64,000 bases of DNA from assembly GCA_001784175.1 (NCBI GenBank), contig MFPR01000004.1, positions 443,731-507,730 of the forward strand, in the 5' to 3' direction. The stretch's first letter is position 1. Every line of letters starts with the position of its first letter. Positions 1 to 64,000 of the stretch are shown here, piece by piece. The position numbers were made by a program, and so were the translations under genes. Source of the stretch: Candidatus Lindowbacteria bacterium RIFCSPLOWO2_12_FULL_62_27. GTDB taxonomy: Bacteria > Lindowbacteria > 2-12-FULL-62-27. The notes beneath the pieces are model-generated. The model was not told where the DNA came from. It saw nothing but the letters and a program-made list of their open reading frames with translations, and did no database searches.

Positions 1-896
1 TGGAGATTCTGAACGGAAGCCTCGGCTACTATAAAACGGGGACGGCGCGGTATCCGATCGTGCCCGGCCATGAACTCAGCGGCCGGATCGTGAGCGTCGG
101 CCCGAACGTTCAGCATCTTCAAGAGGGGGACCGGGTGGTGGTCGAGTGCATTCAGAGCTGCGGCCACTGCGAGGAATGCCGGCGGTCGAACTGGATCGGC
201 TGTCCGGACCGCGCCGAACTCGGTGTCATCCGCCGAAACGGCGGATATTCAAAATACGTGGTGGTGCCCGGCCGGTTCGTCCATCGGTTGCCGCCGGAAA
301 CAGACCTCCGCGCCGCGTGCCTCTGCGAGCCGCTGGCGGTGGCGCTGAAAGGTCTTCGGAGGCTTTCGCGATGCTGGCCGGCGGAACCGGCTGTGAAACG
401 GTGCGCGGTGATAGGCGCGGGTCCTCTGGGCCATCTCTGCGCCCGCGTTCTGGCGCACCGGGGCCACGCCGTCACGGCCTTTGATCGCGATCCGCAGCGC
501 CTGGCCTGTTTCGCAGGGTCGCCCGTCCACCTTTCGGAGAACCTCGACGGCCTGCGCGGATTCGACGCCGTGATCGAGGCGACGGGAAATCCCGACGCGC
601 TGGACCGGGTTCTGCGTTCGAGTTCCGCGGGATCAACCGTGCTCCTCCTGGGACTTCCTTACGCCGGCCGCGAATTCAATTTCGAGCAGGTGGTCGCCTA
701 CGACAAAACGGTCGTCGGGTCGGTGGGCAGCGGCGCCGAGGATTTCAGGGAAGCGATCGATCTGGCGGGTCACCTGGACCTTGCGCCCTTTCTAACATCT
801 GTCCTGCCGCTGTCGCGGTTCAGGGAAGCCTGGGAGAATTTCAAGTCGCCGAGGCGCCTCAAAGTTCTTCTGGAGGTCAACCCGGACGTTGACTGA
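1..896 (+). CDS. Zinc-dependent medium-chain dehydrogenase (5' truncated)
   Basis: The reading frame is open from base 3, so the start and the first catalytic-zinc cysteine lie before the window. The visible part has the GHE motif of the catalytic zinc site (PGHELSG), a four-cysteine structural zinc lobe (CGHCEEC then a fourth Cys in NWIGC), and a Rossmann GAGPLG motif for NAD(P) at about residue 138 of the visible part. This is the alcohol/sorbitol dehydrogenase superfamily. The stop overlaps the TTG start of the following glycosyltransferase by 8 bases, so it is probably co-transcribed with the glycan genes and may oxidise a sugar or polyol precursor. The substrate cannot be read from the sequence. 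Confidence 0.85.
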   Translation, partial: EILNGSLGYYKTGTARYPIVPGHELSGRIVSVGPNVQHLQEGDRVVVECIQSCGHCEECRRSNWIGCPDRAELGVIRRNGGYSKYVVVPGRFVHRLPPETDLRAACLCEPLAVALKGLRRLSRCWPAEPAVKRCAVIGAGPLGHLCARVLAHRGHAVTAFDRDPQRLACFAGSPVHLSENLDGLRGFDAVIEATGNPDALDRVLRSSSAGSTVLLLGLPYAGREFNFEQVVAYDKTVVGSVGSGAEDFREAIDLAGHLDLAPFLTSVLPLSRFREAWENFKSPRRLKVLLEVNPDVD

Positions 897-1839
897 TTTC
901 GAGCGTTCCGGACCGCCGCTGGTCAGCGTCATTCTCTGCGTTTACAACGGCGAGCGATATCTGCGGGAAGCCATCGACTGCGCGCTCCATCAAACCTATC
1001 CCGCCGTCGAGGTGGTCGTGGTGGATGACGGATCCACCGACGGCACGGACGCGATCTGCCGATCGTACGGCGACCGCATCCGTCATCTCCCTGAGAGGCA
1101 TCTGGGTCTTGCCGGGGCCCGTAATCTCGCGATTCGCAGCGCCCGCGGCCGGTACGTCGCGATCCTCGATCACGATGACCACTGGCATCCGGAGAAATTG
1201 ACCAGGCAAGTCCGGCTCTTTTTCAACCGGCCAAAGCTCGGGCTCGTGTACTCAAATTACCTCCAGATCAATCCTGCGGCGCAAGTGATGGAGGAGAAGA
1301 GCGCGGCGGAGCGCGGGATGCGGCGCGGGCGCGTGCTGCCCGAACTCTATGAGCGGAATTTCATCGGCAACACCACCGTGGTCATTCCGAAGCCGGTGCT
1401 GGCGGAGGTCGGGCTGTTTGACGAAAGACTCTGTTATTCCCTCGATTGGGATCTGTGGCTTCGCATCTGTCACCAACATCCGATCGACTATGTGGACGAA
1501 GCGCTCGCCTCCTGGCGCTGGCGGCCGAACTACGCCGAGGACCATCACGAAATCATGTTGAGAGAGGCTTACCAGATCGTTTCAACGCGCCAGCCGCGAC
1601 TGGCCGACCGGCTGACGGACGCGCAGAACCAATCGGTGGAGAACCGGCTCGCGAGGATCAGTTTTTCACTGGGCCGCCTCTACGGGCGCGCCGGTCGGGT
1701 TCCAACGGCAATCGAATGGATTCAAAGGTCGATCCGTCACGAGATTTTCACGCCGGAACAGCCGCGTGCGCTCAAATCCCTCGAAGACTTGACTGCGCTT
1801 GCAGCCGCTTCAAGTCCTCCGGGGCGCGATGGAATCTGA
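889..1839 (+). CDS. Glycosyltransferase family 2
   Basis: This is a GT-A fold family 2 transferase, expected to move a sugar from a nucleotide donor on the cytoplasmic face of the inner membrane. The N-terminus has the typical VSVILCVYNG strand, the nucleotide-binding VVVDDGSTDG segment near residue 45, and a DxD-like LDHDD metal site near residue 90. A C-terminal helical region follows the catalytic domain. The start is a TTG at 889 overlapping the previous stop; no other in-frame start gives a complete N-terminal strand. It overlaps the next GT2 gene by 11 bases (1829-1839). Acceptor and donor are unknown. Confidence 0.85.
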   Translation: MTDFERSGPPLVSVILCVYNGERYLREAIDCALHQTYPAVEVVVVDDGSTDGTDAICRSYGDRIRHLPERHLGLAGARNLAIRSARGRYVAILDHDDHWHPEKLTRQVRLFFNRPKLGLVYSNYLQINPAAQVMEEKSAAERGMRRGRVLPELYERNFIGNTTVVIPKPVLAEVGLFDERLCYSLDWDLWLRICHQHPIDYVDEALASWRWRPNYAEDHHEIMLREAYQIVSTRQPRLADRLTDAQNQSVENRLARISFSLGRLYGRAGRVPTAIEWIQRSIRHEIFTPEQPRALKSLEDLTALAAASSPPGRDGI

Positions 1840-2827
1840 CGCCGCCGCTCCGGATCTCAGCATTTCGATTCTCACGTGGAATACCCGCGCCTGCCTGAAA
1901 GCGTGTCTGGACTCGATCCGCCGCCACACGCATGAGATCCGGTATGAAATCATCGTCGTCGACAACGGCTCCACGGACGGCGCGTTTGAGATGCTCAAGC
2001 AGGAGTACCCAGGGGTGCGCGCGATCCGGCATGAGGAGAATCTGGGATTCACCGCCGGCAACAACGTCGCCCTGCGCGCGGCGCGCGGCCGATACATCCT
2101 GCTGCTCAACAGCGATACCGTTGTCCGCGAAGGGTGTCTGGACCTCTGGATCCGCCTCATGGAGGGCGATCCGGCGGTGGGCGTGTCCGCGCCGAAGATG
2201 TTTTACCCGGACGGACGGCTGTACCTTTCGATCCATCCGCGTTTTCCGGATCCGCTGTGCTGTCTGTCGGAGCGATCCATCCTGACGGAACTCTGCCCGC
2301 GTTCCGGATGGGTTGAACATTTCCGCCGCCGGTACTTTTACACGGCCGAATCCGACTATGCCTCCGACCGCGACATCGCGTGGGGGATCGGCGCCGCGCT
2401 CATGCTGAGGCGCGCCGCGGTGGAGGCGACGGGGCTGTTGGACGTGGGATTTTTCGCGTTCTTCGAGGAAATCGACTACTGCCTGCGGGCGCGGGCGGCC
2501 GGCTGGAGGCTCCGATATTACCATCAGCCGGAAGTGATCCACATTTCCGCCGGAAGCCTCCGGCAGGACTATGACCGCATCACGCACATCTGGCATGCCA
2601 GCCGGTTTTACTTTTACCGGAAACATTTTTCGGCGCCGGCCATGTTCGCGCTCAAGGCCCTGACGGCCACCGGGATTGTGATCCGGCTGATCAAACTGCT
2701 GTTTCGAATCCGATGGGTGTCGACCGCAGGGTCAGAGTGGCGCGGCACGTTCAAAACGTACGTCCGCATTCTCCTCATGAGCGTGTTGTACCCCCTCTTT
2801 GGACCCCGCGGGAAATCCAAATCCTGA
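1829..2827 (+). CDS. Glycosyltransferase family 2, rhamnosyltransferase (WbbL)-like
   Basis: The protein begins with the GT2 strand LSISILTWNT, has DNGSTDG near residue 40, the DxD-type metal site LLNSDTVV near residue 95, and the acidic catalytic segment FEEIDYCLRARAAGW near residue 215, an arrangement typical of WbbL-type rhamnosyltransferases. ATG at 1829 (MESDAA) is chosen because it overlaps the previous gene in the usual way of this locus; an upstream TTG at 1799 is less likely. Its last 96 bases are antisense to the end of the P1 gene on the minus strand. Specificity is not determinable. Confidence 0.83.
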   Translation: MESDAAAPDLSISILTWNTRACLKACLDSIRRHTHEIRYEIIVVDNGSTDGAFEMLKQEYPGVRAIRHEENLGFTAGNNVALRAARGRYILLLNSDTVVREGCLDLWIRLMEGDPAVGVSAPKMFYPDGRLYLSIHPRFPDPLCCLSERSILTELCPRSGWVEHFRRRYFYTAESDYASDRDIAWGIGAALMLRRAAVEATGLLDVGFFAFFEEIDYCLRARAAGWRLRYYHQPEVIHISAGSLRQDYDRITHIWHASRFYFYRKHFSAPAMFALKALTATGIVIRLIKLLFRIRWVSTAGSEWRGTFKTYVRILLMSVLYPLFGPRGKSKS

Positions 2828-4840
2828 GACAATCGCAGCCTCGCCCCAGCGCCCCGCATACTTTGAACTGGCGGACGCCAACGCCTCATCACGGGATTTC
2901 CCCTCCTTGAATTTCTCCAGCAAGCCCTCCAGGTACTCGGCGATCCGGACGGCCGCGCGGCCGTCCTGAAAGGGGTCCTCTTGGGACATGGTGGGGAAGA
3001 TCCTGCCGAAGTCCGGCTGGGCGGACGGATCCCGGCGATACTGGTCAAGGGCCTTCCAGAGGTCCTCCCACGTTTCGTAAACGACCCGCGGGGACCATCG
3101 ATATTCCGGCCGGTCATGCACACTTTCAAGATCGAGATAGACGGTCCTGCATCCGGAAAGAATGGCCTCCATGGCCGCCGTGCCGGTAAAAAGAAATCCG
3201 ACCGTCACGTCCGCCGCCTGCGCCGCCTCGGTCGGCAATAGATCCGTGACCACCGTCCCCTCATCCAGAAACAGGCACCGCCCCGTCGCCCGGGCCTGAT
3301 CCGCCAGCGACCGGATGTTCGGCAGGCGCTGAAACAGGGTCCGCGGGTATCCCGGTTTGATGATGAGCCCCAGCGCCGGGTCCTCCATCACCGCGGTCAG
3401 AAACTTCCGGTAGAGGTCCTCCGTTCGGCGGTTCGAGATGGGAAAGAGACGGTTGGCCCATGAGTTCTCATCGAAAAAACAGACGACAAACTTCGCGCCT
3501 GCACTCATGAGCCGTTCCCGGTGCTGTCGGGATCTGTCCCTGACCAGCGGGAAGGCCTGGTCGGTGATGTATCCGCAAAACACCAGCCGGCCAACAACCG
3601 ATTCCATGCCGCGCAGGACATCCAGATAATACGGGCCAAACGCGAAATAGACATCCCGGCATACCGCAAGCAGGATGGCCGCGAAATTATGGACCGAAAA
3701 CTGGTATCCGACCGTGACGCCGCCCGTGGATTTAACGGCCAGATGAAAGGGGATGGTGTCAATACTGAAGTCGTCGATGTCCACATGAATTTTCACACCA
3801 TATCGCTCCACAAACTCCACCCATCGGGCATAATGGCGCACGAAATCGATAAACTGGTCCAGATAAAAACCGGAGACAGGCTTCCCTCGCGCAAGCGACC
3901 TGATCACAAGCCCCGCGATGCGGACATTCCATTTCAGAATCATGAGCGCGCTCCGCGGACCCGGACGGTGGATCGGAACGCGGCAGTCCCGGCGGGCCCG
4001 TGGAGAAAGGGCAACAAATTCCATGTTCTCCGCCATCATGGATTCGACCATGTCCGCCGTCACCGGATGATCCGATCGGTTGAAACAAATCATCACGCGG
4101 GAGCGGGGAACCACCGGCGGGATCGCCCAGAAAAAATCGCTTCGAATGGATGGATCGAAGGAAACGCGCTTGCCGTTGAAATTGGCCGCAAGAATCGGTC
4201 CCGCGGGCCGACCCTTACCGCCCGGCGCGCGGCGCGCCACCAGCCCCCGGACGGAAAGGACGGGCCAAATGAATCGAGCGAGAATACGCGTCCACCGGCG
4301 CAGCGCGTGCACGGGGTGGGCATAGGTTTCAACGTGCACGCCCTGCCGGCCGGCCGCACGCGCCAGTTCCCGCGAGAAAAAGTGAGACAGCAAAAAGACG
4401 TTGGCGTGCGTCTCCATCGCAGGTTGAGTCCGTGCGTGCGCGGCGATGGCGTGGATGAACGCGTTGTATGTCATCAGCGTCGGTTGGATTTTCTTTTTCA
4501 GGTGCAAATGGATTTCAGGTTTTCCGAATCGGTCGGAAAAATAACCTGTTAGAACGTCCCTCGAAAACGAGGTCTTTGCAATCTCGGTGCACAATTCCGA
4601 CAAGTCTGATCCAAAAACCGTTTCAAAGAGGCCACGCCCTGTCTCCGACCTCAGATCTCCGAGGAAGAACTCCATCGGCCGGACGGGCATGGTTCGAAGA
4701 AAAAGAGCGTGAAGCATCGGGAAATACAGCCGACAGAAGCGCGGCCGGTCGAAGTAGTATACGCCTGCGCACAACTTGCGCCGACGGATGATCCAAAAGA
4801 CGGCGGAGAGGTTCAGTTCGTCAACGTAGAAGACCTGCAT
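2732..4840 (-). CDS. Large putative surface-carbohydrate transferase P1 (paralogue of P2)
   Basis: A 702-residue protein without recognised cysteine or DxD motifs. It aligns along its whole length with P2 at 20352-22484: both start with YVDELN, share F-DPS-RSDFFW near residue 230, F-DFVRHYA near 340, ITDQAF near 450, KPGYP-TLF-RLP near 520, a GTAAME-LSG segment near 590 and SQ-DPFQDGRAA near 660. The GTAAME segment resembles the donor-binding part of GT-B enzymes, so a glycosyltransferase or polymer-processing role is inferred. Overall size and context recall the large Leptospira surface carbohydrate biosynthesis proteins. Compared with P2 it runs about 25-30 residues past the homologous end, overlapping the convergent GT2 gene by 96 bases. 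It is divergent from a WbqC gene. Confidence 0.7.
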   Translation of the reverse strand: MQVFYVDELNLSAVFWIIRRRKLCAGVYYFDRPRFCRLYFPMLHALFLRTMPVRPMEFFLGDLRSETGRGLFETVFGSDLSELCTEIAKTSFSRDVLTGYFSDRFGKPEIHLHLKKKIQPTLMTYNAFIHAIAAHARTQPAMETHANVFLLSHFFSRELARAAGRQGVHVETYAHPVHALRRWTRILARFIWPVLSVRGLVARRAPGGKGRPAGPILAANFNGKRVSFDPSIRSDFFWAIPPVVPRSRVMICFNRSDHPVTADMVESMMAENMEFVALSPRARRDCRVPIHRPGPRSALMILKWNVRIAGLVIRSLARGKPVSGFYLDQFIDFVRHYARWVEFVERYGVKIHVDIDDFSIDTIPFHLAVKSTGGVTVGYQFSVHNFAAILLAVCRDVYFAFGPYYLDVLRGMESVVGRLVFCGYITDQAFPLVRDRSRQHRERLMSAGAKFVVCFFDENSWANRLFPISNRRTEDLYRKFLTAVMEDPALGLIIKPGYPRTLFQRLPNIRSLADQARATGRCLFLDEGTVVTDLLPTEAAQAADVTVGFLFTGTAAMEAILSGCRTVYLDLESVHDRPEYRWSPRVVYETWEDLWKALDQYRRDPSAQPDFGRIFPTMSQEDPFQDGRAAVRIAEYLEGLLEKFKEGKSRDEALASASSKYAGRWGEAAIVSGFGFPAGSKEGVQHAHEENADVRFERAAPL

Positions 4841-4846
4841 GGCAGA

Positions 4847-4874
4847 AGAGTAGCTCCCGTCGCACCGGAGTCAA
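4847..4874 (-). promoter_or_regulatory. Promoter for P1 gene
   Basis: On the minus strand TTGACT (4869-4874) and TACTCT (4847-4852) are separated by 16 bases. Only six bases lie between the -10 hexamer and the ATG at 4840, leaving no room for a Shine-Dalgarno sequence, so the transcript would be leaderless or nearly so. Confidence 0.5.
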
Positions 4875-4907
4875 TCCTTATTCCGTCTCATCATCATCGC
4901 CGTCCCA

Positions 4908-4936
4908 TTGACTACCTCTTTCGCCTGTGCTTCCAT
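4908..4936 (+). promoter_or_regulatory. Promoter for first wbqC gene
   Basis: TTGACT (4908-4913) and TTCCAT (4931-4936) are 17 bases apart. The ATG at 4943 begins six bases after the -10 element. The segment TTCGCCTGTGCTTCCAT is closely matched upstream of the second wbqC (23601-23618), which supports a shared functional element. Confidence 0.5.
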
Positions 4937-4942
4937 TCGCGC

Positions 4943-5788
4943 ATGCGTGCCGCGTCGAATCTCGTCTGTCCGTCGCCTGTTCTGCAGGATCAGCGATTAT
5001 GGCCGGGGCGGAACGGATCTTTCGGGCGTGGGTTGATTCCCACCGCCGCACCGACCGTCGGCATCATGCAGCCCACTTATTTCCCATGGGCGGGGTATTT
5101 CGACATCATGGATCAGAGCGATATCTTCGTGCTGCTGGATTCCGTGCAGTTCACCGCCCGCAGTTGGCAGCAGCGGAACCGGATCAAAACTCCAACCGGC
5201 CCCCGCTGGCTCACCGTGCCGGTCCTGTCGAAGGGCCGGCGATACCAGAACATCCCGGATGTGCGCATCGATCCCGCATCGGATTTCGGGCGGCGGCATC
5301 TGGAAACCATCCGTCACTGTTACCGCCGGGCGCCCTTCTTCAAGGATTACTTCGGGAATATTGCCGCCATCCTTGCCCGGCCGCACGAGCGCCTGGTAGA
5401 CTTGAATGTGGAGATCATCGAATGGATCCGGCAGAGGCTCGGGATCCGCGCCCAATTGGTGCGTAGTTCAACGCTCGGGATCGAATCCCACAATGTGCAA
5501 CTGCTCGTGGACATCTGCAAGGCCGTCCATGGGAGCCGCTATCTTTCGACGCCCGGCTCGCATGTTTACATTGATAAGAACAATCTCTTTCCGGACCAAG
5601 GCATCGAACTCGTGTATCACGCCTTTTCGCCCCCGACGTACCGGCAGCTTCACGGAGGGTTCACCCCCCGGCTCTCCATTCTGGATCTGCTGATGAACGA
5701 GGGTCCCGTGAGTGCGGCCCTGATCCGGTCGGGGAGACGTCCTTCACGTATGGCGGAAGAAATTCACTCGACGCTCATCCTCGATTAA
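4943..5788 (+). CDS. WbqC-like family protein (copy 1)
   Basis: The family signature is clear: IMQPTYFPWAGYFDIM near residue 42, then the D-VQF--R-W-QRN-IKT segment near 60, WLTVPV near 80, and the conserved C-terminal half ending in the SILDLLMNEGP element. WbqC-like proteins occur in O-antigen and glycopeptide loci; their biochemical role is not settled. ATG 4943 is chosen because it sits six bases from a promoter-like -10, as in copy 2; this leaves about 41 residues before the domain, so TTG 5033 or ATG 5066 remain possible starts. It is divergent from P1 and followed by the spiro-SPASM-like gene. Confidence 0.8.
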   Translation: MRAASNLVCPSPVLQDQRLWPGRNGSFGRGLIPTAAPTVGIMQPTYFPWAGYFDIMDQSDIFVLLDSVQFTARSWQQRNRIKTPTGPRWLTVPVLSKGRRYQNIPDVRIDPASDFGRRHLETIRHCYRRAPFFKDYFGNIAAILARPHERLVDLNVEIIEWIRQRLGIRAQLVRSSTLGIESHNVQLLVDICKAVHGSRYLSTPGSHVYIDKNNLFPDQGIELVYHAFSPPTYRQLHGGFTPRLSILDLLMNEGPVSAALIRSGRRPSRMAEEIHSTLILD

Positions 5789-5859
5789 TCCATGCCCGTC
5801 GTCATCCGCGCGCCGCGCCGTGGACGGCCTGTATCCCCGCACATTAGATCGGCGCGCTC

Positions 5860-7581
5860 ATGACCGCCTCCGTCAGCCTGGTGATTCCGGCCTGCGATCC
5901 GAAATGGTTCGAGGCGGTCGGAGACGAGCATCTGTTTGCAGCCGCTGTGAAAAAGGCGAAATCCTGTGAAGCAATCGGGCCCCTTTACGCGGCCGTCCTG
6001 CTGGAAACCCGGCGTGAGTTGGATGCGCGGATGCAACAGATCTCGGCGCCCATCACGCCGATCGTTCTGGATCATCGCCCGAACCTGAGACCTCGGACCG
6101 CCGTGCACTTTTTAAAACGCGCACTCCAGTCCACCGATACCGAATGGGTGGCCACCCTGCCGCCGCCCGAGGCGAATTTTTTTGATGTCGATACGTTCAA
6201 CTACATGTACCGGAAGGCGCTTGAACACCGGCCCCAACTTCTGATGAACTGGCCATGGCCGGGATGGAGAATTGTCCTCATGCATCGATCGATGTTGCCC
6301 CGGCTGGAGGAATGGGAAACGCTTCTGCAGAAGCCCCACGACTGCACGCTGTGGATGCTGAAAATTTTCAACTCGCTCGGAAACAAATTTATGATGCTCC
6401 ATGACGAGTATTACGTGGACTACCGGAAGCGGAAAAAAAGGCCGTTCAACAACAATCATCCCTATTTCTGGGGCGTCGGGGAGAGCACGATCGAAGCCTA
6501 TCGGACGCTCACGGGAACGCTGAAGCGCCGGCTTTCAGAGTTGGACGTGGAAACCGTGTCCGAGTGCCTGGAAACCTGCGATGTCCTCGCAGGCGCCAAC
6601 CCCTCCTCGATCTGGGTTGAGATTTCTTCCGTGAACGACGCGCCGCCCGTTTACTTTGATCCTCGTCAAGCTCCGGCGAGGGCTCAGGACCCGCCGTACA
6701 TGCCGATGGCCGTTTTTGAACGAATCCTGTCTCTGGCCGGAGAAGATCCGGCCATGTGCCGGAATCTGCATCTGAGCGGCATCGGAGAGCCCCTGCAGCA
6801 TCCCGAATATCCGGGCATCCTGCAACGTCTTCATGCCGTCTACGAACGCGACGGATTCGCGGGTGTCCATTGCTATACCGATGGCCGGCACCTGACGGAG
6901 GCCGTGGCCCGCGAACTGGTCCGGGGGGCCGTCGAGTCGGTCATGATCTCGCTGGACGCCGTGGATGAATCCAATTATCGGAAAGTCCGGCCCAAAGGCG
7001 ATTACGCGGCCATTCGGCGGAACATCGATCGACTTTTGGACTTCAAGCGGTCCAAACCCGGCCATCCGCTGTTGAACGGCCCAAGCCCGATCATCGCGCT
7101 CACCACCACGCTCGTTGCCGAACTGGAAGATCACATCGATGCGTTCATGTCGGCCTACACGACCGGCGAGGCATTCTTAAAGAAGTACGGCAGGTCGCTG
7201 ACTCATGATCAGTGGGCGGAGGCCGACCTGGCCTATTACCGCGAGGGCCACGGGGTGGAACATCTGGTGATTGCAGGCGCCTCGACCTATGCCGGCCAAA
7301 ATCCGGACCATCGGCGGATCAATTACACGCCGTTCAAGCGATTGCCCTGCCGGAGGCTCCTCAAAACCCTTTTCATCAAAGCCAGTGGAGACATTGTTCC
7401 CTGTGACCGCGTTCTCAGTCCAACGCCCCAAACGGTGGTCGCGAACGTCATGGAAATCAGATCGCTCAAAGATGCTTGGGACCGGCTGGCGGGGGCCCGG
7501 CAGGCGCATCGCGACGGACGATACGAGAGAGCCATCAGCCTTTGTGTTCCATGCGAGGACTGGTTTTATCCAGTCGACTGA
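5860..7581 (+). CDS. Spiro-SPASM-like protein: nucleotidyltransferase-like N-terminus plus radical SAM-like/SPASM region without the CxxxCxxC motif
   Basis: The N-terminal third (SLVIPACDP onward) resembles an SpsF/CMP-sugar-transferase fold. From about residue 245 the pattern is that of a radical SAM/SPASM protein: LSGIGEPLQHPEY near 305 (the GxGEP motif) and a C-terminal SPASM segment with cysteines at LPCRRL (about 496), DIVPCDR (about 514) and LCVPCEDW (about 563). The place where CxxxCxxC should be reads VEISSVNDAPPVYFD and has no cysteine, so the SAM-cleaving cluster is absent. This matches the arrangement described for spiro-SPASM proteins of spirochaetes. It probably binds one auxiliary cluster. 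Its end overlaps the convergent methyltransferase gene by 16 bases. Function is unknown. Confidence 0.65.
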   Translation: MTASVSLVIPACDPKWFEAVGDEHLFAAAVKKAKSCEAIGPLYAAVLLETRRELDARMQQISAPITPIVLDHRPNLRPRTAVHFLKRALQSTDTEWVATLPPPEANFFDVDTFNYMYRKALEHRPQLLMNWPWPGWRIVLMHRSMLPRLEEWETLLQKPHDCTLWMLKIFNSLGNKFMMLHDEYYVDYRKRKKRPFNNNHPYFWGVGESTIEAYRTLTGTLKRRLSELDVETVSECLETCDVLAGANPSSIWVEISSVNDAPPVYFDPRQAPARAQDPPYMPMAVFERILSLAGEDPAMCRNLHLSGIGEPLQHPEYPGILQRLHAVYERDGFAGVHCYTDGRHLTEAVARELVRGAVESVMISLDAVDESNYRKVRPKGDYAAIRRNIDRLLDFKRSKPGHPLLNGPSPIIALTTTLVAELEDHIDAFMSAYTTGEAFLKKYGRSLTHDQWAEADLAYYREGHGVEHLVIAGASTYAGQNPDHRRINYTPFKRLPCRRLLKTLFIKASGDIVPCDRVLSPTPQTVVANVMEIRSLKDAWDRLAGARQAHRDGRYERAISLCVPCEDWFYPVD

Positions 7582-8237
7582 GCGCCTTCCTGGAAACAGT
7601 TCTTTCTTGGTGTATGAGGTGTCCGATAAACGTACACGCTGAATTCAAACGGCATCACGCCCGCGCGGACTTCGTAGTCGTGCCGAAGCACGACACAGGG
7701 GCTCAATGTCTCCTTGCAATAGGAAAAAACGCGGCCCGGGTCCACATACCATAGGTCCGGCGAGAAGTGATCGACGTAGGTCGAGAGCAAATTGAACGCC
7801 AGAACGCGTCGGACGCCGGGGAAAACCCTGCCGCACACTCGCGTGAAGAATTCCCAGTTGGCCGTCCGCCGGTTGTTAAACACTCCGCTGATGCAGGCGA
7901 CATCACAGGGCGCCGCCAGGCCCTCCTCGGCAACGTCACGGACTTCGAAGGTCGCTTCCGGATATTTGCGCCGGGCATGCGCGATGACGCCGGGAACGAC
8001 GTCATAGCCCGTGTAGGCCCCTCGAAAATCGGCGGCCCGCAAAAAGGCGTACAACTGTCCCGGCCCGCAGCCGACATCCGCCACGACAGACTGGCGCATG
8101 TCGATCACTTCGGACAAAATCTTGAACCGGCTGTACTGGGACTCCCGGCTTGCCCATTGCGACGCCTCGGGGGCATCGCCATACTGTTCGAACAGGCGGG
8201 CGTAATGGTCCCGGATCAGACAGGTGTCGGTGTTCAT
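7566..8237 (-). CDS. Class I SAM-dependent methyltransferase
   Basis: A 223-residue protein with motif I VVADVGCGPGQLYAF near residue 50, an acidic second strand (YTGYDVVPG) and a later strand VACISGVFNN, the core of a Rossmann-type SAM methyltransferase. Its ATG overlaps the stop of the upstream methyltransferase (ATGA at 8234-8237), so the two form an operon. A sugar or lipid O- or C-methylation in glycan assembly is likely from context; the substrate is not visible. Confidence 0.78.
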   Translation of the reverse strand: MNTDTCLIRDHYARLFEQYGDAPEASQWASRESQYSRFKILSEVIDMRQSVVADVGCGPGQLYAFLRAADFRGAYTGYDVVPGVIAHARRKYPEATFEVRDVAEEGLAAPCDVACISGVFNNRRTANWEFFTRVCGRVFPGVRRVLAFNLLSTYVDHFSPDLWYVDPGRVFSYCKETLSPCVVLRHDYEVRAGVMPFEFSVYVYRTPHTPRKNCFQEGAQSTG

Positions 8238-9073
8238 GAATGACCCGGGATTGTGTAAAGCACGTTAAAGCGGCACCCGAAATAGGGATTCCGCTCATGC
8301 ACGTCACAAATCTGCGTCGTCAAGCCATGCTCCTCGCCAAAACGAAGGAATTCCTCCCTGCAGAAAAAATAACATCCAACCTTCGGCTCAATGCCCCACA
8401 CGGCTCTCTTGTACCAGAGAAGGATCCGCCTGAATAGACTTGATTTCACCTGCGGGCGCCGGGCCGGGCCGTAGCGACGGTCCAAGTCCTCGGCGACGGC
8501 CGCAAGGCGACGGCCGAAGGATTCGGTCATGGACCGGTCGTTGATCCCGCCGATCAGCATCTTTCCACCGGGCCGGGTCACCCGCATCATCTCGCTCATG
8601 ATCTGCCGCACAATTCTGAAAGCCGGGACGTTCGTAAGGACGTCATAACAAAGAACCCGGTCGAAATGGCGGGCTGGAAAATCCAGACGGGCGGCGTCCA
8701 TCACCTGAAACTCCGCGCCCGCCAGCCGGCGGGACCGCGCCAGGCCAACGGCGGCCCTCGACACATCGATCCCTGAATAGGACCCGACGTGGCGCGACAG
8801 CCCCGCCGTCAACAGGCCGGCCGCGCATCCAACTTCAAGCATGGCGTGACTCGGGGACAGTTCCAGCTGCCGGCGGATCGATTCGATCACATCGTCCAGA
8901 AAATCCTGCCGGCCCCACACCCGCACATCCTTCCCGCTGACATGGCAAAGATCTTCAACGCTTGGTGGAACCGAAATGCCAATCGCCCGCAGATCATAAA
9001 ACGCCGTCAACGACCCCAGCCATCTCATCGCTGCGCGCTGACTGTGCCACGCAACCGGTGGAATTTCAACCAC
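8234..9073 (-). CDS. Class I SAM-dependent methyltransferase (start uncertain)
   Basis: The SAM-binding core is MLEVGCAAGLLTAGL, followed by YSGIDVSRAAVGLAR, the acidic MDAARLDFPARHFDRVLCYDVL and the RVTRPGGKMLIGG strand, which are motifs I to post-III of UbiE/Coq5-like methyltransferases. About 75 residues precede the domain. GTG 9073 is used here; TTG 9127, TTG 9199 and ATG 9028 are alternatives, and the two upstream ones would run further into the divergent promoter region shared with the GSCFA gene. It is coupled to the next methyltransferase by an ATGA overlap. Methylation of a glycan building block is inferred from context. Confidence 0.72.
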   Translation of the reverse strand: MVEIPPVAWHSQRAAMRWLGSLTAFYDLRAIGISVPPSVEDLCHVSGKDVRVWGRQDFLDDVIESIRRQLELSPSHAMLEVGCAAGLLTAGLSRHVGSYSGIDVSRAAVGLARSRRLAGAEFQVMDAARLDFPARHFDRVLCYDVLTNVPAFRIVRQIMSEMMRVTRPGGKMLIGGINDRSMTESFGRRLAAVAEDLDRRYGPARRPQVKSSLFRRILLWYKRAVWGIEPKVGCYFFCREEFLRFGEEHGLTTQICDVHERNPYFGCRFNVLYTIPGHS

Positions 9074-9215
9074 ACGAGAGTAGACGGGATTGTCCGGAAA
9101 TGGTAAAGACGGGCCGCCGATGAGCAACGGGTTCGCAGATGCAGGGCGTCGTGGCCAGAACAGTGTGAAAACTGCCGCGATCCGCAGACCAGCCGACAAG
9201 GGAGCGCGCAGACGG

Positions 9216-10466
9216 ATGGACGAGCAGGCACAAGCGCCTCTGGACCTGTCGGGGCCGGAGGTCTGGCGCGATCCCCGCTATCACACGATCATCTTGGAAG
9301 GGCTCAGGCGCGACGGGCTCGGCGCCGATGCAATCGAGCCGGTTCGCATGGCGTTTGCGGAGGGGGCGATCGGCTCGAACGAGGACCTCTACGAGGCGAT
9401 CGATCGGATCGCTTCCGGGATGCCGGCGGCGCGGCGGGATGCGGCCGCCGCCGTTCTGCGCCACCTTCGAGGCGTCGCGGCCGTCAACGCCGCATCCTAC
9501 CGAATCGCGACAGCGGAGGACGCCCGGACCGTCCATTGGCCGAACGCGCGGGATGTTCTCGAAAGAGACTCCGAGGCATACGTGGACATCCACGCCGACC
9601 TTTTTTATCGAACGTGTCATGCCTTCATCACGCGCAGTACGCCCATTGGCAGTGCAGGATCCTGTTTTGCGAAGCGTATCGCACAACACCTTCAGATGTG
9701 GGGATACAACTACGTGATCGAAGAAGACGACCTTCCTGAGGGATATCCGCTCGAGAGCCTGACCGACACGGAATATCGCATGGCGCCCGCACGAATGGGA
9801 ACGCTGTTCAACGTGCAGAGCATGCTGCAGATGGTCGAGAGGGCGTTCGGCAGCCGTCGGCCGGATATGCTGATTTCGACCCATTCGGACGGCGCATGGC
9901 TGGATCCATTCCGGTACGTGCGCTCGCGCTACAGTGACACCCGCGGGTATGTCGATGACTATGAGCGCCACAGCCGCGCCCTGAACCGGGCGCTCCTGCG
10001 ATGCGAGGTGTTCGTTTTTACGCTGGGCCTGACCGAAGCGTGGTACTTCGCACATTCTGGAGACTACACGAGCGTCACGCCCTGCAACAGGATTAACCCG
10101 CTCCTCTTGCGGATGAAGACGCTTTCGGTCGAGGAGAACGTGGCGGCGCTGGAATCGATGTACGAACTCTACCGCAGCCACCGCCCGGACATTAAATTCA
10201 TCATCAGCGTCTCTCCCATTCCGCTTCGGCGGACATTCTCAAAGGACCACCACATCGTGGTGGCAAACAATCTGTCGAAGGCGACGCTGGTTGTCGCGGC
10301 GCACAGGTTTGTGGACCGGCACCCCGGCCGCGCGTATTACTTTCCCGCGTATGAGATGGTGATGTACGGAGCGAAGGATCCGTGGGAGGCCGACCGGCGG
10401 CACGTGACGAAGGATGCGGTCAGCCGCGTGATGTCGCTCTTTCGCGCCATGTTTCTGGCCGAGTGA
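9216..10466 (+). CDS. GSCFA domain protein
   Basis: The GSAGSCFAKRIAQ motif at about residue 149 (counting from ATG 9216) names the GSCFA family, an SGNH-esterase-like fold often found in polysaccharide loci. The family motif FTLGLTEAWY follows near residue 270 and FIISVSPIPLRRT near 330. An all-helical region of about 115 residues precedes the domain. ATG 9216 follows a GGGAG; ATG 9120 in the same frame is an alternative. An acyl-ester hydrolase or transferase acting on glycan is plausible from the fold, but no member activity is assumed here. It is followed at 20 bases by the TylF-like methyltransferase gene. Confidence 0.78.
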   Translation: MDEQAQAPLDLSGPEVWRDPRYHTIILEGLRRDGLGADAIEPVRMAFAEGAIGSNEDLYEAIDRIASGMPAARRDAAAAVLRHLRGVAAVNAASYRIATAEDARTVHWPNARDVLERDSEAYVDIHADLFYRTCHAFITRSTPIGSAGSCFAKRIAQHLQMWGYNYVIEEDDLPEGYPLESLTDTEYRMAPARMGTLFNVQSMLQMVERAFGSRRPDMLISTHSDGAWLDPFRYVRSRYSDTRGYVDDYERHSRALNRALLRCEVFVFTLGLTEAWYFAHSGDYTSVTPCNRINPLLLRMKTLSVEENVAALESMYELYRSHRPDIKFIISVSPIPLRRTFSKDHHIVVANNLSKATLVVAAHRFVDRHPGRAYYFPAYEMVMYGAKDPWEADRRHVTKDAVSRVMSLFRAMFLAE

Positions 10467-10486
10467 GCGGCGGGGATGAATGCCCG

Positions 10487-11170
10487 ATGATGTTTGAGGA
10501 ATCCCAGTGCCCCACCGACAGGAAGCTCTGGAACTTTTCAAAGTACGTGCGACGCCAGTCGATTGCCAGATTCCTCGTTTTTTATGAGATTTTCAAGCGG
10601 ATCATCGACGTCAAAGGCTCGATTGTCGAATGCGGCATCCATCATGGCGGAGGGTTGATGACATGGGCCAAGCTGTCGAGTACGCTGGAACCCTACAATT
10701 ACCATCGAAAGATCATCGGGTTTGACACCTTTGACGGATTTCCAAGCGTGAATCCGGTGGATGGGAGCCGGCCGGAGGCCAGGGTGGGGATGTTCCGGGA
10801 ATCGTACGACATTTACGTCGAACTGACCGGCTGCATCAAGGAATACGACGCGAACCGTTTCCTCAATGACATACCGAAGATTGATCTGGTGAAGGGCGAC
10901 GCCAATGAAACCATTCCACGCTACGTCGACGAAAACAAGCATCTGCTGGTGGCCCTCCTTTATCTCGATTTCGACATCTACCAGCCGACCGTCACTGCGC
11001 TCAAGACGTTCCTGCCAAGGATGCCGAAGGGTGCGGTGATCGCATTTGATGAAGTGGACAACCCGCACTGGCCCGGAGAAACGGCGGCCCTGCTCGACTG
11101 CATGGATTTAAGCACGCATCGTCTCGAATGCGCGCCGTTTGAACCGAACGTTTCCTGGATCGTGTTGTAG
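10487..11170 (+). CDS. TylF/MycF-type macrocin O-methyltransferase-like protein
   Basis: The protein has the SAM site IVECGIHHGGGLMTW near residue 45 and the C-terminal segment LLYLDFDIYQPTVTAL with the acidic residues that bind magnesium in TylF/MycF, which methylate sugar hydroxyls of macrolides. A sugar O-methyltransferase role in the surface glycan is the natural reading. Of several nearby ATGs, 10487 is chosen because it has a GCGGGGA upstream and gives the expected N-terminus. It lies between the GSCFA gene and the cytidylyltransferase gene on the same strand. Confidence 0.8.
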   Translation: MMFEESQCPTDRKLWNFSKYVRRQSIARFLVFYEIFKRIIDVKGSIVECGIHHGGGLMTWAKLSSTLEPYNYHRKIIGFDTFDGFPSVNPVDGSRPEARVGMFRESYDIYVELTGCIKEYDANRFLNDIPKIDLVKGDANETIPRYVDENKHLLVALLYLDFDIYQPTVTALKTFLPRMPKGAVIAFDEVDNPHWPGETAALLDCMDLSTHRLECAPFEPNVSWIVL

Positions 11171-11199
11171 CCGTTTCCCGGCCGAACAACAGGTGCGCG

Positions 11200-11949
11200 A
11201 TGGCTGAGACGGAATCCCATGGCCACGAAATCGTCTGCATCATCCAGGCCCGCGTCCGGTCCGCGCGCCTTCCCGGGAAAGTGCTCAAGGAGGTGGCCGG
11301 AAAAACGGTCCTGGAGCACTTGATTTCGAGGGTCCAATCCGCCCGGCGGGTCGATCGGATCATTTTGGCGACGGGCGCGGATGTGGCCAACCGCCCCTTG
11401 GAGAAAATCGCGGATGCTTCAGGCGTCTCGTTTTTTTCGGGCAGCGAGACGGACGTGCTGGACCGATATTACCGGGCGGTCCAACGGTTTCGTCTGGAAG
11501 GCGCGCGCGGCGTGGTGCGAATCACGGGAGATTGCCCGCTGATTGATCCGGCGGTGGTCGATGCCGTCATCCGTCATTATCTGGACCACGATTTGGATTA
11601 CGTTTCAAACACGGTTCCGCCTGCGTATCCGGACGGCCTGGACACAGAGGTTTTCAGTTTTCGGTCGCTTGAAACGGCATGGCGGGAGGCGGCGGCGCCG
11701 TATGACAGAGAGCATGTCACGCCGTACATCACCGGCTGCGGCAGGTTCGCTCTGGGAAACGTCGCCTGCGAGCAGGATTTGTCTCATGAGCGGTGGACCC
11801 TGGACTATCCGGAGGACTGGGAGTTGATTCGAAGGATCTTCGAACGTTTTTCCGGGCCTTTCGGGATGACGGACATCCTGAAATACAGGATGGAACAGCC
11901 CGCGCTGTTCCTCGCCAATCAGCGTCTCCGGGCCGTTCCTTTCACGTAG
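11200..11949 (+). CDS. CMP-nonulosonate cytidylyltransferase-like protein (PseF/SpsF family)
   Basis: IIQARVRSARLPGKVLKEVAGK is the nucleotide-binding start of the SpsF/PseF/NeuA group, and RITGDCPLIDP near residue 105 is the conserved metal-binding segment. Such enzymes join CTP to a nonulosonic acid, giving the CMP-sugar donor. It is the only cytidylyltransferase of this type in the window, so it is the best candidate for activating the product of the NeuB-like synthase at 26427. Length (249 residues) fits. The 3' end overlaps the convergent aminotransferase gene by 8 bases. Confidence 0.75.
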   Translation: MAETESHGHEIVCIIQARVRSARLPGKVLKEVAGKTVLEHLISRVQSARRVDRIILATGADVANRPLEKIADASGVSFFSGSETDVLDRYYRAVQRFRLEGARGVVRITGDCPLIDPAVVDAVIRHYLDHDLDYVSNTVPPAYPDGLDTEVFSFRSLETAWREAAAPYDREHVTPYITGCGRFALGNVACEQDLSHERWTLDYPEDWELIRRIFERFSGPFGMTDILKYRMEQPALFLANQRLRAVPFT

Positions 11950-13333
11950 ACCCCCGGCACTCGCGCTCCAGGGGACAGGGCATCGCCGGGCAGACTTGGG
12001 CGCAGCCATTGTATTTTCGGAACACGGGCCGGATCGGCCGCCCCACCAGATATTTTTCCATGCCCTGATCCAGCGCATCCCGATACACCGCGCACGACGC
12101 CTCAAAGGCCGACACGATCTGCGACACGTCCTCGTCCGTGTGCGTGTAACAGGGAAGAAAATATCCGTGGAACAACACGCCGCGGCCAATCATTTCCTGC
12201 ATGAGGAGCGTCTTGAACGCCGGCGACGGCCGGCCGGCGCCGTCCAGACAGACGGAAACGATCCGCCAGGAGGAGGCGTGGATTTCGAGGAAGTCCGACA
12301 CGCGGGCCGCGGCTGCCGCCGAACGCATTCCCGCCGCGACAGACTCGACCCGCTGCCGGTGCCGGCTCAGGACGTCCCTGGTCTGAAATTCCCGAAGCAC
12401 CGCTTGGCCGGCCGCCAGTCCCGTTGTTTCACCACCGTGGGTGGTTGAAATGAGAAACACCCGGGGCGCGATCTCCTGCCGGATCCCCCCCAGATCCATG
12501 ATGCCGGCGCGGCCGGTCAGGGCGCAAATCGAAAACCCGTTCCCGATGGCCTTGCCCCATGCCACCAGATCCGGCTCAAGCCCATGACGCGCGTGTGCGC
12601 CAGGCCAGCCCGCGCGGAACCCCGTGACCATCTCGTCGACAATGAAGACCGCACCGTGCCGGCGCGCCAATTTCTGCGCTTCACGGAGCGCGCCCGGCGG
12701 CGAGGAGCAAATCTCCTCGGGCTCCGTGATGACGCAGGCGATCCGCCCGGGGTGATCGGAAAAAAGCCGTTCCAGCGTTTCCGGGTGCGTTGAATCGTAC
12801 GTCAGGGAAAGCGCACGGGTCGAGTCCGGCACGCCGCTCTTGCAAACCGTCGACCCGATGAACCAGTCGTCGTAACTGTAAAACGGATGATTGCCCGGAA
12901 ACGCCACGAGGTCCCGGCCGGTGAAAGCCCGCGATAGCTTGACGGCGGCCGTCGTCACGGTCGAGCCATTCTTCGAAAATTTGATCCGTTCCGCGCCCGG
13001 CACCGCGCTCAGAAACTCCCTCGCAAACTCCAGCTCGATGACGGCCGGCCGCTGAAAATTCACGCCCAGATCAAGTTGTTTCCGGACCGCGCTCAGCACC
13101 GGCTCATACGCGTGGCCGAGACTGACGGAGCCCAGTCCCAGCGCGCAGTCGACATACTCGTTGCCGTCCAGATCCCACACCCGACCGTGTTTGCCGCGGG
13201 CGATCGCCGCCGGCGACAGCTCCGGAAACTGGTCGTCCCCCTTCGAATAGGTATGCGCGCCGCCGGGGATCCGCTCATGAACTTCCCGACGGTACGCAAC
13301 GGAGCGGGTAAAGGACCGGGCAGGAAGGGCCAT
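11942..13333 (-). CDS. Class III PLP aminotransferase (glutamate-1-semialdehyde aminomutase-like) with Cys-rich tail
   Basis: The fold is that of PLP class III enzymes: GGAHTYSKGDDQFPE at the N-terminus as in HemL-like proteins, KFSKNGSTVTTAAVKL near residue 115 (cofactor phosphate cradle), VFIVDEMVTGFR near 220 with the PLP-ring aspartate, and VAWGKAIGNGF near 250 with the Schiff-base lysine. It ends with an extra cysteine-rich tail (CAQVC, then PC and EC) not expected in HemL. ATG 13333 overlaps the upstream gene by one base (TGATG). It probably aminates a keto-sugar, working with the aldo/keto reductase beside it. The 3' end overlaps the cytidylyltransferase gene. Confidence 0.78.
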   Translation of the reverse strand: MALPARSFTRSVAYRREVHERIPGGAHTYSKGDDQFPELSPAAIARGKHGRVWDLDGNEYVDCALGLGSVSLGHAYEPVLSAVRKQLDLGVNFQRPAVIELEFAREFLSAVPGAERIKFSKNGSTVTTAAVKLSRAFTGRDLVAFPGNHPFYSYDDWFIGSTVCKSGVPDSTRALSLTYDSTHPETLERLFSDHPGRIACVITEPEEICSSPPGALREAQKLARRHGAVFIVDEMVTGFRAGWPGAHARHGLEPDLVAWGKAIGNGFSICALTGRAGIMDLGGIRQEIAPRVFLISTTHGGETTGLAAGQAVLREFQTRDVLSRHRQRVESVAAGMRSAAAAARVSDFLEIHASSWRIVSVCLDGAGRPSPAFKTLLMQEMIGRGVLFHGYFLPCYTHTDEDVSQIVSAFEASCAVYRDALDQGMEKYLVGRPIRPVFRKYNGCAQVCPAMPCPLERECRGST

Positions 13334-14193
13334 CAGAGCCGGGCCGGCCATCGGTCCGGATCGGCCCACGCGTCCTCCGGACAGGCGAATTCCTCCAGGG
13401 CGGCAAGTTGCCGGTCGTCCAACCGGGGACGGCGGGCTGCGCGGCCCGCCACTTCCAGTTCCTCCGTGCGGCCGATGCCGACCAGCACCACATCGGCGGG
13501 AGAATCCAGCGCGAAACGAATGGCCAGTTCCGGCAACGTCATGTCCCATTCCGCAGCCAGCCGATCCAGCCGGTTCAATCGCGTCTTCATCTCGCATTCA
13601 TCTCCAAGGATGGAATTCCGGCGGTCCGTCAGAAGCCCTCGGCACAGGACGGTACGCGCCACAACCTCCGGGGAGCCGCGTTGGACCCGCTTGAGGGCGG
13701 GGATCACGGATGGATTCAGAATGCTGTATTCGACTTGAACCACATCACACCAGGACGATTCAATCGCCAGCCGGGCGTCCTCGACGCCGTAGGTGGAGGC
13801 GCCGATCCGGCGGGCCAGGCCGCGGGATTTGATCTCCTGCATCTCCTGAATCACATCGCGTGCCGTAAGATCCACCCGCGTCGCGCTGTGAAGGAGGAGC
13901 GTATCGATCCGGTCCAGCCGAAGCCGGCCCAGCGAAGCCTTGAGACGCGCCATGAGCGGCCCGGCGGTCAGCTTGGTGCAGATTCGGACATTCCCTCGCA
14001 GCATCCGTTCCGCGGATTCCCCCAGGATTCGCTCGCTGTCCCCATAATCCGATGCGGTGTCGATATAGCCGACGCCCGACGCGACGGCTTGTTCAATGAT
14101 TTGAACCGTCGTTGTCCGGCCGGTTTCAACCGGCCAGCCATATTCTGGGGAAAACGGCGCGGTGCCAAGCCCGAGTATCGCGGCGCTCACCAC
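13333..14193 (-). CDS. Aldo/keto reductase
   Basis: An NADPH-dependent oxidoreductase of the AKR superfamily. The catalytic tetrad is visible: Asp and Tyr in DTASDYG near residue 40, Lys in RICTKLTAG near 72 and His in LLLHSATR near 100. The barrel continues with RIGASTYGVEDAR and ends with a C-terminal NADP-binding segment (DVVLVGIGRTEEL). The GTG start at 14193 abuts the sulfotransferase stop and GTG 14190 is equally possible. Together with the class III aminotransferase it makes a two-step keto-sugar or side-chain conversion likely. This gene pair often accompanies SpsF-type cytidylyltransferases, which agrees with the convergent neighbour. Confidence 0.82.
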   Translation of the reverse strand: MVSAAILGLGTAPFSPEYGWPVETGRTTTVQIIEQAVASGVGYIDTASDYGDSERILGESAERMLRGNVRICTKLTAGPLMARLKASLGRLRLDRIDTLLLHSATRVDLTARDVIQEMQEIKSRGLARRIGASTYGVEDARLAIESSWCDVVQVEYSILNPSVIPALKRVQRGSPEVVARTVLCRGLLTDRRNSILGDECEMKTRLNRLDRLAAEWDMTLPELAIRFALDSPADVVLVGIGRTEELEVAGRAARRPRLDDRQLAALEEFACPEDAWADPDRWPARL

Positions 14194-15408
14194 TCAACCA
14201 CCGGCGGCCACGAGCCAATTGAAATACTCCGGCTCATGGAAAAACCGGGCGGCTTCATCCGACGGCGCGGTTCCTTTCCGGTAAAGCTTCAGCCGTCGGA
14301 GTTCGATGGTCCGGTGGTACAAACGCCACGGGGTGCTGTAGAAGAATCTGCCGCCGACGATCTGCCGGCACCACGGACCCAGCCTGTCATAGGAAATATC
14401 ATGCTGAAAAAGCAGGCCGACATCACCTGTCTCCACGGTTCGCGGATGAATATCACCGTAGCCGAGCGCAATCATTTCGGGCAGGCAGAACTTCTCGATC
14501 TGAATCCGCAGCTCCTCCGATAGATACTGTTTCCATTTTTCCCTGAATTCGCCCGAAATTCCCCCCGGCTTCGCAGGCCCGGCAACTCCGCCCTTCTCCT
14601 GATAGCTGGTATTCGGCGCTTTGAATTTCCCGTGCACCATCGACTCCTCGTAAGGCACGCCGAGAAAATCCGCCACGTTCTTCAAGATCTCCGCCGGTTG
14701 GCTGACGAGGGCTTCGTACCGAACGGTGATCACCCGCCCCTTGAGCTCGCTTTCGGCCGTTTGATATTTCCAGGAATAGTAAACCGATTTGCGCCAGTCA
14801 CGGATATTGAAGAGAAGCGGATAAGGCGAATCCGACATGAAATTGGAACTCACGACCGACCGGGGATCGCGCAGAATATGGATGAATTTCATGCCGGGAA
14901 ACGTTCTCGACATCGGCAGGAAAAGCTGCTCGCACCAGGCGTCTTTGAAGCCGGCGTAAACGCACCCGTTCTTTTCCGAACCCCGGTAAAGCAGATTCAT
15001 AATCTCGAGGAAGAGTCCGTCAAAAGACCGGGACGCGCAGGATTTGACAGGCTCCCGAATCTCCGGGCAAAAATATCCGCCCCGCCCGGAGATCCGCTCC
15101 AGAATCTCCCCCTTCAAAAAGTCCGGCAGGTCGTGCCTGAGGTCCGTGCGATCGACAAACTCGCGGACGCGGGGACTTCCCATGAAATAAAAATGATCGA
15201 TCGGATAGGCGGCCTCCTTGATCACGCCGTGAATCCGGTGGTAGGCGAAATGCAGGAATCCCCTGAAAAATTCCGCCAGCGGGTCCGGCGCGCAAATCAT
15301 CCGGGGGTGCTGATTCAAACATTCGGCGATGAGCGTCGTCCCGCTTCGCGCCACACCGCTGACCATCACAAATTTGGAATGTTCGTTGAGGCGCGGGAGG
15401 TCATTCAT
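14194..15408 (-). CDS. Sulfotransferase family protein
   Basis: The 5'-phosphosulfate loop VMVSGVARSGTTLIAE lies near residue 15 and the 3'-phosphate-binding segment HILRDPRSVVSSNF near residue 165, both characteristic of PAPS-dependent sulfotransferases. At 404 residues it is somewhat longer than minimal family members. ATG 15408 is chosen; it overlaps the preceding gene's stop by 8 bases, within the string ATGAATGA. A sulfated glycan is implied, though no PAPS synthesis genes are in the window. It sits in the FkbM to aminotransferase operon. Confidence 0.82.
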   Translation of the reverse strand: MNDLPRLNEHSKFVMVSGVARSGTTLIAECLNQHPRMICAPDPLAEFFRGFLHFAYHRIHGVIKEAAYPIDHFYFMGSPRVREFVDRTDLRHDLPDFLKGEILERISGRGGYFCPEIREPVKSCASRSFDGLFLEIMNLLYRGSEKNGCVYAGFKDAWCEQLFLPMSRTFPGMKFIHILRDPRSVVSSNFMSDSPYPLLFNIRDWRKSVYYSWKYQTAESELKGRVITVRYEALVSQPAEILKNVADFLGVPYEESMVHGKFKAPNTSYQEKGGVAGPAKPGGISGEFREKWKQYLSEELRIQIEKFCLPEMIALGYGDIHPRTVETGDVGLLFQHDISYDRLGPWCRQIVGGRFFYSTPWRLYHRTIELRRLKLYRKGTAPSDEAARFFHEPEYFNWLVAAGG

Positions 15409-16408
15409 TAAACTGTTTCGTCCCCCGGAACCACGCCACCCGCCGGCCGCCGAACCCCGATTTGAACAGGGCGATGCTGGTTGCCTTCGCATCGCCGGTT
15501 TCTCCGGGAACCGGCTGCCAGCCCATGTCAAGAAACCGGTCCTCTCGGGAGCGGGCGTGTCGGAGGGCGGCCCAGATTCCATAATGCCCGTGGCCGCCAT
15601 CCGGACCGGCGTCCGGATGTGTGGCGGACGAGGCGTAGTAAACATGTCCGTTGAATCTGTAAAACAGGGCGGCGACCGCCCATGCGCCTTCCGGATTCGT
15701 GACGGCGACGAGAAACGCCTGATCGGCGCGGATCATCTCATACATTGTCTCAAACGTGTTCCTCGGACGCGTGACGCGGCCGGCCGCGAGATGATGCAGG
15801 ATCCGGTATTTTTCGCACGCCTCGTAATTCCAGTTCTCTCGATCGATGACGGTGACCGGGAATTTCTTCATGGCCCGCGTGATCAGCGGCCTGTAACTCT
15901 TTCGTACCGCGCGCCAGAGCGTGTCTTCATCCTCCCGCAGATCAATCACGCGGCTGGCGGAGGACTCGTCCCGGAATCCGTGCATCTTCAGAAAATTGAA
16001 CAGGGTTCTTCCCGAGACCAGCTCCACCGGTTCAATGGCGACCCTGTACCGTTCCGCCTGTTTTCTCGCCGCGAGATCCGACACTTCCGAGAAGATTTCC
16101 TCCTCCACCCGGGAACGCGCATTCGATGCCTCCGGCAGCGCGAAAATCGGCGCGGAGAGATAGTCGCCGCCGTAGGAGAATTCCAGTCCGCCATTGTTCC
16201 GGCAGAGATATACCGGCACGTAAGCAGCGAGTTCCCCGGAATCCAAATACGCAAGGAACGACAAATCCTCAACCCAGCGATTCCCCAGATAGAGATGGTC
16301 ATACTCCCGGACCAGGGAACTGTAGAACGCGGTGGAACCCGGAATTTTCGCGATTTCCTTTTCGGCGAGGACCGGAAACTGTTTGTCGTGTGCGAATATG
16401 AATTTCAT
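15401..16408 (-). CDS. FemAB/GNAT-like acyl- or aminoacyl-transferase
   Basis: A 335-residue protein of the double-GNAT FemAB type. Recognisable parts are the N-terminal FSYGGDYLSAPIF segment, LWRAVRKSYRPLITRA near residue 165, and the C-terminal GNAT core around GAWAVAALFYRFNGHVYYA and the FLDMGW segment. FemAB-like proteins transfer amino acids from aminoacyl-tRNA or acyl groups to amines. The locus also encodes an amino acid:carrier-protein ligase, so an aminoacyl donor other than tRNA is conceivable, but that is inference. ATGA overlap with the FkbM gene shows co-translation. Confidence 0.68.
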   Translation of the reverse strand: MKFIFAHDKQFPVLAEKEIAKIPGSTAFYSSLVREYDHLYLGNRWVEDLSFLAYLDSGELAAYVPVYLCRNNGGLEFSYGGDYLSAPIFALPEASNARSRVEEEIFSEVSDLAARKQAERYRVAIEPVELVSGRTLFNFLKMHGFRDESSASRVIDLREDEDTLWRAVRKSYRPLITRAMKKFPVTVIDRENWNYEACEKYRILHHLAAGRVTRPRNTFETMYEMIRADQAFLVAVTNPEGAWAVAALFYRFNGHVYYASSATHPDAGPDGGHGHYGIWAALRHARSREDRFLDMGWQPVPGETGDAKATSIALFKSGFGGRRVAWFRGTKQFNE

Positions 16409-17433
16409 ACCACATCGTCATAGTCGGACAAATGCCGGCGACGGTCCACGAATCGGCCGACGTGGAGTACGGCCTCATCGGGATGGGCCCGGACCGCCTC
16501 GAAAAGCGCCAGGGCCTCCTGCGAGGCGTGCGACGCTCTCAAGGCCGACCGGCGGGCGACCAAAGATCGAATTCGATCGGCCTCCTCCCCCTTCGCCCAC
16601 GTTTCGAGCGACAGTTGAAGCGCAAAATCAAAATATTCCAAAAGCAGGGCGCACACAAAAAGGACATGCTGCGCCCGCTCCGGAAACGGCCCCTTCCACG
16701 CGCCCCCCGCCAAAGGATCCTTGAAAAACACGGCATCCGCCCAGAACGTCCGTTCTCGGCCGGCCGATGTCCGTTTGTCCAGAAGCCTGCTCGACCGGAA
16801 ATGAAGCTCAAAACCATAAAAGGAAAATCCGCGGTTCCTCAAAAACAGTTCGACTTCCGAAAAAAGTTTTTCTCCGGCATACATTTCGAAAAACTCCACT
16901 TCCGCAAAAATCGCCACCGTCCGCTCCGCCAGTGTCCGCTCGGCACCCTCCAGAATCTCGTGGGTGCCGCCCTGGCAGTCAATTTTCAAAAATTCGCCCC
17001 AAGGATCCCCGCCCCCAAGCAAGTCAAAAATCACGGAATCCAGACTTCGCGTTTTCAGCGGAATCGTTTGATTCAACTCATACCCCTTCATTCCATACCG
17101 GCGGACGAATGCCGGATTGGGCATGCGAAGAGAACTGTTCACCGGAGACGACAGGGCGTAAAGCGTTGCCTGGGTTTCTCCGCCGGCCAGCGCGGCGGGT
17201 TGAAAGAGACATTTCGACCAAGGAGAATTCCGGGCGGATTGCGACGACAATTTCCGGCATTCCTCCTCGTCGGGTTCGAAGGCCAGCACCGCCGTCACGC
17301 CCGCAATGGGCGCCACCAAGTCATGTACTCCCCCTCGCGCGCCGACATCCACAAACCCGAGGGGAAGACCTCGCAAGGTCAGACACGGAGCGCTTCTTTC
17401 GAATAGGGGCTCCTTGAAGAGGGAATTCAGCAT
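16405..17433 (-). CDS. FkbM family methyltransferase
   Basis: The FkbM core is visible: GFVDVGARGGVHDLV near residue 25 (SAM site), VLAFEPDEEECRKL, and the family hallmark FLKIDCQGGTHEILEGAER near residue 150, followed by EVEFFEMYAG. These enzymes O-methylate sugars or macrolides. ATG 17433 is preferred over an upstream in-frame start at 17493 because the latter would lie inside the likely promoter. It is the first gene of the minus-strand operon running to 11942. It is divergent from the split transketolase genes. Confidence 0.8.
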   Translation of the reverse strand: MLNSLFKEPLFERSAPCLTLRGLPLGFVDVGARGGVHDLVAPIAGVTAVLAFEPDEEECRKLSSQSARNSPWSKCLFQPAALAGGETQATLYALSSPVNSSLRMPNPAFVRRYGMKGYELNQTIPLKTRSLDSVIFDLLGGGDPWGEFLKIDCQGGTHEILEGAERTLAERTVAIFAEVEFFEMYAGEKLFSEVELFLRNRGFSFYGFELHFRSSRLLDKRTSAGRERTFWADAVFFKDPLAGGAWKGPFPERAQHVLFVCALLLEYFDFALQLSLETWAKGEEADRIRSLVARRSALRASHASQEALALFEAVRAHPDEAVLHVGRFVDRRRHLSDYDDVV

Positions 17434-17464
17434 GACACTTGTTGATTCTGCATATACGCGGGAA

Positions 17465-17493
17465 ATGGAAGCACGTCCGGGAACGGCAGTCAA
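17465..17493 (-). promoter_or_regulatory. Promoter for FkbM operon
   Basis: On the minus strand TTGACT (17488-17493) and TTCCAT (17465-17470) are 17 bases apart, the same pair of hexamers as before the first wbqC, and preceded by GTGC in both. A TATATG at 17452-17457 is an alternative -10. Confidence 0.4.
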
Positions 17494-17515
17494 CGGAAGG
17501 GGTCACGGACGGCCC

Positions 17516-17544
17516 TTGACACGTTCTCACCCCTGACATTAAAT
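17516..17544 (+). promoter_or_regulatory. Sigma-70-type promoter for transketolase operon
   Basis: TTGACA (17516-17521) and TTAAAT (17539-17544) are separated by 17 bases, the best promoter in the window. It is followed by AAAGGGGGAG (17556-17563), a Shine-Dalgarno for the ATG at 17575, so this transcript has a normal leader, unlike most others here. Confidence 0.7.
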
Positions 17545-17574
17545 AGCCGATCTCAAAGGGGGAGCGTGCATCAC

Positions 17575-18423
17575 ATGAGAGGGCAATCAACCGGGGACTT
17601 GGCGGCCATCGCCAAGTGGGTTCGTCTCAAAGTGGTCGACATGGCGGTGAAGGCCAACAGCGGCCACATCAGTACAGCGTTCTCGCAGACCGAAATTCTG
17701 GTTTCGCTCTATTTTGGCGGAATTCTCCGATATGATCCGATGAACCCCCGGTGGGAGGGACGGGACCGATTCATCCAGAGCAAGGGCCAGGGGGGGATCG
17801 GGCTCTATCCGGTCCTCGCCCGAGCCGGATTTTTCCCTCTCGATGTGCTCGAAGGATTTGCGCAGGAAGGCAACATGCTCGGCGTTCACACTGATTGGCA
17901 CATTCCGGGCATCGAGGTCGTCACGGGGTCTTTGGGTCACGGCCTGCCGATCGCCACCGGGATGGCCCAGGCGGCGCTCAACGACCACAAGAAGCATTTG
18001 ATTTTCGTCCTGCTCGGCGATGCCGAACTCTATGAGGGGTCCAACTGGGAAGCCGCCCTGATGGCCGCCCACAAGGGCTACTCGAATCTCATCTGCATGG
18101 TGGACCGAAACGGGCAGGGAACGATCGGCTATACGGACCGGATCGAGGGACAAAACGATGGGCCGAGGCTCAACCCCCTCGACAGAAAGTTCGAGGCGTT
18201 TGGGTTTGAAACCCGCGTCATCGACGGCCACGATTTCGGACAGATTTTCGAAGCCCTCAAGGATGTCCGGGCCCGGCCGTTGGCCGCAGGCAGGCCCCTC
18301 ATGATCATCGCCAACACCCGCAAAGGCAAAGGGTGCTCGCTCATGGAGGACGAGCGCTTTTGGCATTATCGGGTTCCGGCCGGCGCGGACCTGGAAAGTG
18401 TCCGCAGGGACCTCCGGCCATGA
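17575..18423 (+). CDS. Transketolase, N-terminal (TPP-binding) subunit
   Basis: The protein matches the first half of transketolase: KANSGHISTAFSQTEI near residue 25, GSLGHGLPIATGMA near 120, and the TPP motif beginning LLGDAELYEGSNWEAA near 150. Split transketolases have this half and the pyrimidine-binding half as separate subunits, and the partner follows with an ATGA overlap. The reaction would move a two-carbon ketol unit between sugar phosphates. Its place in a glycan island suggests a dedicated supply of sedoheptulose 7-phosphate or the making of a branched sugar. ATG 17575 is preferred to GTG 17566 because of the Shine-Dalgarno spacing. Confidence 0.88.
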   Translation: MRGQSTGDLAAIAKWVRLKVVDMAVKANSGHISTAFSQTEILVSLYFGGILRYDPMNPRWEGRDRFIQSKGQGGIGLYPVLARAGFFPLDVLEGFAQEGNMLGVHTDWHIPGIEVVTGSLGHGLPIATGMAQAALNDHKKHLIFVLLGDAELYEGSNWEAALMAAHKGYSNLICMVDRNGQGTIGYTDRIEGQNDGPRLNPLDRKFEAFGFETRVIDGHDFGQIFEALKDVRARPLAAGRPLMIIANTRKGKGCSLMEDERFWHYRVPAGADLESVRRDLRP

Positions 18424-19409
18424 CCTCCACGCCGTTCATCATCGGAATGCGCGACGCTTTTTTCGACGCGCTCTATGAAATCGCACGGACAGACCGGAAC
18501 GTGATCATCATCAGCGCCGACAACGGCGCGCCCAGCCTCGACAAATTCGCGCAGACCCTGCCCAACCAGTACTTCACCGTCGGCATCGCCGAACAGCAGA
18601 TGATCGGCATGGCCGCCGGGATGGCCTTTGAAGGCAAGAAGGTCTACACCTACGCGATTGCGCCGTTCATCACAACGCGCGTCCTTGAACAACAGAAACT
18701 CGACGTCTGCTCGATGAACCTGCCCATCGTCAATCTGGGCATCGGCGCGGGATACGCCTACGACATCATGGGACCCAGCCATCACACGGTCGAGGATATC
18801 TCCATCATGCGGGCGCTGCCGGGAATGAAGATCTATTGCCCGGCGGACGCCATCTGTTCGAGGGCGCTGGTCGACCTGTCGTACGCCGATCCGTCGCCCC
18901 AATACATCCGTTTTGATCGCGCCGGCATTCCGAATATCTACGCCGGTCGACCTGTCGATTTTACACCAGGCTTGGTCAAGACACGGGAAGGCCGGGACAT
19001 GTATATCGTGGCCACGGGGATCATGGTCCATCAGGCGCTGAAAGTGTCCGATGAACTCAAAAGGGACGGCCTTGAGGTCGGCGTCATCGACGTCTGCCGG
19101 ATCAAACCCTTCCCCGTCGAATGGCTGTTCGAATATCTGGAGGAGGTTCCCTGGGTGGTCACGCTGGAGGAGCATCTGCTGGCCGGCGGGCTCGGCGGCA
19201 TCGTGGCCGAAATATTCGTGGACAGCGGCGTCACCACACCCCTGCTCCGGATCGGGCAGGAGGACCGATTTGTCTTCACCTACGGCGGCCGCTCCGTGAT
19301 CTGGAAAAAATACGGCCTGGATGTGCCATCCGTGGTCGAAAAAATCCAAACGTGGATGAGTTCTCGAAGCGGAGGCGTGGAGTTCGCCAAAAGGGCGGCG
19401 GTCCGATAA
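18420..19409 (+). CDS. Transketolase, C-terminal subunit
   Basis: This is the pyrimidine-binding and C-terminal half: IIISADNGAPSLDKF near residue 30, FTVGIAEQQMIGMAAGMA near 57 with the catalytic glutamate that activates TPP, and GPSHHTVEDISIMRALPGM near 120. It ends with the transketolase C domain (LEEHLLAGGLGGIVAE). It overlaps the N-terminal subunit by four bases (ATGA), so a one-to-one complex is expected. At 329 residues it has the length usual for split-type subunits. Confidence 0.88.
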   Translation: MTSTPFIIGMRDAFFDALYEIARTDRNVIIISADNGAPSLDKFAQTLPNQYFTVGIAEQQMIGMAAGMAFEGKKVYTYAIAPFITTRVLEQQKLDVCSMNLPIVNLGIGAGYAYDIMGPSHHTVEDISIMRALPGMKIYCPADAICSRALVDLSYADPSPQYIRFDRAGIPNIYAGRPVDFTPGLVKTREGRDMYIVATGIMVHQALKVSDELKRDGLEVGVIDVCRIKPFPVEWLFEYLEEVPWVVTLEEHLLAGGLGGIVAEIFVDSGVTTPLLRIGQEDRFVFTYGGRSVIWKKYGLDVPSVVEKIQTWMSSRSGGVEFAKRAAVR

Positions 19410-20374
19410 GAAACGCGCGCCCCAAGAGAAAACTCGCGCGCCCCCATGTTTTGATCACCGGCGGAGCCGGCTATCTGGGATCGATTCTCACGCGGCAACT
19501 CCTCGATCAGGGCTTCAAGGTCACCGTGCTCGATAATTTCATGTACCGGCAGGACAGCCTGCTGGAAGCATGCGCCCATCCCGATTTCGCCGTCGTGCGC
19601 GGAGACTGCCGGGACGCGCCGCTCATGAGGTCCAGCCTGAAGGGCGTGGACGTGGTGATTCCCATGGCCGCGCTCGTGGGCGCGCCCGCGTGCGACCGGG
19701 ACCGTTCCGCCGCGGTCCGCATCAACCGCGACGCGGTCCGGATGATCTGCAGGGAGATGTCCCCTGCGCAATGGCTGCTTTTCCCCACCACCAACAGCGG
19801 CTACGGCGTGGGAGAGAACGGCAAGTTCTGCACGGAAGCGTCGCCCCTCCGTCCCATCAGCCTGTACGGGGTGACGAAGGCCGAGGCGGAGGCGGCGGTG
19901 ATGGAACGCCGAAACTCGATCAGTTTCCGGCTGGCCACGGTCTTCGGAGTCTCGCCCCGGATGCGGATGGACCTTCTGGTGAACGATTTTGTGTGGCGTG
20001 CACTGACCGACCGGTATCTGGTGCTGTTCGAAGGCCATTTCAAGAGGAATTACATCCATGTCCGGGACGTGGCCAAAGTGTTTCTGCACGGACTGAATCG
20101 CTTCTATTTCATGAGGGGGCAGGTGTACAACGTGGGCCTGGAGGACGCGAACCTCTCGAAGCGGGAACTCTGCGAACGGATCCGGGCTGTGATTTCCGAT
20201 TTTGTCTTTTTCGAATCACCGATCGGGGAGGACGCGGACAAGCGCAATTACATCGTGTCGAACGCCAAAATCCTCAAGACCGGGTTCCGGCCGGACTGGG
20301 ATCTGGACCGGGGAATCCGGGAACTGGTCAAGGCCCATCTCATGCTGGGAAATGTCCGTCACGCCAACGCCTGA
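19352..20374 (+). CDS. NAD-dependent nucleotide-sugar epimerase/dehydratase (extended SDR)
   Basis: The Rossmann motif VLITGGAGYLGS begins around residue 33, followed by FKVTVLDNFMYRQ and the catalytic YGVTK pair (SLYGVTKAEAEAAV). The segment FKRNYIHVRDVAKVF near residue 225 is typical of UDP-sugar epimerases. The first safe in-frame start is GTG 19352, which overlaps the transketolase gene by 58 bases and adds a basic N-terminal extension; a TTG near 19450 would start at the Rossmann strand itself. It is followed by P2, whose ATG lies inside its last 23 bases. The substrate is unknown. Confidence 0.78.
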   Translation: MDEFSKRRRGVRQKGGGPIRNARPKRKLARPHVLITGGAGYLGSILTRQLLDQGFKVTVLDNFMYRQDSLLEACAHPDFAVVRGDCRDAPLMRSSLKGVDVVIPMAALVGAPACDRDRSAAVRINRDAVRMICREMSPAQWLLFPTTNSGYGVGENGKFCTEASPLRPISLYGVTKAEAEAAVMERRNSISFRLATVFGVSPRMRMDLLVNDFVWRALTDRYLVLFEGHFKRNYIHVRDVAKVFLHGLNRFYFMRGQVYNVGLEDANLSKRELCERIRAVISDFVFFESPIGEDADKRNYIVSNAKILKTGFRPDWDLDRGIRELVKAHLMLGNVRHANA

Positions 20375-22484
20375 AGGCGCAGCCCGACCCGGCGGCGGAA
20401 CCGGCCGGCGAATCATTTACGTCGATGAGCTGAACGCCTTTTCCGCCGCCTGGCTGGCCCGGCATCGCGGGACGGTTTCCGGTATCTATTACATCGACGT
20501 ATCCGGATGGATGAAACGGGTTCTCCCCGTGTTTCGCCGTGTGTTTCTGCGTGGCACGCCCATCCTCCCCCTTGACTTTTACATGGGCGACATCCGCACG
20601 GAACGTGGAGAGAACCTCTTCATCAAGATCTCTTTCGGGGATATCGGAAAATTCCACGGCCGGATGGTCCGCGACCATCTGGACCACGATCCGCTGTGCC
20701 GGATGTTCGCACGCCGGTTCGGCGCGGCCGAAATTTCGCTGTACGTGAAAATAAAAACCATGCGCGCGCTGCGAAGATACAATTCGTATCTCTACGCCGC
20801 CGCCTGGCATGCCCGGTCCCTGCCCGCCAATCCGCCCGCGGACCCCGGCTTCCTCCTCTCTCACTTCTATTCCGACCTCCTCGCCGGCCACGCGATGTCG
20901 CTCGGCCTGCGGGTGACCGCCTACACAAATTTCTCCCGGCTGTTCTCGCGATGGATCCGGATTCTCAAGCGACTCCTCTGGCCCGTGCTGTCCCTGCGCG
21001 GCCTGACGCAAAAAAACGCCGGCCCGCGCCCGGCCGCGCCCATTCTGGCGGCGGGATTCAACGGCAAGTACATCACGTTTGATCCGTCGGTTCGAAGCGA
21101 TTTTTTCTGGCTCATTCCCTCGTCCCTGCCGAGGTCCAGGGTCATGATCTGCTTCCATCGGCATGACTACCCCGTGACCGCCGAGATGGTGGACACGCTG
21201 AGGTCGGCCGGCATGAATTTCGTGGCCTTTTCAGAGTCCGCGCGGGTGGATCCCAGGGTACCTCTGTTTTCTCCCGGCCGGAGGGCCGCGTGGGATCTGG
21301 CCGTCTGGAATGCGCGGCTGGCCGTCCGGGTGTTGACGGCGATGTTCAGCGGCGCTGTTTCAAGTTTCTATCTTGACTTGTTCGCGGATTTTGTCCGGCA
21401 CTACGCGTGGTGGGGCGATTTTTTTCGCCGATACGGGGTGAGCGTCTACATCAACATCAACGATGCCTCCGACGATTCCGTACCCTTTCATCTGGCCCTC
21501 AAGGCCGCGGGCGGCGTCAGCGTCAGCTACCAGTTTTCCGCCCACAGCCTCAACCACAGCCCGGAAACCCTGATCCTGCCGATCTGCCGCGACGTCTTTT
21601 TTTCGTTCGGGCCCTATTACCGGCCTCTCCTAGACTCCGTGCATACAGCGATCGGCCACGGCGTCTATACGGGTTACATCACCGACCAGGCCTTTGAGTT
21701 GGTGAAGGAAAGATCGCGGGGATACCGCGAGCGGCTTCAGCGGGCCGGGGCGAACTTCATTGTCGCATTTTTCGACGAAAACTCTTCCGATGACCGGATG
21801 AGAATGGTTTCCAACCGGAGAATGACCGGGGTTTACCGGCGCTTTCTCGACGCAGTCCTTTCCGACCCCACGCTGGGACTCATCCTGAAACCCGGCTATC
21901 CGGGCACATTGTTCAAACGCCTGCCCGACATCCGGCCCCTCGTGGATCGCGCCCGTTCGACGGGCCGGTGCCTCCTTCTGGACGAGGGCGTGGTGGTGAC
22001 GCGCGTGCTTCCGACGGAAGCCGCCCAGGCGGCGGACCTGGCCGTCGGGTTTCTGTACAGCGGAACAGCGGCGATGGAGTCCGTCCTCTCGGGCACGCCG
22101 ACGGTTTATTTTGATTTTGAGAATCTCTTTGATCAGCCCGAGTACCAATGGCCGGCTCGGATCAGCCTCTCCGAGGCCCCAAGTGCCGGCGTCTCCGACG
22201 CCGGCCGGATCGTCTTCAACACGTGGGAGGAACTTTGGACGGCCATCCAGTCATTTCGGCGGGAGGCCCGGTCACGGCCGGATTTGAGGCGGACGATTCC
22301 TTTTCTTTCGCAGAAAGATCCCTTTCAGGACGGGCGGGCGGCGGAGCGCATGGGCGAGTATCTGTCGTCGCTCCTTATGTGCCTCGAACGGGAAGAGCCG
22401 GCGGCCGGGGCCGTGGCGTGGGCGAACCGGAAATTTTCGGAGAAATGGGGCGCGGACAAAATCGTTTCGCGTGCCGTCAGGTGA
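20352..22484 (+). CDS. Large putative surface-carbohydrate transferase P2 (paralogue of P1)
   Basis: A 710-residue paralogue of P1 (2732-4840), with IIYVDELN near residue 20 and all the conserved segments listed for P1, including KPGYPGTLFKRLPDI and GTAAMESVLSGTPTVYFD. A C-terminal GT-B donor-binding region is inferred. Residues 604-619 are a 16-residue insertion absent from P1 and encoded by a dispersed hairpin repeat (see the repeat at 22158). The normal end is AVR, whereas P1 runs on further. ATG 20352 overlaps the epimerase gene by 23 bases; the 3' end overlaps the convergent GT2 by 8 bases. Function unknown. Confidence 0.7.
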   Translation: MSVTPTPEGAARPGGGTGRRIIYVDELNAFSAAWLARHRGTVSGIYYIDVSGWMKRVLPVFRRVFLRGTPILPLDFYMGDIRTERGENLFIKISFGDIGKFHGRMVRDHLDHDPLCRMFARRFGAAEISLYVKIKTMRALRRYNSYLYAAAWHARSLPANPPADPGFLLSHFYSDLLAGHAMSLGLRVTAYTNFSRLFSRWIRILKRLLWPVLSLRGLTQKNAGPRPAAPILAAGFNGKYITFDPSVRSDFFWLIPSSLPRSRVMICFHRHDYPVTAEMVDTLRSAGMNFVAFSESARVDPRVPLFSPGRRAAWDLAVWNARLAVRVLTAMFSGAVSSFYLDLFADFVRHYAWWGDFFRRYGVSVYININDASDDSVPFHLALKAAGGVSVSYQFSAHSLNHSPETLILPICRDVFFSFGPYYRPLLDSVHTAIGHGVYTGYITDQAFELVKERSRGYRERLQRAGANFIVAFFDENSSDDRMRMVSNRRMTGVYRRFLDAVLSDPTLGLILKPGYPGTLFKRLPDIRPLVDRARSTGRCLLLDEGVVVTRVLPTEAAQAADLAVGFLYSGTAAMESVLSGTPTVYFDFENLFDQPEYQWPARISLSEAPSAGVSDAGRIVFNTWEELWTAIQSFRREARSRPDLRRTIPFLSQKDPFQDGRAAERMGEYLSSLLMCLEREEPAAGAVAWANRKFSEKWGADKIVSRAVR
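22158..22211 (+). repeat. Two-hairpin repeat, copy A, inserted in frame in P2
   Basis: Hairpin 1 has arms GCCTC/GAGGC and hairpin 2 arms GCCGGCGTC/GACGCCGGC, each around a TCC loop, joined by a short CC-CAAGT linker. CGGATC occurs at both ends (22158-22163 and 22206-22211). Removing 48 bases restores an unbroken alignment to P1. Confidence 0.8.
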
Positions 22485-23556
22485 CGTTGGTTGGATTCGT
22501 GACGGCTCTGTAGACGGGCAGAAAGTCGTTGTGATAGACGCAGGTCGGCCGCGCGAGGTCATTCAACGACAATTCGACAGCGCTCGGCGGGATGAAAGAA
22601 AATAAACGGTGCCCGGTCTTCAGCCGGCCCAGCATGCGCCGCAACTTCTCCCGGGCGCGGGCGCGGAATCCATTGAATCGTTGTGGCGCATACAGCCTGT
22701 CCCATTCGTGGGTTAAATGCCTTCGCACCACCCACCACAGATACTTTTTCGCGATCTCGTCCCCTTCACGGATCGACAGACCATCCTGGCGGGCCAGCTC
22801 TTCCGCCAGACAGCGCCGAACTCCATCGCTCTCCTCCCGCCAGCGGGGTGTGCTGTACCGTTCGAAGGGTTCCTGCGCGGCGAGAACAGAGTCCTGCCCG
22901 GGATGCGCCTGACACAGCTTGTAGAGTTTGTCCAGACGCTTGACCTTGCCGCGGATGACGGGAATACACGTGGTCAGGAGCTCGCCGAACCAGTTTCCAA
23001 GCCCGAATTCGATCGTCCGGGCGTATCCGTCCCGGATGTCTTCCGTCCGGTGGATCGAGTTTCCTGTAGCAAACCAATGGCTCATGAAACGGCCGAACCG
23101 GCCGGCGCCGGTGTCGTCTTCGATGTCAGCATACTCATAATGAACCATCCACTGGAACCGCCCATGGGCACGGCCGGAATCGAGCCCGAACATGAGACAG
23201 AGGCCGTGCGCGACCCGGTACGCCGGATGCCGGTCCAGAAAATCCATGCAGAGATCCATCGTTTCAGGCACGTAAAAATCGTCGTCGGCGGCGTACATGC
23301 AATAGGGGGTCCGGACATGCTCCAGTCCCCTGGCGATGCAATCGTTGAACGAGGCCCCCGGTTGGGCGAGATGGGTCACGTTCAGCCGTTCGCGATACCT
23401 CCGGATCACGGAACCGATCGCGTCAAACGGTTCCGGATCGCTGGCATCCGAAATGACGATCGGATGCGAAAACGCCGCGGATGCATAATAGGTCAGGAAC
23501 CGCGACAGGAACTGCGCGCGATTCCGCGTTGAAACCACAAGGGTCAACCGTTCCAT
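22477..23556 (-). CDS. Glycosyltransferase family 2 (copy 1 of a near-duplicate pair)
   Basis: A GT2 protein starting RLTLVVSTRNRAQFL, with PIVISDASDPEPF near residue 35 and a metal site AADDDFYVPE near 95. It is a close paralogue of 33132-34223 along the whole length, including FMSHWFATGNSIHRTED and the C-terminal LSLNDLARPT segment, so a duplication within the island is evident. The type resembles glycosyltransferases annotated as TIGR00180-like. ATG 23556 sits nine bases from a -10 element. The final 8 bases overlap P2, and the promoter overlaps that of the divergent wbqC copy 2. Confidence 0.83.
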   Translation of the reverse strand: MERLTLVVSTRNRAQFLSRFLTYYASAAFSHPIVISDASDPEPFDAIGSVIRRYRERLNVTHLAQPGASFNDCIARGLEHVRTPYCMYAADDDFYVPETMDLCMDFLDRHPAYRVAHGLCLMFGLDSGRAHGRFQWMVHYEYADIEDDTGAGRFGRFMSHWFATGNSIHRTEDIRDGYARTIEFGLGNWFGELLTTCIPVIRGKVKRLDKLYKLCQAHPGQDSVLAAQEPFERYSTPRWREESDGVRRCLAEELARQDGLSIREGDEIAKKYLWWVVRRHLTHEWDRLYAPQRFNGFRARAREKLRRMLGRLKTGHRLFSFIPPSAVELSLNDLARPTCVYHNDFLPVYRAVTNPTNVT

Positions 23557-23565
23557 CGAAAGCCG

Positions 23566-23595
23566 ACTTAACCTTCCGAACAAAAGGCTTGTCAA
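23566..23595 (-). promoter_or_regulatory. Promoter for GT2 copy 1
   Basis: On the minus strand TTGACA (23590-23595) and TTAAGT (23566-23571) are 18 bases apart, with nine bases to the ATG at 23556. The -35 box coincides, on the other strand, with that of the wbqC promoter. Confidence 0.55.
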
Positions 23596-23618
23596 GTTTC
23601 ATTCGCTTGTGCTTTCAT
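23589..23618 (+). promoter_or_regulatory. Promoter for second wbqC gene
   Basis: TTGTCA (23589-23594) and TTTCAT (23613-23618) are 18 bases apart and six bases precede the ATG at 23625. The TTCGCTTGTGCTTTCAT stretch matches the region upstream of the first wbqC. Confidence 0.45.
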
Positions 23619-23624
23619 GGATCC

Positions 23625-24404
23625 ATGCCAGTCGAATCGACGCATCCCTTCATTCTGACGGCGCACCAACCCGTGTATCTGCCGTGGCTGGGGCTCATGC
23701 ACAAAATCGCGCTGTCGGACATGTTCTGCCTGTTTGATGACGTGCAGTACTTGAAAAAGGACTGGATGAATCGAAACAGGATCAAGACGGCCAACGGCCC
23801 GGTCTGGCTGACCGTGCCGGTTCTGAGCAGGGACCATTACCATTTGAAATGCAGGGACGTGAGGATCCATGCCGCCCTGCCGTGGCGGAGGAAACACTGG
23901 CGTTCGATTCTGAACGCGTACCGGAGCGCTCCCTTCTTCAGGAGATACGCCGATTTTTTTGAAGACCTCTATTCAAAGGAATGGACGCATCTCGCGGATT
24001 TGAATCAACATATCCTCCGGTATCTGCTCGACGCCTTTTCGATCAAAGTGGCTTGGGTTCGGGCGTCCGACTGTTCTTTTGACGGAAAGGGGTCTGATCT
24101 CGTGCTGGACATGTGCCGCCGCCTGAATGCGGACATCTATGTGTTCGGCGCCTTGGGCCGAACCTACGCGCGGGTGGAGGATTTTGAAAAGGCCGGAATA
24201 TCCGTTTATTTCCAGGACTATCGGCACCCCTCCTATCCGCAGCTCGGGGGGCAATTCTCGCCGTCCATGAGCGCGATCGATCTTCTCTTTAATCACGGCC
24301 CGGCCTCCTTCGAGATTTTGATGGAAGGCAATCACAGCCGGGAACACCTCGTCCGCGCCGCCGGGGTTCTGCCCCTGACGGAAGCCGGGGCGGGACGCCC
24401 ATGA
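23625..24404 (+). CDS. WbqC-like family protein (copy 2)
   Basis: The WbqC signature LTAHQPVYLPWLGLMHKI lies at residue 11, with CLFDDVQYLKKDWMNRNRIKT near 35, WLTVPVLS near 60 and the C-terminal SAIDLLFNHGP element. It is a paralogue of the gene at 4943. Family function is uncertain; members sit in O-antigen and glycopeptide clusters. ATG 23625 is the only start compatible with the short N-terminus. The stop overlaps the start of the next gene (ATGA at 24401), so it heads an operon that runs through the amino-sugar genes to 32633. Confidence 0.85.
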   Translation: MPVESTHPFILTAHQPVYLPWLGLMHKIALSDMFCLFDDVQYLKKDWMNRNRIKTANGPVWLTVPVLSRDHYHLKCRDVRIHAALPWRRKHWRSILNAYRSAPFFRRYADFFEDLYSKEWTHLADLNQHILRYLLDAFSIKVAWVRASDCSFDGKGSDLVLDMCRRLNADIYVFGALGRTYARVEDFEKAGISVYFQDYRHPSYPQLGGQFSPSMSAIDLLFNHGPASFEILMEGNHSREHLVRAAGVLPLTEAGAGRP

Positions 24405-25288
24405 GAATCCTGGTCACCGGCGCCGGAGGCTATTTGGGAAGCGCCTGCGTGGGCCATCTTGCCGGGCGCCATGAAGTGACGGCGGGCGGGCACAGTTCAC
24501 CGGAACGGCCGGACGCCGTCATTCACATGGCGTTTCGATTTCCTAAAGACAACTCCGCGCGGGCCGAACTTGAAAACCAAACCGCGTTGCGCGCCATGAT
24601 TGATTTCTGCATGGCCCGGAATGTTTCGCGATTCATTTTTCCGTCCACGTATGCGGTGTATCCCTGCAGCGAGCGGACCGCGGTGGAATCGGACGCCCTG
24701 TTTCCAGAATCCGAATACGCCCGCGGAAAGGGGACGGCGGAAAGGATGCTGCAGGAGTCCGGCCTTCCCCATGTGATCCTTCGTCTGACGCACGTCTATG
24801 GCCGGGGCACCGGCGTCGGCGACGAGGGCGGCGTCATCCTGCAGTGGCTGGATCGGGCCATGCATGGAAAGGACATCGAAGTGATCGACGGAGAAACCAT
24901 CGAGCGGGACTATATCCACCTTCGTGACGTCCTGGCGGCCGTCGAGGCGTGCCTTGAAAGAGAGCCGGCCATGGGACGCGTCTACAACATCGGAAGCGGC
25001 GCCGGCGTGACGCTTCTGGATCTCGCGCGACAGATCGCGCGGATCGCCGGCGGGGAAACCGGCCGGGACGTTTCGGTGCGGAATCGCCGGAGCGCAACCC
25101 CCGTGATCTGGCGGCGGCGCGTGGACCTCCGGCGGGCGGAGGAGGAATTGGGCTTTTATCCGCGGGTCAACCTCGTGGAAGGCTTGAAAGAGATGGCGGC
25201 GGCGCGCACGACGGGACTGCCGGATCAGCGCCTCCGGCGCCCCAAGTGCCGGCGTCTCCGACGCCGGCCGGAGGCGGCCGCAAGATGA
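24401..25288 (+). CDS. NAD-dependent sugar epimerase/dehydratase with repeat-derived C-terminus
   Basis: An extended SDR: ILVTGAGGYLGSACV at the N-terminus, the FIFPSTYAVYP strand near residue 85, the catalytic YARGK pair (Tyr then Lys four residues on) near residue 107, and IERDYIHLRDVLAAVE near 165. The last 20 or so residues (DQRLRRPKCRRLRRRPE) are unusually arginine-rich because they are encoded by a copy of the hairpin repeat (25220-25272), so the native C-terminus has been replaced or extended. It overlaps both neighbours by ATGA. A UDP- or dTDP-hexose is the likely substrate. Confidence 0.82.
   Translation: MRILVTGAGGYLGSACVGHLAGRHEVTAGGHSSPERPDAVIHMAFRFPKDNSARAELENQTALRAMIDFCMARNVSRFIFPSTYAVYPCSERTAVESDALFPESEYARGKGTAERMLQESGLPHVILRLTHVYGRGTGVGDEGGVILQWLDRAMHGKDIEVIDGETIERDYIHLRDVLAAVEACLEREPAMGRVYNIGSGAGVTLLDLARQIARIAGGETGRDVSVRNRRSATPVIWRRRVDLRRAEEELGFYPRVNLVEGLKEMAAARTTGLPDQRLRRPKCRRLRRRPEAAAR
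25220..25272 (+). repeat. Two-hairpin repeat, copy B, at the 3' end of the epimerase gene
   Basis: Hairpin 1 arms GCGCC/GGCGC and hairpin 2 arms GCCGGCGTC/GACGCCGGC flank TCC loops. CCGGA bounds both ends (25220-25224 and 25268-25272). Its right end also supplies part of a GGAGG ten bases before the DegT start. Confidence 0.78.
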
Positions 25289-26427
25289 GGATCAAGGGCG
25301 CGCATCCTGCATTTTCCGAGGGTGAAATAGCGTCGATCACCGGCGAGATCGCCGAGGTCCTTCGCTCGGGCCGGCTGATTTTGGGAAGCCGGACAGAGCG
25401 GTTTGAAGCAGCCTTCGCCGAATACGTTGGAACCCGGCATGCCATCGCCGTCAATTCCGCAACGACCGCGCTCCAGATCACCCTCCAGTATCTCGATGTC
25501 AGGGACCGCGAGGTCGTCCTTCCGACCAACACATTTCTGGCCACGGCCAACGCCGTCCTGTACGCGGGGGGACGACCGGTTTTCGGCGACATCGAACCGC
25601 AGTCTCTCGCCCTGTGCCCGGACAGCCTGATCCGGAACATCACGCCGCGCACAAAAGGCGTCATCCTCGTCCATCTGGCCGGATTCATCAGCCCGCATCT
25701 GGAAGACATTCAACAGATATGCCGGGACCGGAGGTTGTTTTTGATTGAAGACGCGTCGCATGCTCATGGGGCCCTTTACAAGGGTTCAAAGGCGGGGTCG
25801 CTGTCGTTCGCCGGATGTTTTTCCTTTTATCCCACCAAAGTCATGACGGCGGCGCTGGGCGGCATGATCACGACAAACGATGCGGCCTTGGACCGCTACG
25901 CCAGAAGCCTTCGGCATCACGGCCAGACCGACCGGACGCTCGACGTGCTGACCCGGTTCGGGAACGACTGGCTTCTCGACGAAGTGCGATCCGTGATCGG
26001 CTATCATCAGTTGAGGGGGCTTGAGAATGCAGTTCTCAGGCGGAATGCCCTGGCGCGCCGGTACACGGAACGATTGAAGGACGTGAAGGGCATTCAAGTA
26101 TTTGAAGTTGCGCCTCACATCAGGCACGCCTACTATAAATTCCCGGTTTCCGTCGATCCGCCCATTTCCCGTGACCATCTGATGCGGCGGTTGAACGAGG
26201 AACATGACGTTGAGACCGGTGTACTCTATGATCCGCCCTGTCATCTCCAGCCCATTGTCATGGAAACGTTCGGCACGAAACCGGGTGACTGCCCGGTTTC
26301 CGAATCGATCCTCCGGCGTGAACTCTGCCTGCCGATGCATGTGAGCCTCACGGAAGAGGACGTCGATCGCGTGGTGGGAATCCTGTCCGCCGAAATCGAT
26401 CTCCGGATGGACATGGCGGTCGCCTGA
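25285..26427 (+). CDS. DegT/DnrJ/EryC1 family PLP sugar aminotransferase (PseC-like)
   Basis: A PLP-dependent transaminase acting on nucleotide keto-sugars. Visible elements are AVNSATTALQITL near residue 60 (cofactor phosphate), LIEDASHAHGALY near 165 (aspartate and the ASHAHG motif), and CFSFYPTKVMTAALGG near 187 with the internal-aldimine lysine. The length of 380 residues is normal. In a nonulosonic acid pathway it would aminate the 4-keto product of the PseB-like enzyme encoded at 34258. ATG 25285 overlaps the epimerase stop (ATGA) and has GGAGG upstream. Confidence 0.85.
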   Translation: MRIKGAHPAFSEGEIASITGEIAEVLRSGRLILGSRTERFEAAFAEYVGTRHAIAVNSATTALQITLQYLDVRDREVVLPTNTFLATANAVLYAGGRPVFGDIEPQSLALCPDSLIRNITPRTKGVILVHLAGFISPHLEDIQQICRDRRLFLIEDASHAHGALYKGSKAGSLSFAGCFSFYPTKVMTAALGGMITTNDAALDRYARSLRHHGQTDRTLDVLTRFGNDWLLDEVRSVIGYHQLRGLENAVLRRNALARRYTERLKDVKGIQVFEVAPHIRHAYYKFPVSVDPPISRDHLMRRLNEEHDVETGVLYDPPCHLQPIVMETFGTKPGDCPVSESILRRELCLPMHVSLTEEDVDRVVGILSAEIDLRMDMAVA

Positions 26428-27482
26428 TGGGCGGCGTCAGAATCTCGGATCGTGCGATCGGGCCGGGGCATCCCTGTTTTGTGGTAGCCGAGATCGGCAC
26501 GAACCACGATCGGAACATTCAAACGGCCCGGACCCTCATCGATGCGGCGGCGACGGCCGGCGTCGACGCGGTCAAATTTCAATTTTATCACGGCGAAGAT
26601 GTCGTCACGCCCCGGGCCACCGCCGGCGAGTACGGCCTTCACAGGATGTATCCCGGCCTTCACAGAATGGTGGACATCTACAATGGCCGGCTCCGGACCC
26701 CCCGGGCGTGGTTTCCCGAACTGAGCGACCGTGTGAGAAGGCTGGGAATGATTCCGTTCGCCGCGCCGCACTGCATCGACTGCGCGCAGTTCGCAGTGTC
26801 GCTGGGCATGCCGGCCTTCAAAGTCGCGTCCGTTGAAATCACGAACCTGCAGTTTTTGGAGGCGCTGGCCGCATTTCGAAAACCGATCATCCTCTCCACC
26901 GGCTTCGCCACCTCACGCGAGATCGCCGAGGCCGTTCGCGCGGTTCGACGCGCCGGCCACTCGAAATTGATTCTCCTGCACTGCGTTTCCGACTATCCGA
27001 CTCGGCCGCAAGACGTCAATTTGCAATTCATCCAAACGCTCCGCCGGCGATTCGGCGCACCCGTCGGATTTTCCGACCATACGACAGGCTTGGCCGTGTC
27101 GTTCGCGGCCGTCGCGCTGGGGGCGAGCGTGATCGAACGCCACGTGACACTGGATCGAAACCGGAGCGGCCCCGATCATCCGTTTGCCCTCGAGCCGCAG
27201 ATGCTGGTGGAACTCGTCCGGGGCATCCGCGACATTCATCGGGCGATGGGGAAGGCCGCCAAGAAACTCACCGCATCCGAGAGGGACAAAAGAAAACTCT
27301 TCTTCCGCAGCATCGTCGCGTCGCGGCACATTCCCAGGGGCCAGAAGATCCGCGCCGCCGACCTTGATCTCAAGCGGCCGGGCACGGGTCTGCCTCCGAA
27401 AATGCTGCGCACCGTCATCGGCCGCAGAGTGAGGAGAGACATCCGGCAATATGATCTCATTGAAACCGGTACGCTCGTCTGA
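26427..27482 (+). CDS. N-acetylneuraminate/pseudaminate-type synthase (NeuB family) with C-terminal SAF domain
   Basis: NeuB-family enzymes condense a six-carbon aminosugar with phosphoenolpyruvate to give a nonulosonic acid. The TIM-barrel signature is present: VVAEIGTNHDRNIQTA near residue 18, DAVKFQFYHGED near 48, FKVASVEITN near 130, HCVSDYPT near 185 and GFSDHTTGL near 217 with GASVIERHVTLDR near 232. The C-terminal 60 residues form an SAF antifreeze-like domain (FFRSIVASRHIPRGQ). Whether the product is pseudaminic, legionaminic or sialic acid cannot be decided from sequence. It overlaps the DegT gene by one base. Confidence 0.88.
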   Translation: MGGVRISDRAIGPGHPCFVVAEIGTNHDRNIQTARTLIDAAATAGVDAVKFQFYHGEDVVTPRATAGEYGLHRMYPGLHRMVDIYNGRLRTPRAWFPELSDRVRRLGMIPFAAPHCIDCAQFAVSLGMPAFKVASVEITNLQFLEALAAFRKPIILSTGFATSREIAEAVRAVRRAGHSKLILLHCVSDYPTRPQDVNLQFIQTLRRRFGAPVGFSDHTTGLAVSFAAVALGASVIERHVTLDRNRSGPDHPFALEPQMLVELVRGIRDIHRAMGKAAKKLTASERDKRKLFFRSIVASRHIPRGQKIRAADLDLKRPGTGLPPKMLRTVIGRRVRRDIRQYDLIETGTLV

Positions 27483-27485
27483 ACC

Positions 27486-28481
27486 ATGAACCTGCCGACC
27501 ATGCCGGCCGCTCGTGAATTCCAGAGACTGACGCCAGACCGCGCCGAGGCCCTGGTGCCTTTCATCAAGGCCCATCGAAGCATTTATGACGGACAATTCA
27601 ACCCGGATGTCCCGCCCGACGTGCTGGGTGACTATTTCATTCATGACCTCCGGCAGAAATTCTCGGAGGGCGTGTGGGCGGGGCTGATGCATGAACCGGC
27701 AGGGGGGGGCTTCGCGGCAGCGGTATTTCATCACAGCGCATGGGACACCAATTTTTTCGGATTTCGGATGGATCGTCTCGATTATCTGTTTGGCTCACAT
27801 GAAAACGCCATGGATGCTGTTCTTTGCCGATACGCCGGCCTTTCGGAGAAGGAGGGCGTCCGCCACATCTCTGCGCGGGTAAACATGTCTGACCGTCGGA
27901 CCGCGAGCGTTCTGCGCCAAAACGGCTTTGCTGAGGTGTGCGTAAAGTCCCTCTGGCGCCACTCGCTGGCGGATCCAGCGGCGGTTCAGGTGCCATCACC
28001 CCACATTCGAGCATTTTCTCCGCAAGACGGCGACGATGTCCGAGTGCTGGCGGCGACGCTGGCCGGGGCCGGCAGATTCTCCATGGACGGACGCTTTGAT
28101 CCGAAGCGCGTCCGGGAGATGTATGAGCAGTGGGCGGTCCACCTGTGCGAAACGGCGCCGGCGCAGGTTTTGGTGGCGCGCGTGCGGGGTGCCACGGCCG
28201 GATTTTTGGTGTTTACGGTTGGCGTGCCCTTGTACGGTGCGCCGGACGTTGCCGATTTGAAGCCGGGCGTTGTCACGCACGTGGCGGTTGATCCGTCCCT
28301 GAGGGGGCGTGGGTTCGGCCGGGCGCTGATTGTCGCAGGATTGAAGCGCATGTGCGAGCTGGGCGCCCGCGCGGCGTACGCGGCAACCGCGGCGGGAAAC
28401 GCAGCCGGCGCCGCCGCTTTTCAATCGGCGGGATTCCGCCCGGTAACATCGCATTGGGATTTCCATCGATGGCTCGACTGA
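27486..28481 (+). CDS. GNAT N-acetyltransferase, WecD/PseH-like
   Basis: A 331-residue protein with two GNAT-like halves. The C-terminal half carries the acetyl-CoA motif VAVDPSLRGRGFGRALIV near residue 265; before it, AGAGRFSMDGRFD resembles the substrate segment of WecD-type TDP-fucosamine acetyltransferases. Lying directly after the aminotransferase and synthase genes, it is the candidate for N-acetylating the amino-sugar (the PseH step). The N-terminal half, with SAWDTNFFGFRM, also matches the WecD pattern. Only three bases separate it from the synthase gene. Confidence 0.78.
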   Translation: MNLPTMPAAREFQRLTPDRAEALVPFIKAHRSIYDGQFNPDVPPDVLGDYFIHDLRQKFSEGVWAGLMHEPAGGGFAAAVFHHSAWDTNFFGFRMDRLDYLFGSHENAMDAVLCRYAGLSEKEGVRHISARVNMSDRRTASVLRQNGFAEVCVKSLWRHSLADPAAVQVPSPHIRAFSPQDGDDVRVLAATLAGAGRFSMDGRFDPKRVREMYEQWAVHLCETAPAQVLVARVRGATAGFLVFTVGVPLYGAPDVADLKPGVVTHVAVDPSLRGRGFGRALIVAGLKRMCELGARAAYAATAAGNAAGAAAFQSAGFRPVTSHWDFHRWLD

Positions 28482-29194
28482 TTCAGGAGGGGGTGCGTCC
28501 CATTCTGGTCATCGCGGCCCACCCCGACGACGAGTCACTGGGCTGTGGCGGGACCATCGCGCGTCACAGCCGCCAGGGACACGACGTGCATCTTCTCATC
28601 CTCGGCGAGGGCGCCACGTCCAGAAGGCGCCATCGCACGGGCGGACGGGGCGCAGCAGCCAGGGAAGTAAAAGAATTGGACAAGGCCGTCCGCAAAGCGG
28701 CGCAGGTCCTGGGAATCAACGAGGTGCATCGCCGATATTTTCCCGACAACCGCTTTGACAGTCTGGACTTGCTCGAAATCGTCAAAACGATCGAAGAGGT
28801 CATCGAGAGGATCGGCCCCGGCCGCGTCTACACGCACAGCGCCGGGGATCTGAACCTCGACCACCGGATCGTTCACCAGGCCGTCCTGACGGCATGCCGC
28901 CCCCAGAACGGGTGCCCCGTCCAGACCATCCTGGCCTTCGAAATCCCGTCGTCCACCGAATGGCAGGGGCCTGGGAGTCACACGCCATTTTGGCCGCAAA
29001 TCTACATGGACATTAAAGAGACACTGCCGTTAAAACAGAAGGCGCTCAGTTGTTATCCGACAGAAGTCCGACCGTATCCCCATCCCCGGTCGCCTGAATC
29101 AATCGAGATCATCGCAAGACGTTGGGGCCTGAATGCAGGTCTGGAAGCCGCCGAGCCGTTCATGTTGATCCGGGATATCGTGACGTCTCCATGA
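28469..29194 (+). CDS. PIG-L/LmbE family deacetylase
   Basis: The zinc site AAHPDDESLGCGG begins near residue 16, and the second part HSAGDLNLDHRIVHQ near residue 115 supplies the other histidines and the aspartate. Family members remove N-acetyl groups from GlcNAc-containing compounds. Here it could deacetylate an N-acetylated sugar before another acyl, formyl or aminoacyl group is attached. ATG 28469 is chosen because the sequence then starts just before the zinc-site strand; it overlaps the GNAT gene by 13 bases and the next gene by ATGA. Confidence 0.85.
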   Translation: MARLIQEGVRPILVIAAHPDDESLGCGGTIARHSRQGHDVHLLILGEGATSRRRHRTGGRGAAAREVKELDKAVRKAAQVLGINEVHRRYFPDNRFDSLDLLEIVKTIEEVIERIGPGRVYTHSAGDLNLDHRIVHQAVLTACRPQNGCPVQTILAFEIPSSTEWQGPGSHTPFWPQIYMDIKETLPLKQKALSCYPTEVRPYPHPRSPESIEIIARRWGLNAGLEAAEPFMLIRDIVTSP

Positions 29195-31083
29195 AGCTCC
29201 TAATAAGGTGCGGCGTTCCTCCGGACGGCGCTTCTAAATCGCAGGCTGGACTGAAGGAGCTTCATCGCTCAGACCGATTCTGCATCGAGGGGGATACAGA
29301 CATCCGGCGGTTCCGGGACGCCCTGGGGTCGAGCCTTTTTGTGGGAGGTCGATTCCTTGGGGTGGATTCGGAGGCGGCCAAGATCGTTTTCCAGAAGGGC
29401 ATGGAGGCCGGCCGCGAGACTCTGGAAGGCCGCTATTTCCTCGTCCTTGTCCGGCCGGACGGCTCATGCGAAGTTTGCACGGATCGGTTCGGCCAACAGG
29501 AACTATATTATGAAGAAGACTCGGAGGGCTTGGTCTTGGCTACGGATATTTCGCTCCTGCCCCGCCGCGCTCAGCGCCATCACCAGCCGGCCCTTGCGCA
29601 CGCGCTTTGCGTCTACGGCTGGCGTCCTCCCAAGCGTCACACCTTTTGGGAGGGTGCGCGGCGTCTGGGGATCGACCAGGTTCTTCGAGTGGAGGGTGGC
29701 CGCGCGCATATCCGGGACATTCCGTTCCAGCCGCTCAAGACCGGCAATTATACCGAACACCATCTGAACGCGTATGCGGATTCCCTGCTCAATGCCATTC
29801 GAGTCCGGGGATCGGACCATGGAAATGTCGTTTACCTCTCGTCCGGGTGGGACTCGACCGCGATTCTGGCGTGCCTGGTGAAGCTTTTTGGCGCGGGGAA
29901 AGTTCGAGCGATCACCGGGCGGATCATCTACTCGGATCGAAGCGGCATCATCAACCGGTTTGAAACGGACCGGGCACGGGCGGTCGCCGATTACTATGGG
30001 ATCAAGCTCGACATCGTCGACATTGACTACCGACGGGAGGGGCCCGACCTCTTGGAGCGGTTGCAGCCGTTGATGCAGGCGCACCAGATCGGCAGTATTT
30101 CGTTGCTCACTCAGGAACGCTTCGCCGCGCACGTGGCTGCAACCTCGAACGGCGACGAATCGGTCTTTGCCGGAGAAATCAGCGACGGAGCGCACAATCT
30201 CGGATTCAGCCAGTTCACCACGATCTTCCACCCGGTTCATGAGTTTCGCGAGTACAGTGACAAGATGGCCAGCTATCTGTTCGGGCCCACGTTTCTTGGA
30301 CGCTTGCAAGATGGAACGTACTTCGAGGACCCTGTTTACCAGTTGCTTCGGTCCCGCCTACCGGACGCCGCCTTCGATGCGCCTGCCAACGGCAGCCGGG
30401 CCGGCCACACCATGCATCTGCTGTCCAGTTTCTTTCTCCGTCTCAGACGCTTTCCGCTCTGGTCCTTGAGCAACAGCCGGGTCCTCACCGGGGACGGTCG
30501 CATGGCGTATCTTCGGGAAATGGAAACCACCTATCTGAAGCGGGCCGCCGAAGAGGCGACGGTCGAAACACTCTACTCGTGGTATCTTTGGCTTTACAAC
30601 TCGTTCCACTGGCAGGGTTCGACGGTCCTTTCGTTATACCTGACCGCTGAGGCGCAGGGCCTCAGGATGGAGATGCCGTTCTGGGACGGCCGGATACAGG
30701 AGTTTCTGTCTGCCATGCCCGAGTCTTGGGGCCGGGGGCTCGACCTCAATCCCACCAAATATCCGCTCAAATGGACGCTGAAACATCGGGTCGATTACCC
30801 CTTCCATCTTCAGCGCGGCCCCCATTCCTATATTTACGACGTCCAGCCGGGATTCAGTCTGGTCGCCGAAGTGTTGTACGATTCCGCGTTTTCTCCCTAT
30901 TTCAGGAAAATCCTGGCACGACGGCAATATCGGGAGGTGCTGTCACCAGAAGTGTTCGATCTGGAGCATATTGACGGAATTGTCCACCGATATCAGGAGG
31001 GAACGGAAGTGCGTGGAGAGGAACTCAGCGAACTTTTGGCCCTATGCCAGCTCTCAGCCGCAGGATGGTTCGCCTCGCGATGA
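29191..31083 (+). CDS. Asparagine synthase-like protein with degenerate glutaminase domain
   Basis: The C-terminal part has the ATP-pyrophosphatase loop YLSSGWDSTAILACL near residue 210 (SGWDS in place of the usual SGGxDS) and the polysaccharide-locus AsnB feature FAGEISDGAHNLGFSQF near 330. The N-terminal region keeps GRYFLVLVRPDG and DRFGQQELYY of class II amidotransferases, but the protein starts MKLLIRCG without the Cys at position 2 that releases ammonia. Amide formation or ATP-dependent ligation on a sugar carboxylate is inferred, using free ammonia or another amine. ATG 29191 overlaps the PIG-L stop. Confidence 0.72.
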   Translation: MKLLIRCGVPPDGASKSQAGLKELHRSDRFCIEGDTDIRRFRDALGSSLFVGGRFLGVDSEAAKIVFQKGMEAGRETLEGRYFLVLVRPDGSCEVCTDRFGQQELYYEEDSEGLVLATDISLLPRRAQRHHQPALAHALCVYGWRPPKRHTFWEGARRLGIDQVLRVEGGRAHIRDIPFQPLKTGNYTEHHLNAYADSLLNAIRVRGSDHGNVVYLSSGWDSTAILACLVKLFGAGKVRAITGRIIYSDRSGIINRFETDRARAVADYYGIKLDIVDIDYRREGPDLLERLQPLMQAHQIGSISLLTQERFAAHVAATSNGDESVFAGEISDGAHNLGFSQFTTIFHPVHEFREYSDKMASYLFGPTFLGRLQDGTYFEDPVYQLLRSRLPDAAFDAPANGSRAGHTMHLLSSFFLRLRRFPLWSLSNSRVLTGDGRMAYLREMETTYLKRAAEEATVETLYSWYLWLYNSFHWQGSTVLSLYLTAEAQGLRMEMPFWDGRIQEFLSAMPESWGRGLDLNPTKYPLKWTLKHRVDYPFHLQRGPHSYIYDVQPGFSLVAEVLYDSAFSPYFRKILARRQYREVLSPEVFDLEHIDGIVHRYQEGTEVRGEELSELLALCQLSAAGWFASR

Positions 31084-32633
31084 TGAGAGGCGCGTCGAAA
31101 CTGGACTTGCTGATCGTCTCGCCCGGCGACCACAAGATCATTTACCAGGACCTGGCGGCGGAATACGCCGCGCTCGAACCGCCCATTTGGGCGGGGCTCA
31201 TTGCAAACTTTGCGAGACACAAAGGCTGCAGCGTCGATATCATCGACCAGCAGGCCGAGGGCCTGACGCCGGGGGATATCGTCCGGAGGGCCTTGGACGA
31301 CCGGCCGAGGCTCGTGGCCATCCTCGTCTATGGCCAGCAGCCGTCCGCGTCCACTCAAAACATGACCATGGCCGGCGAGATCGCGGCGCAATTCAGTGAA
31401 CACGCGCCGGAATTCAAAACGATCCTGATCGGCGGCCACGTCTCCGCCATCCCGGAACCCACGATGCGGGAGACGGCCTGCGATTTCGTATGCGAGGGGG
31501 AAGGCCCCTGCACCGTGGATGCGCTCCTTCAGCTTGAGAACATGAACGATCCCTCGGACTACTCCAAAGTCCCGGGTCTTTGGTACCGGCGCGATGGACA
31601 CATCCTGAACACAAACCCCGCGCCGGTCGTGCCGGAAAAAGAACTGCCGGCCACCCTGCCCGGCATCGCATGGGACCTTCTGCCGATGCATGCCTACCGG
31701 GCGCACAACTGGCACTGTTTCTCGCACATCCACGACCGCAGCCCCTATGCATCGATGTATACGAGCCTCGGCTGCCCGTTCAGATGCACCTTTTGCTGCA
31801 TCAACGCACCCTTCGGATCGGCCGGACTGCGATGCTGGGATCCAAAATTCGTCATCACGGAACTCGACCTCCTGGCCAACCGCTACCGCGTCAAGAACAT
31901 CAAAATCGCCGACGAGATGTTCGTCTTGAATGAACGCCACGTGCTGGATCTGTGCGACCTCATCATCGAACGGGGCTATGAGTTTAACTTCTGGGCATAC
32001 GCGCGCGTCGATACAGTCAAGGACAGGTTTCTGGAGAAACTCAAGAAAGCCGGATTCAACTGGCTCTGCCTCGGGATCGAATCGAGGAGCAACCATGTTC
32101 GCGCAGGGGTCGTCAAGGGACAGTACAGCGAAGAGGACATCTACGATACGGTGCAGCGCATCAAGAACGCCGGCATCCATGCCTTCGGCAACTACATCTT
32201 TGGCCTGCCGGACGACACCTGCGAATCGATGCAGGAAACGCTGGATCTGGCGGTCGACCTCAACTGTGAGATGGCCAATTTTTATTGCGCCGCCGCCTAC
32301 CCGGGATCCAAACTCTACGAGATGGCGAAGGCGAAGGGTTGGCGCCTCCCCGAGAAATGGCATGACTTCTCACAGCATTCCTACGGCCAGTTGCCGCTGC
32401 CGACAGAGACGCTTCCCGCAGGAGAAGTTTTGGCGTTTCGGGACAAGGCCTGGCAAATCTATTTCACCAATCCCCGGTATCTCAATCTGATTCTGGAAAA
32501 ATTCGGCCGGGAGGCGGTGGATCACATCGCCAAGCTGACCACGTATACGCTGCGTCGAAAGCATGCGGCGCCCCTGCGCGTTGAACCGTGTCTGCGAAAG
32601 GACGCGACGGAAGTGAAGGGCGTCAGCGTCTGA
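31080..32633 (+). CDS. B12-binding-domain radical SAM protein
   Basis: An N-terminal cobalamin-binding-like Rossmann region (DLLIVSPGD, then IGGHVSAIPEPTM near residue 115) precedes a radical SAM barrel with the cluster motif CPFRCTFC near residue 240. GIESRSNHVR near 340 and FGNYIFGLPDD near 370 are typical of the class B/P-methyltransferase-like group. It could C-methylate or otherwise remodel a sugar or lipid; nothing identifies the substrate. ATG 31080 gives an ATGA overlap with the previous gene. The 3' end overlaps the convergent small gene by 11 bases. Confidence 0.8.
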   Translation: MMRGASKLDLLIVSPGDHKIIYQDLAAEYAALEPPIWAGLIANFARHKGCSVDIIDQQAEGLTPGDIVRRALDDRPRLVAILVYGQQPSASTQNMTMAGEIAAQFSEHAPEFKTILIGGHVSAIPEPTMRETACDFVCEGEGPCTVDALLQLENMNDPSDYSKVPGLWYRRDGHILNTNPAPVVPEKELPATLPGIAWDLLPMHAYRAHNWHCFSHIHDRSPYASMYTSLGCPFRCTFCCINAPFGSAGLRCWDPKFVITELDLLANRYRVKNIKIADEMFVLNERHVLDLCDLIIERGYEFNFWAYARVDTVKDRFLEKLKKAGFNWLCLGIESRSNHVRAGVVKGQYSEEDIYDTVQRIKNAGIHAFGNYIFGLPDDTCESMQETLDLAVDLNCEMANFYCAAAYPGSKLYEMAKAKGWRLPEKWHDFSQHSYGQLPLPTETLPAGEVLAFRDKAWQIYFTNPRYLNLILEKFGREAVDHIAKLTTYTLRRKHAAPLRVEPCLRKDATEVKGVSV

Positions 32634-33135
32634 AGGCGGGTTTCAGTCGATAATACAGGAGGGCGAAAGGTAGCGCCAGCGCGGCCAGACACGCCGCGGA
32701 CAGGGCGCCGGCCATTGCCCGGATTCTGTCCAACACGAATCCTTTCCATGTCACTTGCCTGAAATGTTTCACCGGCGCGTGGGAGACGATCCTTGAAACG
32801 CCGGCCGCCGTTAAAAAACGGATGATCCCCCCATATCCGCGGCCGTCCACATGGTTGTACGGCACATAGGCTTCATCGATCCGCTCCCGCCGGAGCCTCT
32901 CCAGACACAGCCGGTTCAATCCTCCGTAGGTCATCCACGGCCGGTCATACAGCAGAAAATCAGCTTCCACACCTTCCGATGCCTTGCGGATCTCCTTTTC
33001 CGCGGATGGCTGGACAATCCAGATCCACCGGACGCCAGCGTCTCCGACGCCGGCCGGATACCGCACCTCTTTGAGATACCGAAACAGAGCCAGACACTGC
33101 GACAGCGGGGCGGACCGGATCAGCAGGATGTTCAT
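32623..33135 (-). CDS. Small GT9-like N-terminal fragment with C-terminal membrane helix
   Basis: The N-terminus MNILLIRSAPLSQCLALFRYL resembles the first strand and helix of heptosyltransferases (GT9), but the protein has only 170 residues instead of about 350 and has no donor-binding domain. It ends in a hydrophobic stretch of roughly 20 residues (ALSAACLAALALPFALLYY) followed by basic residues, so it is probably membrane-anchored. Residues around PAGVGDAGVR are encoded by hairpin repeat copy D. It is coupled by ATGA to the upstream GT2. A truncated or repurposed gene is likely; function unknown. Confidence 0.5.
   Translation of the reverse strand: MNILLIRSAPLSQCLALFRYLKEVRYPAGVGDAGVRWIWIVQPSAEKEIRKASEGVEADFLLYDRPWMTYGGLNRLCLERLRRERIDEAYVPYNHVDGRGYGGIIRFLTAAGVSRIVSHAPVKHFRQVTWKGFVLDRIRAMAGALSAACLAALALPFALLYYRLKPAFRR
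33028..33058 (-). repeat. Hairpin repeat, copy D (hairpin 2 only), inside the small GT9-like gene
   Basis: CCGGA at both ends (33028-33032, 33054-33058) encloses arms GCCAGCGTC and GACGCCGGC around TCC. The single arm mismatch becomes a G-U pair in the transcript of the host gene. It adds about eight residues in frame. Confidence 0.65.
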
Positions 33136-34223
33136 GGGACGGTTGCTTCGACAGGACGGGTCACGGCTTCACAGACGGGCGCGAAGTCGTCGTGATAAAC
33201 GGAGGTCGGCCGAGCGAGGTCGTTCAACGACAATTCGACGGCGTCCGTCGGGATGAAAGATAACATGCGGTGGGCGGATTTCAGCCGTCCCAGCATGCGC
33301 CGCAACGTCTCCCGGGAGGAGGCGCGAAATCCGTTAAACCGGTGCGGCGCATAGAATCTGTCCCACTCCCGGCTCAAATACTTTCCCAGCATCCACCAAA
33401 GGTATTTTTTCGCAGTCTCTTCCCCTTCCCGGACCGACATACCGTCCTGGCGGGCCAGTTCCTCCGCGAGGCAACGCTGGACTCCCTCGCACTCGCCCCG
33501 CCAGGGGGCTGCGCAGAACCATTCGAAGAGTCCGGGTTCCTGCGAGCCGCGGGCTGAGACCTGGCCGGGATGGGCCTGACACAGTTTGTAGAGTTTCTCC
33601 AGACGCTTGACCTTGCCGCGGATGACGGGAATGCATGTGGTCAGGATCTCGGCGAACTCATATCCAAGCTTGCGTTCAATCACGCGGGTGTATCCGTCCC
33701 GGACGTCTTCCGTCCGGTGGATCGAGTTTCCGGTCGCAAACCAATGGCTCATGAAGCGGCCTAACCGGCCGGCGCCGGTGTCGTCTTCGATGTCGGCGTA
33801 CTCATAATGCGTCATCCACTGGAACCGGCCATGGGTCTGGCCGGAATCAAGCCCGAACATGAGGCAGAGGCCATGCGCGACCCGGTACGCCGGATGCCGG
33901 TCCAGAAAATCCATGCAGAGATCCATCGTTTCAGGCACGTAAAAGTCGTCGTCGGACGCCAGCATGCAGTAGGGCGTCCGGGCCTGCGCCAGGCCCTGCG
34001 CCAGGCAAATGTTGGCGGAGGCCCGCGGATGGGCGAGATGGGTCACGTTCAATTGATCGCGATATCGCCGGATCATGGAAACGATGGCCTCAAAAGGTTC
34101 GGGGTCGCTCGCGTCTGAAATAATGATGGGATGTGAAAAGGCGCGGCCCGCGTAATACGCAAGAAACCGGGACAGGAACTGTACGCGGTTCCGCGTGGTC
34201 ACCACCATGGTCAACCTGGGCAT
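33132..34223 (-). CDS. Glycosyltransferase family 2 (copy 2 of a near-duplicate pair)
   Basis: A GT2 protein nearly collinear with 22477-23556: RLTMVVTTRNRVQFL, PIIISDASDPEPFE, LASDDDFYVPETMD as metal site, and an identical stretch around FMSHWFATGNSIHRTED. Divergence is concentrated in the donor-proximal loop (residues 80-95) and around residue 255, which may mean changed specificity. ATG 34223 is chosen by alignment to copy 1; the longer frame upstream would translate repeat sequence. It lies downstream of the PseB-like gene in a minus-strand operon, with 34 bases of repeat between them. Confidence 0.83.
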   Translation of the reverse strand: MPRLTMVVTTRNRVQFLSRFLAYYAGRAFSHPIIISDASDPEPFEAIVSMIRRYRDQLNVTHLAHPRASANICLAQGLAQARTPYCMLASDDDFYVPETMDLCMDFLDRHPAYRVAHGLCLMFGLDSGQTHGRFQWMTHYEYADIEDDTGAGRLGRFMSHWFATGNSIHRTEDVRDGYTRVIERKLGYEFAEILTTCIPVIRGKVKRLEKLYKLCQAHPGQVSARGSQEPGLFEWFCAAPWRGECEGVQRCLAEELARQDGMSVREGEETAKKYLWWMLGKYLSREWDRFYAPHRFNGFRASSRETLRRMLGRLKSAHRMLSFIPTDAVELSLNDLARPTSVYHDDFAPVCEAVTRPVEATVP

Positions 34224-34235
34224 GTCCGACAGCCT

Positions 34236-34321
34236 CCGGATCAGCCTCTCCGAGGCCTCAAGTGCCGGCGTCTCGGACCAGCGCCTCCGGCGCCTCAAGT
34301 GTCGGAGTCTCCGACTCCGAC
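34236..34321 (+). repeat. Two-hairpin repeat, tandem copies C1 and C2
   Basis: C1 (34236-34273) has hairpin 1 GCCTC/GAGGC and only the left arm of hairpin 2. C2 (34274-34321) has GCGCC/GGCGC and a hairpin 2 with changed but complementary arms, GTCGGAGTC/GACTCCGAC. The array covers the 3' end of the PseB-like gene and its intergenic gap. Confidence 0.75.
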
Positions 34322-35316
34322 CCGACGCCGGCTGGACAGGCTGCCGTAAGGCTCATCACGTCCGATAGAAATTCTTGGGAAAGCCGGATGTCGTTTTGAT
34401 TGCTGGCGTACCGAAAGCCGCTCTTGACCCGCCGGCCGTTCTTGCTGATGTCACCCAAGGGCGGGAACGCCGGATAAATCACATAGTGGTCGTCAAACTC
34501 GCGCGTGTGCTCGCTTTCGTCCTCCGTGATCAATACCTCATGGATCTTTTCTCCCGGTCGCTTGCCGATAAATTCGAGCTCGCAGTCCGGCGCGATCAGG
34601 CGCGCAATATCCACCACCCGCGTGCTCGCGATTTTCGGAACGAGGATTTCACCGCCATGCATCCGTTCGAGACAGGTGAGCACGAATTCCACGGCGTTGT
34701 CGAGCGACATCCAGAAGCGCGTCATGCGGGGGTCGGTCACAATCAGTTTTCCGCTTTCCCGCTGCTCGAGAAACAGGGGCACCACGCTTCCGCGGCTCGC
34801 CAGAACATTTCCGTATCGCACCACGCTGAACCGCGTCCCCTTCTCCCCGGAATAGACATTGGCCGCGACAAACAATTTCTCCGCGCAGAGTTTCGTGGCC
34901 CCATAGAGATTGACGGGGTGAACCGCCTTGTCCGTGCTCAGGGCGATCACCTTCCGAACGCCCTGGTCGATGGCCGCGTTCAGGACGTTCTCCGCACCGA
35001 TGACGTTGGTCTTGACGGCTTCGATGGGATTGTACTCCAGGGTCGGCACCTGTTTGAGCGCCGCCGCGTGAATGACGATGTCCACGCCCTGAAAGGCCCG
35101 GTCCAAGCGGCTCTTGTCGCGCACATCCCCGATGAAAAATCGGATGGCCGGGTTCCCCACGAACTCCCGCTGCATCTCCACCTGCTTGAGTTCGTCCCGG
35201 CTGAAGATGATCAATTTTTCAGGCAACATTCGGTCGAGGACGAATCTCGCGAAATGTCTCCCGAACGACCCCGTTCCCCCCGTGACGAGCACCACTCGTC
35301 CGTTCAGATCAATCAT
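34258..35316 (-). CDS. pseB: UDP-N-acetylglucosamine 4,6-dehydratase-like (PseB/CapD family)
   Basis: VVLVTGGTGSFGRHFARF is the NADP-binding start of PseB-type dehydratases, followed by SRDELKQVEMQREF near residue 40, AALKQVPTLEYNP near 87 and the catalytic STDKAVHPVNLYGATK near 125 with Tyr and Lys. These enzymes remove water from UDP-GlcNAc, with or without C5 inversion, to open the pathway to pseudaminic or bacillosamine-type sugars. The last 25 or so residues (ESETPTLEAPEALVRDAGT) are encoded by repeat copies C1/C2, so the native tail has been altered. Ten bases separate its ATG from a -10 element. Confidence 0.82.
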   Translation of the reverse strand: MIDLNGRVVLVTGGTGSFGRHFARFVLDRMLPEKLIIFSRDELKQVEMQREFVGNPAIRFFIGDVRDKSRLDRAFQGVDIVIHAAALKQVPTLEYNPIEAVKTNVIGAENVLNAAIDQGVRKVIALSTDKAVHPVNLYGATKLCAEKLFVAANVYSGEKGTRFSVVRYGNVLASRGSVVPLFLEQRESGKLIVTDPRMTRFWMSLDNAVEFVLTCLERMHGGEILVPKIASTRVVDIARLIAPDCELEFIGKRPGEKIHEVLITEDESEHTREFDDHYVIYPAFPPLGDISKNGRRVKSGFRYASNQNDIRLSQEFLSDVMSLTAACPAGVGSESETPTLEAPEALVRDAGT

Positions 35317-35326
35317 TCCGTGGACA

Positions 35327-35355
35327 ACTTAAACTTGGGATCAAAAGCATGTCAA
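35327..35355 (-). promoter_or_regulatory. Promoter for PseB-like gene
   Basis: On the minus strand TTGACA (35350-35355) and TTAAGT (35327-35332) are 17 bases apart, with ten bases to the ATG at 35316. The -10 and the short leader resemble those of the GT2 promoter at 23566. It begins just after the E1-beta stop. Confidence 0.6.
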
Positions 35356-35357
35356 GT

Positions 35358-36419
35358 TCAGTACGGGCCTTTGAACGTGTCGACCGCGTCGATGCCCCGC
35401 AGGTTGCCCTGCGGATGCCGGCCGAGCATGTGCAGAGACAGCCCGACGATGGTCGAAGCCTTTGGATACAGGACCGACTCGAGACTGGCTGCCACCGGCG
35501 CGGGGCAGTTTGGGGAGGAGAGCCGCCGGACGGGGCCGCGCAAGGCGTCGAAGGCCTTTTCCGCGGCCAGCGCGGCGATCTCGCTTGAGAATCCGCAGCA
35601 TTCCCAGCTTGTGTCCGCAACGATCAGCCGGCCCGTCTTTCGCACGGACGCCAGAATCGTTTCCTCGTCCAGGGGCCGGATGGATCTCGGGTCGATGATT
35701 TCCACTTCAATCCCTTCCTTGGCAAGCACGCCTGCGGCCACAAGCGCTTCCTGCACCATGTAGGATGTCGCAACAAGCGTCAGGTCGACGCCCGGCCGGA
35801 CCACCTTCGCATGGCCGAAGGGCGTCGCGTAGTACTCCTCGGGCACCGGCCCGGTCAATTCGAAGAGCGACCGGTGTTCCAGAATGATCACCGGATGGGA
35901 CGCGCGCAGTGCGGCCATGGTGAGGCCCTTGGCGTCCTCCGGAGACGCCGGCATGACGACCGCCAGACCGGGGAAATGCGCCAGAACGGACTGCAGGCTC
36001 TGCGAATGCGTGGGACCCTGCCCCCAGCCCCGCCCGATGATACCCCGGACCACGATGGGCACAGACCCCGCACGGCCGCCGTACATGTATCGCCACTTCG
36101 CCGCCACGTTGATGAGCTGGTCGAACGCGAGGAACATGAAATCATTTCGCGGGTGGACGACGACCGGCCGCATGCCCATGACCGCGGCGCCGATGGCGAT
36201 GCCGGTCAGGGCGTTCTCCATCGCGGGCGCGTCAAACACGCGCGCCGGCCCGAACCGCCGCAGGGCTTCGACGGTCGACCCGAAAATTCCCGACGGATAG
36301 TCGACGGAGATGCCGGTGACAAAAATACCCGGATCCCGTTCCATGGCCATGCAGAGCCCCTCGGACAGTGCATCCTTGAATTTGATGTTGCGCGCCGGCC
36401 TCAAGGCGTCACCAGACAT
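35358..36419 (-). CDS. TPP-dependent 2-oxoacid dehydrogenase E1, beta subunit-like
   Basis: The protein has the E1-beta layout: RNIKFKDALSEGLCMAMERD at the start, PAMENALTGIAIGAAVMGM near residue 70 with the glutamate that activates TPP, PTHSQSLQSVLAHFPGLAVV near 145, and the transketolase C domain with EVEIIDPRSIRPLDEETI near 250. No lipoyl E2 or E3 gene is nearby. In glycan and antibiotic loci such orphan pairs attach a two-carbon unit from pyruvate to a keto-sugar, as with AviB1/B2 in avilamycin assembly; that role is inferred here. It overlaps the alpha subunit gene by 11 bases. Confidence 0.85.
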   Translation of the reverse strand: MSGDALRPARNIKFKDALSEGLCMAMERDPGIFVTGISVDYPSGIFGSTVEALRRFGPARVFDAPAMENALTGIAIGAAVMGMRPVVVHPRNDFMFLAFDQLINVAAKWRYMYGGRAGSVPIVVRGIIGRGWGQGPTHSQSLQSVLAHFPGLAVVMPASPEDAKGLTMAALRASHPVIILEHRSLFELTGPVPEEYYATPFGHAKVVRPGVDLTLVATSYMVQEALVAAGVLAKEGIEVEIIDPRSIRPLDEETILASVRKTGRLIVADTSWECCGFSSEIAALAAEKAFDALRGPVRRLSSPNCPAPVAASLESVLYPKASTIVGLSLHMLGRHPQGNLRGIDAVDTFKGPY

Positions 36420-37404
36420 CGGCGTACAGATCTCCCTGGGGTGGCGGATCGGCGGCCCGCGCGCGTTTCACGGCGTCTTCGACGTCGCGGGTGATGCCGT
36501 TGGACAACGCGGCGAGCGCGGCCTCGTCCGCAACGCCAAGGCGGATGATTTCGGCAGCGCTGCGTTTGACGGGACACCGCTGCATCCAGGATTCGACTTC
36601 TTCGCGCGACCGGTACGTCCGGCCGGCTTCATGATCAAAATGCGGGCCGACATGCTCGAGCCACCGGTAGGTCATGCATTCCAGAAAGGCCGGCCCCTCG
36701 CCGCGTCTCAGGCCATCCGCCAGACGCGCCGAAGCCTCGTACACGGCGGCGAGGTCGTTGCCGTCAACCCGCTCCGCCTTCAGTTTGAACGATCTCGCCC
36801 GTTCGCAGAGTTCCGTGCCGGCCGGTTGGCGGACGGAGAGAGGGCTTTCCGTCGAATAGAGATTGTTCTCGCAGACGTACAGGACCGGCAGACGGCGGAT
36901 GGCGGCATAATTGATGCTCTCGTAGAATATCCCCTCTTCGCAGGCCGCCTCGCCAAAGAAGGATACCGCCAGCCGCCGCTCGCCGCGCATGGAGAATGCC
37001 AGGGCCGATCCGGTCGCGATGGCAATCGTCTCACCCAGAATGGCGGTGGAGGCGATGAAGCCGACGGCCTGCGCTGTCAGATGGGCGGACCCGCCTCGGC
37101 CCCGGGAACAGCCGGCCTCACGGCCGTACAGCTCCGCCGCCAGCTCATAGACGCTCCCGCCGCTCGCCAGGTAATGATTGTGGGCCCGGTGATGGCTGTA
37201 GACAACATCGCCCGGCCGCAGCGCCGTGACAACACCGACGGCAACCGCCTCCTGACCAAGTCCAAAATGCGCGGGCGTCCGCATCTCCTGCTCGCGATAT
37301 AATTCCGCCAAGCGCCGGCTCGCGATCCGTACGCGCAGGAGCCGCGCGTGCATCTCAAGACGCAGTTCGCCGGGAATTTCTGTCCGCGCCGGTTCGGCCT
37401 TCAC
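36409..37404 (-). CDS. TPP-dependent 2-oxoacid dehydrogenase E1, alpha subunit-like
   Basis: The TPP-binding region starts at FFGEAACEEGIFYESIN near residue 145 and ends at VLYVCENNLYS; the usual GDG is GEA, leaving an acidic metal ligand. THFGLGQE-type sequence (AHFGLGQEAVAVG) near residue 48 and YSHHRAHNHYLASGG near 70 are standard E1-alpha elements. It forms the heterotetramer with the beta subunit encoded next. GTG 37404 is chosen because it overlaps the previous stop as GTGA and has GGGAGG upstream. Neighbours (sugar dehydrogenases) suggest a nucleotide keto-sugar acceptor. Confidence 0.85.
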   Translation of the reverse strand: MKAEPARTEIPGELRLEMHARLLRVRIASRRLAELYREQEMRTPAHFGLGQEAVAVGVVTALRPGDVVYSHHRAHNHYLASGGSVYELAAELYGREAGCSRGRGGSAHLTAQAVGFIASTAILGETIAIATGSALAFSMRGERRLAVSFFGEAACEEGIFYESINYAAIRRLPVLYVCENNLYSTESPLSVRQPAGTELCERARSFKLKAERVDGNDLAAVYEASARLADGLRRGEGPAFLECMTYRWLEHVGPHFDHEAGRTYRSREEVESWMQRCPVKRSAAEIIRLGVADEAALAALSNGITRDVEDAVKRARAADPPPQGDLYADVW

Positions 37405-38675
37405 ACATCCTCCCTGACGCCCAACACGAATTGCCGGATGCCCGCCGCACGGCATTTCTGGCGGTCCAGCACGCCGAACGGATCGACGATGAGCGCGCCG
37501 GACATGGCGGCGCGCACATCGGCCGGCGCAACATTCGAAAATTCCTTCCACGGCGTCATGACGACCAATGCGTCGGCGCCTTCGACGGCCTCCCGCGCGC
37601 TGGTGACCTGCACGCCGTTCGGCGCCGCGTCTTTGTCCAGCATGGCCTGCGGATCATACGCCTTCAGGGAAAGGGGCGCCAGGGCCCGCATCAGCGCGAC
37701 TGCCGGCGAGTTCTTGATGGACGCCGTATCGGCCTTGTAGGCGATCCCCCAGATGCCGATTTTAGGGCGTGGGTGATGCGCCAGCAGATGCGTTTTGAGA
37801 ATTCGCATCGGCCAGTTTTTTCTGTGCGCGCTGTTGGCGAGAAAGGCGTCGATGACACCCCCATCCGTGCCCCGCGTGAGGGCCATCGATTGAACGGCCG
37901 CAAGATCCCGCTCGATGTTGCCGCCGCCGATGCCCAGACCCGGCACGAGATACGCGTGAGGGCCGATCCGCCGGTCGGATTTCAGCGCCGGAATAATCTC
38001 GGACCAGTCCGCGCCCACCGTCTCGCACAGCTCCGCCAGCGTGTTGGAAGCGGACAGCGATGCCGCCAGACACACGTTGATGGAAATCTTCGCCAGCTCG
38101 GCGCTCTCGTATCGCATTTGAACTACGGGACAGCCGAAAACGTCGAGAATCGCCCGGTACGCCGCCGGCAGCCTCTCGGCCGGATTCGCGCAACCCACAA
38201 TGAACCGCTCGGGGTTACGCGCCCGGTCCACCGCGTCGCCGAAAATCAGCGTTTCGACCTGGTAGTAGAGGCGGATGTCCCGCCGCGCGCCGGCCAGGGT
38301 CCGCATCGTGCCCGGCGGAAGCTGGCTCATGACCGCAAGGACCGCATCCGGCGGCGCGGCCCGGACGGCCGTGTCGAAGAGATGATGAAACCTCGTGAGA
38401 TCGCTTCGATTCTGGTGGTCGGTTGCGATGTCGATGGAAACATGAATGACCCGGCAGGATGCGAGACCCCCGGGATCGGACATGAAACGAATCCGGCCGG
38501 CGTTTTCTCGAAAAAGTTCCGCAAGGCCCTTCTCATAAATCGGTAAGCGACCGTGCGTCAGATCCCGGCACAGGTCCTCATCGGAATCGAACGCCAGAAC
38601 CTGATCCCCGGTTTTCGCCGCGATCACAATGCTCGATACGATTCCCAGATGGGACAGGCCGGCGAACCCGATCAT
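37401..38675 (-). CDS. UDP-glucose/GDP-mannose dehydrogenase-family protein lacking the catalytic cysteine
   Basis: The three-domain family pattern is present: MIGFAGLSHLGIV (NAD site), YESAELAKISINVCLA near residue 189 with the lysine and asparagine of the active site, and the C-terminal IWGIAYKADTASIKNSPA near 330. The loop that should read GGSCFPKD or GGHCIPVD reads GIGGGNIERD (residues 248-257), so Asn253 stands where the thioester-forming cysteine belongs. A full four-electron oxidation to a uronic acid is therefore unlikely. A single oxidation or a different reaction is inferred. ATG 38675 overlaps the Gfo/Idh stop by ATGA. Confidence 0.75.
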   Translation of the reverse strand: MIGFAGLSHLGIVSSIVIAAKTGDQVLAFDSDEDLCRDLTHGRLPIYEKGLAELFRENAGRIRFMSDPGGLASCRVIHVSIDIATDHQNRSDLTRFHHLFDTAVRAAPPDAVLAVMSQLPPGTMRTLAGARRDIRLYYQVETLIFGDAVDRARNPERFIVGCANPAERLPAAYRAILDVFGCPVVQMRYESAELAKISINVCLAASLSASNTLAELCETVGADWSEIIPALKSDRRIGPHAYLVPGLGIGGGNIERDLAAVQSMALTRGTDGGVIDAFLANSAHRKNWPMRILKTHLLAHHPRPKIGIWGIAYKADTASIKNSPAVALMRALAPLSLKAYDPQAMLDKDAAPNGVQVTSAREAVEGADALVVMTPWKEFSNVAPADVRAAMSGALIVDPFGVLDRQKCRAAGIRQFVLGVREDV

Positions 38676-39589
38676 GCGGGTTCCCGTTCCGGAACCCCGC
38701 TCAACACCGAATGAATCCAAGCGTCCTGGTCGAGGCGGGTGCCGGCGGTCCGGCAGAGTTCCTGAAAGTACCGGTATTCTTTTGCCCATGTCGGATCCGG
38801 GCCCTCGGCACGTTCCGTTTCCTCGGAGGGCCGGCCGCTCGGCAAGACCCGTTTTCGGATCGTCAGCGTGCTGAACCCCCATTTGCACAGGCCGTGCAGG
38901 TGGAGGCTGCCGAGTTCGCCGAAGAGATCGATCACGAAGGTGTTCCTCCAGCAGATGAGCGACATCTCGAGTTCGACCATCGGCGTCCCGCGGCTGATCA
39001 GGATCGCATGATCGTACGCGCGGTTTTCAAAGCGGTTGAGGCAGCGGACATCGTATGTGCGATGCCGCTGGTCGCCGAGCAGAAACACCGTCAAGTCGAG
39101 GAGATGCGAACCGAGGTCCGATACGACACCGATGCCCCTGTCCCGCCAGGGAGAATTACGCGAATCCCGCGCCGTGCCGTTCCCGTAGTGGAGCTTCGCC
39201 AGATACACGGCGCCGATCGCGTTCTGATCCAGGAGCGCCTTCATGCGCTCGATGGTCGGTTCAAACCGATGGTTGTAGGCCGTGTAGCAGGCCACGCGCG
39301 AGCGGCGGGTGAGGTCCCGCAGTTCCGCGTAGACGCCGGCCTCCGGCGCGAGCAGCGGTTTTTCGACAAGAACGTGCTTGCCGCCGGAGATCAGGCGCCG
39401 CAGAAGATCAAGCTTCGGGCCGTCACCGGTGCAGAGGAGGGCGGCGTCGAAGTCCGCGGGCGGAACGTCGTCAATGCGCCTGTGGGACGCGTCGGAAACG
39501 GCGGGGTCGACGGTCGCCACGACATCGGCGCCGCATGCCGCCACGCGCTTTCGGCCCTGAATCCCAAGGCCCACGACGACGCATCTCAC
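38672..39589 (-). CDS. Gfo/Idh/MocA family oxidoreductase
   Basis: An NAD(P)-dependent dehydrogenase with CVVVGLGIQGRKRV at the N-terminus and KHVLVEKPLLAP near residue 90, the EKP motif that holds the catalytic lysine. The second domain starts around YTAYNHRFEP and contains GVVSDLGSHLLDL near residue 155. Members in glycan loci oxidise the 3-position of UDP-sugars (WlbA/WbpB) or reduce keto-sugars. It precedes the dehydrogenase-like gene and follows the heptose gene in one operon with ATGA overlaps on both sides. Confidence 0.83.
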   Translation of the reverse strand: MRCVVVGLGIQGRKRVAACGADVVATVDPAVSDASHRRIDDVPPADFDAALLCTGDGPKLDLLRRLISGGKHVLVEKPLLAPEAGVYAELRDLTRRSRVACYTAYNHRFEPTIERMKALLDQNAIGAVYLAKLHYGNGTARDSRNSPWRDRGIGVVSDLGSHLLDLTVFLLGDQRHRTYDVRCLNRFENRAYDHAILISRGTPMVELEMSLICWRNTFVIDLFGELGSLHLHGLCKWGFSTLTIRKRVLPSGRPSEETERAEGPDPTWAKEYRYFQELCRTAGTRLDQDAWIHSVLSGVPEREPA

Positions 39590-41139
39590 GAGAATTTCAG
39601 CTTGCTTTCGACCGTGTCCAGTTTCTTGAGAATATCTTCAGGAGAAACAGGGATATTGCCCTCGCGCTCGCAGGCGACGCCCGCCGCCATCGACCCCAGG
39701 ATGGAGGCGACCACAGGGGATTCCGTGGCGCACAGGGCCAGCGTCGCGTACGCCAGCATCGCGTCGCCGCTGCCCACTGCGTCCACGACATGGGACGCAA
39801 AACTGTCCACTGTGAAAAATGACCGCGCTTCGATGCTCGGACGCCGATACGTGAGGATGCCCCGGCTTCCCAGTTTCAGAATCAGCGTCCTGCATTGCGC
39901 GCGTTTGTAGAGCTCCAGCGCCAGCGGCCGGACGACCGAGTCCTGATCGCCCAGCGCAAACCGGGCCTCCCGTTCATTCGGCGTGATGAGATCGAACGCC
40001 TGAAAATCGAGGATGTTGCCCCACCGGCTGGCGACCTGGCTGTCGGCGACCCGCAGTTTTCCCGGCGGAAGGGCGGCAATCAGGCGTGGAATGCTTTCGT
40101 GGTTGAAAATGCCGTGCCGAAAATCGCTGAAAACGTACGCGGCCGCGCCGTCGGCGGAAATGGACGCGATGAGTTTGTCCAGCACGCGATCGGAAATCGG
40201 GCGATTGTCGACCTTGTCGAATTTCAGCAGCCGGTATCCGTCCGAGACAAATACGTTTTTCTGGGTGGTCGGCCTCGTCACGTCAATCACAAAATCACCC
40301 TCCACCCCGGCCTTCGTCACCTCCCGGATGACAAAATCCTTGAGCGCGTCGCCGCCCAGCACCGTGGAAAAGCGGACGCGCGCGCCGGCGGCGGCCAGAT
40401 GCCCGGCGACCACGGCCGCGGCGCCGGCAAAATCGGCGTGCCGTTCATACTTGACGCTCAGGGTGGGCGTCTTGACCGAGCCGGTGTTGATCGTCGTGCA
40501 ATGCGTGTGGGTATCGACGATGGTGTCGCCGACGACATGCACGCGGACGCCCCTGAATTTCTGCACGGCCTCCCGGAGCGCTGGACAGGTGACACCCTCG
40601 GATTCCATCAATGTTCCGAGCTTCTCGATCGCCAAGCCCGGCAGTCCGCTTTCGATGAATGCCGAGGACGAGAAAACGATGTCGCCGGGCGTGAAGAGAA
40701 TTTCGCCGCCGTAACTGTTCAGCGTTTCCACCTCCACCCGGGTCTGCGGGTGAAGCCCCCGCTCCGTGTATTCGTAACCCTTGGCAAAAAAATCCGGCTG
40801 CAGCGTCTGAAGGCTGTCGATGGGGGTGGCGCTGTGATCGATCAGGACGTAATCGACGATTTCCAGGGCCGCAAGATTCATCGCCCGGAGTTCCTGCGGA
40901 ACAAACGGCCTGAAATTTGCCTTGGTGATGTAGTCGTCGCCGGTCAGGCTCGCAATCAGAACGTCCGCCTTGGCCTTCGCGTACATGAGATGGCGGATAT
41001 GTCCGGGATGAACGAGGTCGAACGTGCCGTGACACATGATCACCGTCTGCGCGCGCGGCCGGGGACCGATGATCGCCGCAAGCTCCTCACGCGACTTGAT
41101 TTTCCGGCGGTAATCATTTCCAGTGCGGGCCGATTTCAT
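39586..41139 (-). CDS. Heptose kinase/nucleotidyltransferase-like bifunctional protein with domains in reversed order
   Basis: The N-terminal 150 residues are a cytidylyltransferase-like domain with CHGTFDLVHPGHIRHL near residue 35 (the HxGH signature as HPGH). From about residue 185 a PfkB/ribokinase domain follows, with ADFAGAAAVVAGHLAA near 230 and VDAVGSGDAMLAYA near 470 holding the catalytic aspartate. HldE of E. coli has the kinase first and the nucleotidyltransferase last, so this is the swapped order. It would phosphorylate heptose 7-phosphate at C1 and activate it with a nucleotide. It follows the transaldolase gene by about 40 bases. Confidence 0.8.
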   Translation of the reverse strand: MKSARTGNDYRRKIKSREELAAIIGPRPRAQTVIMCHGTFDLVHPGHIRHLMYAKAKADVLIASLTGDDYITKANFRPFVPQELRAMNLAALEIVDYVLIDHSATPIDSLQTLQPDFFAKGYEYTERGLHPQTRVEVETLNSYGGEILFTPGDIVFSSSAFIESGLPGLAIEKLGTLMESEGVTCPALREAVQKFRGVRVHVVGDTIVDTHTHCTTINTGSVKTPTLSVKYERHADFAGAAAVVAGHLAAAGARVRFSTVLGGDALKDFVIREVTKAGVEGDFVIDVTRPTTQKNVFVSDGYRLLKFDKVDNRPISDRVLDKLIASISADGAAAYVFSDFRHGIFNHESIPRLIAALPPGKLRVADSQVASRWGNILDFQAFDLITPNEREARFALGDQDSVVRPLALELYKRAQCRTLILKLGSRGILTYRRPSIEARSFFTVDSFASHVVDAVGSGDAMLAYATLALCATESPVVASILGSMAAGVACEREGNIPVSPEDILKKLDTVESKLKFS

Positions 41140-41178
41140 GACGACACCTTTCCGTAACGGTCACATTTCGACGGCGGG

Positions 41179-41943
41179 TTACTTCACCATCACGAGTTCT
41201 TGGGGCGACCCCAACGGCGAAACGTCGATGGCGTAGCCGGCGGCCAGCGCGTCCTTTCGGAACATCCGGACGGTATCAAGCGAAAATTCTCCAAGGTCTT
41301 TGCCGACCAGCGGCAGTTTCGACAGCACGTCCCGGGTGGCCGTGATGATAGGGCAGCCGACCGCATCGGCCTGGAAGATGTTCAGAAGTTCGCGCGGGCT
41401 GGCCCAGATGAGTTCGACGGAAGGATAGGCCGCCAGAAGTTTCACGCACTCGCCCATGAGAGGACACGGATCGCGGCCCGTGTCGGCAATGCGCCCCGCA
41501 AAGACCGACACATATCCGCGAACCGCAGGGGCCATGCATTTGAGAACGTCCGCCACCTGTGCGGGCGTCATGATCGCGGTGACATTCAGTTGAACGCCCG
41601 CTTCCGTAAGGTCGCGGACAAGTTCGCCGGAAAATTCGCCGCGCGTGTTGCTGACCGGGATCTTCACGTAGATGTTGGCGCCGCCCCACGACGCGATCTC
41701 CAGCGCCTGGGCTTTCATTTCCAAAAATTCGTCCGAGAATACTTCAAACGAAATCGGCTTGTCCCCGATGATCCTCAGCGCCTCCTGCGCAAACGCCCGG
41801 TAGTCGATCACGCCGGCCTTGCGCATGAGCGTCGGATTGGTCGTAAATCCCTTGATCATCGGGTTCCGAGCCATCTCGGCGATGACCGCGAGATCCGCCC
41901 CGTCCGCAAACAACTTTACCTTCAGCTTTCTGACATCTGTCAT
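41179..41943 (-). CDS. Transaldolase (small TalC/TalA-like type)
   Basis: A 254-residue barrel of the short transaldolase family: KLFADGADLAVIAEM at the start, IKGFTTNPTLMRKAG near residue 30, and NIYVKIPVSNTRG near 90 with the Schiff-base lysine. It exchanges a three-carbon dihydroxyacetone unit between sugar phosphates. With the split transketolase it could make sedoheptulose 7-phosphate for the heptose genes next door. ATG 41943 follows a strong GGGGAGGGGGA Shine-Dalgarno. It is the first gene of the minus-strand operon that ends with the E1-beta gene. Confidence 0.85.
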   Translation of the reverse strand: MTDVRKLKVKLFADGADLAVIAEMARNPMIKGFTTNPTLMRKAGVIDYRAFAQEALRIIGDKPISFEVFSDEFLEMKAQALEIASWGGANIYVKIPVSNTRGEFSGELVRDLTEAGVQLNVTAIMTPAQVADVLKCMAPAVRGYVSVFAGRIADTGRDPCPLMGECVKLLAAYPSVELIWASPRELLNIFQADAVGCPIITATRDVLSKLPLVGKDLGEFSLDTVRMFRKDALAAGYAIDVSPLGSPQELVMVK

Positions 41944-41958
41944 GAACGTCCCCCTCCC

Positions 41959-41982
41959 CGTTTTCAAGAAAAACTGAAAACG
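41959..41982. promoter_or_regulatory. Perfect inverted repeat in the transaldolase leader
   Basis: CGTTTTCA and TGAAAACG, eight bases each, face each other across an eight-base centre. The repeat lies between the putative -10 and the Shine-Dalgarno, where an operator or a leader stem-loop would act. Confidence 0.5.
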
Positions 41983-41986
41983 AAAT

Positions 41987-42015
41987 CACATATCACATTT
42001 CCCGCCGCAAGTCAC
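41987..42015 (-). promoter_or_regulatory. Possible promoter for transaldolase operon
   Basis: On the minus strand GTGACT (42010-42015) and TATGTG (41987-41992) are 17 bases apart. Both hexamers are weak, but the position fits the start of the operon and places the inverted repeat at the predicted transcription start. Confidence 0.3.
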
Positions 42016-42035
42016 GAGGCACAGCGTCGGTTGCC

Positions 42036-42064
42036 TTGAAAAACCCTTCGCCATCTCCTATATC
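42036..42064 (+). promoter_or_regulatory. Promoter upstream of the SDR gene
   Basis: TTGAAA (42036-42041) and TATATC (42059-42064) are 17 bases apart. Six bases after the -10 is an ATG (42071) that opens a six-codon frame ending at the SDR start. Confidence 0.5.
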
Positions 42065-42070
42065 GGGAAC

Positions 42071-42091
42071 ATGGAGAACCCCTTCGAATGA
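42071..42091 (+). other. Possible six-codon leader frame coupled to the SDR gene
   Basis: ATG at 42071 is followed by five sense codons and a TGA that overlaps the SDR start as ATGA (42088-42091). The spacing from the -10 is the same as for several genes here. It may be a leaderless entry point that delivers ribosomes to the SDR start, or chance. Confidence 0.25.
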
Positions 42092-42927
42092 GCGGATTGG
42101 CCGGCCGGGCCGGAATGGTCACGGGCGCGGGGCGTGGGATCGGCCGGGCCATTGCACTCGCACTGGCGGGCGCCGGCGCGCGGCTCCTCTTGGTTTCGAG
42201 AACTCGAAGCGAGCTGGAAGAAACGGAACGGATGATCCGGAACGCCGGCGGAGATGCGCGGATACTTGCGGCAGACGTTTCCCACGAGAACACGGCCCGG
42301 CGGGCGGTGGAGGTGTGCCATGAAGAATTCGGAACGGTGGACATCCTCGTGACTGCGGCGGGCATCATCGGGCCCATCGGGCCGGTTGAAGAGGCGACGG
42401 TGGCCGACTGGCGAAATACCATCGACATCAATCTGACCGGAACGTTCTTGTTCATCAAGGCCGTGCTGCCCGTCATGAAGAAACAACGACGCGGGAAACT
42501 CCTGCTCCTGTCCGGCGGCGGCGCCTCGGCGGGATTTCCGTTCCATGCCGCCTATGCGGCCGCCAAGGTCGCCATCGCGCGGCTGGCGGAGACAGTCGCG
42601 ATGGAAGTCAAGGACGACAACATTCAGGTCTTCGCGATCGCCCCCGGCGCCGTGCACACACGGATGGCCGAAGAAATGATGGCGGCCGGACGTCGAGGCG
42701 GCGAATTGGAATATCAGCGGTTGGTGGAACAGAAAAAGACCGGCGGCGTACCGCCGGAAAAGGCCGCGGAACTTGCCGTGTTTCTCGCGTCGGACGCGTC
42801 GGCCGGCCTGACCGGCCGGTTGATCAGCGCCGTATGGGACCCATGGCAGTCGTGGAGTCCGGAGGACATCCGGCGGATGGGGGAAGGGGACATCTTTCAG
42901 TTGCGGCGCGTCACGGAGAAGAACTGA
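42088..42927 (+). CDS. Short-chain dehydrogenase/reductase
   Basis: A classical SDR with MVTGAGRGIGRAIAL near residue 10, the TAAGIIGPIG strand near 90, catalytic Ser in the LSGGGAS segment near 148 and the YAAAK pair near 160 (HAAYAAAKVAIARL). It is 279 residues, slightly longer than usual. It stands alone on the plus strand between two minus-strand units and ends 26 bases before the convergent isomerase gene. Reduction of a keto-sugar is the likely role; the substrate is not visible. Confidence 0.82.
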   Translation: MSGLAGRAGMVTGAGRGIGRAIALALAGAGARLLLVSRTRSELEETERMIRNAGGDARILAADVSHENTARRAVEVCHEEFGTVDILVTAAGIIGPIGPVEEATVADWRNTIDINLTGTFLFIKAVLPVMKKQRRGKLLLLSGGGASAGFPFHAAYAAAKVAIARLAETVAMEVKDDNIQVFAIAPGAVHTRMAEEMMAAGRRGGELEYQRLVEQKKTGGVPPEKAAELAVFLASDASAGLTGRLISAVWDPWQSWSPEDIRRMGEGDIFQLRRVTEKN

Positions 42928-42953
42928 AGGCGAGAACCGCCGAAGCGTTCCGC

Positions 42954-43556
42954 TCACGCGCTTTCGCGAATGCGCTCGGCCAGTCGATACGTGATGAGAT
43001 GGTGCAGGACAACGTGGAACGATTCGACGTGGGGCGTGGTGTTCCAGGGAACGACAATGCAGGCGTCGGTCATCTGCTTCATGGCGCCGCCGTCAAATCC
43101 GCTGAATCCCAGCGCCACACCTCCGTGGTCCGTGGCGTATCCAAGGCCCTTCAGGAGATTCTGGGACCACCGCCCCGCCTTGTCCTTGCCCGATCCTCCG
43201 TGGACGCTGAGGGCCAGCGCCACGTCGCCGGGCTCAAAAAAGTTCTTCATCTGTTCCGTGTAGACATTCTCCCAGCCGTCGTCGTTCGTCAGGGCGCTGA
43301 CCCATGGCACGCTGTCGACGAGGCTCATGACTTTGATGCGTTTCTTTCCCTCGATGGCCGTGCACTTGTTGAGGTCCGCGGCGAAATGGGACGCGGTGCC
43401 GGCTGATCCGCCGTTGCCGAAAATGAAGATCCGCCGGCCTTTTTCCCAGGCGCCGTAGAGATACTCGATCACGCGGTCGATGTCGGCCCGGTTTATCTGG
43501 CGGGCGATTTCGACGATGCCATCCAAGTAGGTGTTGATGTAAGCCTCATTTCTCAT
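42954..43556 (-). CDS. gmhA: SIS-domain sugar isomerase, GmhA-like
   Basis: FGNGGSAGTASHFAADLNK near residue 55 is the phosphosugar-binding loop of phosphoheptose isomerase (GmhA) and DiaA-like proteins, and SVHGGSGKDKAG near 115 is a second part of the site. GmhA converts sedoheptulose 7-phosphate to D-glycero-D-manno-heptose 7-phosphate. The 200-residue length fits. HddA-, HddC- and HldE-like genes in the same island favour the heptose role over DiaA. It is divergent from the ligase/carrier-protein operon and has its own promoter and a GAGGGG Shine-Dalgarno. Confidence 0.8.
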   Translation of the reverse strand: MRNEAYINTYLDGIVEIARQINRADIDRVIEYLYGAWEKGRRIFIFGNGGSAGTASHFAADLNKCTAIEGKKRIKVMSLVDSVPWVSALTNDDGWENVYTEQMKNFFEPGDVALALSVHGGSGKDKAGRWSQNLLKGLGYATDHGGVALGFSGFDGGAMKQMTDACIVVPWNTTPHVESFHVVLHHLITYRLAERIRESA

Positions 43557-43573
43557 CTCATGCCCCTCGGGTG

Positions 43574-43602
43574 ATCATGATTGGCTGCGTTCCGGCGGTC
43601 AA
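43574..43602 (-). promoter_or_regulatory. Promoter for GmhA-like gene
   Basis: On the minus strand TTGACC (43597-43602) and CATGAT (43574-43579) are 17 bases apart, followed by a GAGGGG Shine-Dalgarno before the ATG at 43556. Confidence 0.45.
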
Positions 43603-43615
43603 GCCCGGTGCGCCG

Positions 43616-43645
43616 TTGACCGGATTCACGGCCTTATAGTACATA
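43616..43645 (+). promoter_or_regulatory. Promoter for carrier-protein ligase operon
   Basis: TTGACC (43616-43621) and TACATA (43640-43645) are 18 bases apart. Nine bases separate the -10 from the ATG at 43655, with no Shine-Dalgarno between. Confidence 0.5.
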
Positions 43646-43654
43646 ACAATCGTA

Positions 43655-44836
43655 ATGATGGAATGGATTTTTGCCTGTTCTCCGCCTCTTTCGGCTCCAG
43701 TTCAAAAAGCGGCGCGCTACCGGCTGCATTTTTGCTCGCCCGAGATCATCCGATTTCAGGTTTCTCCGGATGCCATACGTCTCACGCTGTCGACCGACGA
43801 CGAGTCCGTCTGGCATGAGGTGTCCCGCAAGGTTGAGCGGGTGGTATCCGGCGTGCGGGACGGATTTGTCCCGCCGGAGGAGCGTTTGTACATGGAGCGG
43901 CGGCATCCCTCGCCGGCGTGGTCCGGCGCCGGTGTGAACCTCGAACAGGCCGGCCTGATCAAGAAAGCCGGCGAAGGATTTTACGTGACCGGCCCCTTGA
44001 TCGCCGGGCTGGTGGAGCGGCTGGATCGAATTCTCCTGGATATGGCGGATGTCTTCGGCGCGCGAGCCGTCGGAACGCCGGCCCTGATCGCACCCGAAGT
44101 TCTGTCCCGCGTGGACTATTTCCGCGCCTTTCCCCACTCTCTCACGTTCGCGTGTCATCTCCCGCGGGACGTGGACGAGATCGAGGCCTTTTCGAAACAA
44201 CCTTTCGAGGCGGACGGATCGCTGGCGCCGGCCGCCTCCGGCGCGGGCGCAGCCGTTCTGTCTCCCGCCGTCTGTTTTCATCTCTACCATTTTCTCGAGG
44301 GCACAAGCCTGGGTCAGGCCCTCGAATCCTACACTGTCCGCGGGCGGTGTTTCCGATATGAGGCCGGCGCGCTCGCGGGGCTCGAACGGCTGTGGGACTT
44401 CACCATGCGCGAAATCGTCTTTGTCGGAGAGCAAGCCGATGTCATGGACGCCCGCAAGCGGTCGATGGAGTGGGTCACGGACCTCGCGGACCGCCTGGGT
44501 CTGGTATGCCGGATCGAGAGCGCGGCCGATCCCTTTTTTGTGGGCGAGTTCAAACAGCGCACGGTCTTTCAGGCCGCGTTTGATTTGAAATATGAGTGGC
44601 GCGCCGACCTCGATCCCGCCGCCGCGGACGATCTGGCCGTCGGATCGTTCAACGTTCATCAGACGCATTTCGGCAAGGCCTTCCGGATCGCCGCACCGTC
44701 CGGCGAGATGGCCTGGACGGGCTGCACGGCATTCGGGCTCGAACGGCTGGCGCTTGCGGTCCTGCGGCAGCACGGTCTTTCTCCGGACGGCTGGCCGGAG
44801 ATTCTGAAATCTGATCTTTCCGTGTCAATCGAATGA
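43655..44836 (+). CDS. Amino acid:[carrier protein] ligase-like (class II seryl-tRNA synthetase homologue)
   Basis: A class II synthetase catalytic core without a tRNA-binding coiled-coil arm. Motif 2 is GRCFRYEAG near residue 232 and motif 3 is CTAFGLERLALAVL near 365. The likely zinc ligands of this group are all present: Cys167 (TFACHL), Glu236 (FRYE) and the Cys of TGCTAFG. Aminoacyl:carrier-protein ligases of this type (Bll0957 of Bradyrhizobium) activate Gly or Ala and load it on a phosphopantetheine carrier. The next gene encodes such a carrier, with an ATGA overlap. It starts an operon with formyltransferase and heptose genes. The amino acid is unknown. Confidence 0.82.
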   Translation: MMEWIFACSPPLSAPVQKAARYRLHFCSPEIIRFQVSPDAIRLTLSTDDESVWHEVSRKVERVVSGVRDGFVPPEERLYMERRHPSPAWSGAGVNLEQAGLIKKAGEGFYVTGPLIAGLVERLDRILLDMADVFGARAVGTPALIAPEVLSRVDYFRAFPHSLTFACHLPRDVDEIEAFSKQPFEADGSLAPAASGAGAAVLSPAVCFHLYHFLEGTSLGQALESYTVRGRCFRYEAGALAGLERLWDFTMREIVFVGEQADVMDARKRSMEWVTDLADRLGLVCRIESAADPFFVGEFKQRTVFQAAFDLKYEWRADLDPAAADDLAVGSFNVHQTHFGKAFRIAAPSGEMAWTGCTAFGLERLALAVLRQHGLSPDGWPEILKSDLSVSIE

Positions 44837-45069
44837 CCGGCGCGGCCGACACTGTCAAGTCCTTCATCGCGCGCGCGCTCAAAATCGACGAGTCGGCCGT
44901 CCACGAGTCGCTGCAGCTCGGCGCCATCCCCCAGTGGGATTCGTTCGGACACATCAATCTGATGATGGCGCTTGAAGCCGAATACGGCGTGCCGATCACC
45001 GAGCAGACGGTGCTCCAGCACGTTTCCTACGCCGCCATCGCCGCGAGCCTCGCCGCGCTAAAACGATGA
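44833..45069 (+). CDS. Acyl carrier protein-like phosphopantetheine protein
   Basis: A 78-residue four-helix carrier protein with the modification site QWDSFGHINL, Ser37 being the expected phosphopantetheine attachment point. It is placed between, and overlaps, the carrier-protein ligase and the formyltransferase gene (ATGA on both sides). The direct partner is therefore the ligase, which would charge the thiol with an amino acid. No fatty-acid or polyketide genes are near. Confidence 0.88.
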   Translation: MTGAADTVKSFIARALKIDESAVHESLQLGAIPQWDSFGHINLMMALEAEYGVPITEQTVLQHVSYAAIAASLAALKR

Positions 45070-46013
45070 CCCGGTTTCTTCTGGTCGGCAATGGCCGGCC
45101 GCTGGAGGAAGTGTGCCAGGCGATCCCGCGACTGGGCGGGGAAGTCGCCGGCGTGTACGCCAATCCGGAATCTGCACGGCGGCTGCAAGCCATGGGAATC
45201 GATCCGCAGCAGTCTTCGATTCTGCGCGCGCCGGAAGCCGCGGAAGTCATACGCGCGCAAAGGATCGACTGGCTGCTCAATGTCCAATCGCAAGTTGTTT
45301 TTCCGGCGGCCGTGATTCGCGCGCCGGCGCTCGGCGCGATCAATTTCCATCCGGGACCCCTGCCCGAAGGCGCCGGCCTCACGGCGCATGAGTGGGCCGT
45401 CATTCTGGGCGAATCGGCCTTCGCGGCGACCCTCCATTATATGACGCCTGATCTGGACGCCGGCCCCATCATCGTACGCAGGGATTTCGAAATTTCCGAC
45501 ACCGACACCGGCCTCACGCTTCTCGCGCACGCCTGGCGCGTCGGCACCGAGCTTTTGTGCGATCTCCTCCCGTCGTTGATCGCCGGGCAGCGGCCGTCGG
45601 CTTATGCTCAGGACAAATCGAAGTTCCGCTACTTTCCCGGCAAGCCTCCGCACGGCGGGCGGATCGACGTGAGTTGGCCCGCGGATCGGATTTTGAATTT
45701 TGTCCGCGCGCTCCAGTATTATCCCCTGCAGTCGCCCTCCGGACCGCCCCGGCTTGTCGTAAACGGCGAGCCATTCGCTGTGTTGCAGGCCGAACGCGGC
45801 GAATCCTCATCCGGGCATTCTCCGCCAGGTAAAATCACTGAAGTTTCGGAGAGGGGCGTTCAGATTGCGGTGAGCGGCCACGAAAGCGTCTGGATCATTC
45901 GTCTCCTGCGCGAAGGATCTCCCGTCGCCGCCGGGCCATTCTTTCAGCGGCACGGCATCTCCGCCGGCGCCCTCTGCGACACGGAACTTCCGGCCTCCTC
46001 CGGGCGGCCGTGA
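45066..46013 (+). CDS. Formyltransferase, methionyl-tRNA/sugar formyltransferase family
   Basis: The folate-dependent formyltransferase core is intact: INFHPGPLPEGAG near residue 96 carries the catalytic Asn and His, and TPDLDAGPIIVRRDF near 133 the catalytic Asp. A C-terminal domain follows from about residue 205 (RIDVSWPADRILNFVRAL), as in methionyl-tRNA and sugar formyltransferases. Placement after a carrier protein in a glycan island favours formylation of an amino-sugar (as ArnA or FdtF do) or of a carrier-bound amino acid over initiator tRNA. It overlaps both neighbours. Confidence 0.83.
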   Translation: MTRFLLVGNGRPLEEVCQAIPRLGGEVAGVYANPESARRLQAMGIDPQQSSILRAPEAAEVIRAQRIDWLLNVQSQVVFPAAVIRAPALGAINFHPGPLPEGAGLTAHEWAVILGESAFAATLHYMTPDLDAGPIIVRRDFEISDTDTGLTLLAHAWRVGTELLCDLLPSLIAGQRPSAYAQDKSKFRYFPGKPPHGGRIDVSWPADRILNFVRALQYYPLQSPSGPPRLVVNGEPFAVLQAERGESSSGHSPPGKITEVSERGVQIAVSGHESVWIIRLLREGSPVAAGPFFQRHGISAGALCDTELPASSGRP

Positions 46014-46768
46014 GCCAAGGCGCTGTCGGCATCGAAACGGTTGACTGGGAAGCTGTCCACCGGCTGTCCTTCGTTGACGAGCCCGGTTGCTGGACCAGCG
46101 GCTGTCAGAGCTATTGCTGCACGCACAAATCGGACCTTCTGGCATTCTCGATCCTCACGGGCGGCGCCGGCATGATTTTTTTCGAAGCCGAATATGACTA
46201 TCTCCGGGCATCGGGCCGCCTGCAAAAGGGGTTTGAGTCCCACGCCAAACGCATGTCCTATGAACTGGCGCCGGGCCTCCATCTAAGATTCGTCCTTTCC
46301 AAATGCGAATTGAACGGCATCTGCACGATTCGGGAGTCCCGGCCGCTCTGTTGCAAGCTCTATCCGTTTTTGCCGCGCGTCGACCCGGCGACATCCGCAC
46401 TGACCGGTTTCGTGTCCGGCACGGTCTTCGACGCCTTCTGGCCGGTCCTCGGCGTCCCGCATCCCTGCACGCTCGCACGCGAGAAGGCCGACGCGGTGCA
46501 AGCACGGATGAAACCGTCGCTCACGCGCCTGCTCGGCCATCCATACTTCTTGTTTCATTTCCGTGCGGTGGAAATTCTTCTCGACCGCATTTCCGAAGGG
46601 TTGGACGCGCTCAAACGAGCCCACGCGGGTATCGACGCCCGTGCGCTGTCCAGAAAGTGGGAACTCCTCTATCTGACCGGAAAGGCCTTTGACGGCGGGC
46701 GCCTGCGTGCCGATCTCCTCCACGCCTATTCAACGGTTGCGGCGCGCTTCCCGGGATTCGAGATTTAA
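46010..46768 (+). CDS. Cys-cluster (YkgJ-like) protein of unknown function
   Basis: Two cysteine groups stand out: PGCWTSGCQSYCC near residue 26 and, about 85 residues later, ICTIRESRPLCCKLYPF. The CC and C-x-Y/RPLCC pattern resembles YkgJ-type proteins that may bind iron-sulfur or zinc. A helical C-terminal half follows. It starts at GTG 46010, overlapping the formyltransferase stop as GTGA, and two bases separate it from the nucleotidyltransferase gene. It is thus part of the ligase/carrier-protein operon, but its role is not evident. Confidence 0.65.
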   Translation: MSQGAVGIETVDWEAVHRLSFVDEPGCWTSGCQSYCCTHKSDLLAFSILTGGAGMIFFEAEYDYLRASGRLQKGFESHAKRMSYELAPGLHLRFVLSKCELNGICTIRESRPLCCKLYPFLPRVDPATSALTGFVSGTVFDAFWPVLGVPHPCTLAREKADAVQARMKPSLTRLLGHPYFLFHFRAVEILLDRISEGLDALKRAHAGIDARALSRKWELLYLTGKAFDGGRLRADLLHAYSTVAARFPGFEI

Positions 46769-46769
46769 A

Positions 46770-47516
46770 ATGAATGCGGCCGGCCGCGTCCGCGACGCCG
46801 TCATTCTCGCCGGCGGACAGGGAACGCGGATTCGGCATCTGATTCCGAACATTCCAAAACCGATGGTCGAAACCGCTGGCCGGCCGTTCGTTGAATCGGT
46901 GGTGCGGCTCCTCAGGGATCAGGGAATCGAGCGCATCGTCTTCAGCACGGGACATCGCGCCGAAGTTCTTGAGACTTTTTTCGGCGACGGGCGCACATGG
47001 GACATGCGCATCGTTTATCTCAGGGACCCCGTCCCGCTCGGAACCGGCGGCGCCGTCCGGCATGCGCTCCGGGAGGTACGGTCGGATCGGTTTCTTGTTC
47101 TCAATGGAGATTCCTATTGTCGGTTTGATGTCGATTCCATGGTATCCGTCCATGAGAAAACGCGCGCCGGCGTGACGATCTGGCTGGCACGGTCGGACCG
47201 CATCGCCGAATCAGGCCGCGTCGACATTCGCGAGGACGGAACCGTGACGGGCTTTCTGGAAAAACCTGCCGACCCGCAAGCCGGCTTCGTCAACGCGGGC
47301 GTGTATCTGTTCGACCGGCAGGCCGCCGAAACGATCCCGGACGGAAAAACCGTCTCGCTCGAACACGACGTATTTCCGAATCTGGTTGGCCGCGGGCTCA
47401 GTGCAGTGCCCGGCCCGCACCCGCTTCTGGACATCGGCACCGAATCGGGCCTGCAGGCCGCGGCAGCGTTTTTTCAGCATGAATTTCCGTTGAAATCATG
47501 CACTGAAACCTGCTAA
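46770..47516 (+). CDS. Sugar-1-phosphate nucleotidyltransferase, HddC-like
   Basis: AVILAGGQGTRIRHLIPNIP near residue 10 with KPMVE after it is the nucleotide-binding loop of NDP-sugar pyrophosphorylases; LVLNGDSYCRFD near 110 holds the metal-binding aspartate and GFLEKP near 160 the sugar contact. The size of 248 residues fits HddC, which makes GDP-D-glycero-D-manno-heptose. The neighbouring HddA-like kinase gene supports this reading. ATG 46770 lies two bases after the previous stop. Confidence 0.8.
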   Translation: MNAAGRVRDAVILAGGQGTRIRHLIPNIPKPMVETAGRPFVESVVRLLRDQGIERIVFSTGHRAEVLETFFGDGRTWDMRIVYLRDPVPLGTGGAVRHALREVRSDRFLVLNGDSYCRFDVDSMVSVHEKTRAGVTIWLARSDRIAESGRVDIREDGTVTGFLEKPADPQAGFVNAGVYLFDRQAAETIPDGKTVSLEHDVFPNLVGRGLSAVPGPHPLLDIGTESGLQAAAAFFQHEFPLKSCTETC

Positions 47517-47519
47517 CGT
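47490..47519 (+). promoter_or_regulatory. Internal promoter for heptose kinase gene
   Basis: TTGAAA (47490-47495) and TAACGT (47514-47519) are 18 bases apart, the -10 overlapping the stop codon of the nucleotidyltransferase. A GAGAGGAGGGG Shine-Dalgarno precedes the GTG start at 47554. Confidence 0.4.
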
Positions 47520-47553
47520 AGGTCCGCAGTACGAGAGGAGGGGATTTCGCACA

Positions 47554-48609
47554 GTGATCATTTCGAAGACGCCGTATCGCATATCTTTCTTCGGCGGCGG
47601 CACCGATTATCCGGCGTGGTACCGCAAGGAAGAGGGGGCGGTGCTGTCGACGACCATCGACAAGTACTGCCACATCACCTGCCGGCACCTGCCGCCGTTT
47701 TTCAACCACAAACACCATGTGGTGTGGTCCCATAACGAAACGGTTTCCTCCATCTCCGAGATTCTTCACCCCGCTGTCCGCGAGGGACTGCGATACATGG
47801 GGTTTGACGACTCGGTTGGACTTGAAATCTCGCACCAGGGGGATCTGCCGGCGCGCACGGGCATCGGATCGAGTTCGGCCTTCACGGTCGGGCTTATCCT
47901 CGCGCTGTCGGCGTTGAGGGGCCGGACAATGGACAAGCGGGAACTCGCGCTCCGCGCCATCGAGCTTGAGCAGGACGTCATCAAAGAATCCGTCGGGTCA
48001 CAGGATCAGGCGGCGGCGGCCTTCGGTGGGTTCAACCACATCCGGTTTTCCAAAGACGGGGTATTCGCCGTCGATCCCACGGACGTTCCGCAGCACCGAG
48101 TGGAGCAACTGGAATCCCGGCTCATGCTGCTGTTCACGGGCACCAGCCGCCTTTCGACGGACGTCGCGTCTTTGATCGTTCAAAATCTCAAGAACAGGAC
48201 CGCAACGCTCCGCCGCATGCGCGATCTCGTCGACCGCGCGGTAGCCCTGCTCAAGGGCAAAACATCCCTCGATGAGTTCGGAGAACTTCTTCATGAAGGC
48301 TGGCAGCTTAAACGAAATCTCGCCGGGCCGGTGACCAATCCGACCATCGACGCCGTATACCAGACAGCTCGCGAGGCGGGCGCGCTGGGCGGGAAACTCC
48401 TCGGCGCGGGCGCGGCGGGATTCATGGTGTTTTACGTCCCGCCCGACCGGCAGGACCCCGTGCGGCAGGCGCTCCCCAATTATCTCTGGGTTCCGTTTGC
48501 TTTCGAGTCCGACGGCGCGAAGATCATACACAACAGCTCCTTCCCGGAAATCCCCCCCGAGGTCGCGGCGCCCGAGGCCGCCGGCGCGGCCGTCCGCGCA
48601 GCCGGCTGA
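47554..48609 (+). CDS. hddA: D-glycero-D-manno-heptose 7-phosphate kinase (GHMP family)
   Basis: A GHMP kinase with TPYRISFFGGGTDYPAWY at the N-terminus, which is characteristic of HddA, the ATP loop ARTGIGSSSAFTVGL near residue 110, and motif 3 GGKLLGAGAAGFMVFY near 285. HddA makes heptose 1,7-bisphosphate. The GTG start at 47554 has a clear GAGAGGAGGGG upstream. The C-terminal 20 residues are rich in Ala and Pro. It lies between the HddC-like gene and the RmlC-like gene; no GmhB phosphatase gene was recognised in the window. Confidence 0.85.
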   Translation: MIISKTPYRISFFGGGTDYPAWYRKEEGAVLSTTIDKYCHITCRHLPPFFNHKHHVVWSHNETVSSISEILHPAVREGLRYMGFDDSVGLEISHQGDLPARTGIGSSSAFTVGLILALSALRGRTMDKRELALRAIELEQDVIKESVGSQDQAAAAFGGFNHIRFSKDGVFAVDPTDVPQHRVEQLESRLMLLFTGTSRLSTDVASLIVQNLKNRTATLRRMRDLVDRAVALLKGKTSLDEFGELLHEGWQLKRNLAGPVTNPTIDAVYQTAREAGALGGKLLGAGAAGFMVFYVPPDRQDPVRQALPNYLWVPFAFESDGAKIIHNSSFPEIPPEVAAPEAAGAAVRAAG

Positions 48610-48612
48610 GGC

Positions 48613-49137
48613 GTGGAGGTCACCCGCACCAAACTCGACGGCGTCCTGCGGATCCGGCCGCCGACCTGCTTCAAGGATTTTCGCGGGGAATACGTCGAAC
48701 TCTACAACGAAAAAGTCTATCGCGAAGCTGGGATCACTGTGTCATTCATCCAGGACGACATCTCGGTTTCCGGCAGAAACGTCCTGCGCGGGATTCACGG
48801 CGACCACAAAACATGGAAACTCGTCTCGTGCCTTTACGGAGAGTTTTTCATGGCGGTCGTCGACTGCCGCGACGGATCGGCCGGATTCGGCAAATGGGAA
48901 TCCTTCACCCTCTCGGAACATAACCGGCTTCAGGTCCTGGTCCCGCCCTCCTTCGGCCTCGCGCACCTCGTGCTGAGCGACCGGGCGATTTTTCATTACA
49001 AGCAGTCAACCTACTACGACCGCGCGTCCCAGTTCACCTATCGGTGGAACGATCCGCGCTTCGCCATTCCATGGCCAGTCCAGAACCCCATCCTGTCCGA
49101 ACGCGACCAGATGGGCGGCAGCCGATCGATCTCCTGA
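48613..49137 (+). CDS. RmlC-like dTDP/GDP-sugar 3,5-epimerase family protein
   Basis: A cupin-fold epimerase of 174 residues. NVLRGIHGDHKTWKLV near residue 56 has the catalytic histidine of RmlC, VVDCRDGSAGFGKWE near 80 is the conserved strand, and HYKQSTYYDRASQ near 130 the tyrosine-containing segment. In Campylobacter heptose pathways RmlC-like proteins epimerise 4-keto-6-deoxyheptose nucleotides, and the adjacent heptose kinase makes that role plausible here. It starts at GTG 48613. The 121 bases after it hold no recognisable gene, promoter or terminator. Confidence 0.78.
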   Translation: MEVTRTKLDGVLRIRPPTCFKDFRGEYVELYNEKVYREAGITVSFIQDDISVSGRNVLRGIHGDHKTWKLVSCLYGEFFMAVVDCRDGSAGFGKWESFTLSEHNRLQVLVPPSFGLAHLVLSDRAIFHYKQSTYYDRASQFTYRWNDPRFAIPWPVQNPILSERDQMGGSRSIS

Positions 49138-49258
49138 ACCGGAATTTCCACCACGTCAGACTGGTTCGCCACCTGCAGCGGCTGAACGGCCCTTCATGAC
49201 GACGGGGATGATGCCGGAGAGCCAGAAGCTGATGGAGGTCGTCTGGATTTCATAAAAA

Positions 49259-50305
49259 CTATTCTTCGGTAACAGAAAGATCCATCAACGTCTGTGCCGC
49301 GCGATGCGCGCCCAACCCGTCCACCAGCTCACGGCCACGCGCCGACATGCCGGACCGGCGCCGGGGGTCTGTCAGAAGGTCTGTGACCAGGGGGGCGATC
49401 GTTTCCGGAATCGCGCCGCTCTGGGAGGCGAACCCCGCCAGACACGCGCACCCGTGCCGGACCAGGGCCGACGCGTTCGGCGCCTGATTCGGCGCCAGCG
49501 CCAGGATCGCCATCGGCACGCCCAGGCAGCACAGTTCCCAGCAGGTCGATCCTGCCGCATTGACGGACACATCGGCGGCGGCCATGAGGTCCGCCATGTT
49601 CTCGGCGTTTCTTATGATGCGGATTTCGTGTTTCGAATCGGCGACCGCGCGATCAAGCCCGGCGGTCGCGGCCCCTTCACCGCCGAGGACGCACTGCACA
49701 ACGAAAGAACGCGGCGCTTGATTCAGCGCAACAAGGACTTCGGCACAAGTGTCAGCCGTGGCGCCCCCGCCGAATGTCACAAGCACCTGCCGGTCGTTCG
49801 CGCTGAACTTTCGTGTCTGTGACTGGCGAATCCTGGAGAACTCCGGCCGCAGGAGCGCGTAGGCCGGCCCACGTAAAACGCGGCATTCCGGCGACACCCG
49901 GTAGGACATATCCACCGCGTCCGGATTCTGATTCAGCACCCAGTTCGCCGCGCCCAGATCCCGGTCGGCCAGATCGTCGATGACGGCCACTTGAAAACCG
50001 GCTGCGCGTAATTGCCGAAAATCGGCGGGGGTCGCGCCGTAGTGGTCCACCACCACGCAGCGGGCGCCCACGGCCATGGCCCGGTCTACCGTGAAAGCCG
50101 TGTCCAGCGCGCCTGCGACGCGCTCCACCGCAAACCCCGCCTGCTCGACCACGCGAAGCGGCGTGTCCGCGATCGGACGCATGACGAAAACGGGTTCGCC
50201 GCCGAGATCGCGCAGCGCAAGGGCCAGCGCCACACACCGGCGCACATGGCCCATGCCGATCTCGGGCGACCCGTCGCATCGAAACAGAAAGGGAATCCGG
50301 CGCAT
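49259..50305 (-). CDS. pseG: PseG-like UDP-sugar hydrolase (GT-B fold)
   Basis: FRCDGSPEIGMGHVRRC near residue 8 is the signature of PseG/SpsG, the hydrolase that removes UDP from the diacetamido-trideoxy sugar in pseudaminic acid synthesis. VVVDHYGATPADF near 85, VLVTFGGGATADT near 170 and VSVNAAGSTCWELCCLG near 245 complete the GT-B pattern. Length (348) fits. It stands alone on the minus strand, divergent from a radical SAM gene, far from the NeuB-like gene it should work with. Confidence 0.82.
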   Translation of the reverse strand: MRRIPFLFRCDGSPEIGMGHVRRCVALALALRDLGGEPVFVMRPIADTPLRVVEQAGFAVERVAGALDTAFTVDRAMAVGARCVVVDHYGATPADFRQLRAAGFQVAVIDDLADRDLGAANWVLNQNPDAVDMSYRVSPECRVLRGPAYALLRPEFSRIRQSQTRKFSANDRQVLVTFGGGATADTCAEVLVALNQAPRSFVVQCVLGGEGAATAGLDRAVADSKHEIRIIRNAENMADLMAAADVSVNAAGSTCWELCCLGVPMAILALAPNQAPNASALVRHGCACLAGFASQSGAIPETIAPLVTDLLTDPRRRSGMSARGRELVDGLGAHRAAQTLMDLSVTEE

Positions 50306-50313
50306 GGGACGAA

Positions 50314-50341
50314 TCTATATTGACAGACCCGGCCGCGTAAA
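50314..50341 (-). promoter_or_regulatory. Possible promoter for PseG-like gene
   Basis: On the minus strand TTTACG (50336-50341) and TATAGA (50314-50319) are 16 bases apart, with eight bases to the ATG at 50305. It overlaps the opposite promoter. Confidence 0.35.
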
Positions 50342-50348
50342 GAAAAAT
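50320..50348 (+). promoter_or_regulatory. Promoter for radical SAM gene at 50357
   Basis: TTGACA (50320-50325) and AAAAAT (50343-50348) are 17 bases apart and eight bases precede the ATG at 50357, leaving no Shine-Dalgarno. Confidence 0.45.
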
Positions 50349-50356
50349 GCGCGTGA

Positions 50357-52117
50357 ATGAATATCGTAATTTGCAACGCGGTCGGCGTGGACCGGGAGGA
50401 GAATCACATCGTTCACTCGCCGAGCCGGTGGTCGTTCAGCATGAAAAATTATGACGACGTGTTCACCTACTACCCGTGGGAACTCTGCTACACCTCTGCA
50501 CTCCTGAAGCGCCGGACCGGCCACCGGGTCCGGTTCCTCGATCCGTGCATCGAGCGATGGGACGCGGAGGAAACGACGCGCCGGATACTCTCAGAAAAAC
50601 CCGATCTCCTCCTCATGGAACCCTCGTCGCGGACTTTCCGCGAAGATTGGTCGGTCGCATCCGAGGTCAAAGCACGGCTCGGCACGAAAATCGCGCTGGC
50701 CGGCCAGCACGCCTCTGCCTTCCCCGAAACGCTCGCCCGCGAGGCCGACTACATCCTGATCGGCGAGTACGAGGGGACCGTGCTGGACATTGTGTCCGGT
50801 GTCGACCGCAGCAAGATTTCCGGGCTGTACCCGAACCCGCGGCGGCCGGCGATGGACATCACGAGTCTGCCGTGGCCGGAGGACGAGGACGTGTCGCGGA
50901 TCCGCTACGCGATTCCGGGCGAGCCGAACTGCGAGTACACGGAAATCCAGATGTACGCCAGCCGCGGTTGCCCCTTTCATTGCAACTATTGCGCCTCCGG
51001 CACCGTCTACTTCGCCGGCTGGCGGCCGCGCGAAGTCCGCAACGTCGCCGACGAAATCGAGGCGATGGGACACAAGTATCCGGAATGCGAGGGATTTTTT
51101 CTTGACGAGGAGGAACACAATACCGGAAAAAAATTTGTTCTGCAACTCGCGGAAGAGATCCGGCGGCGCGGCCTGAACCGGTACAAGTTCGACGCGATGT
51201 GCGCCTATTTCAATCTCGACCGACCCGTGCTCGAAGCGATGGCCTCGGCCGGGTACTACAAGATCCGCGCGGGGGTCGAGACCCTGAGCGAGAAGACCGC
51301 GAGAGGCATGGACCTCGGCGCGAAATTCAATCCGGAAAAACTTGTACAGGCAATGACCCTCTGCCGGGAACTCGGACTTCATTTCTATGGCACCTTTACC
51401 ATCGGCGGCTGGGGATCGACCCGCGAGGAAGACCTGGTGACGGGACGGTTCATCGAGGACGCGGCCGCTCGGGGTCTTCTGCACGATCTCCAGATGTCCA
51501 TCAACACGCCCCAGCCCGGAACGCCGTTTTATCAGAAAGCCAAATCGGCCGGGTATCTCCTGACTGAAGACTGGCACAAATTCGACGGAGGCCGGCAGTC
51601 GGTCGTCAGTTACCCGGATTATCCGGCTGACGAAATCGTCCGGACCTATGACGACGTCCTGCGCCACTACGACTGCGGCCTCTATCGTCGAAACCGCGAC
51701 CTGTTCCGAAAACATTTCTCTGAATCCTTCGGCCAGGGTAACCGGCCCGGCGCGCGGAACATCCTCATCCTGCGATCGACCCGCATGTGGCACGTCCGGC
51801 TGGCAGCCGAATGCCTCCGGGACGCCGGCGCGGAGGTGTCGCTTCTGGGCCAGGACCGGATCCGGCCCGATTTGAACGGCATGGCCGGCGTGCGGGACTT
51901 CTTCTCTTATGGCGACGGCCACATGCATCCGGAAGCCATCGACCGGGGCCTTTTGAACCACCTCCGGGACCGCCGATTTGATCTCGTGCTGGCGCTGTAC
52001 AGCAACACGGACGGCCGGTCGTTCGAGAATGTCCGAAAGGTTGCGCGGCGGATCGCCGACGGCGACGGAGCCGTCGCCGCAGTCGCTCATGACGGAACCG
52101 TCCTCCCCATCCGCTGA
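50357..52117 (+). CDS. B12-binding-domain radical SAM protein with extra C-terminal domain
   Basis: An N-terminal cobalamin-domain-like region (VRFLDPCIERWD, then ALAGQHASAFPE near residue 115) precedes the radical SAM cluster CPFHCNYC near residue 207 and the barrel segments FFLDEEEHN and RAGVETLSEKTARGM. From about residue 470 a separate Rossmann-like domain begins (NILILRSTRMWHVRLAAE), not usual in this family. The protein is related in layout to 31080-32633. Sugar or lipid C-methylation is possible, but the substrate is unknown. It overlaps the next GT2 gene by 29 bases. Confidence 0.78.
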   Translation: MNIVICNAVGVDREENHIVHSPSRWSFSMKNYDDVFTYYPWELCYTSALLKRRTGHRVRFLDPCIERWDAEETTRRILSEKPDLLLMEPSSRTFREDWSVASEVKARLGTKIALAGQHASAFPETLAREADYILIGEYEGTVLDIVSGVDRSKISGLYPNPRRPAMDITSLPWPEDEDVSRIRYAIPGEPNCEYTEIQMYASRGCPFHCNYCASGTVYFAGWRPREVRNVADEIEAMGHKYPECEGFFLDEEEHNTGKKFVLQLAEEIRRRGLNRYKFDAMCAYFNLDRPVLEAMASAGYYKIRAGVETLSEKTARGMDLGAKFNPEKLVQAMTLCRELGLHFYGTFTIGGWGSTREEDLVTGRFIEDAAARGLLHDLQMSINTPQPGTPFYQKAKSAGYLLTEDWHKFDGGRQSVVSYPDYPADEIVRTYDDVLRHYDCGLYRRNRDLFRKHFSESFGQGNRPGARNILILRSTRMWHVRLAAECLRDAGAEVSLLGQDRIRPDLNGMAGVRDFFSYGDGHMHPEAIDRGLLNHLRDRRFDLVLALYSNTDGRSFENVRKVARRIADGDGAVAAVAHDGTVLPIR

Positions 52118-53069
52118 CCCAGGCGGCGCGGGCCGCGGCGTCAGCGTCGTCATCACCAACTACAACGGCCGCGCGCTCCTCGAACGGTGTCTGCCGGCCG
52201 TCGAGACGGCGGCGGCGGCCTATGGCGGCCCGACCGAAATCATTCTGGTCGACGACTGCTCGACAGACGGCAGCCGGGAGTTTGTCTACGAATATTTTCC
52301 AAAAATAGACGTTTTCAAACCCAGGCAGAATCTCGGTTTCCAGGGCGCGTCCAACCTCGGATTTTCCAAAGCGCGTTTTCCGGTCGTCCTGTCGCTGAAC
52401 AACGATGTCGAGGTGACGCCACAGTCTTTCGCGCAGTTGGCGGCGCATTTTTCCCGGCCGGACCTGTTCGCCGTCAGCGCCAAGCTTCTCCAGTGGGACC
52501 GCACAACATACCTGGCGGGCCGGAGGATCGGTGTGTTCGAGGAGGGGCATCTGCGTCTCGTGGACGAACCCGGCGACGGCAGCGTGTCCCCCACGCTCTT
52601 TGCGACCGGCGGCGCCGCCGCGTTCGACCGGGAAAAGCTGCTGGCCCTCGGCGGATTCGACCCGATCTTCCATCCGCTGTACTGGGAGGACATCGACCTC
52701 TGTTACCGCGCGTGGAAACGCGGCTGGCGGGTGATCTACGATCCCAACATCGTGATGTACCACAAGCACCGCGCGACGATCGAGACACTGGTGGAACCTG
52801 ACCGCCTGCAGCAAATCACGGCGCGAAACAGCTACCTGTTTTTATGGAAAAATCTCTCGGAAGGCCGCGCCCTTCGGGCCCACCTCTGGCACGCCCCCAT
52901 CCTCCTCCTCCGGGACGCCTTGAATCGCCGATGGCGATTTCCACTCGCCTTCGGCCGTGCGCTCGCCCGCCTGCCCGCCGTCTGGTCGGCCCGTTTGAAG
53001 GAACAGCGCCACTGGCGCCGGCCCGACCTGTCCGTCCTGTCGGAAATATCCGCACGCCGGCCTTCTTAG
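52089..53069 (+). CDS. Glycosyltransferase family 2, WbbL-like
   Basis: GT2 features in order: VSVVITNYNGRALLE near residue 17, ILVDDCSTDGS near 50, the metal site LSLNNDVEVT near 100, and the catalytic FHPLYWEDIDLCYRAWK near 195. The C-terminus has amphipathic helices that may lie on the membrane. ATG 52089 is the start that leaves a short N-terminal tail. It is the last glycan gene before the terminator at 53069, so it marks the right edge of the island. Confidence 0.85.
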   Translation: MTEPSSPSADPGGAGRGVSVVITNYNGRALLERCLPAVETAAAAYGGPTEIILVDDCSTDGSREFVYEYFPKIDVFKPRQNLGFQGASNLGFSKARFPVVLSLNNDVEVTPQSFAQLAAHFSRPDLFAVSAKLLQWDRTTYLAGRRIGVFEEGHLRLVDEPGDGSVSPTLFATGGAAAFDREKLLALGGFDPIFHPLYWEDIDLCYRAWKRGWRVIYDPNIVMYHKHRATIETLVEPDRLQQITARNSYLFLWKNLSEGRALRAHLWHAPILLLRDALNRRWRFPLAFGRALARLPAVWSARLKEQRHWRRPDLSVLSEISARRPS

Positions 53070-53095
53070 CCCGACCTTGTCGGGCGGCCGTTTTT
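53069..53095 (+). terminator. Rho-independent terminator closing the glycan island
   Basis: GCCCGAC (53069-53075) pairs perfectly with GTCGGGC (53079-53085) across a three-base loop, and after GGCCG comes a run of five T. It starts at the last base of the GT2 stop codon. Confidence 0.75.
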
Positions 53096-53105
53096 CAGGG
53101 ACAAT
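53077..53105 (+). promoter_or_regulatory. Promoter for moaA, overlapping the terminator
   Basis: TTGTCG (53077-53082) and GACAAT (53100-53105) are 17 bases apart, with six bases to the ATG at 53112. The -35 falls in the loop and right arm of the terminator hairpin. Confidence 0.45.
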
Positions 53106-53111
53106 TCAACC

Positions 53112-54125
53112 ATGTTGAGAGACACGCTGGGCCGGCCCATCCGGGATCTTCGGATTTCCGTCACGGACCGGTGCAATTTCCGGTGCACCTACTGCATGCC
53201 CTACGAGGTGTACGACTGGGTTGAGCGCGGGGAGATCCTGTCCTTTGAGGAGATCGCGCGGCTGACCCGCATCTTCGCGGCGCTCGGCGCGGAAAAGGCC
53301 CGCCTGACAGGCGGCGAGCCTCTGCTCAGGAGAGGATTGCACAAACTCGTCAGGATGCTGATCGACATCCAGGGAATCAAAGATGTGAGTCTCACCACCA
53401 ACGGCGCGTTGCTTGCCGAACAGATGCCGGATCTCGCGGCGGCCGGCCTTCGGCGGATCAACGTCAGCCTCGACACCTTGAACGCGGCGAAATTCCGGCA
53501 GATCACCCAGAAGGGAGACCTGCAGCCCGTGCTGGAGGGTCTGCGCGCCGCGCGCGAGGCAGACCTCGATTCGATCAAAATCAACACCGTCATCATCCGG
53601 GGATTCAACGACGACGAAATACCGGACCTCGCCGCGTTCGCCCGCGACAACGGCTTTCACCTGCGCCTCATCGAGTACATGGACGTCGGCAACGCCAGCG
53701 GATGGACGTTGGAGAAGCTCGTGTCAAAAAAAGAAATGCTCGAATGGGTCCGGAGTCGCTTCCCGCTCCGCGAAATCGGCCGGGCGGACGGCCGCGCACC
53801 GGCGGTCGACTACGAGTACCTGGACGGCCGGGGGAAAATCGGAATCATCGGCTCGGTGACCGAACCCTTCTGCTCAACCTGCGACCGCGCGCGCCTGACG
53901 CCGGACGGCAAACTGGTGACGTGCCTCTTTTCCAACGAGGGGGTGGATCTCAAGTCACCCCTGCGCGGCGGCTCGCCCGATGAGCAAATCAGCGCCGCCA
54001 TCCACACAGCGTGGACTGCGCGAAAAGACCGCTACTCCGACGAGCGGTGGGCGTCCCTCAAAAACGGCGCGGGCTATGACCCAGCGGCCAGGCGAAAAAT
54101 AGAAATGATCCGTCTGGGAGGATAA
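53112..54125 (+). CDS. moaA: GTP 3',8-cyclase (molybdenum cofactor synthesis)
   Basis: The first step of molybdenum cofactor synthesis. The radical SAM cluster is CNFRCTYC near residue 24, LTGGEPLLRR near 70 is the SAM-binding glycines, and the second cluster is formed by FCSTCDRARLTPDG near 255 and the later Cys of VTCLF. The protein ends in the catalytic Gly-Gly tail (RLGG). Length of 337 residues is standard. It is a stand-alone gene with its own promoter, just after the island's terminator, and ends three bases from the convergent thiC stop. No other moa genes are in the window. Confidence 0.95.
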   Translation: MLRDTLGRPIRDLRISVTDRCNFRCTYCMPYEVYDWVERGEILSFEEIARLTRIFAALGAEKARLTGGEPLLRRGLHKLVRMLIDIQGIKDVSLTTNGALLAEQMPDLAAAGLRRINVSLDTLNAAKFRQITQKGDLQPVLEGLRAAREADLDSIKINTVIIRGFNDDEIPDLAAFARDNGFHLRLIEYMDVGNASGWTLEKLVSKKEMLEWVRSRFPLREIGRADGRAPAVDYEYLDGRGKIGIIGSVTEPFCSTCDRARLTPDGKLVTCLFSNEGVDLKSPLRGGSPDEQISAAIHTAWTARKDRYSDERWASLKNGAGYDPAARRKIEMIRLGG

Positions 54126-54128
54126 AAA

Positions 54129-56940
<2,812 letters not shown>

Positions 56941-56964
56941 CCGTCGGACACGCGGCGCGCGGCC

Positions 56965-57357
56965 TTGGGCGAAAATCCCCACCGATTCATCTATGACGGC
57001 CACTGCGGACTCTGCGTGGCGTTCAAAAACTGGCTGATGGAATACGCCCCGCCGGCCGCGTTCGAGGCGCTTTCGTTTGACGACCCCCGCGTTCACGAAA
57101 TTCTCACAGGGAAATCCGAGGCGGAAATCTGTGAAACCGCCCACGTCGTGACGCCGGAGGGCCGCATCCTCTCCGGCCATGCGGCCATCCGGATCGCGCT
57201 CTCCGTCCGATGGAGGAGCCGGATGATCTCGAATATCTTGGCGCTGCCGTTTCTTGACCCCGTTTTGCGATTCATCTATACTCGTATCTCGTTGCATCGT
57301 TACCGGCTCTCATGTAAAGCCGATCTGATGAAGGACGCGAAGAAGGACTCGAAATGA
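56965..57357 (+). CDS. DCC family (DUF393) thiol-disulfide oxidoreductase-like protein
   Basis: A 130-residue protein with the family's DGHCGLC motif (D-x-x-C-x-x-C) near residue 11 and RFIYTRISLHRYRLS at the C-terminus, which is also typical. The fold is thioredoxin-like and the two cysteines may be redox-active. The TTG start at 56965 is the only one that includes the strand before the motif. The stop overlaps the pcnB start (ATGA at 57354). Confidence 0.78.
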   Translation: MGENPHRFIYDGHCGLCVAFKNWLMEYAPPAAFEALSFDDPRVHEILTGKSEAEICETAHVVTPEGRILSGHAAIRIALSVRWRSRMISNILALPFLDPVLRFIYTRISLHRYRLSCKADLMKDAKKDSK

Positions 57358-58724
57358 ACGCTTCCCCTGGGCTGCGGGTTTTGACCCAAACCGAACATTC
57401 CATCCGCGACCACGCCGTGCATCCGGACGCATGGAAGGTCCTCCGGCGTCTGCACCAGGCCGGCCACACGGCCTATCTCGTCGGCGGCACTGTCCGCGAT
57501 CTGTATTTGGGACGCGTCCCGAAGGACTTTGATGTCGCCACCACGGCAAAGCCCAATGAGATCAAGCGCCTCTTTCGAAACGCATTCATGATCGGCCGGC
57601 GGTTCCGGCTCGCCCACATCAAATTTTATGACAGCGTCATCGAGGTCGCCACCTTCCGCCAGGAAACCGACCGGTTCGAGGAGCCGTCGCCTGAAACCGG
57701 GGAGGCGCGCGCCATCCGGATTTACGGGACGCCTGAGGAGGACGCCCGGCGGCGCGATTTCACCATCAACGGACTCTTCTATGATCCTTTCCGCGCCCAT
57801 GTGATCGATTATGTCGGGGGCCTGGTGGACATGGAAAAACGGATCGTCCGGACCATTGCGCCGCCCGATGCCTCTTACGAGGAGGATCCGGCCCGGATGA
57901 TCCGCGCCGTCCGCGCGGCCGCGCGGCTCGGGTTCGCCATCGAGGCCGATACGGGCGAAGCGATCATCCGCCACCGCGAGGCGATCCTGCGCTGCCCAAA
58001 AGCGCGGCTCCTGGAAGAACTGATGATCCTTCTTAAATACAACTCCGCCGAACGGTCCCTTCGGCTCCTCTGGAACTTCGGGCTCATGGAGTACATCCTG
58101 CCGATGCACCACGCATACCTTCTGCGCCGCAACAACCTGCCGCTTCATCCGCCCAATCAGGATGTCCTCTTTGATCTCGTGTCCATGCTCGATCTTGAAT
58201 CGGCGGCGCCGGATCCCTCGGTCATTTTTTCGCTGATCCTGTTTCCCTTCGTCCTCGAGCGGCTGGACCTGGCACCAAAACTCTTTTGGTCGCACAAGTC
58301 GACCTCGGCGGTGATCACGGCGGTCGAATCGATCTTTGACGAATTCTCCAAGTCGGTGGACATCTCCAAACGGTTCCGGGGGCGGGCGCTGGAAATTCTG
58401 ACGGCGCAGCCCAGACTCGTCCTTCGCGGAAGCAATATCCGGCCGGACAAACTGGCGCAGAAACCGTATTTCCTCGATTCGTTTATGTTCTTCAAAATCG
58501 CCTCCCGCGCCGTCGATTTCGATACACAAAGCGATATCGCGTTCTGGGAAAAACATAAACCCAAATCCCAGCCCCCGCGGCACGCAGCCGGAGGCGATCC
58601 GTCCGCGGCCGTTCGGCCGGAACCGCACGGCGCGCCCCCTCCGGGCAGACGACGCCACCGCCGGCGGCGACACCGGGGCCGGCCTCCCCCGGGACCGGCT
58701 CAGAACCAAACGGCCACGCAGTGA
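57354..58724 (+). CDS. pcnB: Poly(A) polymerase/CCA-adding enzyme family, PcnB type
   Basis: The class II nucleotidyltransferase head reads AYLVGGTVRDLYLGRVPKDFDVAT near residues 40-63, with the two catalytic aspartates in DFDV. RRRDFTINGLFYDP near 138 and EEDPARMIRAVRAAARLGF near 180 are the B and C motifs, and the following arm is PcnB-like. PcnB adds poly(A) tails that mark RNA for decay. The last 45 residues form a very basic Pro/Arg-rich tail (RRRHRRRRHRGR), as PcnB proteins often have, likely for RNA binding. Confidence 0.87.
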   Translation: MNASPGLRVLTQTEHSIRDHAVHPDAWKVLRRLHQAGHTAYLVGGTVRDLYLGRVPKDFDVATTAKPNEIKRLFRNAFMIGRRFRLAHIKFYDSVIEVATFRQETDRFEEPSPETGEARAIRIYGTPEEDARRRDFTINGLFYDPFRAHVIDYVGGLVDMEKRIVRTIAPPDASYEEDPARMIRAVRAAARLGFAIEADTGEAIIRHREAILRCPKARLLEELMILLKYNSAERSLRLLWNFGLMEYILPMHHAYLLRRNNLPLHPPNQDVLFDLVSMLDLESAAPDPSVIFSLILFPFVLERLDLAPKLFWSHKSTSAVITAVESIFDEFSKSVDISKRFRGRALEILTAQPRLVLRGSNIRPDKLAQKPYFLDSFMFFKIASRAVDFDTQSDIAFWEKHKPKSQPPRHAAGGDPSAAVRPEPHGAPPPGRRRHRRRRHRGRPPPGPAQNQTATQ

Positions 58725-59863
58725 AAATACACGAATACCAGGCCCGCCTTCTCTTCGAAGAGGCCGGTATTCCCGTCGCGCGCGCAATCGTCGCGGACAC
58801 GCCCGAGGCGGCGCGCCGGGCTGCCGAACAAATCGGCGGGCCCGTCGCCGTCAAGGCCCAGGTCCACGTGGGCGGCCGTGGAAAGGCGGGCGGCGTGAAA
58901 CTCGCGACGACGCCGGCCGATGCCGGCAACGCCGCATCGCAGATCCTCGGCATGCGCATCAAGCAGTCGGTGGTGTGCAAGGTGCTGGTCATGGAGAAAG
59001 TCGAGATCGCGCGGGAGCTGTATCTGGGCGTCGTCTTCGACCGGGACCACCGGGGCCACAGCGTGATCGCCTCGGCGGCCGGCGGCGTGGACATCGAGGA
59101 GGTGTCGGCGAAGACGCCGGAAAAAATCCTGAAACAATTCGTCCATCCCCTTGTCGGACTCTCCGCCCATCAGGCCCGGCAGATTGGGTTCGGACTTGGC
59201 GTGCCGCCCAAATCGGCGCTCGAAATCGCCAAAACGCTTCTTGCGCTCTACACCGTCTATCAGCGGACCGACGCTTCCCTCGCAGAGATCAATCCATACG
59301 TCGTCCGCCCGGACAGCACGACGGTCGCGATTGATGCGAAAATGAATTTTGACGACAACGCGCTGTTCCGGCACAAATCCATTGAGGATATGCGGGACAT
59401 GGGCGAAGAGGAGCCGCTCGAAATTGAGGCCAAGAACGCCGACCTTGCCTATGTCCACCTCGGCGGCGACATCGGCATCATCGGCAACGGCGCGGGACTC
59501 GTCATGACCACGCTTGATGTGGTGACGGCCGCAGGTGGCCGGCCGGCGAATTTTCTCGACATCGGCGGCAGCTCCAGCCCCGAAAAGGTCCGTCGGGCGC
59601 TCGAAATCGTGTTGAAGGAAAAATCCCTCAAGGCCATTTTCTTGAACGTCTTCGGCGGCATCACCCGATGCGACGACGTCGCCACAGGACTGGTGCAGGT
59701 CCTCAAAGCCGTCCAGGTCCGCGTGCCGATCATCATCCGCATGACCGGCACCAACGTGGAACTTGGCATGAAAATCCTCAACGAGTCCGGCCTGAATCTC
59801 AAAACCTATCCGACCATGCAGGAAGCCGCGCTCGTGGCCGCGGATATCGCGAGGTCCGCTTAG
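58721..59863 (+). CDS. sucC: Succinate--CoA ligase, beta subunit
   Basis: The ATP-grasp subunit of succinyl-CoA synthetase, a TCA-cycle enzyme. It starts KIHEYQARLLFEEAGIPVA, has VKAQVHVGGRGKAGGVKLA near residue 45, LAEINPYVV near 190 and the C-terminal LNVFGGITRCDDVA near 310. The GTG start at 58721 overlaps the pcnB stop as GTGA. The length of 380 residues is normal. It is directly followed by sucD and forms the usual heterodimer or heterotetramer. Confidence 0.95.
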   Translation: MKIHEYQARLLFEEAGIPVARAIVADTPEAARRAAEQIGGPVAVKAQVHVGGRGKAGGVKLATTPADAGNAASQILGMRIKQSVVCKVLVMEKVEIARELYLGVVFDRDHRGHSVIASAAGGVDIEEVSAKTPEKILKQFVHPLVGLSAHQARQIGFGLGVPPKSALEIAKTLLALYTVYQRTDASLAEINPYVVRPDSTTVAIDAKMNFDDNALFRHKSIEDMRDMGEEEPLEIEAKNADLAYVHLGGDIGIIGNGAGLVMTTLDVVTAAGGRPANFLDIGGSSSPEKVRRALEIVLKEKSLKAIFLNVFGGITRCDDVATGLVQVLKAVQVRVPIIIRMTGTNVELGMKILNESGLNLKTYPTMQEAALVAADIARSA

Positions 59864-60751
59864 GTGGCCATCCTCGTCGACGAAACCACCCGCGTGGTCG
59901 TCCAAGGCATCACGGGACGGGACGGGTCCTTTCACGCGCGGCAGATGAAAGAATATGGAACGAATGTCGTCGCGGGCGTGACGCCCGGCAAAAGCGGCGC
60001 GGCCGTCGACGGCCTGAATGCGCCGGTCTTCGATACGGTCCGGCAGGCCGTCGACGTGGCGGGCGCCAACACCTCCGTGATCTATGTGCCGGCGGCCGCC
60101 GCGGCCGACGCGATTTTGGAATCGGCCGAGGCGGGCCTGCGGCTCGTCGTGTGCATCACGGAGGGCATCCCGGTCAACGACATGCTCCGCGTCCATCATG
60201 CGCTCGCCGTTCGCGGCGACAAGAACTTCGTCCTCATCGGTCCCAACTGCCCGGGCGTGATCTCGCCCGGGAAATCCAAAGTCGGCATTATGCCCGGGTT
60301 CATTCACAAGCCGGGCCGCGTCGGCCTCATCTCCCGCAGCGGGACCCTCACCTACGAAATCGTCCACGCCCTGACGCAGGCCGGCGTCGGCCAGTCCACC
60401 TGCATCGGTATCGGGGGCGACCCCGTGATCGGCTCGCGCTTTACGGACCTTTTGCCGAGATTCGAATCCGATACCGGCACCGACGCCGTTGTCCTCGTCG
60501 GCGAAATCGGCGGATCCGATGAGGAACTCGCGGCGGCCTGGTATACGGAACGAAAACGCCGGATTCGCGTCGTCGCCTTCATCGCCGGCGTCAGCGCGCC
60601 GCCCGGGAAACGCATGGGGCACGCAGGCGCCATCATCTCGGGCGGGAAAGGCGCCGCGAAGGACAAGATCGAAACGCTCGGACGGCACGGCATCCCGGTC
60701 GCAAGCGATCCGGCGCAGATTCCGGAGCTGGTCCGGCGCGCGGTTCCATAA
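59864..60751 (+). CDS. sucD: Succinate--CoA ligase, alpha subunit
   Basis: The CoA-binding subunit. [18 protein letters not shown] near residue 12 is the CoA-binding Rossmann start, [15 protein letters not shown] near 125, and [18 protein letters not shown] near 246 contains the phosphorylated histidine. The GTG start at 59864 follows the sucC stop without a gap. The length of 295 residues is normal. Only five bases separate it from the small secreted protein gene. Confidence 0.95.
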
Positions 60752-60756
60752 ACATC

Positions 60757-61227
60757 ATGCGTTTCAAAAAGACGGCCGTTGCGCTTCTTGCGCTCTGCGC
60801 CCTCGCCGGGCTCCTGCTCGTCGCCGATACCCTCCTGCAGCCCAAGGTCCGCGTGGTGCCCCTCGAGGGAGTGCCGGTTTCGCCCGGCTCGCCCGATGTG
60901 ACCTTCATGCTGGGCGTATCGATGGACCCGCCGGTTCAAACCAATCCCTTTCTGGTGATTTTCAGCCCCATCGAACGGCTCACCGACAAAACCCGGGTCG
61001 TCGCCGGAAGCCTCAAACCCCTTTCGGACACGGAAACGATTTTTGTCTGGGACGCGTTCGGCATCCGATCAACCTGGCGATTGGACCGCGCCGGCCAGCG
61101 CCTGGCGCCGGTCGCCGATCCACGCGGTCTTCACCCGGCGGGTCTGTGCACGCGACTCTTCCCCACGCTGGTCTTTGCTTTCCGACGCGAGTCGGGATCA
61201 TGGCGTTCCGAGACAGGATTCCACTAA
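60757..61227 (+). CDS. Hypothetical exported or membrane-anchored protein
   Basis: A 156-residue protein starting with a basic end and a hydrophobic stretch (KKTAVALLALCALAGLLLVA), which is a signal peptide or anchor. The rest shows no recognised domain; a DVTFMLGVSMDPPVQ segment suggests a beta-rich extracytoplasmic part. It follows sucD by five bases and may only be carried by the same transcript. Its last 30 bases are antisense to the end of the LPP20-family gene. Confidence 0.6.
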   Translation: MRFKKTAVALLALCALAGLLLVADTLLQPKVRVVPLEGVPVSPGSPDVTFMLGVSMDPPVQTNPFLVIFSPIERLTDKTRVVAGSLKPLSDTETIFVWDAFGIRSTWRLDRAGQRLAPVADPRGLHPAGLCTRLFPTLVFAFRRESGSWRSETGFH

Positions 61228-62349
61228 AGTCGAGCGGATTTGCCGCAGGAGAACTTGAAGTCCCTGCTTTTCGTCACCTACAACTGTGATGGATCCTTGG
61301 TGCGCCCATTGGACGGTCGTCCCCTCGGCCAGCGAGATCGTATAATTCATGTTCGTCAGCGGCAGCGAATACGCCTCATCGCGCCAGGCGGTATAGTCGC
61401 CGGTCAGACGAAACGCACAGGATGAGCCGACGCAGATCCCAAGAGACGGCAAAATCGTGGATAACTGTCGCGAGAGACGCCCTTCCACAGCCACACACTC
61501 CGCCTCAAAAACCGCTTGCTTCTGCCCGAGCGCATCCGCAACTTTGGCCGCCAGAATTGGGTTCTGAATCTGCGCAACGAACGGAAAAGTATCGACGGTG
61601 ACTATACGGCGCAGCCGATCGGCCTCGCTCAACGCCAGCTTTCCAGTAAATCGTCTCGCACCCAATCGCACCGGTAGATCGCCCGGCCTCACTTGAAGCG
61701 TCCCGTCCGACCGCGTCGCTTCCAATTTCATGGCCAGTATCGCCGCAAAAAGTTCCCCTTTGGCCGCCTCATACTGGTGTCCGCCGTACGGTTCAAGCAG
61801 ATTGACCGCACGAATAAGATCGCGCAGGTGGATCACTTCGCTCCGCTCACGATCAGCGCCGGCCACGCCCGCGATCAGCCCTTCCGCATGATCTTCCGCC
61901 TCTCGTTGATTCTTGGCGTAACGCGCTCTCGCCGCCGGCGCCTCCGATCGTGGGAACCCCACCAGCGCATAGGTCGTCCGGCCCGACACCGCCACGTCAA
62001 CCACCTCCGCTCCCTCCAGCGCGTGGGCGGTTCTCAAATTCACCCGGTCCTGCAGCGTGGTCCCGCGTTCATCCGTTATCTCGTCGTACGACTCGCTCAC
62101 CGCGGAATAAATCGCGGTGGCGATGGATGCAATTCCCATCGCCACCGCCTCCATACGCGCTTCTTTTCCATCAACCTTCGTCGAAACACCTACGCCGTAC
62201 AGATACCGCGCATCCTGCGGCACTTCCTGGATCCATGTCGGCGCCCTCCCGCGCGCCGCTGCTTCCGGCCCCACTGCGGTCAACATCAGAATCGCCGCCA
62301 GAATCGGAAAGAGAGGCGCCGGCCGAACGTCATTCCTTCTCCAGCTCAT
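61198..62349 (-). CDS. LPP20-domain secreted protein
   Basis: An N-terminal signal-like region (LFPILAAILMLTAVGPEAAA) is followed by APTWIQEVPQDARYLYGVGVS, the typical W-x4-P...LYGVG start of LPP20 domains, and by AVAMGIASIATAIYS. A longer C-terminal part of about 200 residues has no evident family. The protein should act in the periplasm or outer membrane. It is the last gene of a three-gene operon whose other members are also envelope proteins. It overlaps the upstream gene by 20 bases. Confidence 0.7.
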   Translation of the reverse strand: MSWRRNDVRPAPLFPILAAILMLTAVGPEAAARGRAPTWIQEVPQDARYLYGVGVSTKVDGKEARMEAVAMGIASIATAIYSAVSESYDEITDERGTTLQDRVNLRTAHALEGAEVVDVAVSGRTTYALVGFPRSEAPAARARYAKNQREAEDHAEGLIAGVAGADRERSEVIHLRDLIRAVNLLEPYGGHQYEAAKGELFAAILAMKLEATRSDGTLQVRPGDLPVRLGARRFTGKLALSEADRLRRIVTVDTFPFVAQIQNPILAAKVADALGQKQAVFEAECVAVEGRLSRQLSTILPSLGICVGSSCAFRLTGDYTAWRDEAYSLPLTNMNYTISLAEGTTVQWAHQGSITVVGDEKQGLQVLLRQIRSTLVESCLGTP

Positions 62350-62992
62350 TGAACGCCTTCTCCATCGCGGCTTCGATCGCCGGCATCCGCGCGTCCTGCG
62401 CAGCGCGGCGCAGTTCCACCAGCGCCCGCGTCCGGGCGATCTCGTACTCGCGCTGGTCCAGTTGCAGGCGCACGTCGATGTCGTAGCGGTATTCCGATCC
62501 GTACGGCCCGAGAACCTTGAACTTCTCGTAGTAAATGTCCGTCGGAGTCACGCCCCCGATGTTGATCTTTCGGGTGGCCAGCGTCAGCCGGTCGGAGATG
62601 AACGACTGCAGCGTCGCGCCGTCGTAGTTGTCGCCGTCGTCGGTCTTCTTCAGCGCCGTCGTCAGATCCGAACCGATCGCCTCGACGATGTTTTTCAGCG
62701 CCGCCGCCTTCGCCTGCCGCACGCCGACCTCATACCGCGCGACGCCCTTCACGCCGCCTGAAAATTCGACCGTCTCCTTCTGTCTCACGAACGGTTTCAG
62801 CGTCCACTCCGGACGCACCGTCTGACTGCGTTCAACCAGAACATCCTGCCCCATCCGCGGCTCAACCGCCTGATTGAACGTCTGCACCTGCGCCGGTTTG
62901 TTGCTCGCTCTCTTCGTACAGGCAGAGAGTCCAAAAATTGCAACGCAGGACGAAAGAACCAGAACCATCGCACGACAAAAAAGTGTGTTCAT
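62330..62992 (-). CDS. LPP20-like lipoprotein
   Basis: A lipoprotein signal with lipobox IFGLSAC and Cys25 as the modified residue. The mature part contains EFSGGVKGVARYEVGVRQAKAAALKNIVEA, where the helical repeat of alanines resembles the LPP20 fold, and IYYEKFKVLGPYGSEYRYDIDVR near residue 155. It overlaps its neighbours on both sides (ATGA at 62989-62992). It is expected to sit in the outer membrane and may pair with the LPP20 and CsgG-like proteins. Confidence 0.7.
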   Translation of the reverse strand: MNTLFCRAMVLVLSSCVAIFGLSACTKRASNKPAQVQTFNQAVEPRMGQDVLVERSQTVRPEWTLKPFVRQKETVEFSGGVKGVARYEVGVRQAKAAALKNIVEAIGSDLTTALKKTDDGDNYDGATLQSFISDRLTLATRKINIGGVTPTDIYYEKFKVLGPYGSEYRYDIDVRLQLDQREYEIARTRALVELRRAAQDARMPAIEAAMEKAFNELEKE

Positions 62993-63534
62993 CGCAATCC
63001 CTCCTGGCCCTTGACGGGCATTGAGATTTTGCTGAAGACGGCGTTCAACGCGGCCGCGCCATCTTTGGCGAGCGCCTCAAGCGCCGCCGATTCGGTGGTG
63101 GACAAATCGAGATTCAGCGGAACCGTCGATGACAGTTGCGGCACATAGAACCGAAAAACATACTTTCGGTCCGCGACGGTCTTCACGAGGGTTGTCGCGT
63201 AGACAATCTCGGAACTGAGCGACCGCACAACCTTGATGGTCGCCGCGATATCGTAGTTGCTTGAATTGTATCGGGACTGGTAATGGGTCTGCACAAGGAC
63301 CAGAAAATCGGGTGAATGGACGTCGAGCGCCTCGCCCTGGAGTTTGCTTTCCTGATAGAGGGAGGCAAGCTGCGCCCGCTCGATGAGCGTAACGCCGGCA
63401 AGGCGCGATTCCAGAAACTGCGCCATGCGCCGGCTTTCATTCGAATTCCCCGCCACCACCGCCACCTTCGTCTGGGCGGCCGCCGTAACCGTCAACACCA
63501 AACACGCGACAAGCGTCAAAAACCATCGGCTCAT
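62989..63534 (-). CDS. Secreted CsgG/LpoB-like protein
   Basis: A cleavable signal peptide (FLTLVACLVLTVTAAAQ) precedes a domain with ESRLAGVTLIERAQLASLYQE near residue 45, which matches the VERxxLxxLLxEQ element of CsgG/LpoB-type domains, and DIAATIKVVRSLSSEIVYATT near 95. No lipobox is seen, so it is periplasmic or complexed with the lipoprotein. It is the first gene of the operon and has the strongest Shine-Dalgarno in the window (AGGAGGTGA, spacing five bases). Confidence 0.65.
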   Translation of the reverse strand: MSRWFLTLVACLVLTVTAAAQTKVAVVAGNSNESRRMAQFLESRLAGVTLIERAQLASLYQESKLQGEALDVHSPDFLVLVQTHYQSRYNSSNYDIAATIKVVRSLSSEIVYATTLVKTVADRKYVFRFYVPQLSSTVPLNLDLSTTESAALEALAKDGAAALNAVFSKISMPVKGQEGLR

Positions 63535-63619
63535 AAATCACCTCCTCTGATTTTTAAAGAACAAAACGCCCCTCTTGCCTGACGCTTACTCTAAACGGTC
63601 AAACCGGCAAACTTTCCAA

Positions 63620-63940
63620 CTAGCCGTCGCGGATGACGGCCTCGGTGTGGAGTTCGGGATTCGTTTTCAGGCCAAGAAACTGATCCATATAGATGCACTG
63701 CTCCCTTGATAACCGATAAGGCCCGGTTCCGGGCAAAGCCGATGGGCCAAGAAGCATCTGAATTTGCGGCAGGGTCAATTCCTCGACAGGAAATATGACA
63801 ATGACCTCTCCGCATGTTTTTTCTTTTATGTAAATGTCCATTCGAACCGGCTCTTTCGTAAAACATTCCCGGTCATAATCTCGAATGGTTTTACCCGGAT
63901 TGAGTTTTAAATACATGCCCGCTAAGATAATTTTTCGCAT
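63620..63940 (-). CDS. Hypothetical protein
   Basis: A 106-residue protein not assigned to a family. It has a predicted alpha/beta core (RMDIYIKEKTCGEVIVIFPVE, then LTLPQIQMLLGP) and no signal or membrane segment. Its two cysteines before residue 45 are unlikely to form a site by themselves. ATG 63940 has an AGGA ten bases upstream. It is separated from the CsgG-like operon by 85 bases and may belong to a unit that starts beyond the window. Confidence 0.5.
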   Translation of the reverse strand: MRKIILAGMYLKLNPGKTIRDYDRECFTKEPVRMDIYIKEKTCGEVIVIFPVEELTLPQIQMLLGPSALPGTGPYRLSREQCIYMDQFLGLKTNPELHTEAVIRDG

Positions 63941-64000
63941 CTGTTCAAATCCTATGAAATCGAATAAGATAGGTTCCCAACGAGGGGTAGAGAGCGGTGG

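What the first reader, a model, noticed from the sequence alone, without database searches (positions are those of the whole stretch)
43655..46768. Amino acid:carrier-protein ligase, carrier protein, formyltransferase and Cys-cluster protein as one translationally coupled module in a glycan island
Four genes overlap by GTGA/ATGA, starting with a tRNA-synthetase homologue that lacks a tRNA-binding arm but keeps the expected zinc ligands, followed by its probable phosphopantetheine partner (Ser37). Known ligases of this type load Gly or Ala on carrier proteins, but their downstream use is poorly understood. Here the setting (deacetylase, FemAB-like and GNAT proteins, sugar-type formyltransferase) suggests that a carrier-bound, possibly N-formylated amino acid is transferred to an amino-sugar. 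I know of no described pathway with this combination.
Basis: partly seen in the sequence, partly recalled or inferred. Interest (0 to 1): 0.8.

Follow-up and report, generated by a model that had tools for sequence, protein, structure and literature searches.

The report
Carrier-bound amino acid decorating a glycan
Four overlapping genes in a sugar-coat gene island appear to load an amino acid onto a small carrier protein, cap it with a formyl group, and probably hand it on to a surface sugar; each part resembles something known, but the combination was not found described anywhere I could search.

Summary
Four genes (43655-46768) overlap by ATGA/ATGA/GTGA in a pseudaminic-acid/GDP-heptose type glycan island of an organism whose phylum has only 3 genomes held.

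Gene 1 is an amino acid:carrier-protein ligase-like protein: Zn ligands Cys207/Glu236/Cys357 kept, grouped with carrier-protein ligases apart from SerRS at 100/100, though below the curated equivalog cut-off. Gene 2 is a carrier protein (Ser37).

One reader point was corrected: the formyltransferase is not sugar-type. It groups with formyl-transferase domains of NRPS/PKS proteins (100/99); clades with Fmt, ArnA and VioF/QdtF-like enzymes are each rejected (p < 0.0003). Aminoacyl-S-carrier is its likeliest substrate.

The Cys-cluster protein is rare. In two unrelated lineages (Solidesulfovibrio plasmids, Helicobacter valdiviensis) it also sits right behind a carrier protein; there the ligase is an NRPS-type A-domain and an AAC(3)-type N-acyltransferase follows. 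Its CX4CX3CC motif equals that of FliB, a [4Fe-4S] methyltransferase.

Best reading: a formylated, perhaps further modified, aminoacyl thioester destined for a glycan amine. Amino acid, acceptor and the Cys protein's reaction remain inferred. New variant of a known kind.

The parts
43655..44836 (+). Amino acid:carrier-protein ligase-like protein (class II aaRS core, 393 aa, Zn ligands C207/E236/C357)
44833..45069 (+). Carrier protein, 78 aa, phosphopantetheine site Ser37; overlaps the ligase gene by 4 bases
   Evidence: PF00550 22.9 bits; alignment
45066..46013 (+). Formyltransferase of NRPS/PKS type (N- and C-domains, N-H-D triad); overlaps the carrier gene by 4 bases
46010..46768 (+). Cys-cluster protein (CX4CX3CC, eight conserved Cys); overlaps the formyltransferase gene by 4 bases
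46770..47516 (+). Sugar-1-phosphate nucleotidyltransferase (HddC/ManC-like), probably same operon
47554..48609 (+). GHMP sugar kinase (HddA-like), probably same operon
48613..49137 (+). RmlC-like 3,5-epimerase, probably same operon
42954..43556 (-). GmhA-like SIS protein, divergent from the module
49259..50305 (-). PseG-like sugar nucleotide hydrolase (214 bits, over the 153.55 cut-off)
25246..26427 (+). PseC-like DegT aminotransferase
26427..27482 (+). NeuB/PseI-like nonulosonate synthase
27486..28481 (+). GNAT protein, candidate aminoacyl transferase (inference only)
28352..29194 (+). PIG-L deacetylase, candidate for freeing the acceptor amine (inference only); the start used here overlaps the GNAT gene and may lie further downstream

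Best explanation
The operon makes a carrier-protein-bound, N-formylated amino acid for decorating a surface glycan. The ligase adenylates a small amino acid (Gly, Ser or Ala; Ser slightly favoured by its nearest relatives) and loads it on the phosphopantetheine of the carrier protein (strong homology, not assayed). The formyltransferase moves a formyl group from 10-formyl-THF to the amine of the aminoacyl thioester, as NRPS formylation domains do (inferred from tree and motif). The Cys protein acts on the same thioester or on its transfer, possibly as a FliB-like [4Fe-4S] SAM methyltransferase (weak inference). A transferase, perhaps the GNAT at 27486 after PIG-L deacetylation, then places the acyl group on a sugar amine, for example of a pseudaminic-acid-type nonulosonate (inferred from context and parallel loci). 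Step confidences: ligase loads the carrier 0.9; formylation on the carrier 0.75; product goes to a glycan 0.6; acceptor is an amine 0.5; Cys protein is a methyltransferase 0.3.
For: Three 4-base overlaps. Ligase groups with carrier-protein ligases, 100/100 against SerRS, Zn ligands kept. Formyltransferase joins NRPS/PKS rows at 100/99; Fmt, ArnA and sugar-type clades rejected. A Cys-protein homologue lies behind ligase and carrier protein, and before an AAC(3)-type N-acyltransferase, in Solidesulfovibrio and Helicobacter. The Helicobacter locus also has a DUF4910 protein; the aminopeptidase-like Cj1295 of C. jejuni is needed for replacing an N-acetyl group of pseudaminic acid (PMC3068675). AcpS present. 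N-formyl-L-alanyl and N-acetylalanyl sugars are known.
Against: No assay. The transferase is not identified; the GNAT and PIG-L genes are 15 kb away and no AAC(3) protein is in the genome. Neighbouring operon genes are heptose-type, not amino-sugar genes. No second locus with both formyltransferase and Cys protein was found. Formyltransferase branch is long and the NRPS rows were picked by BLAST with it.
Confidence: 0.55

Rival explanations
1. The module supplies a formyl-aminoacyl (or aminomalonyl-like) unit for a small secreted metabolite, and its place in the glycan island is incidental.
For: Nearest ligase relatives sit in Streptomyces NRPS/PKS-type clusters, and formyltransferase relatives are NRPS/PKS proteins.
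Against: No NRPS condensation, PKS or 3-hydroxyacyl/acyl-CoA dehydrogenase domain was found in the proteins scanned here; the operon continues into sugar nucleotide genes.
Confidence: 0.18
2. The carrier-bound amino acid is esterified to a hydroxyl of a sugar, for example a heptose, rather than to an amine (Dlt- or Alm-like).
For: The same operon holds HddC- and HddA-like genes with a divergent GmhA-like gene; A-domains of the parallel loci are DltA-like. Glycine esters on LPS heptose are known (general knowledge, not checked here).
Against: The parallel loci carry AAC(3)-type N-acyltransferases; no MBOAT or DltB/DltD-type protein was seen among the window proteins scanned.
Confidence: 0.15
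3. The formyltransferase acts on a nucleotide amino sugar, independently of the aminoacyl carrier.
For: Setting in an amino-sugar island; sugar N-formyltransferases are common in such islands.
Against: Tree rejects grouping with ArnA (p 2.6e-4) and VioF/QdtF-like enzymes (p 8.9e-5); direct overlap with the carrier gene.
Confidence: 0.09
4. The ligase is a tRNA synthetase paralogue and the formyltransferase an initiator-tRNA enzyme, or the carrier is loaded by fatty-acid enzymes.
For: The families are distantly related to SerRS and Fmt.
Against: Housekeeping SerRS (517 bits) and Fmt exist elsewhere; no tRNA-binding domain match; clade with Fmt rejected, p 1.1e-5.
Confidence: 0.03

Closest known systems
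Amino acid:[carrier protein] ligases (Bll0957 of Bradyrhizobium and relatives)
   Same: Class II aaRS core without tRNA arm, Zn ligands Cys/Glu/Cys, carrier protein gene adjacent
   Different: Only about 28-40% identical, below the NF005479 cut-off; longer N-terminus; partnered with a formyltransferase and Cys protein instead of an acyl-CoA dehydrogenase
NRPS formylation domains (as in linear gramicidin synthetase LgrA)
   Same: Formyl_trans N and C domains, N-H-D triad, PLP-x-x-x-G loop, tree position with formyltransferase domains of NRPS/PKS proteins
   Different: Stand-alone protein, used with a discrete ligase and carrier in a glycan island
A-domain/CP/Cys/AAC(3) loci of Solidesulfovibrio and Helicobacter valdiviensis (undescribed as far as searched)
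   Same: Amino-acid activation, free carrier protein and a homologous Cys protein directly behind it
   Different: Ligase is an NRPS-type A-domain, no formyltransferase, N-acyltransferase encoded next door
FliB flagellin lysine methylase
   Same: CX4CX3CC motif and eight conserved Cys
   Different: Shorter, not recognised by the FliB model; homology only suggestive
Wbp/Vim linking-sugar pathway of Porphyromonas/Tannerella
   Same: Deacetylation of a sugar and transfer of Ser or Gly to its amine
   Different: No carrier protein is mentioned there; VimA and VimE belong to other families than the window's GNAT and PIG-L
Dlt (D-Ala on teichoic acid) and Alm (Gly on lipid A) systems
   Same: Ligase plus carrier protein deliver an amino acid to the cell envelope (general knowledge)
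   Different: A-domain ligases, membrane-side transferases, no formylation

Membership tests
Amino acid:[carrier protein] ligase (NF005479/Bll0957) | Class II aaRS core with Zn ligands Cys/Glu/Cys | tested here: met
   C207, E236, C357
Amino acid:[carrier protein] ligase (NF005479/Bll0957) | No tRNA-binding domain | tested here: met
   SerRS models match only from about position 202; structure not modelled
Amino acid:[carrier protein] ligase (NF005479/Bll0957) | Groups with carrier-protein ligases, not with SerRS | tested here: met
   100/100
Amino acid:[carrier protein] ligase (NF005479/Bll0957) | Curated equivalog score | tested here: not met
   158 of 357 bits; so it works like one but is not filed under this equivalog
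Amino acid:[carrier protein] ligase (NF005479/Bll0957) | Loads an amino acid on a carrier protein | not testable with these tools
   needs enzyme assay
NRPS-type formyltransferase | N-H-D catalytic triad | tested here: met
   NFHPG...DLDAG aligned with Fmt/NRPS rows
NRPS-type formyltransferase | Tree position with NRPS/PKS formyltransferase domains | tested here: met
   100/99; three other clades rejected
NRPS-type formyltransferase | Formylates a carrier-bound amino acid | not testable with these tools
   needs enzyme assay
Sugar N-formyltransferase | Groups with ArnA or VioF/QdtF-like enzymes | tested here: not met
   p 2.6e-4 and 8.9e-5
Methionyl-tRNA formyltransferase | Groups with Fmt | tested here: not met
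   p 1.1e-5; separate Fmt in genome
FliB lysine methylase | CX4CX3CC motif | tested here: met
   CWTSGCQSYCC; reported motif in PMC8598068
FliB lysine methylase | Match to NF038110 | tested here: not met
   not hit
FliB lysine methylase | Common ancestry by profile comparison | tested here: inconclusive
   hhalign probability 23-44%, scores 33-37 against 15-18 for shuffles; typical FliB pair alone 0.7%
FliB lysine methylase | [4Fe-4S] cluster and SAM-dependent methylation | not testable with these tools
   needs spectroscopy and assay
Wbp/Vim-like aminoacyl sugar pathway | VimA/pep-cterm_femAB transferase, CE4 deacetylase, WbpS (eps_aminotran_1) | tested here: not met
   The window's GNAT, PIG-L and AsnB-like proteins hit other families; analogy only

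The most novel reading that the evidence does not exclude
A glycan-decorating pathway that builds its acyl donor like a detached one-module NRPS: an aaRS-derived ligase, a free carrier protein, an NRPS-derived formyltransferase and a FliB-like iron-sulphur protein make an N-formylated, possibly methylated aminoacyl thioester that is transferred to a nonulosonic acid. The Cys protein would mark a wider class of such systems in which the ligase has been exchanged between two unrelated enzyme superfamilies.
Probability: 0.3. Interest if true: 0.75.

Novelty: new variant of a known kind. Interest (0 to 1): 0.6.

Why it matters
Aminoacyl and formyl-aminoacyl sugars are known in bacterial surface glycans, but their activated amino-acid donor is often unknown, and what aaRS-derived carrier-protein ligases are used for is poorly understood. 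This module proposes a directly testable answer to both, and offers a rare marker gene (the Cys protein) for finding more such loci.

Tried and rejected
Sugar-type and tRNA-type formyltransferase: rejected by tree tests. AAC(3) transferase in this genome: none. Ligase in the two other held genomes of the phylum: none. Viral contigs with ligase or Cys protein: none. Structure prediction of the Cys protein from two sequences: mean pLDDT 51, too poor, so no fold search was run. Amino-acid specificity from active-site columns: not decidable; the A-domains of the parallel loci score best against generic amino-acid and DltA models but were not assigned an amino acid. WbqC link to glycyl sugars: nothing found in the library. 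Whether Campylobacter Cj1307/Cj1308 form a homologous set: recalled only, not tested; [quoted passage not shown] The primary paper on Bll0957 is not held.

Full report
WHAT IS THERE. A nucleotidyltransferase gene starts one base after the fourth, then a GHMP kinase and an RmlC-like epimerase follow on the same strand, so the transcription unit probably has seven genes. Around it lie PseC-, NeuB/PseI- and PseG-like genes, a cytidylyltransferase, a GNAT protein, a PIG-L deacetylase, an asparagine-synthase-like protein, glycosyltransferases, methyltransferases and two WbqC-family genes. The host genome (4.39 Mb, 94% complete) belongs to a phylum of which only three genomes are held; the ligase was not found in the other two, both less complete.

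LIGASE AND CARRIER. The ligase matches Bll0957 at E 2.5e-37 and archaeal-type SerRS less well. It keeps the Zn ligands C207, E236 and C357 and is separated, with twelve other carrier-protein ligases, from SerRS at 100/100. The nearest relatives are Streptomyces enzymes in clusters with a 3-hydroxyacyl-CoA dehydrogenase, a carrier protein, an acyl-CoA dehydrogenase and an acyltransferase. That is the layout of the zwittermicin aminomalonyl-ACP genes, in which ZmaJ loads serine (PMC6395733); I infer Ser for those and only lean to Ser here. The curated cut-off of NF005479 is not met (158 of 357 bits), so it works like such a ligase but is not filed as an equivalog. The housekeeping SerRS is elsewhere. 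The carrier protein has Ser37 and the genome encodes AcpS.

FORMYLTRANSFERASE. Among its best plasmid homologues many are N-terminal parts of NRPS/PKS proteins. In a tree of 16 rows it joins these at 100/99; holding it with Fmt, ArnA or VioF/QdtF-like enzymes is rejected at p 1.1e-5, 2.6e-4 and 8.9e-5. Caveats: its own branch is long, the NRPS rows were chosen by BLAST with it, and the VioF/QdtF-like rows score below their family's cut-off. The closest relative, a stand-alone protein on a Deinococcus plasmid, lies between a FemAB/GNAT-like gene and an A-domain/luciferase/carrier gene, next to polysaccharide genes. The model reaction is formylation of a carrier-bound amino acid, as in linear gramicidin synthetase (general knowledge; LgrA chains match weakly).

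CYS PROTEIN. No curated family claims it. Homologues are rare: one further weak, partial hit in 386 genomes and one confirmed locus in a pattern-limited scan of the GTDB species set. Yet every full-length homologue found lies directly behind a carrier-protein gene. Solidesulfovibrio plasmids pDMC1 and pDCAR1 read A-domain, carrier, Cys protein, AAC(3). Helicobacter valdiviensis reads A-domain, DUF4910, carrier, Cys protein, AAC(3). The two plasmids are near-identical here and count as one lineage. Thus a carrier protein with an amino-acid-activating enzyme of either superfamily recurs with this protein, which points to functional linkage. In C. jejuni the aminopeptidase-like Cj1295 is needed for the version of pseudaminic acid whose 5-N-acetyl is replaced by a dimethylglyceroyl group (PMC3068675); that the DUF4910 protein of Helicobacter is its relative is my recollection and was not tested. 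The CX4CX3CC motif and eight conserved Cys match those reported for FliB, a [4Fe-4S] SAM methyltransferase (PMC8598068). Profile comparison is suggestive but not conclusive, the FliB model does not recognise the protein, and the spacing differs by one residue in Solidesulfovibrio.

HOW IT MOST LIKELY WORKS. Shown by sequence: gene order, families, catalytic and metal residues, tree positions, recurring neighbourhoods. Inferred: amino acid loaded on the carrier; formylated there; possibly methylated or otherwise handled by the Cys protein; transferred to a sugar amine. Not shown: the amino acid, the acceptor, the transferase. Chemical precedents exist: N-formyl-L-alanyl in the V. anguillarum O2 antigen (PMC10059132), N-acetylalanyl and N-acetylglycyl amino sugars (PMC3210612), and N-seryl or N-glycyl linking sugars in P. 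gingivalis and T. forsythia, where the deacetylase VimE and the transferase VimA are proposed (PMC7468200). The window's adjacent GNAT, PIG-L and AsnB-like genes resemble that pathway in kind, but belong to other families and sit about 15 kb from the module. The heptose-type genes in the operon leave ester transfer to a heptose open as a rival.

NOVELTY. Every component belongs to or near a known family, and amino acids activated on carrier proteins for surface polymers are known (Dlt, Alm). The combination of an aaRS-type ligase with an NRPS-type formyltransferase and this Cys protein in a glycan island was found in no other locus and in no paper searched here. I rate it a new variant of a known kind.

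Noticed in passing
L022:6934-11478 (Helicobacter valdiviensis): A-domain ligase, DUF4910 protein, carrier protein, Cys protein and AAC(3)-type transferase in one run: a parallel system without formyltransferase.
   Followed up: partly
L019:13156-16726 and L020:13156-16727 (Solidesulfovibrio plasmids): A-domain ligase, carrier protein, Cys protein, AAC(3)-type transferase; CDP-glycerol glycerophosphotransferase gene nearby on the other strand.
   Followed up: partly
L051:2722-12879 (Tsukamurella plasmid): An annotated amino acid:carrier-protein ligase with carrier protein and PPTase inside a polysaccharide/glycosyltransferase cluster: a second glycan setting for this ligase family.
   Followed up: no
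L023:8777-20573 (Deinococcus plasmid): FemAB/GNAT-like gene, stand-alone formyltransferase (closest relative of the window's), A-domain/luciferase/carrier protein and PKS next to polysaccharide genes.
   Followed up: no
window 27486-31083: GNAT, PIG-L deacetylase and asparagine-synthase-like genes side by side, reminiscent in kind of the VimA/VimE/WbpS trio.
   Followed up: partly
window 4709-5788 and 23481-24404: Two WbqC-family (PF08889) genes of unclear role in the same island.
   Followed up: no
window 17566-18423 and 36409-37551: A transketolase N-terminal domain gene and a dehydrogenase E1-type gene in a glycan island; role unclear.
   Followed up: no
window 31044-32633 and 50357-52117: A B12-binding radical SAM protein (first) and a similar-looking radical SAM-type ORF (second, not scanned).
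   Followed up: no
L055, L056 (G000 contig C6): The genome holds two exosortase genes, so PEP-CTERM-like protein anchoring may exist alongside this glycan island.
   Followed up: no
L004 (G000:C4:156469-156810): A further, very divergent formyltransferase-like gene of the same genome beside a polysaccharide-deacetylase-like reading frame.
   Followed up: no
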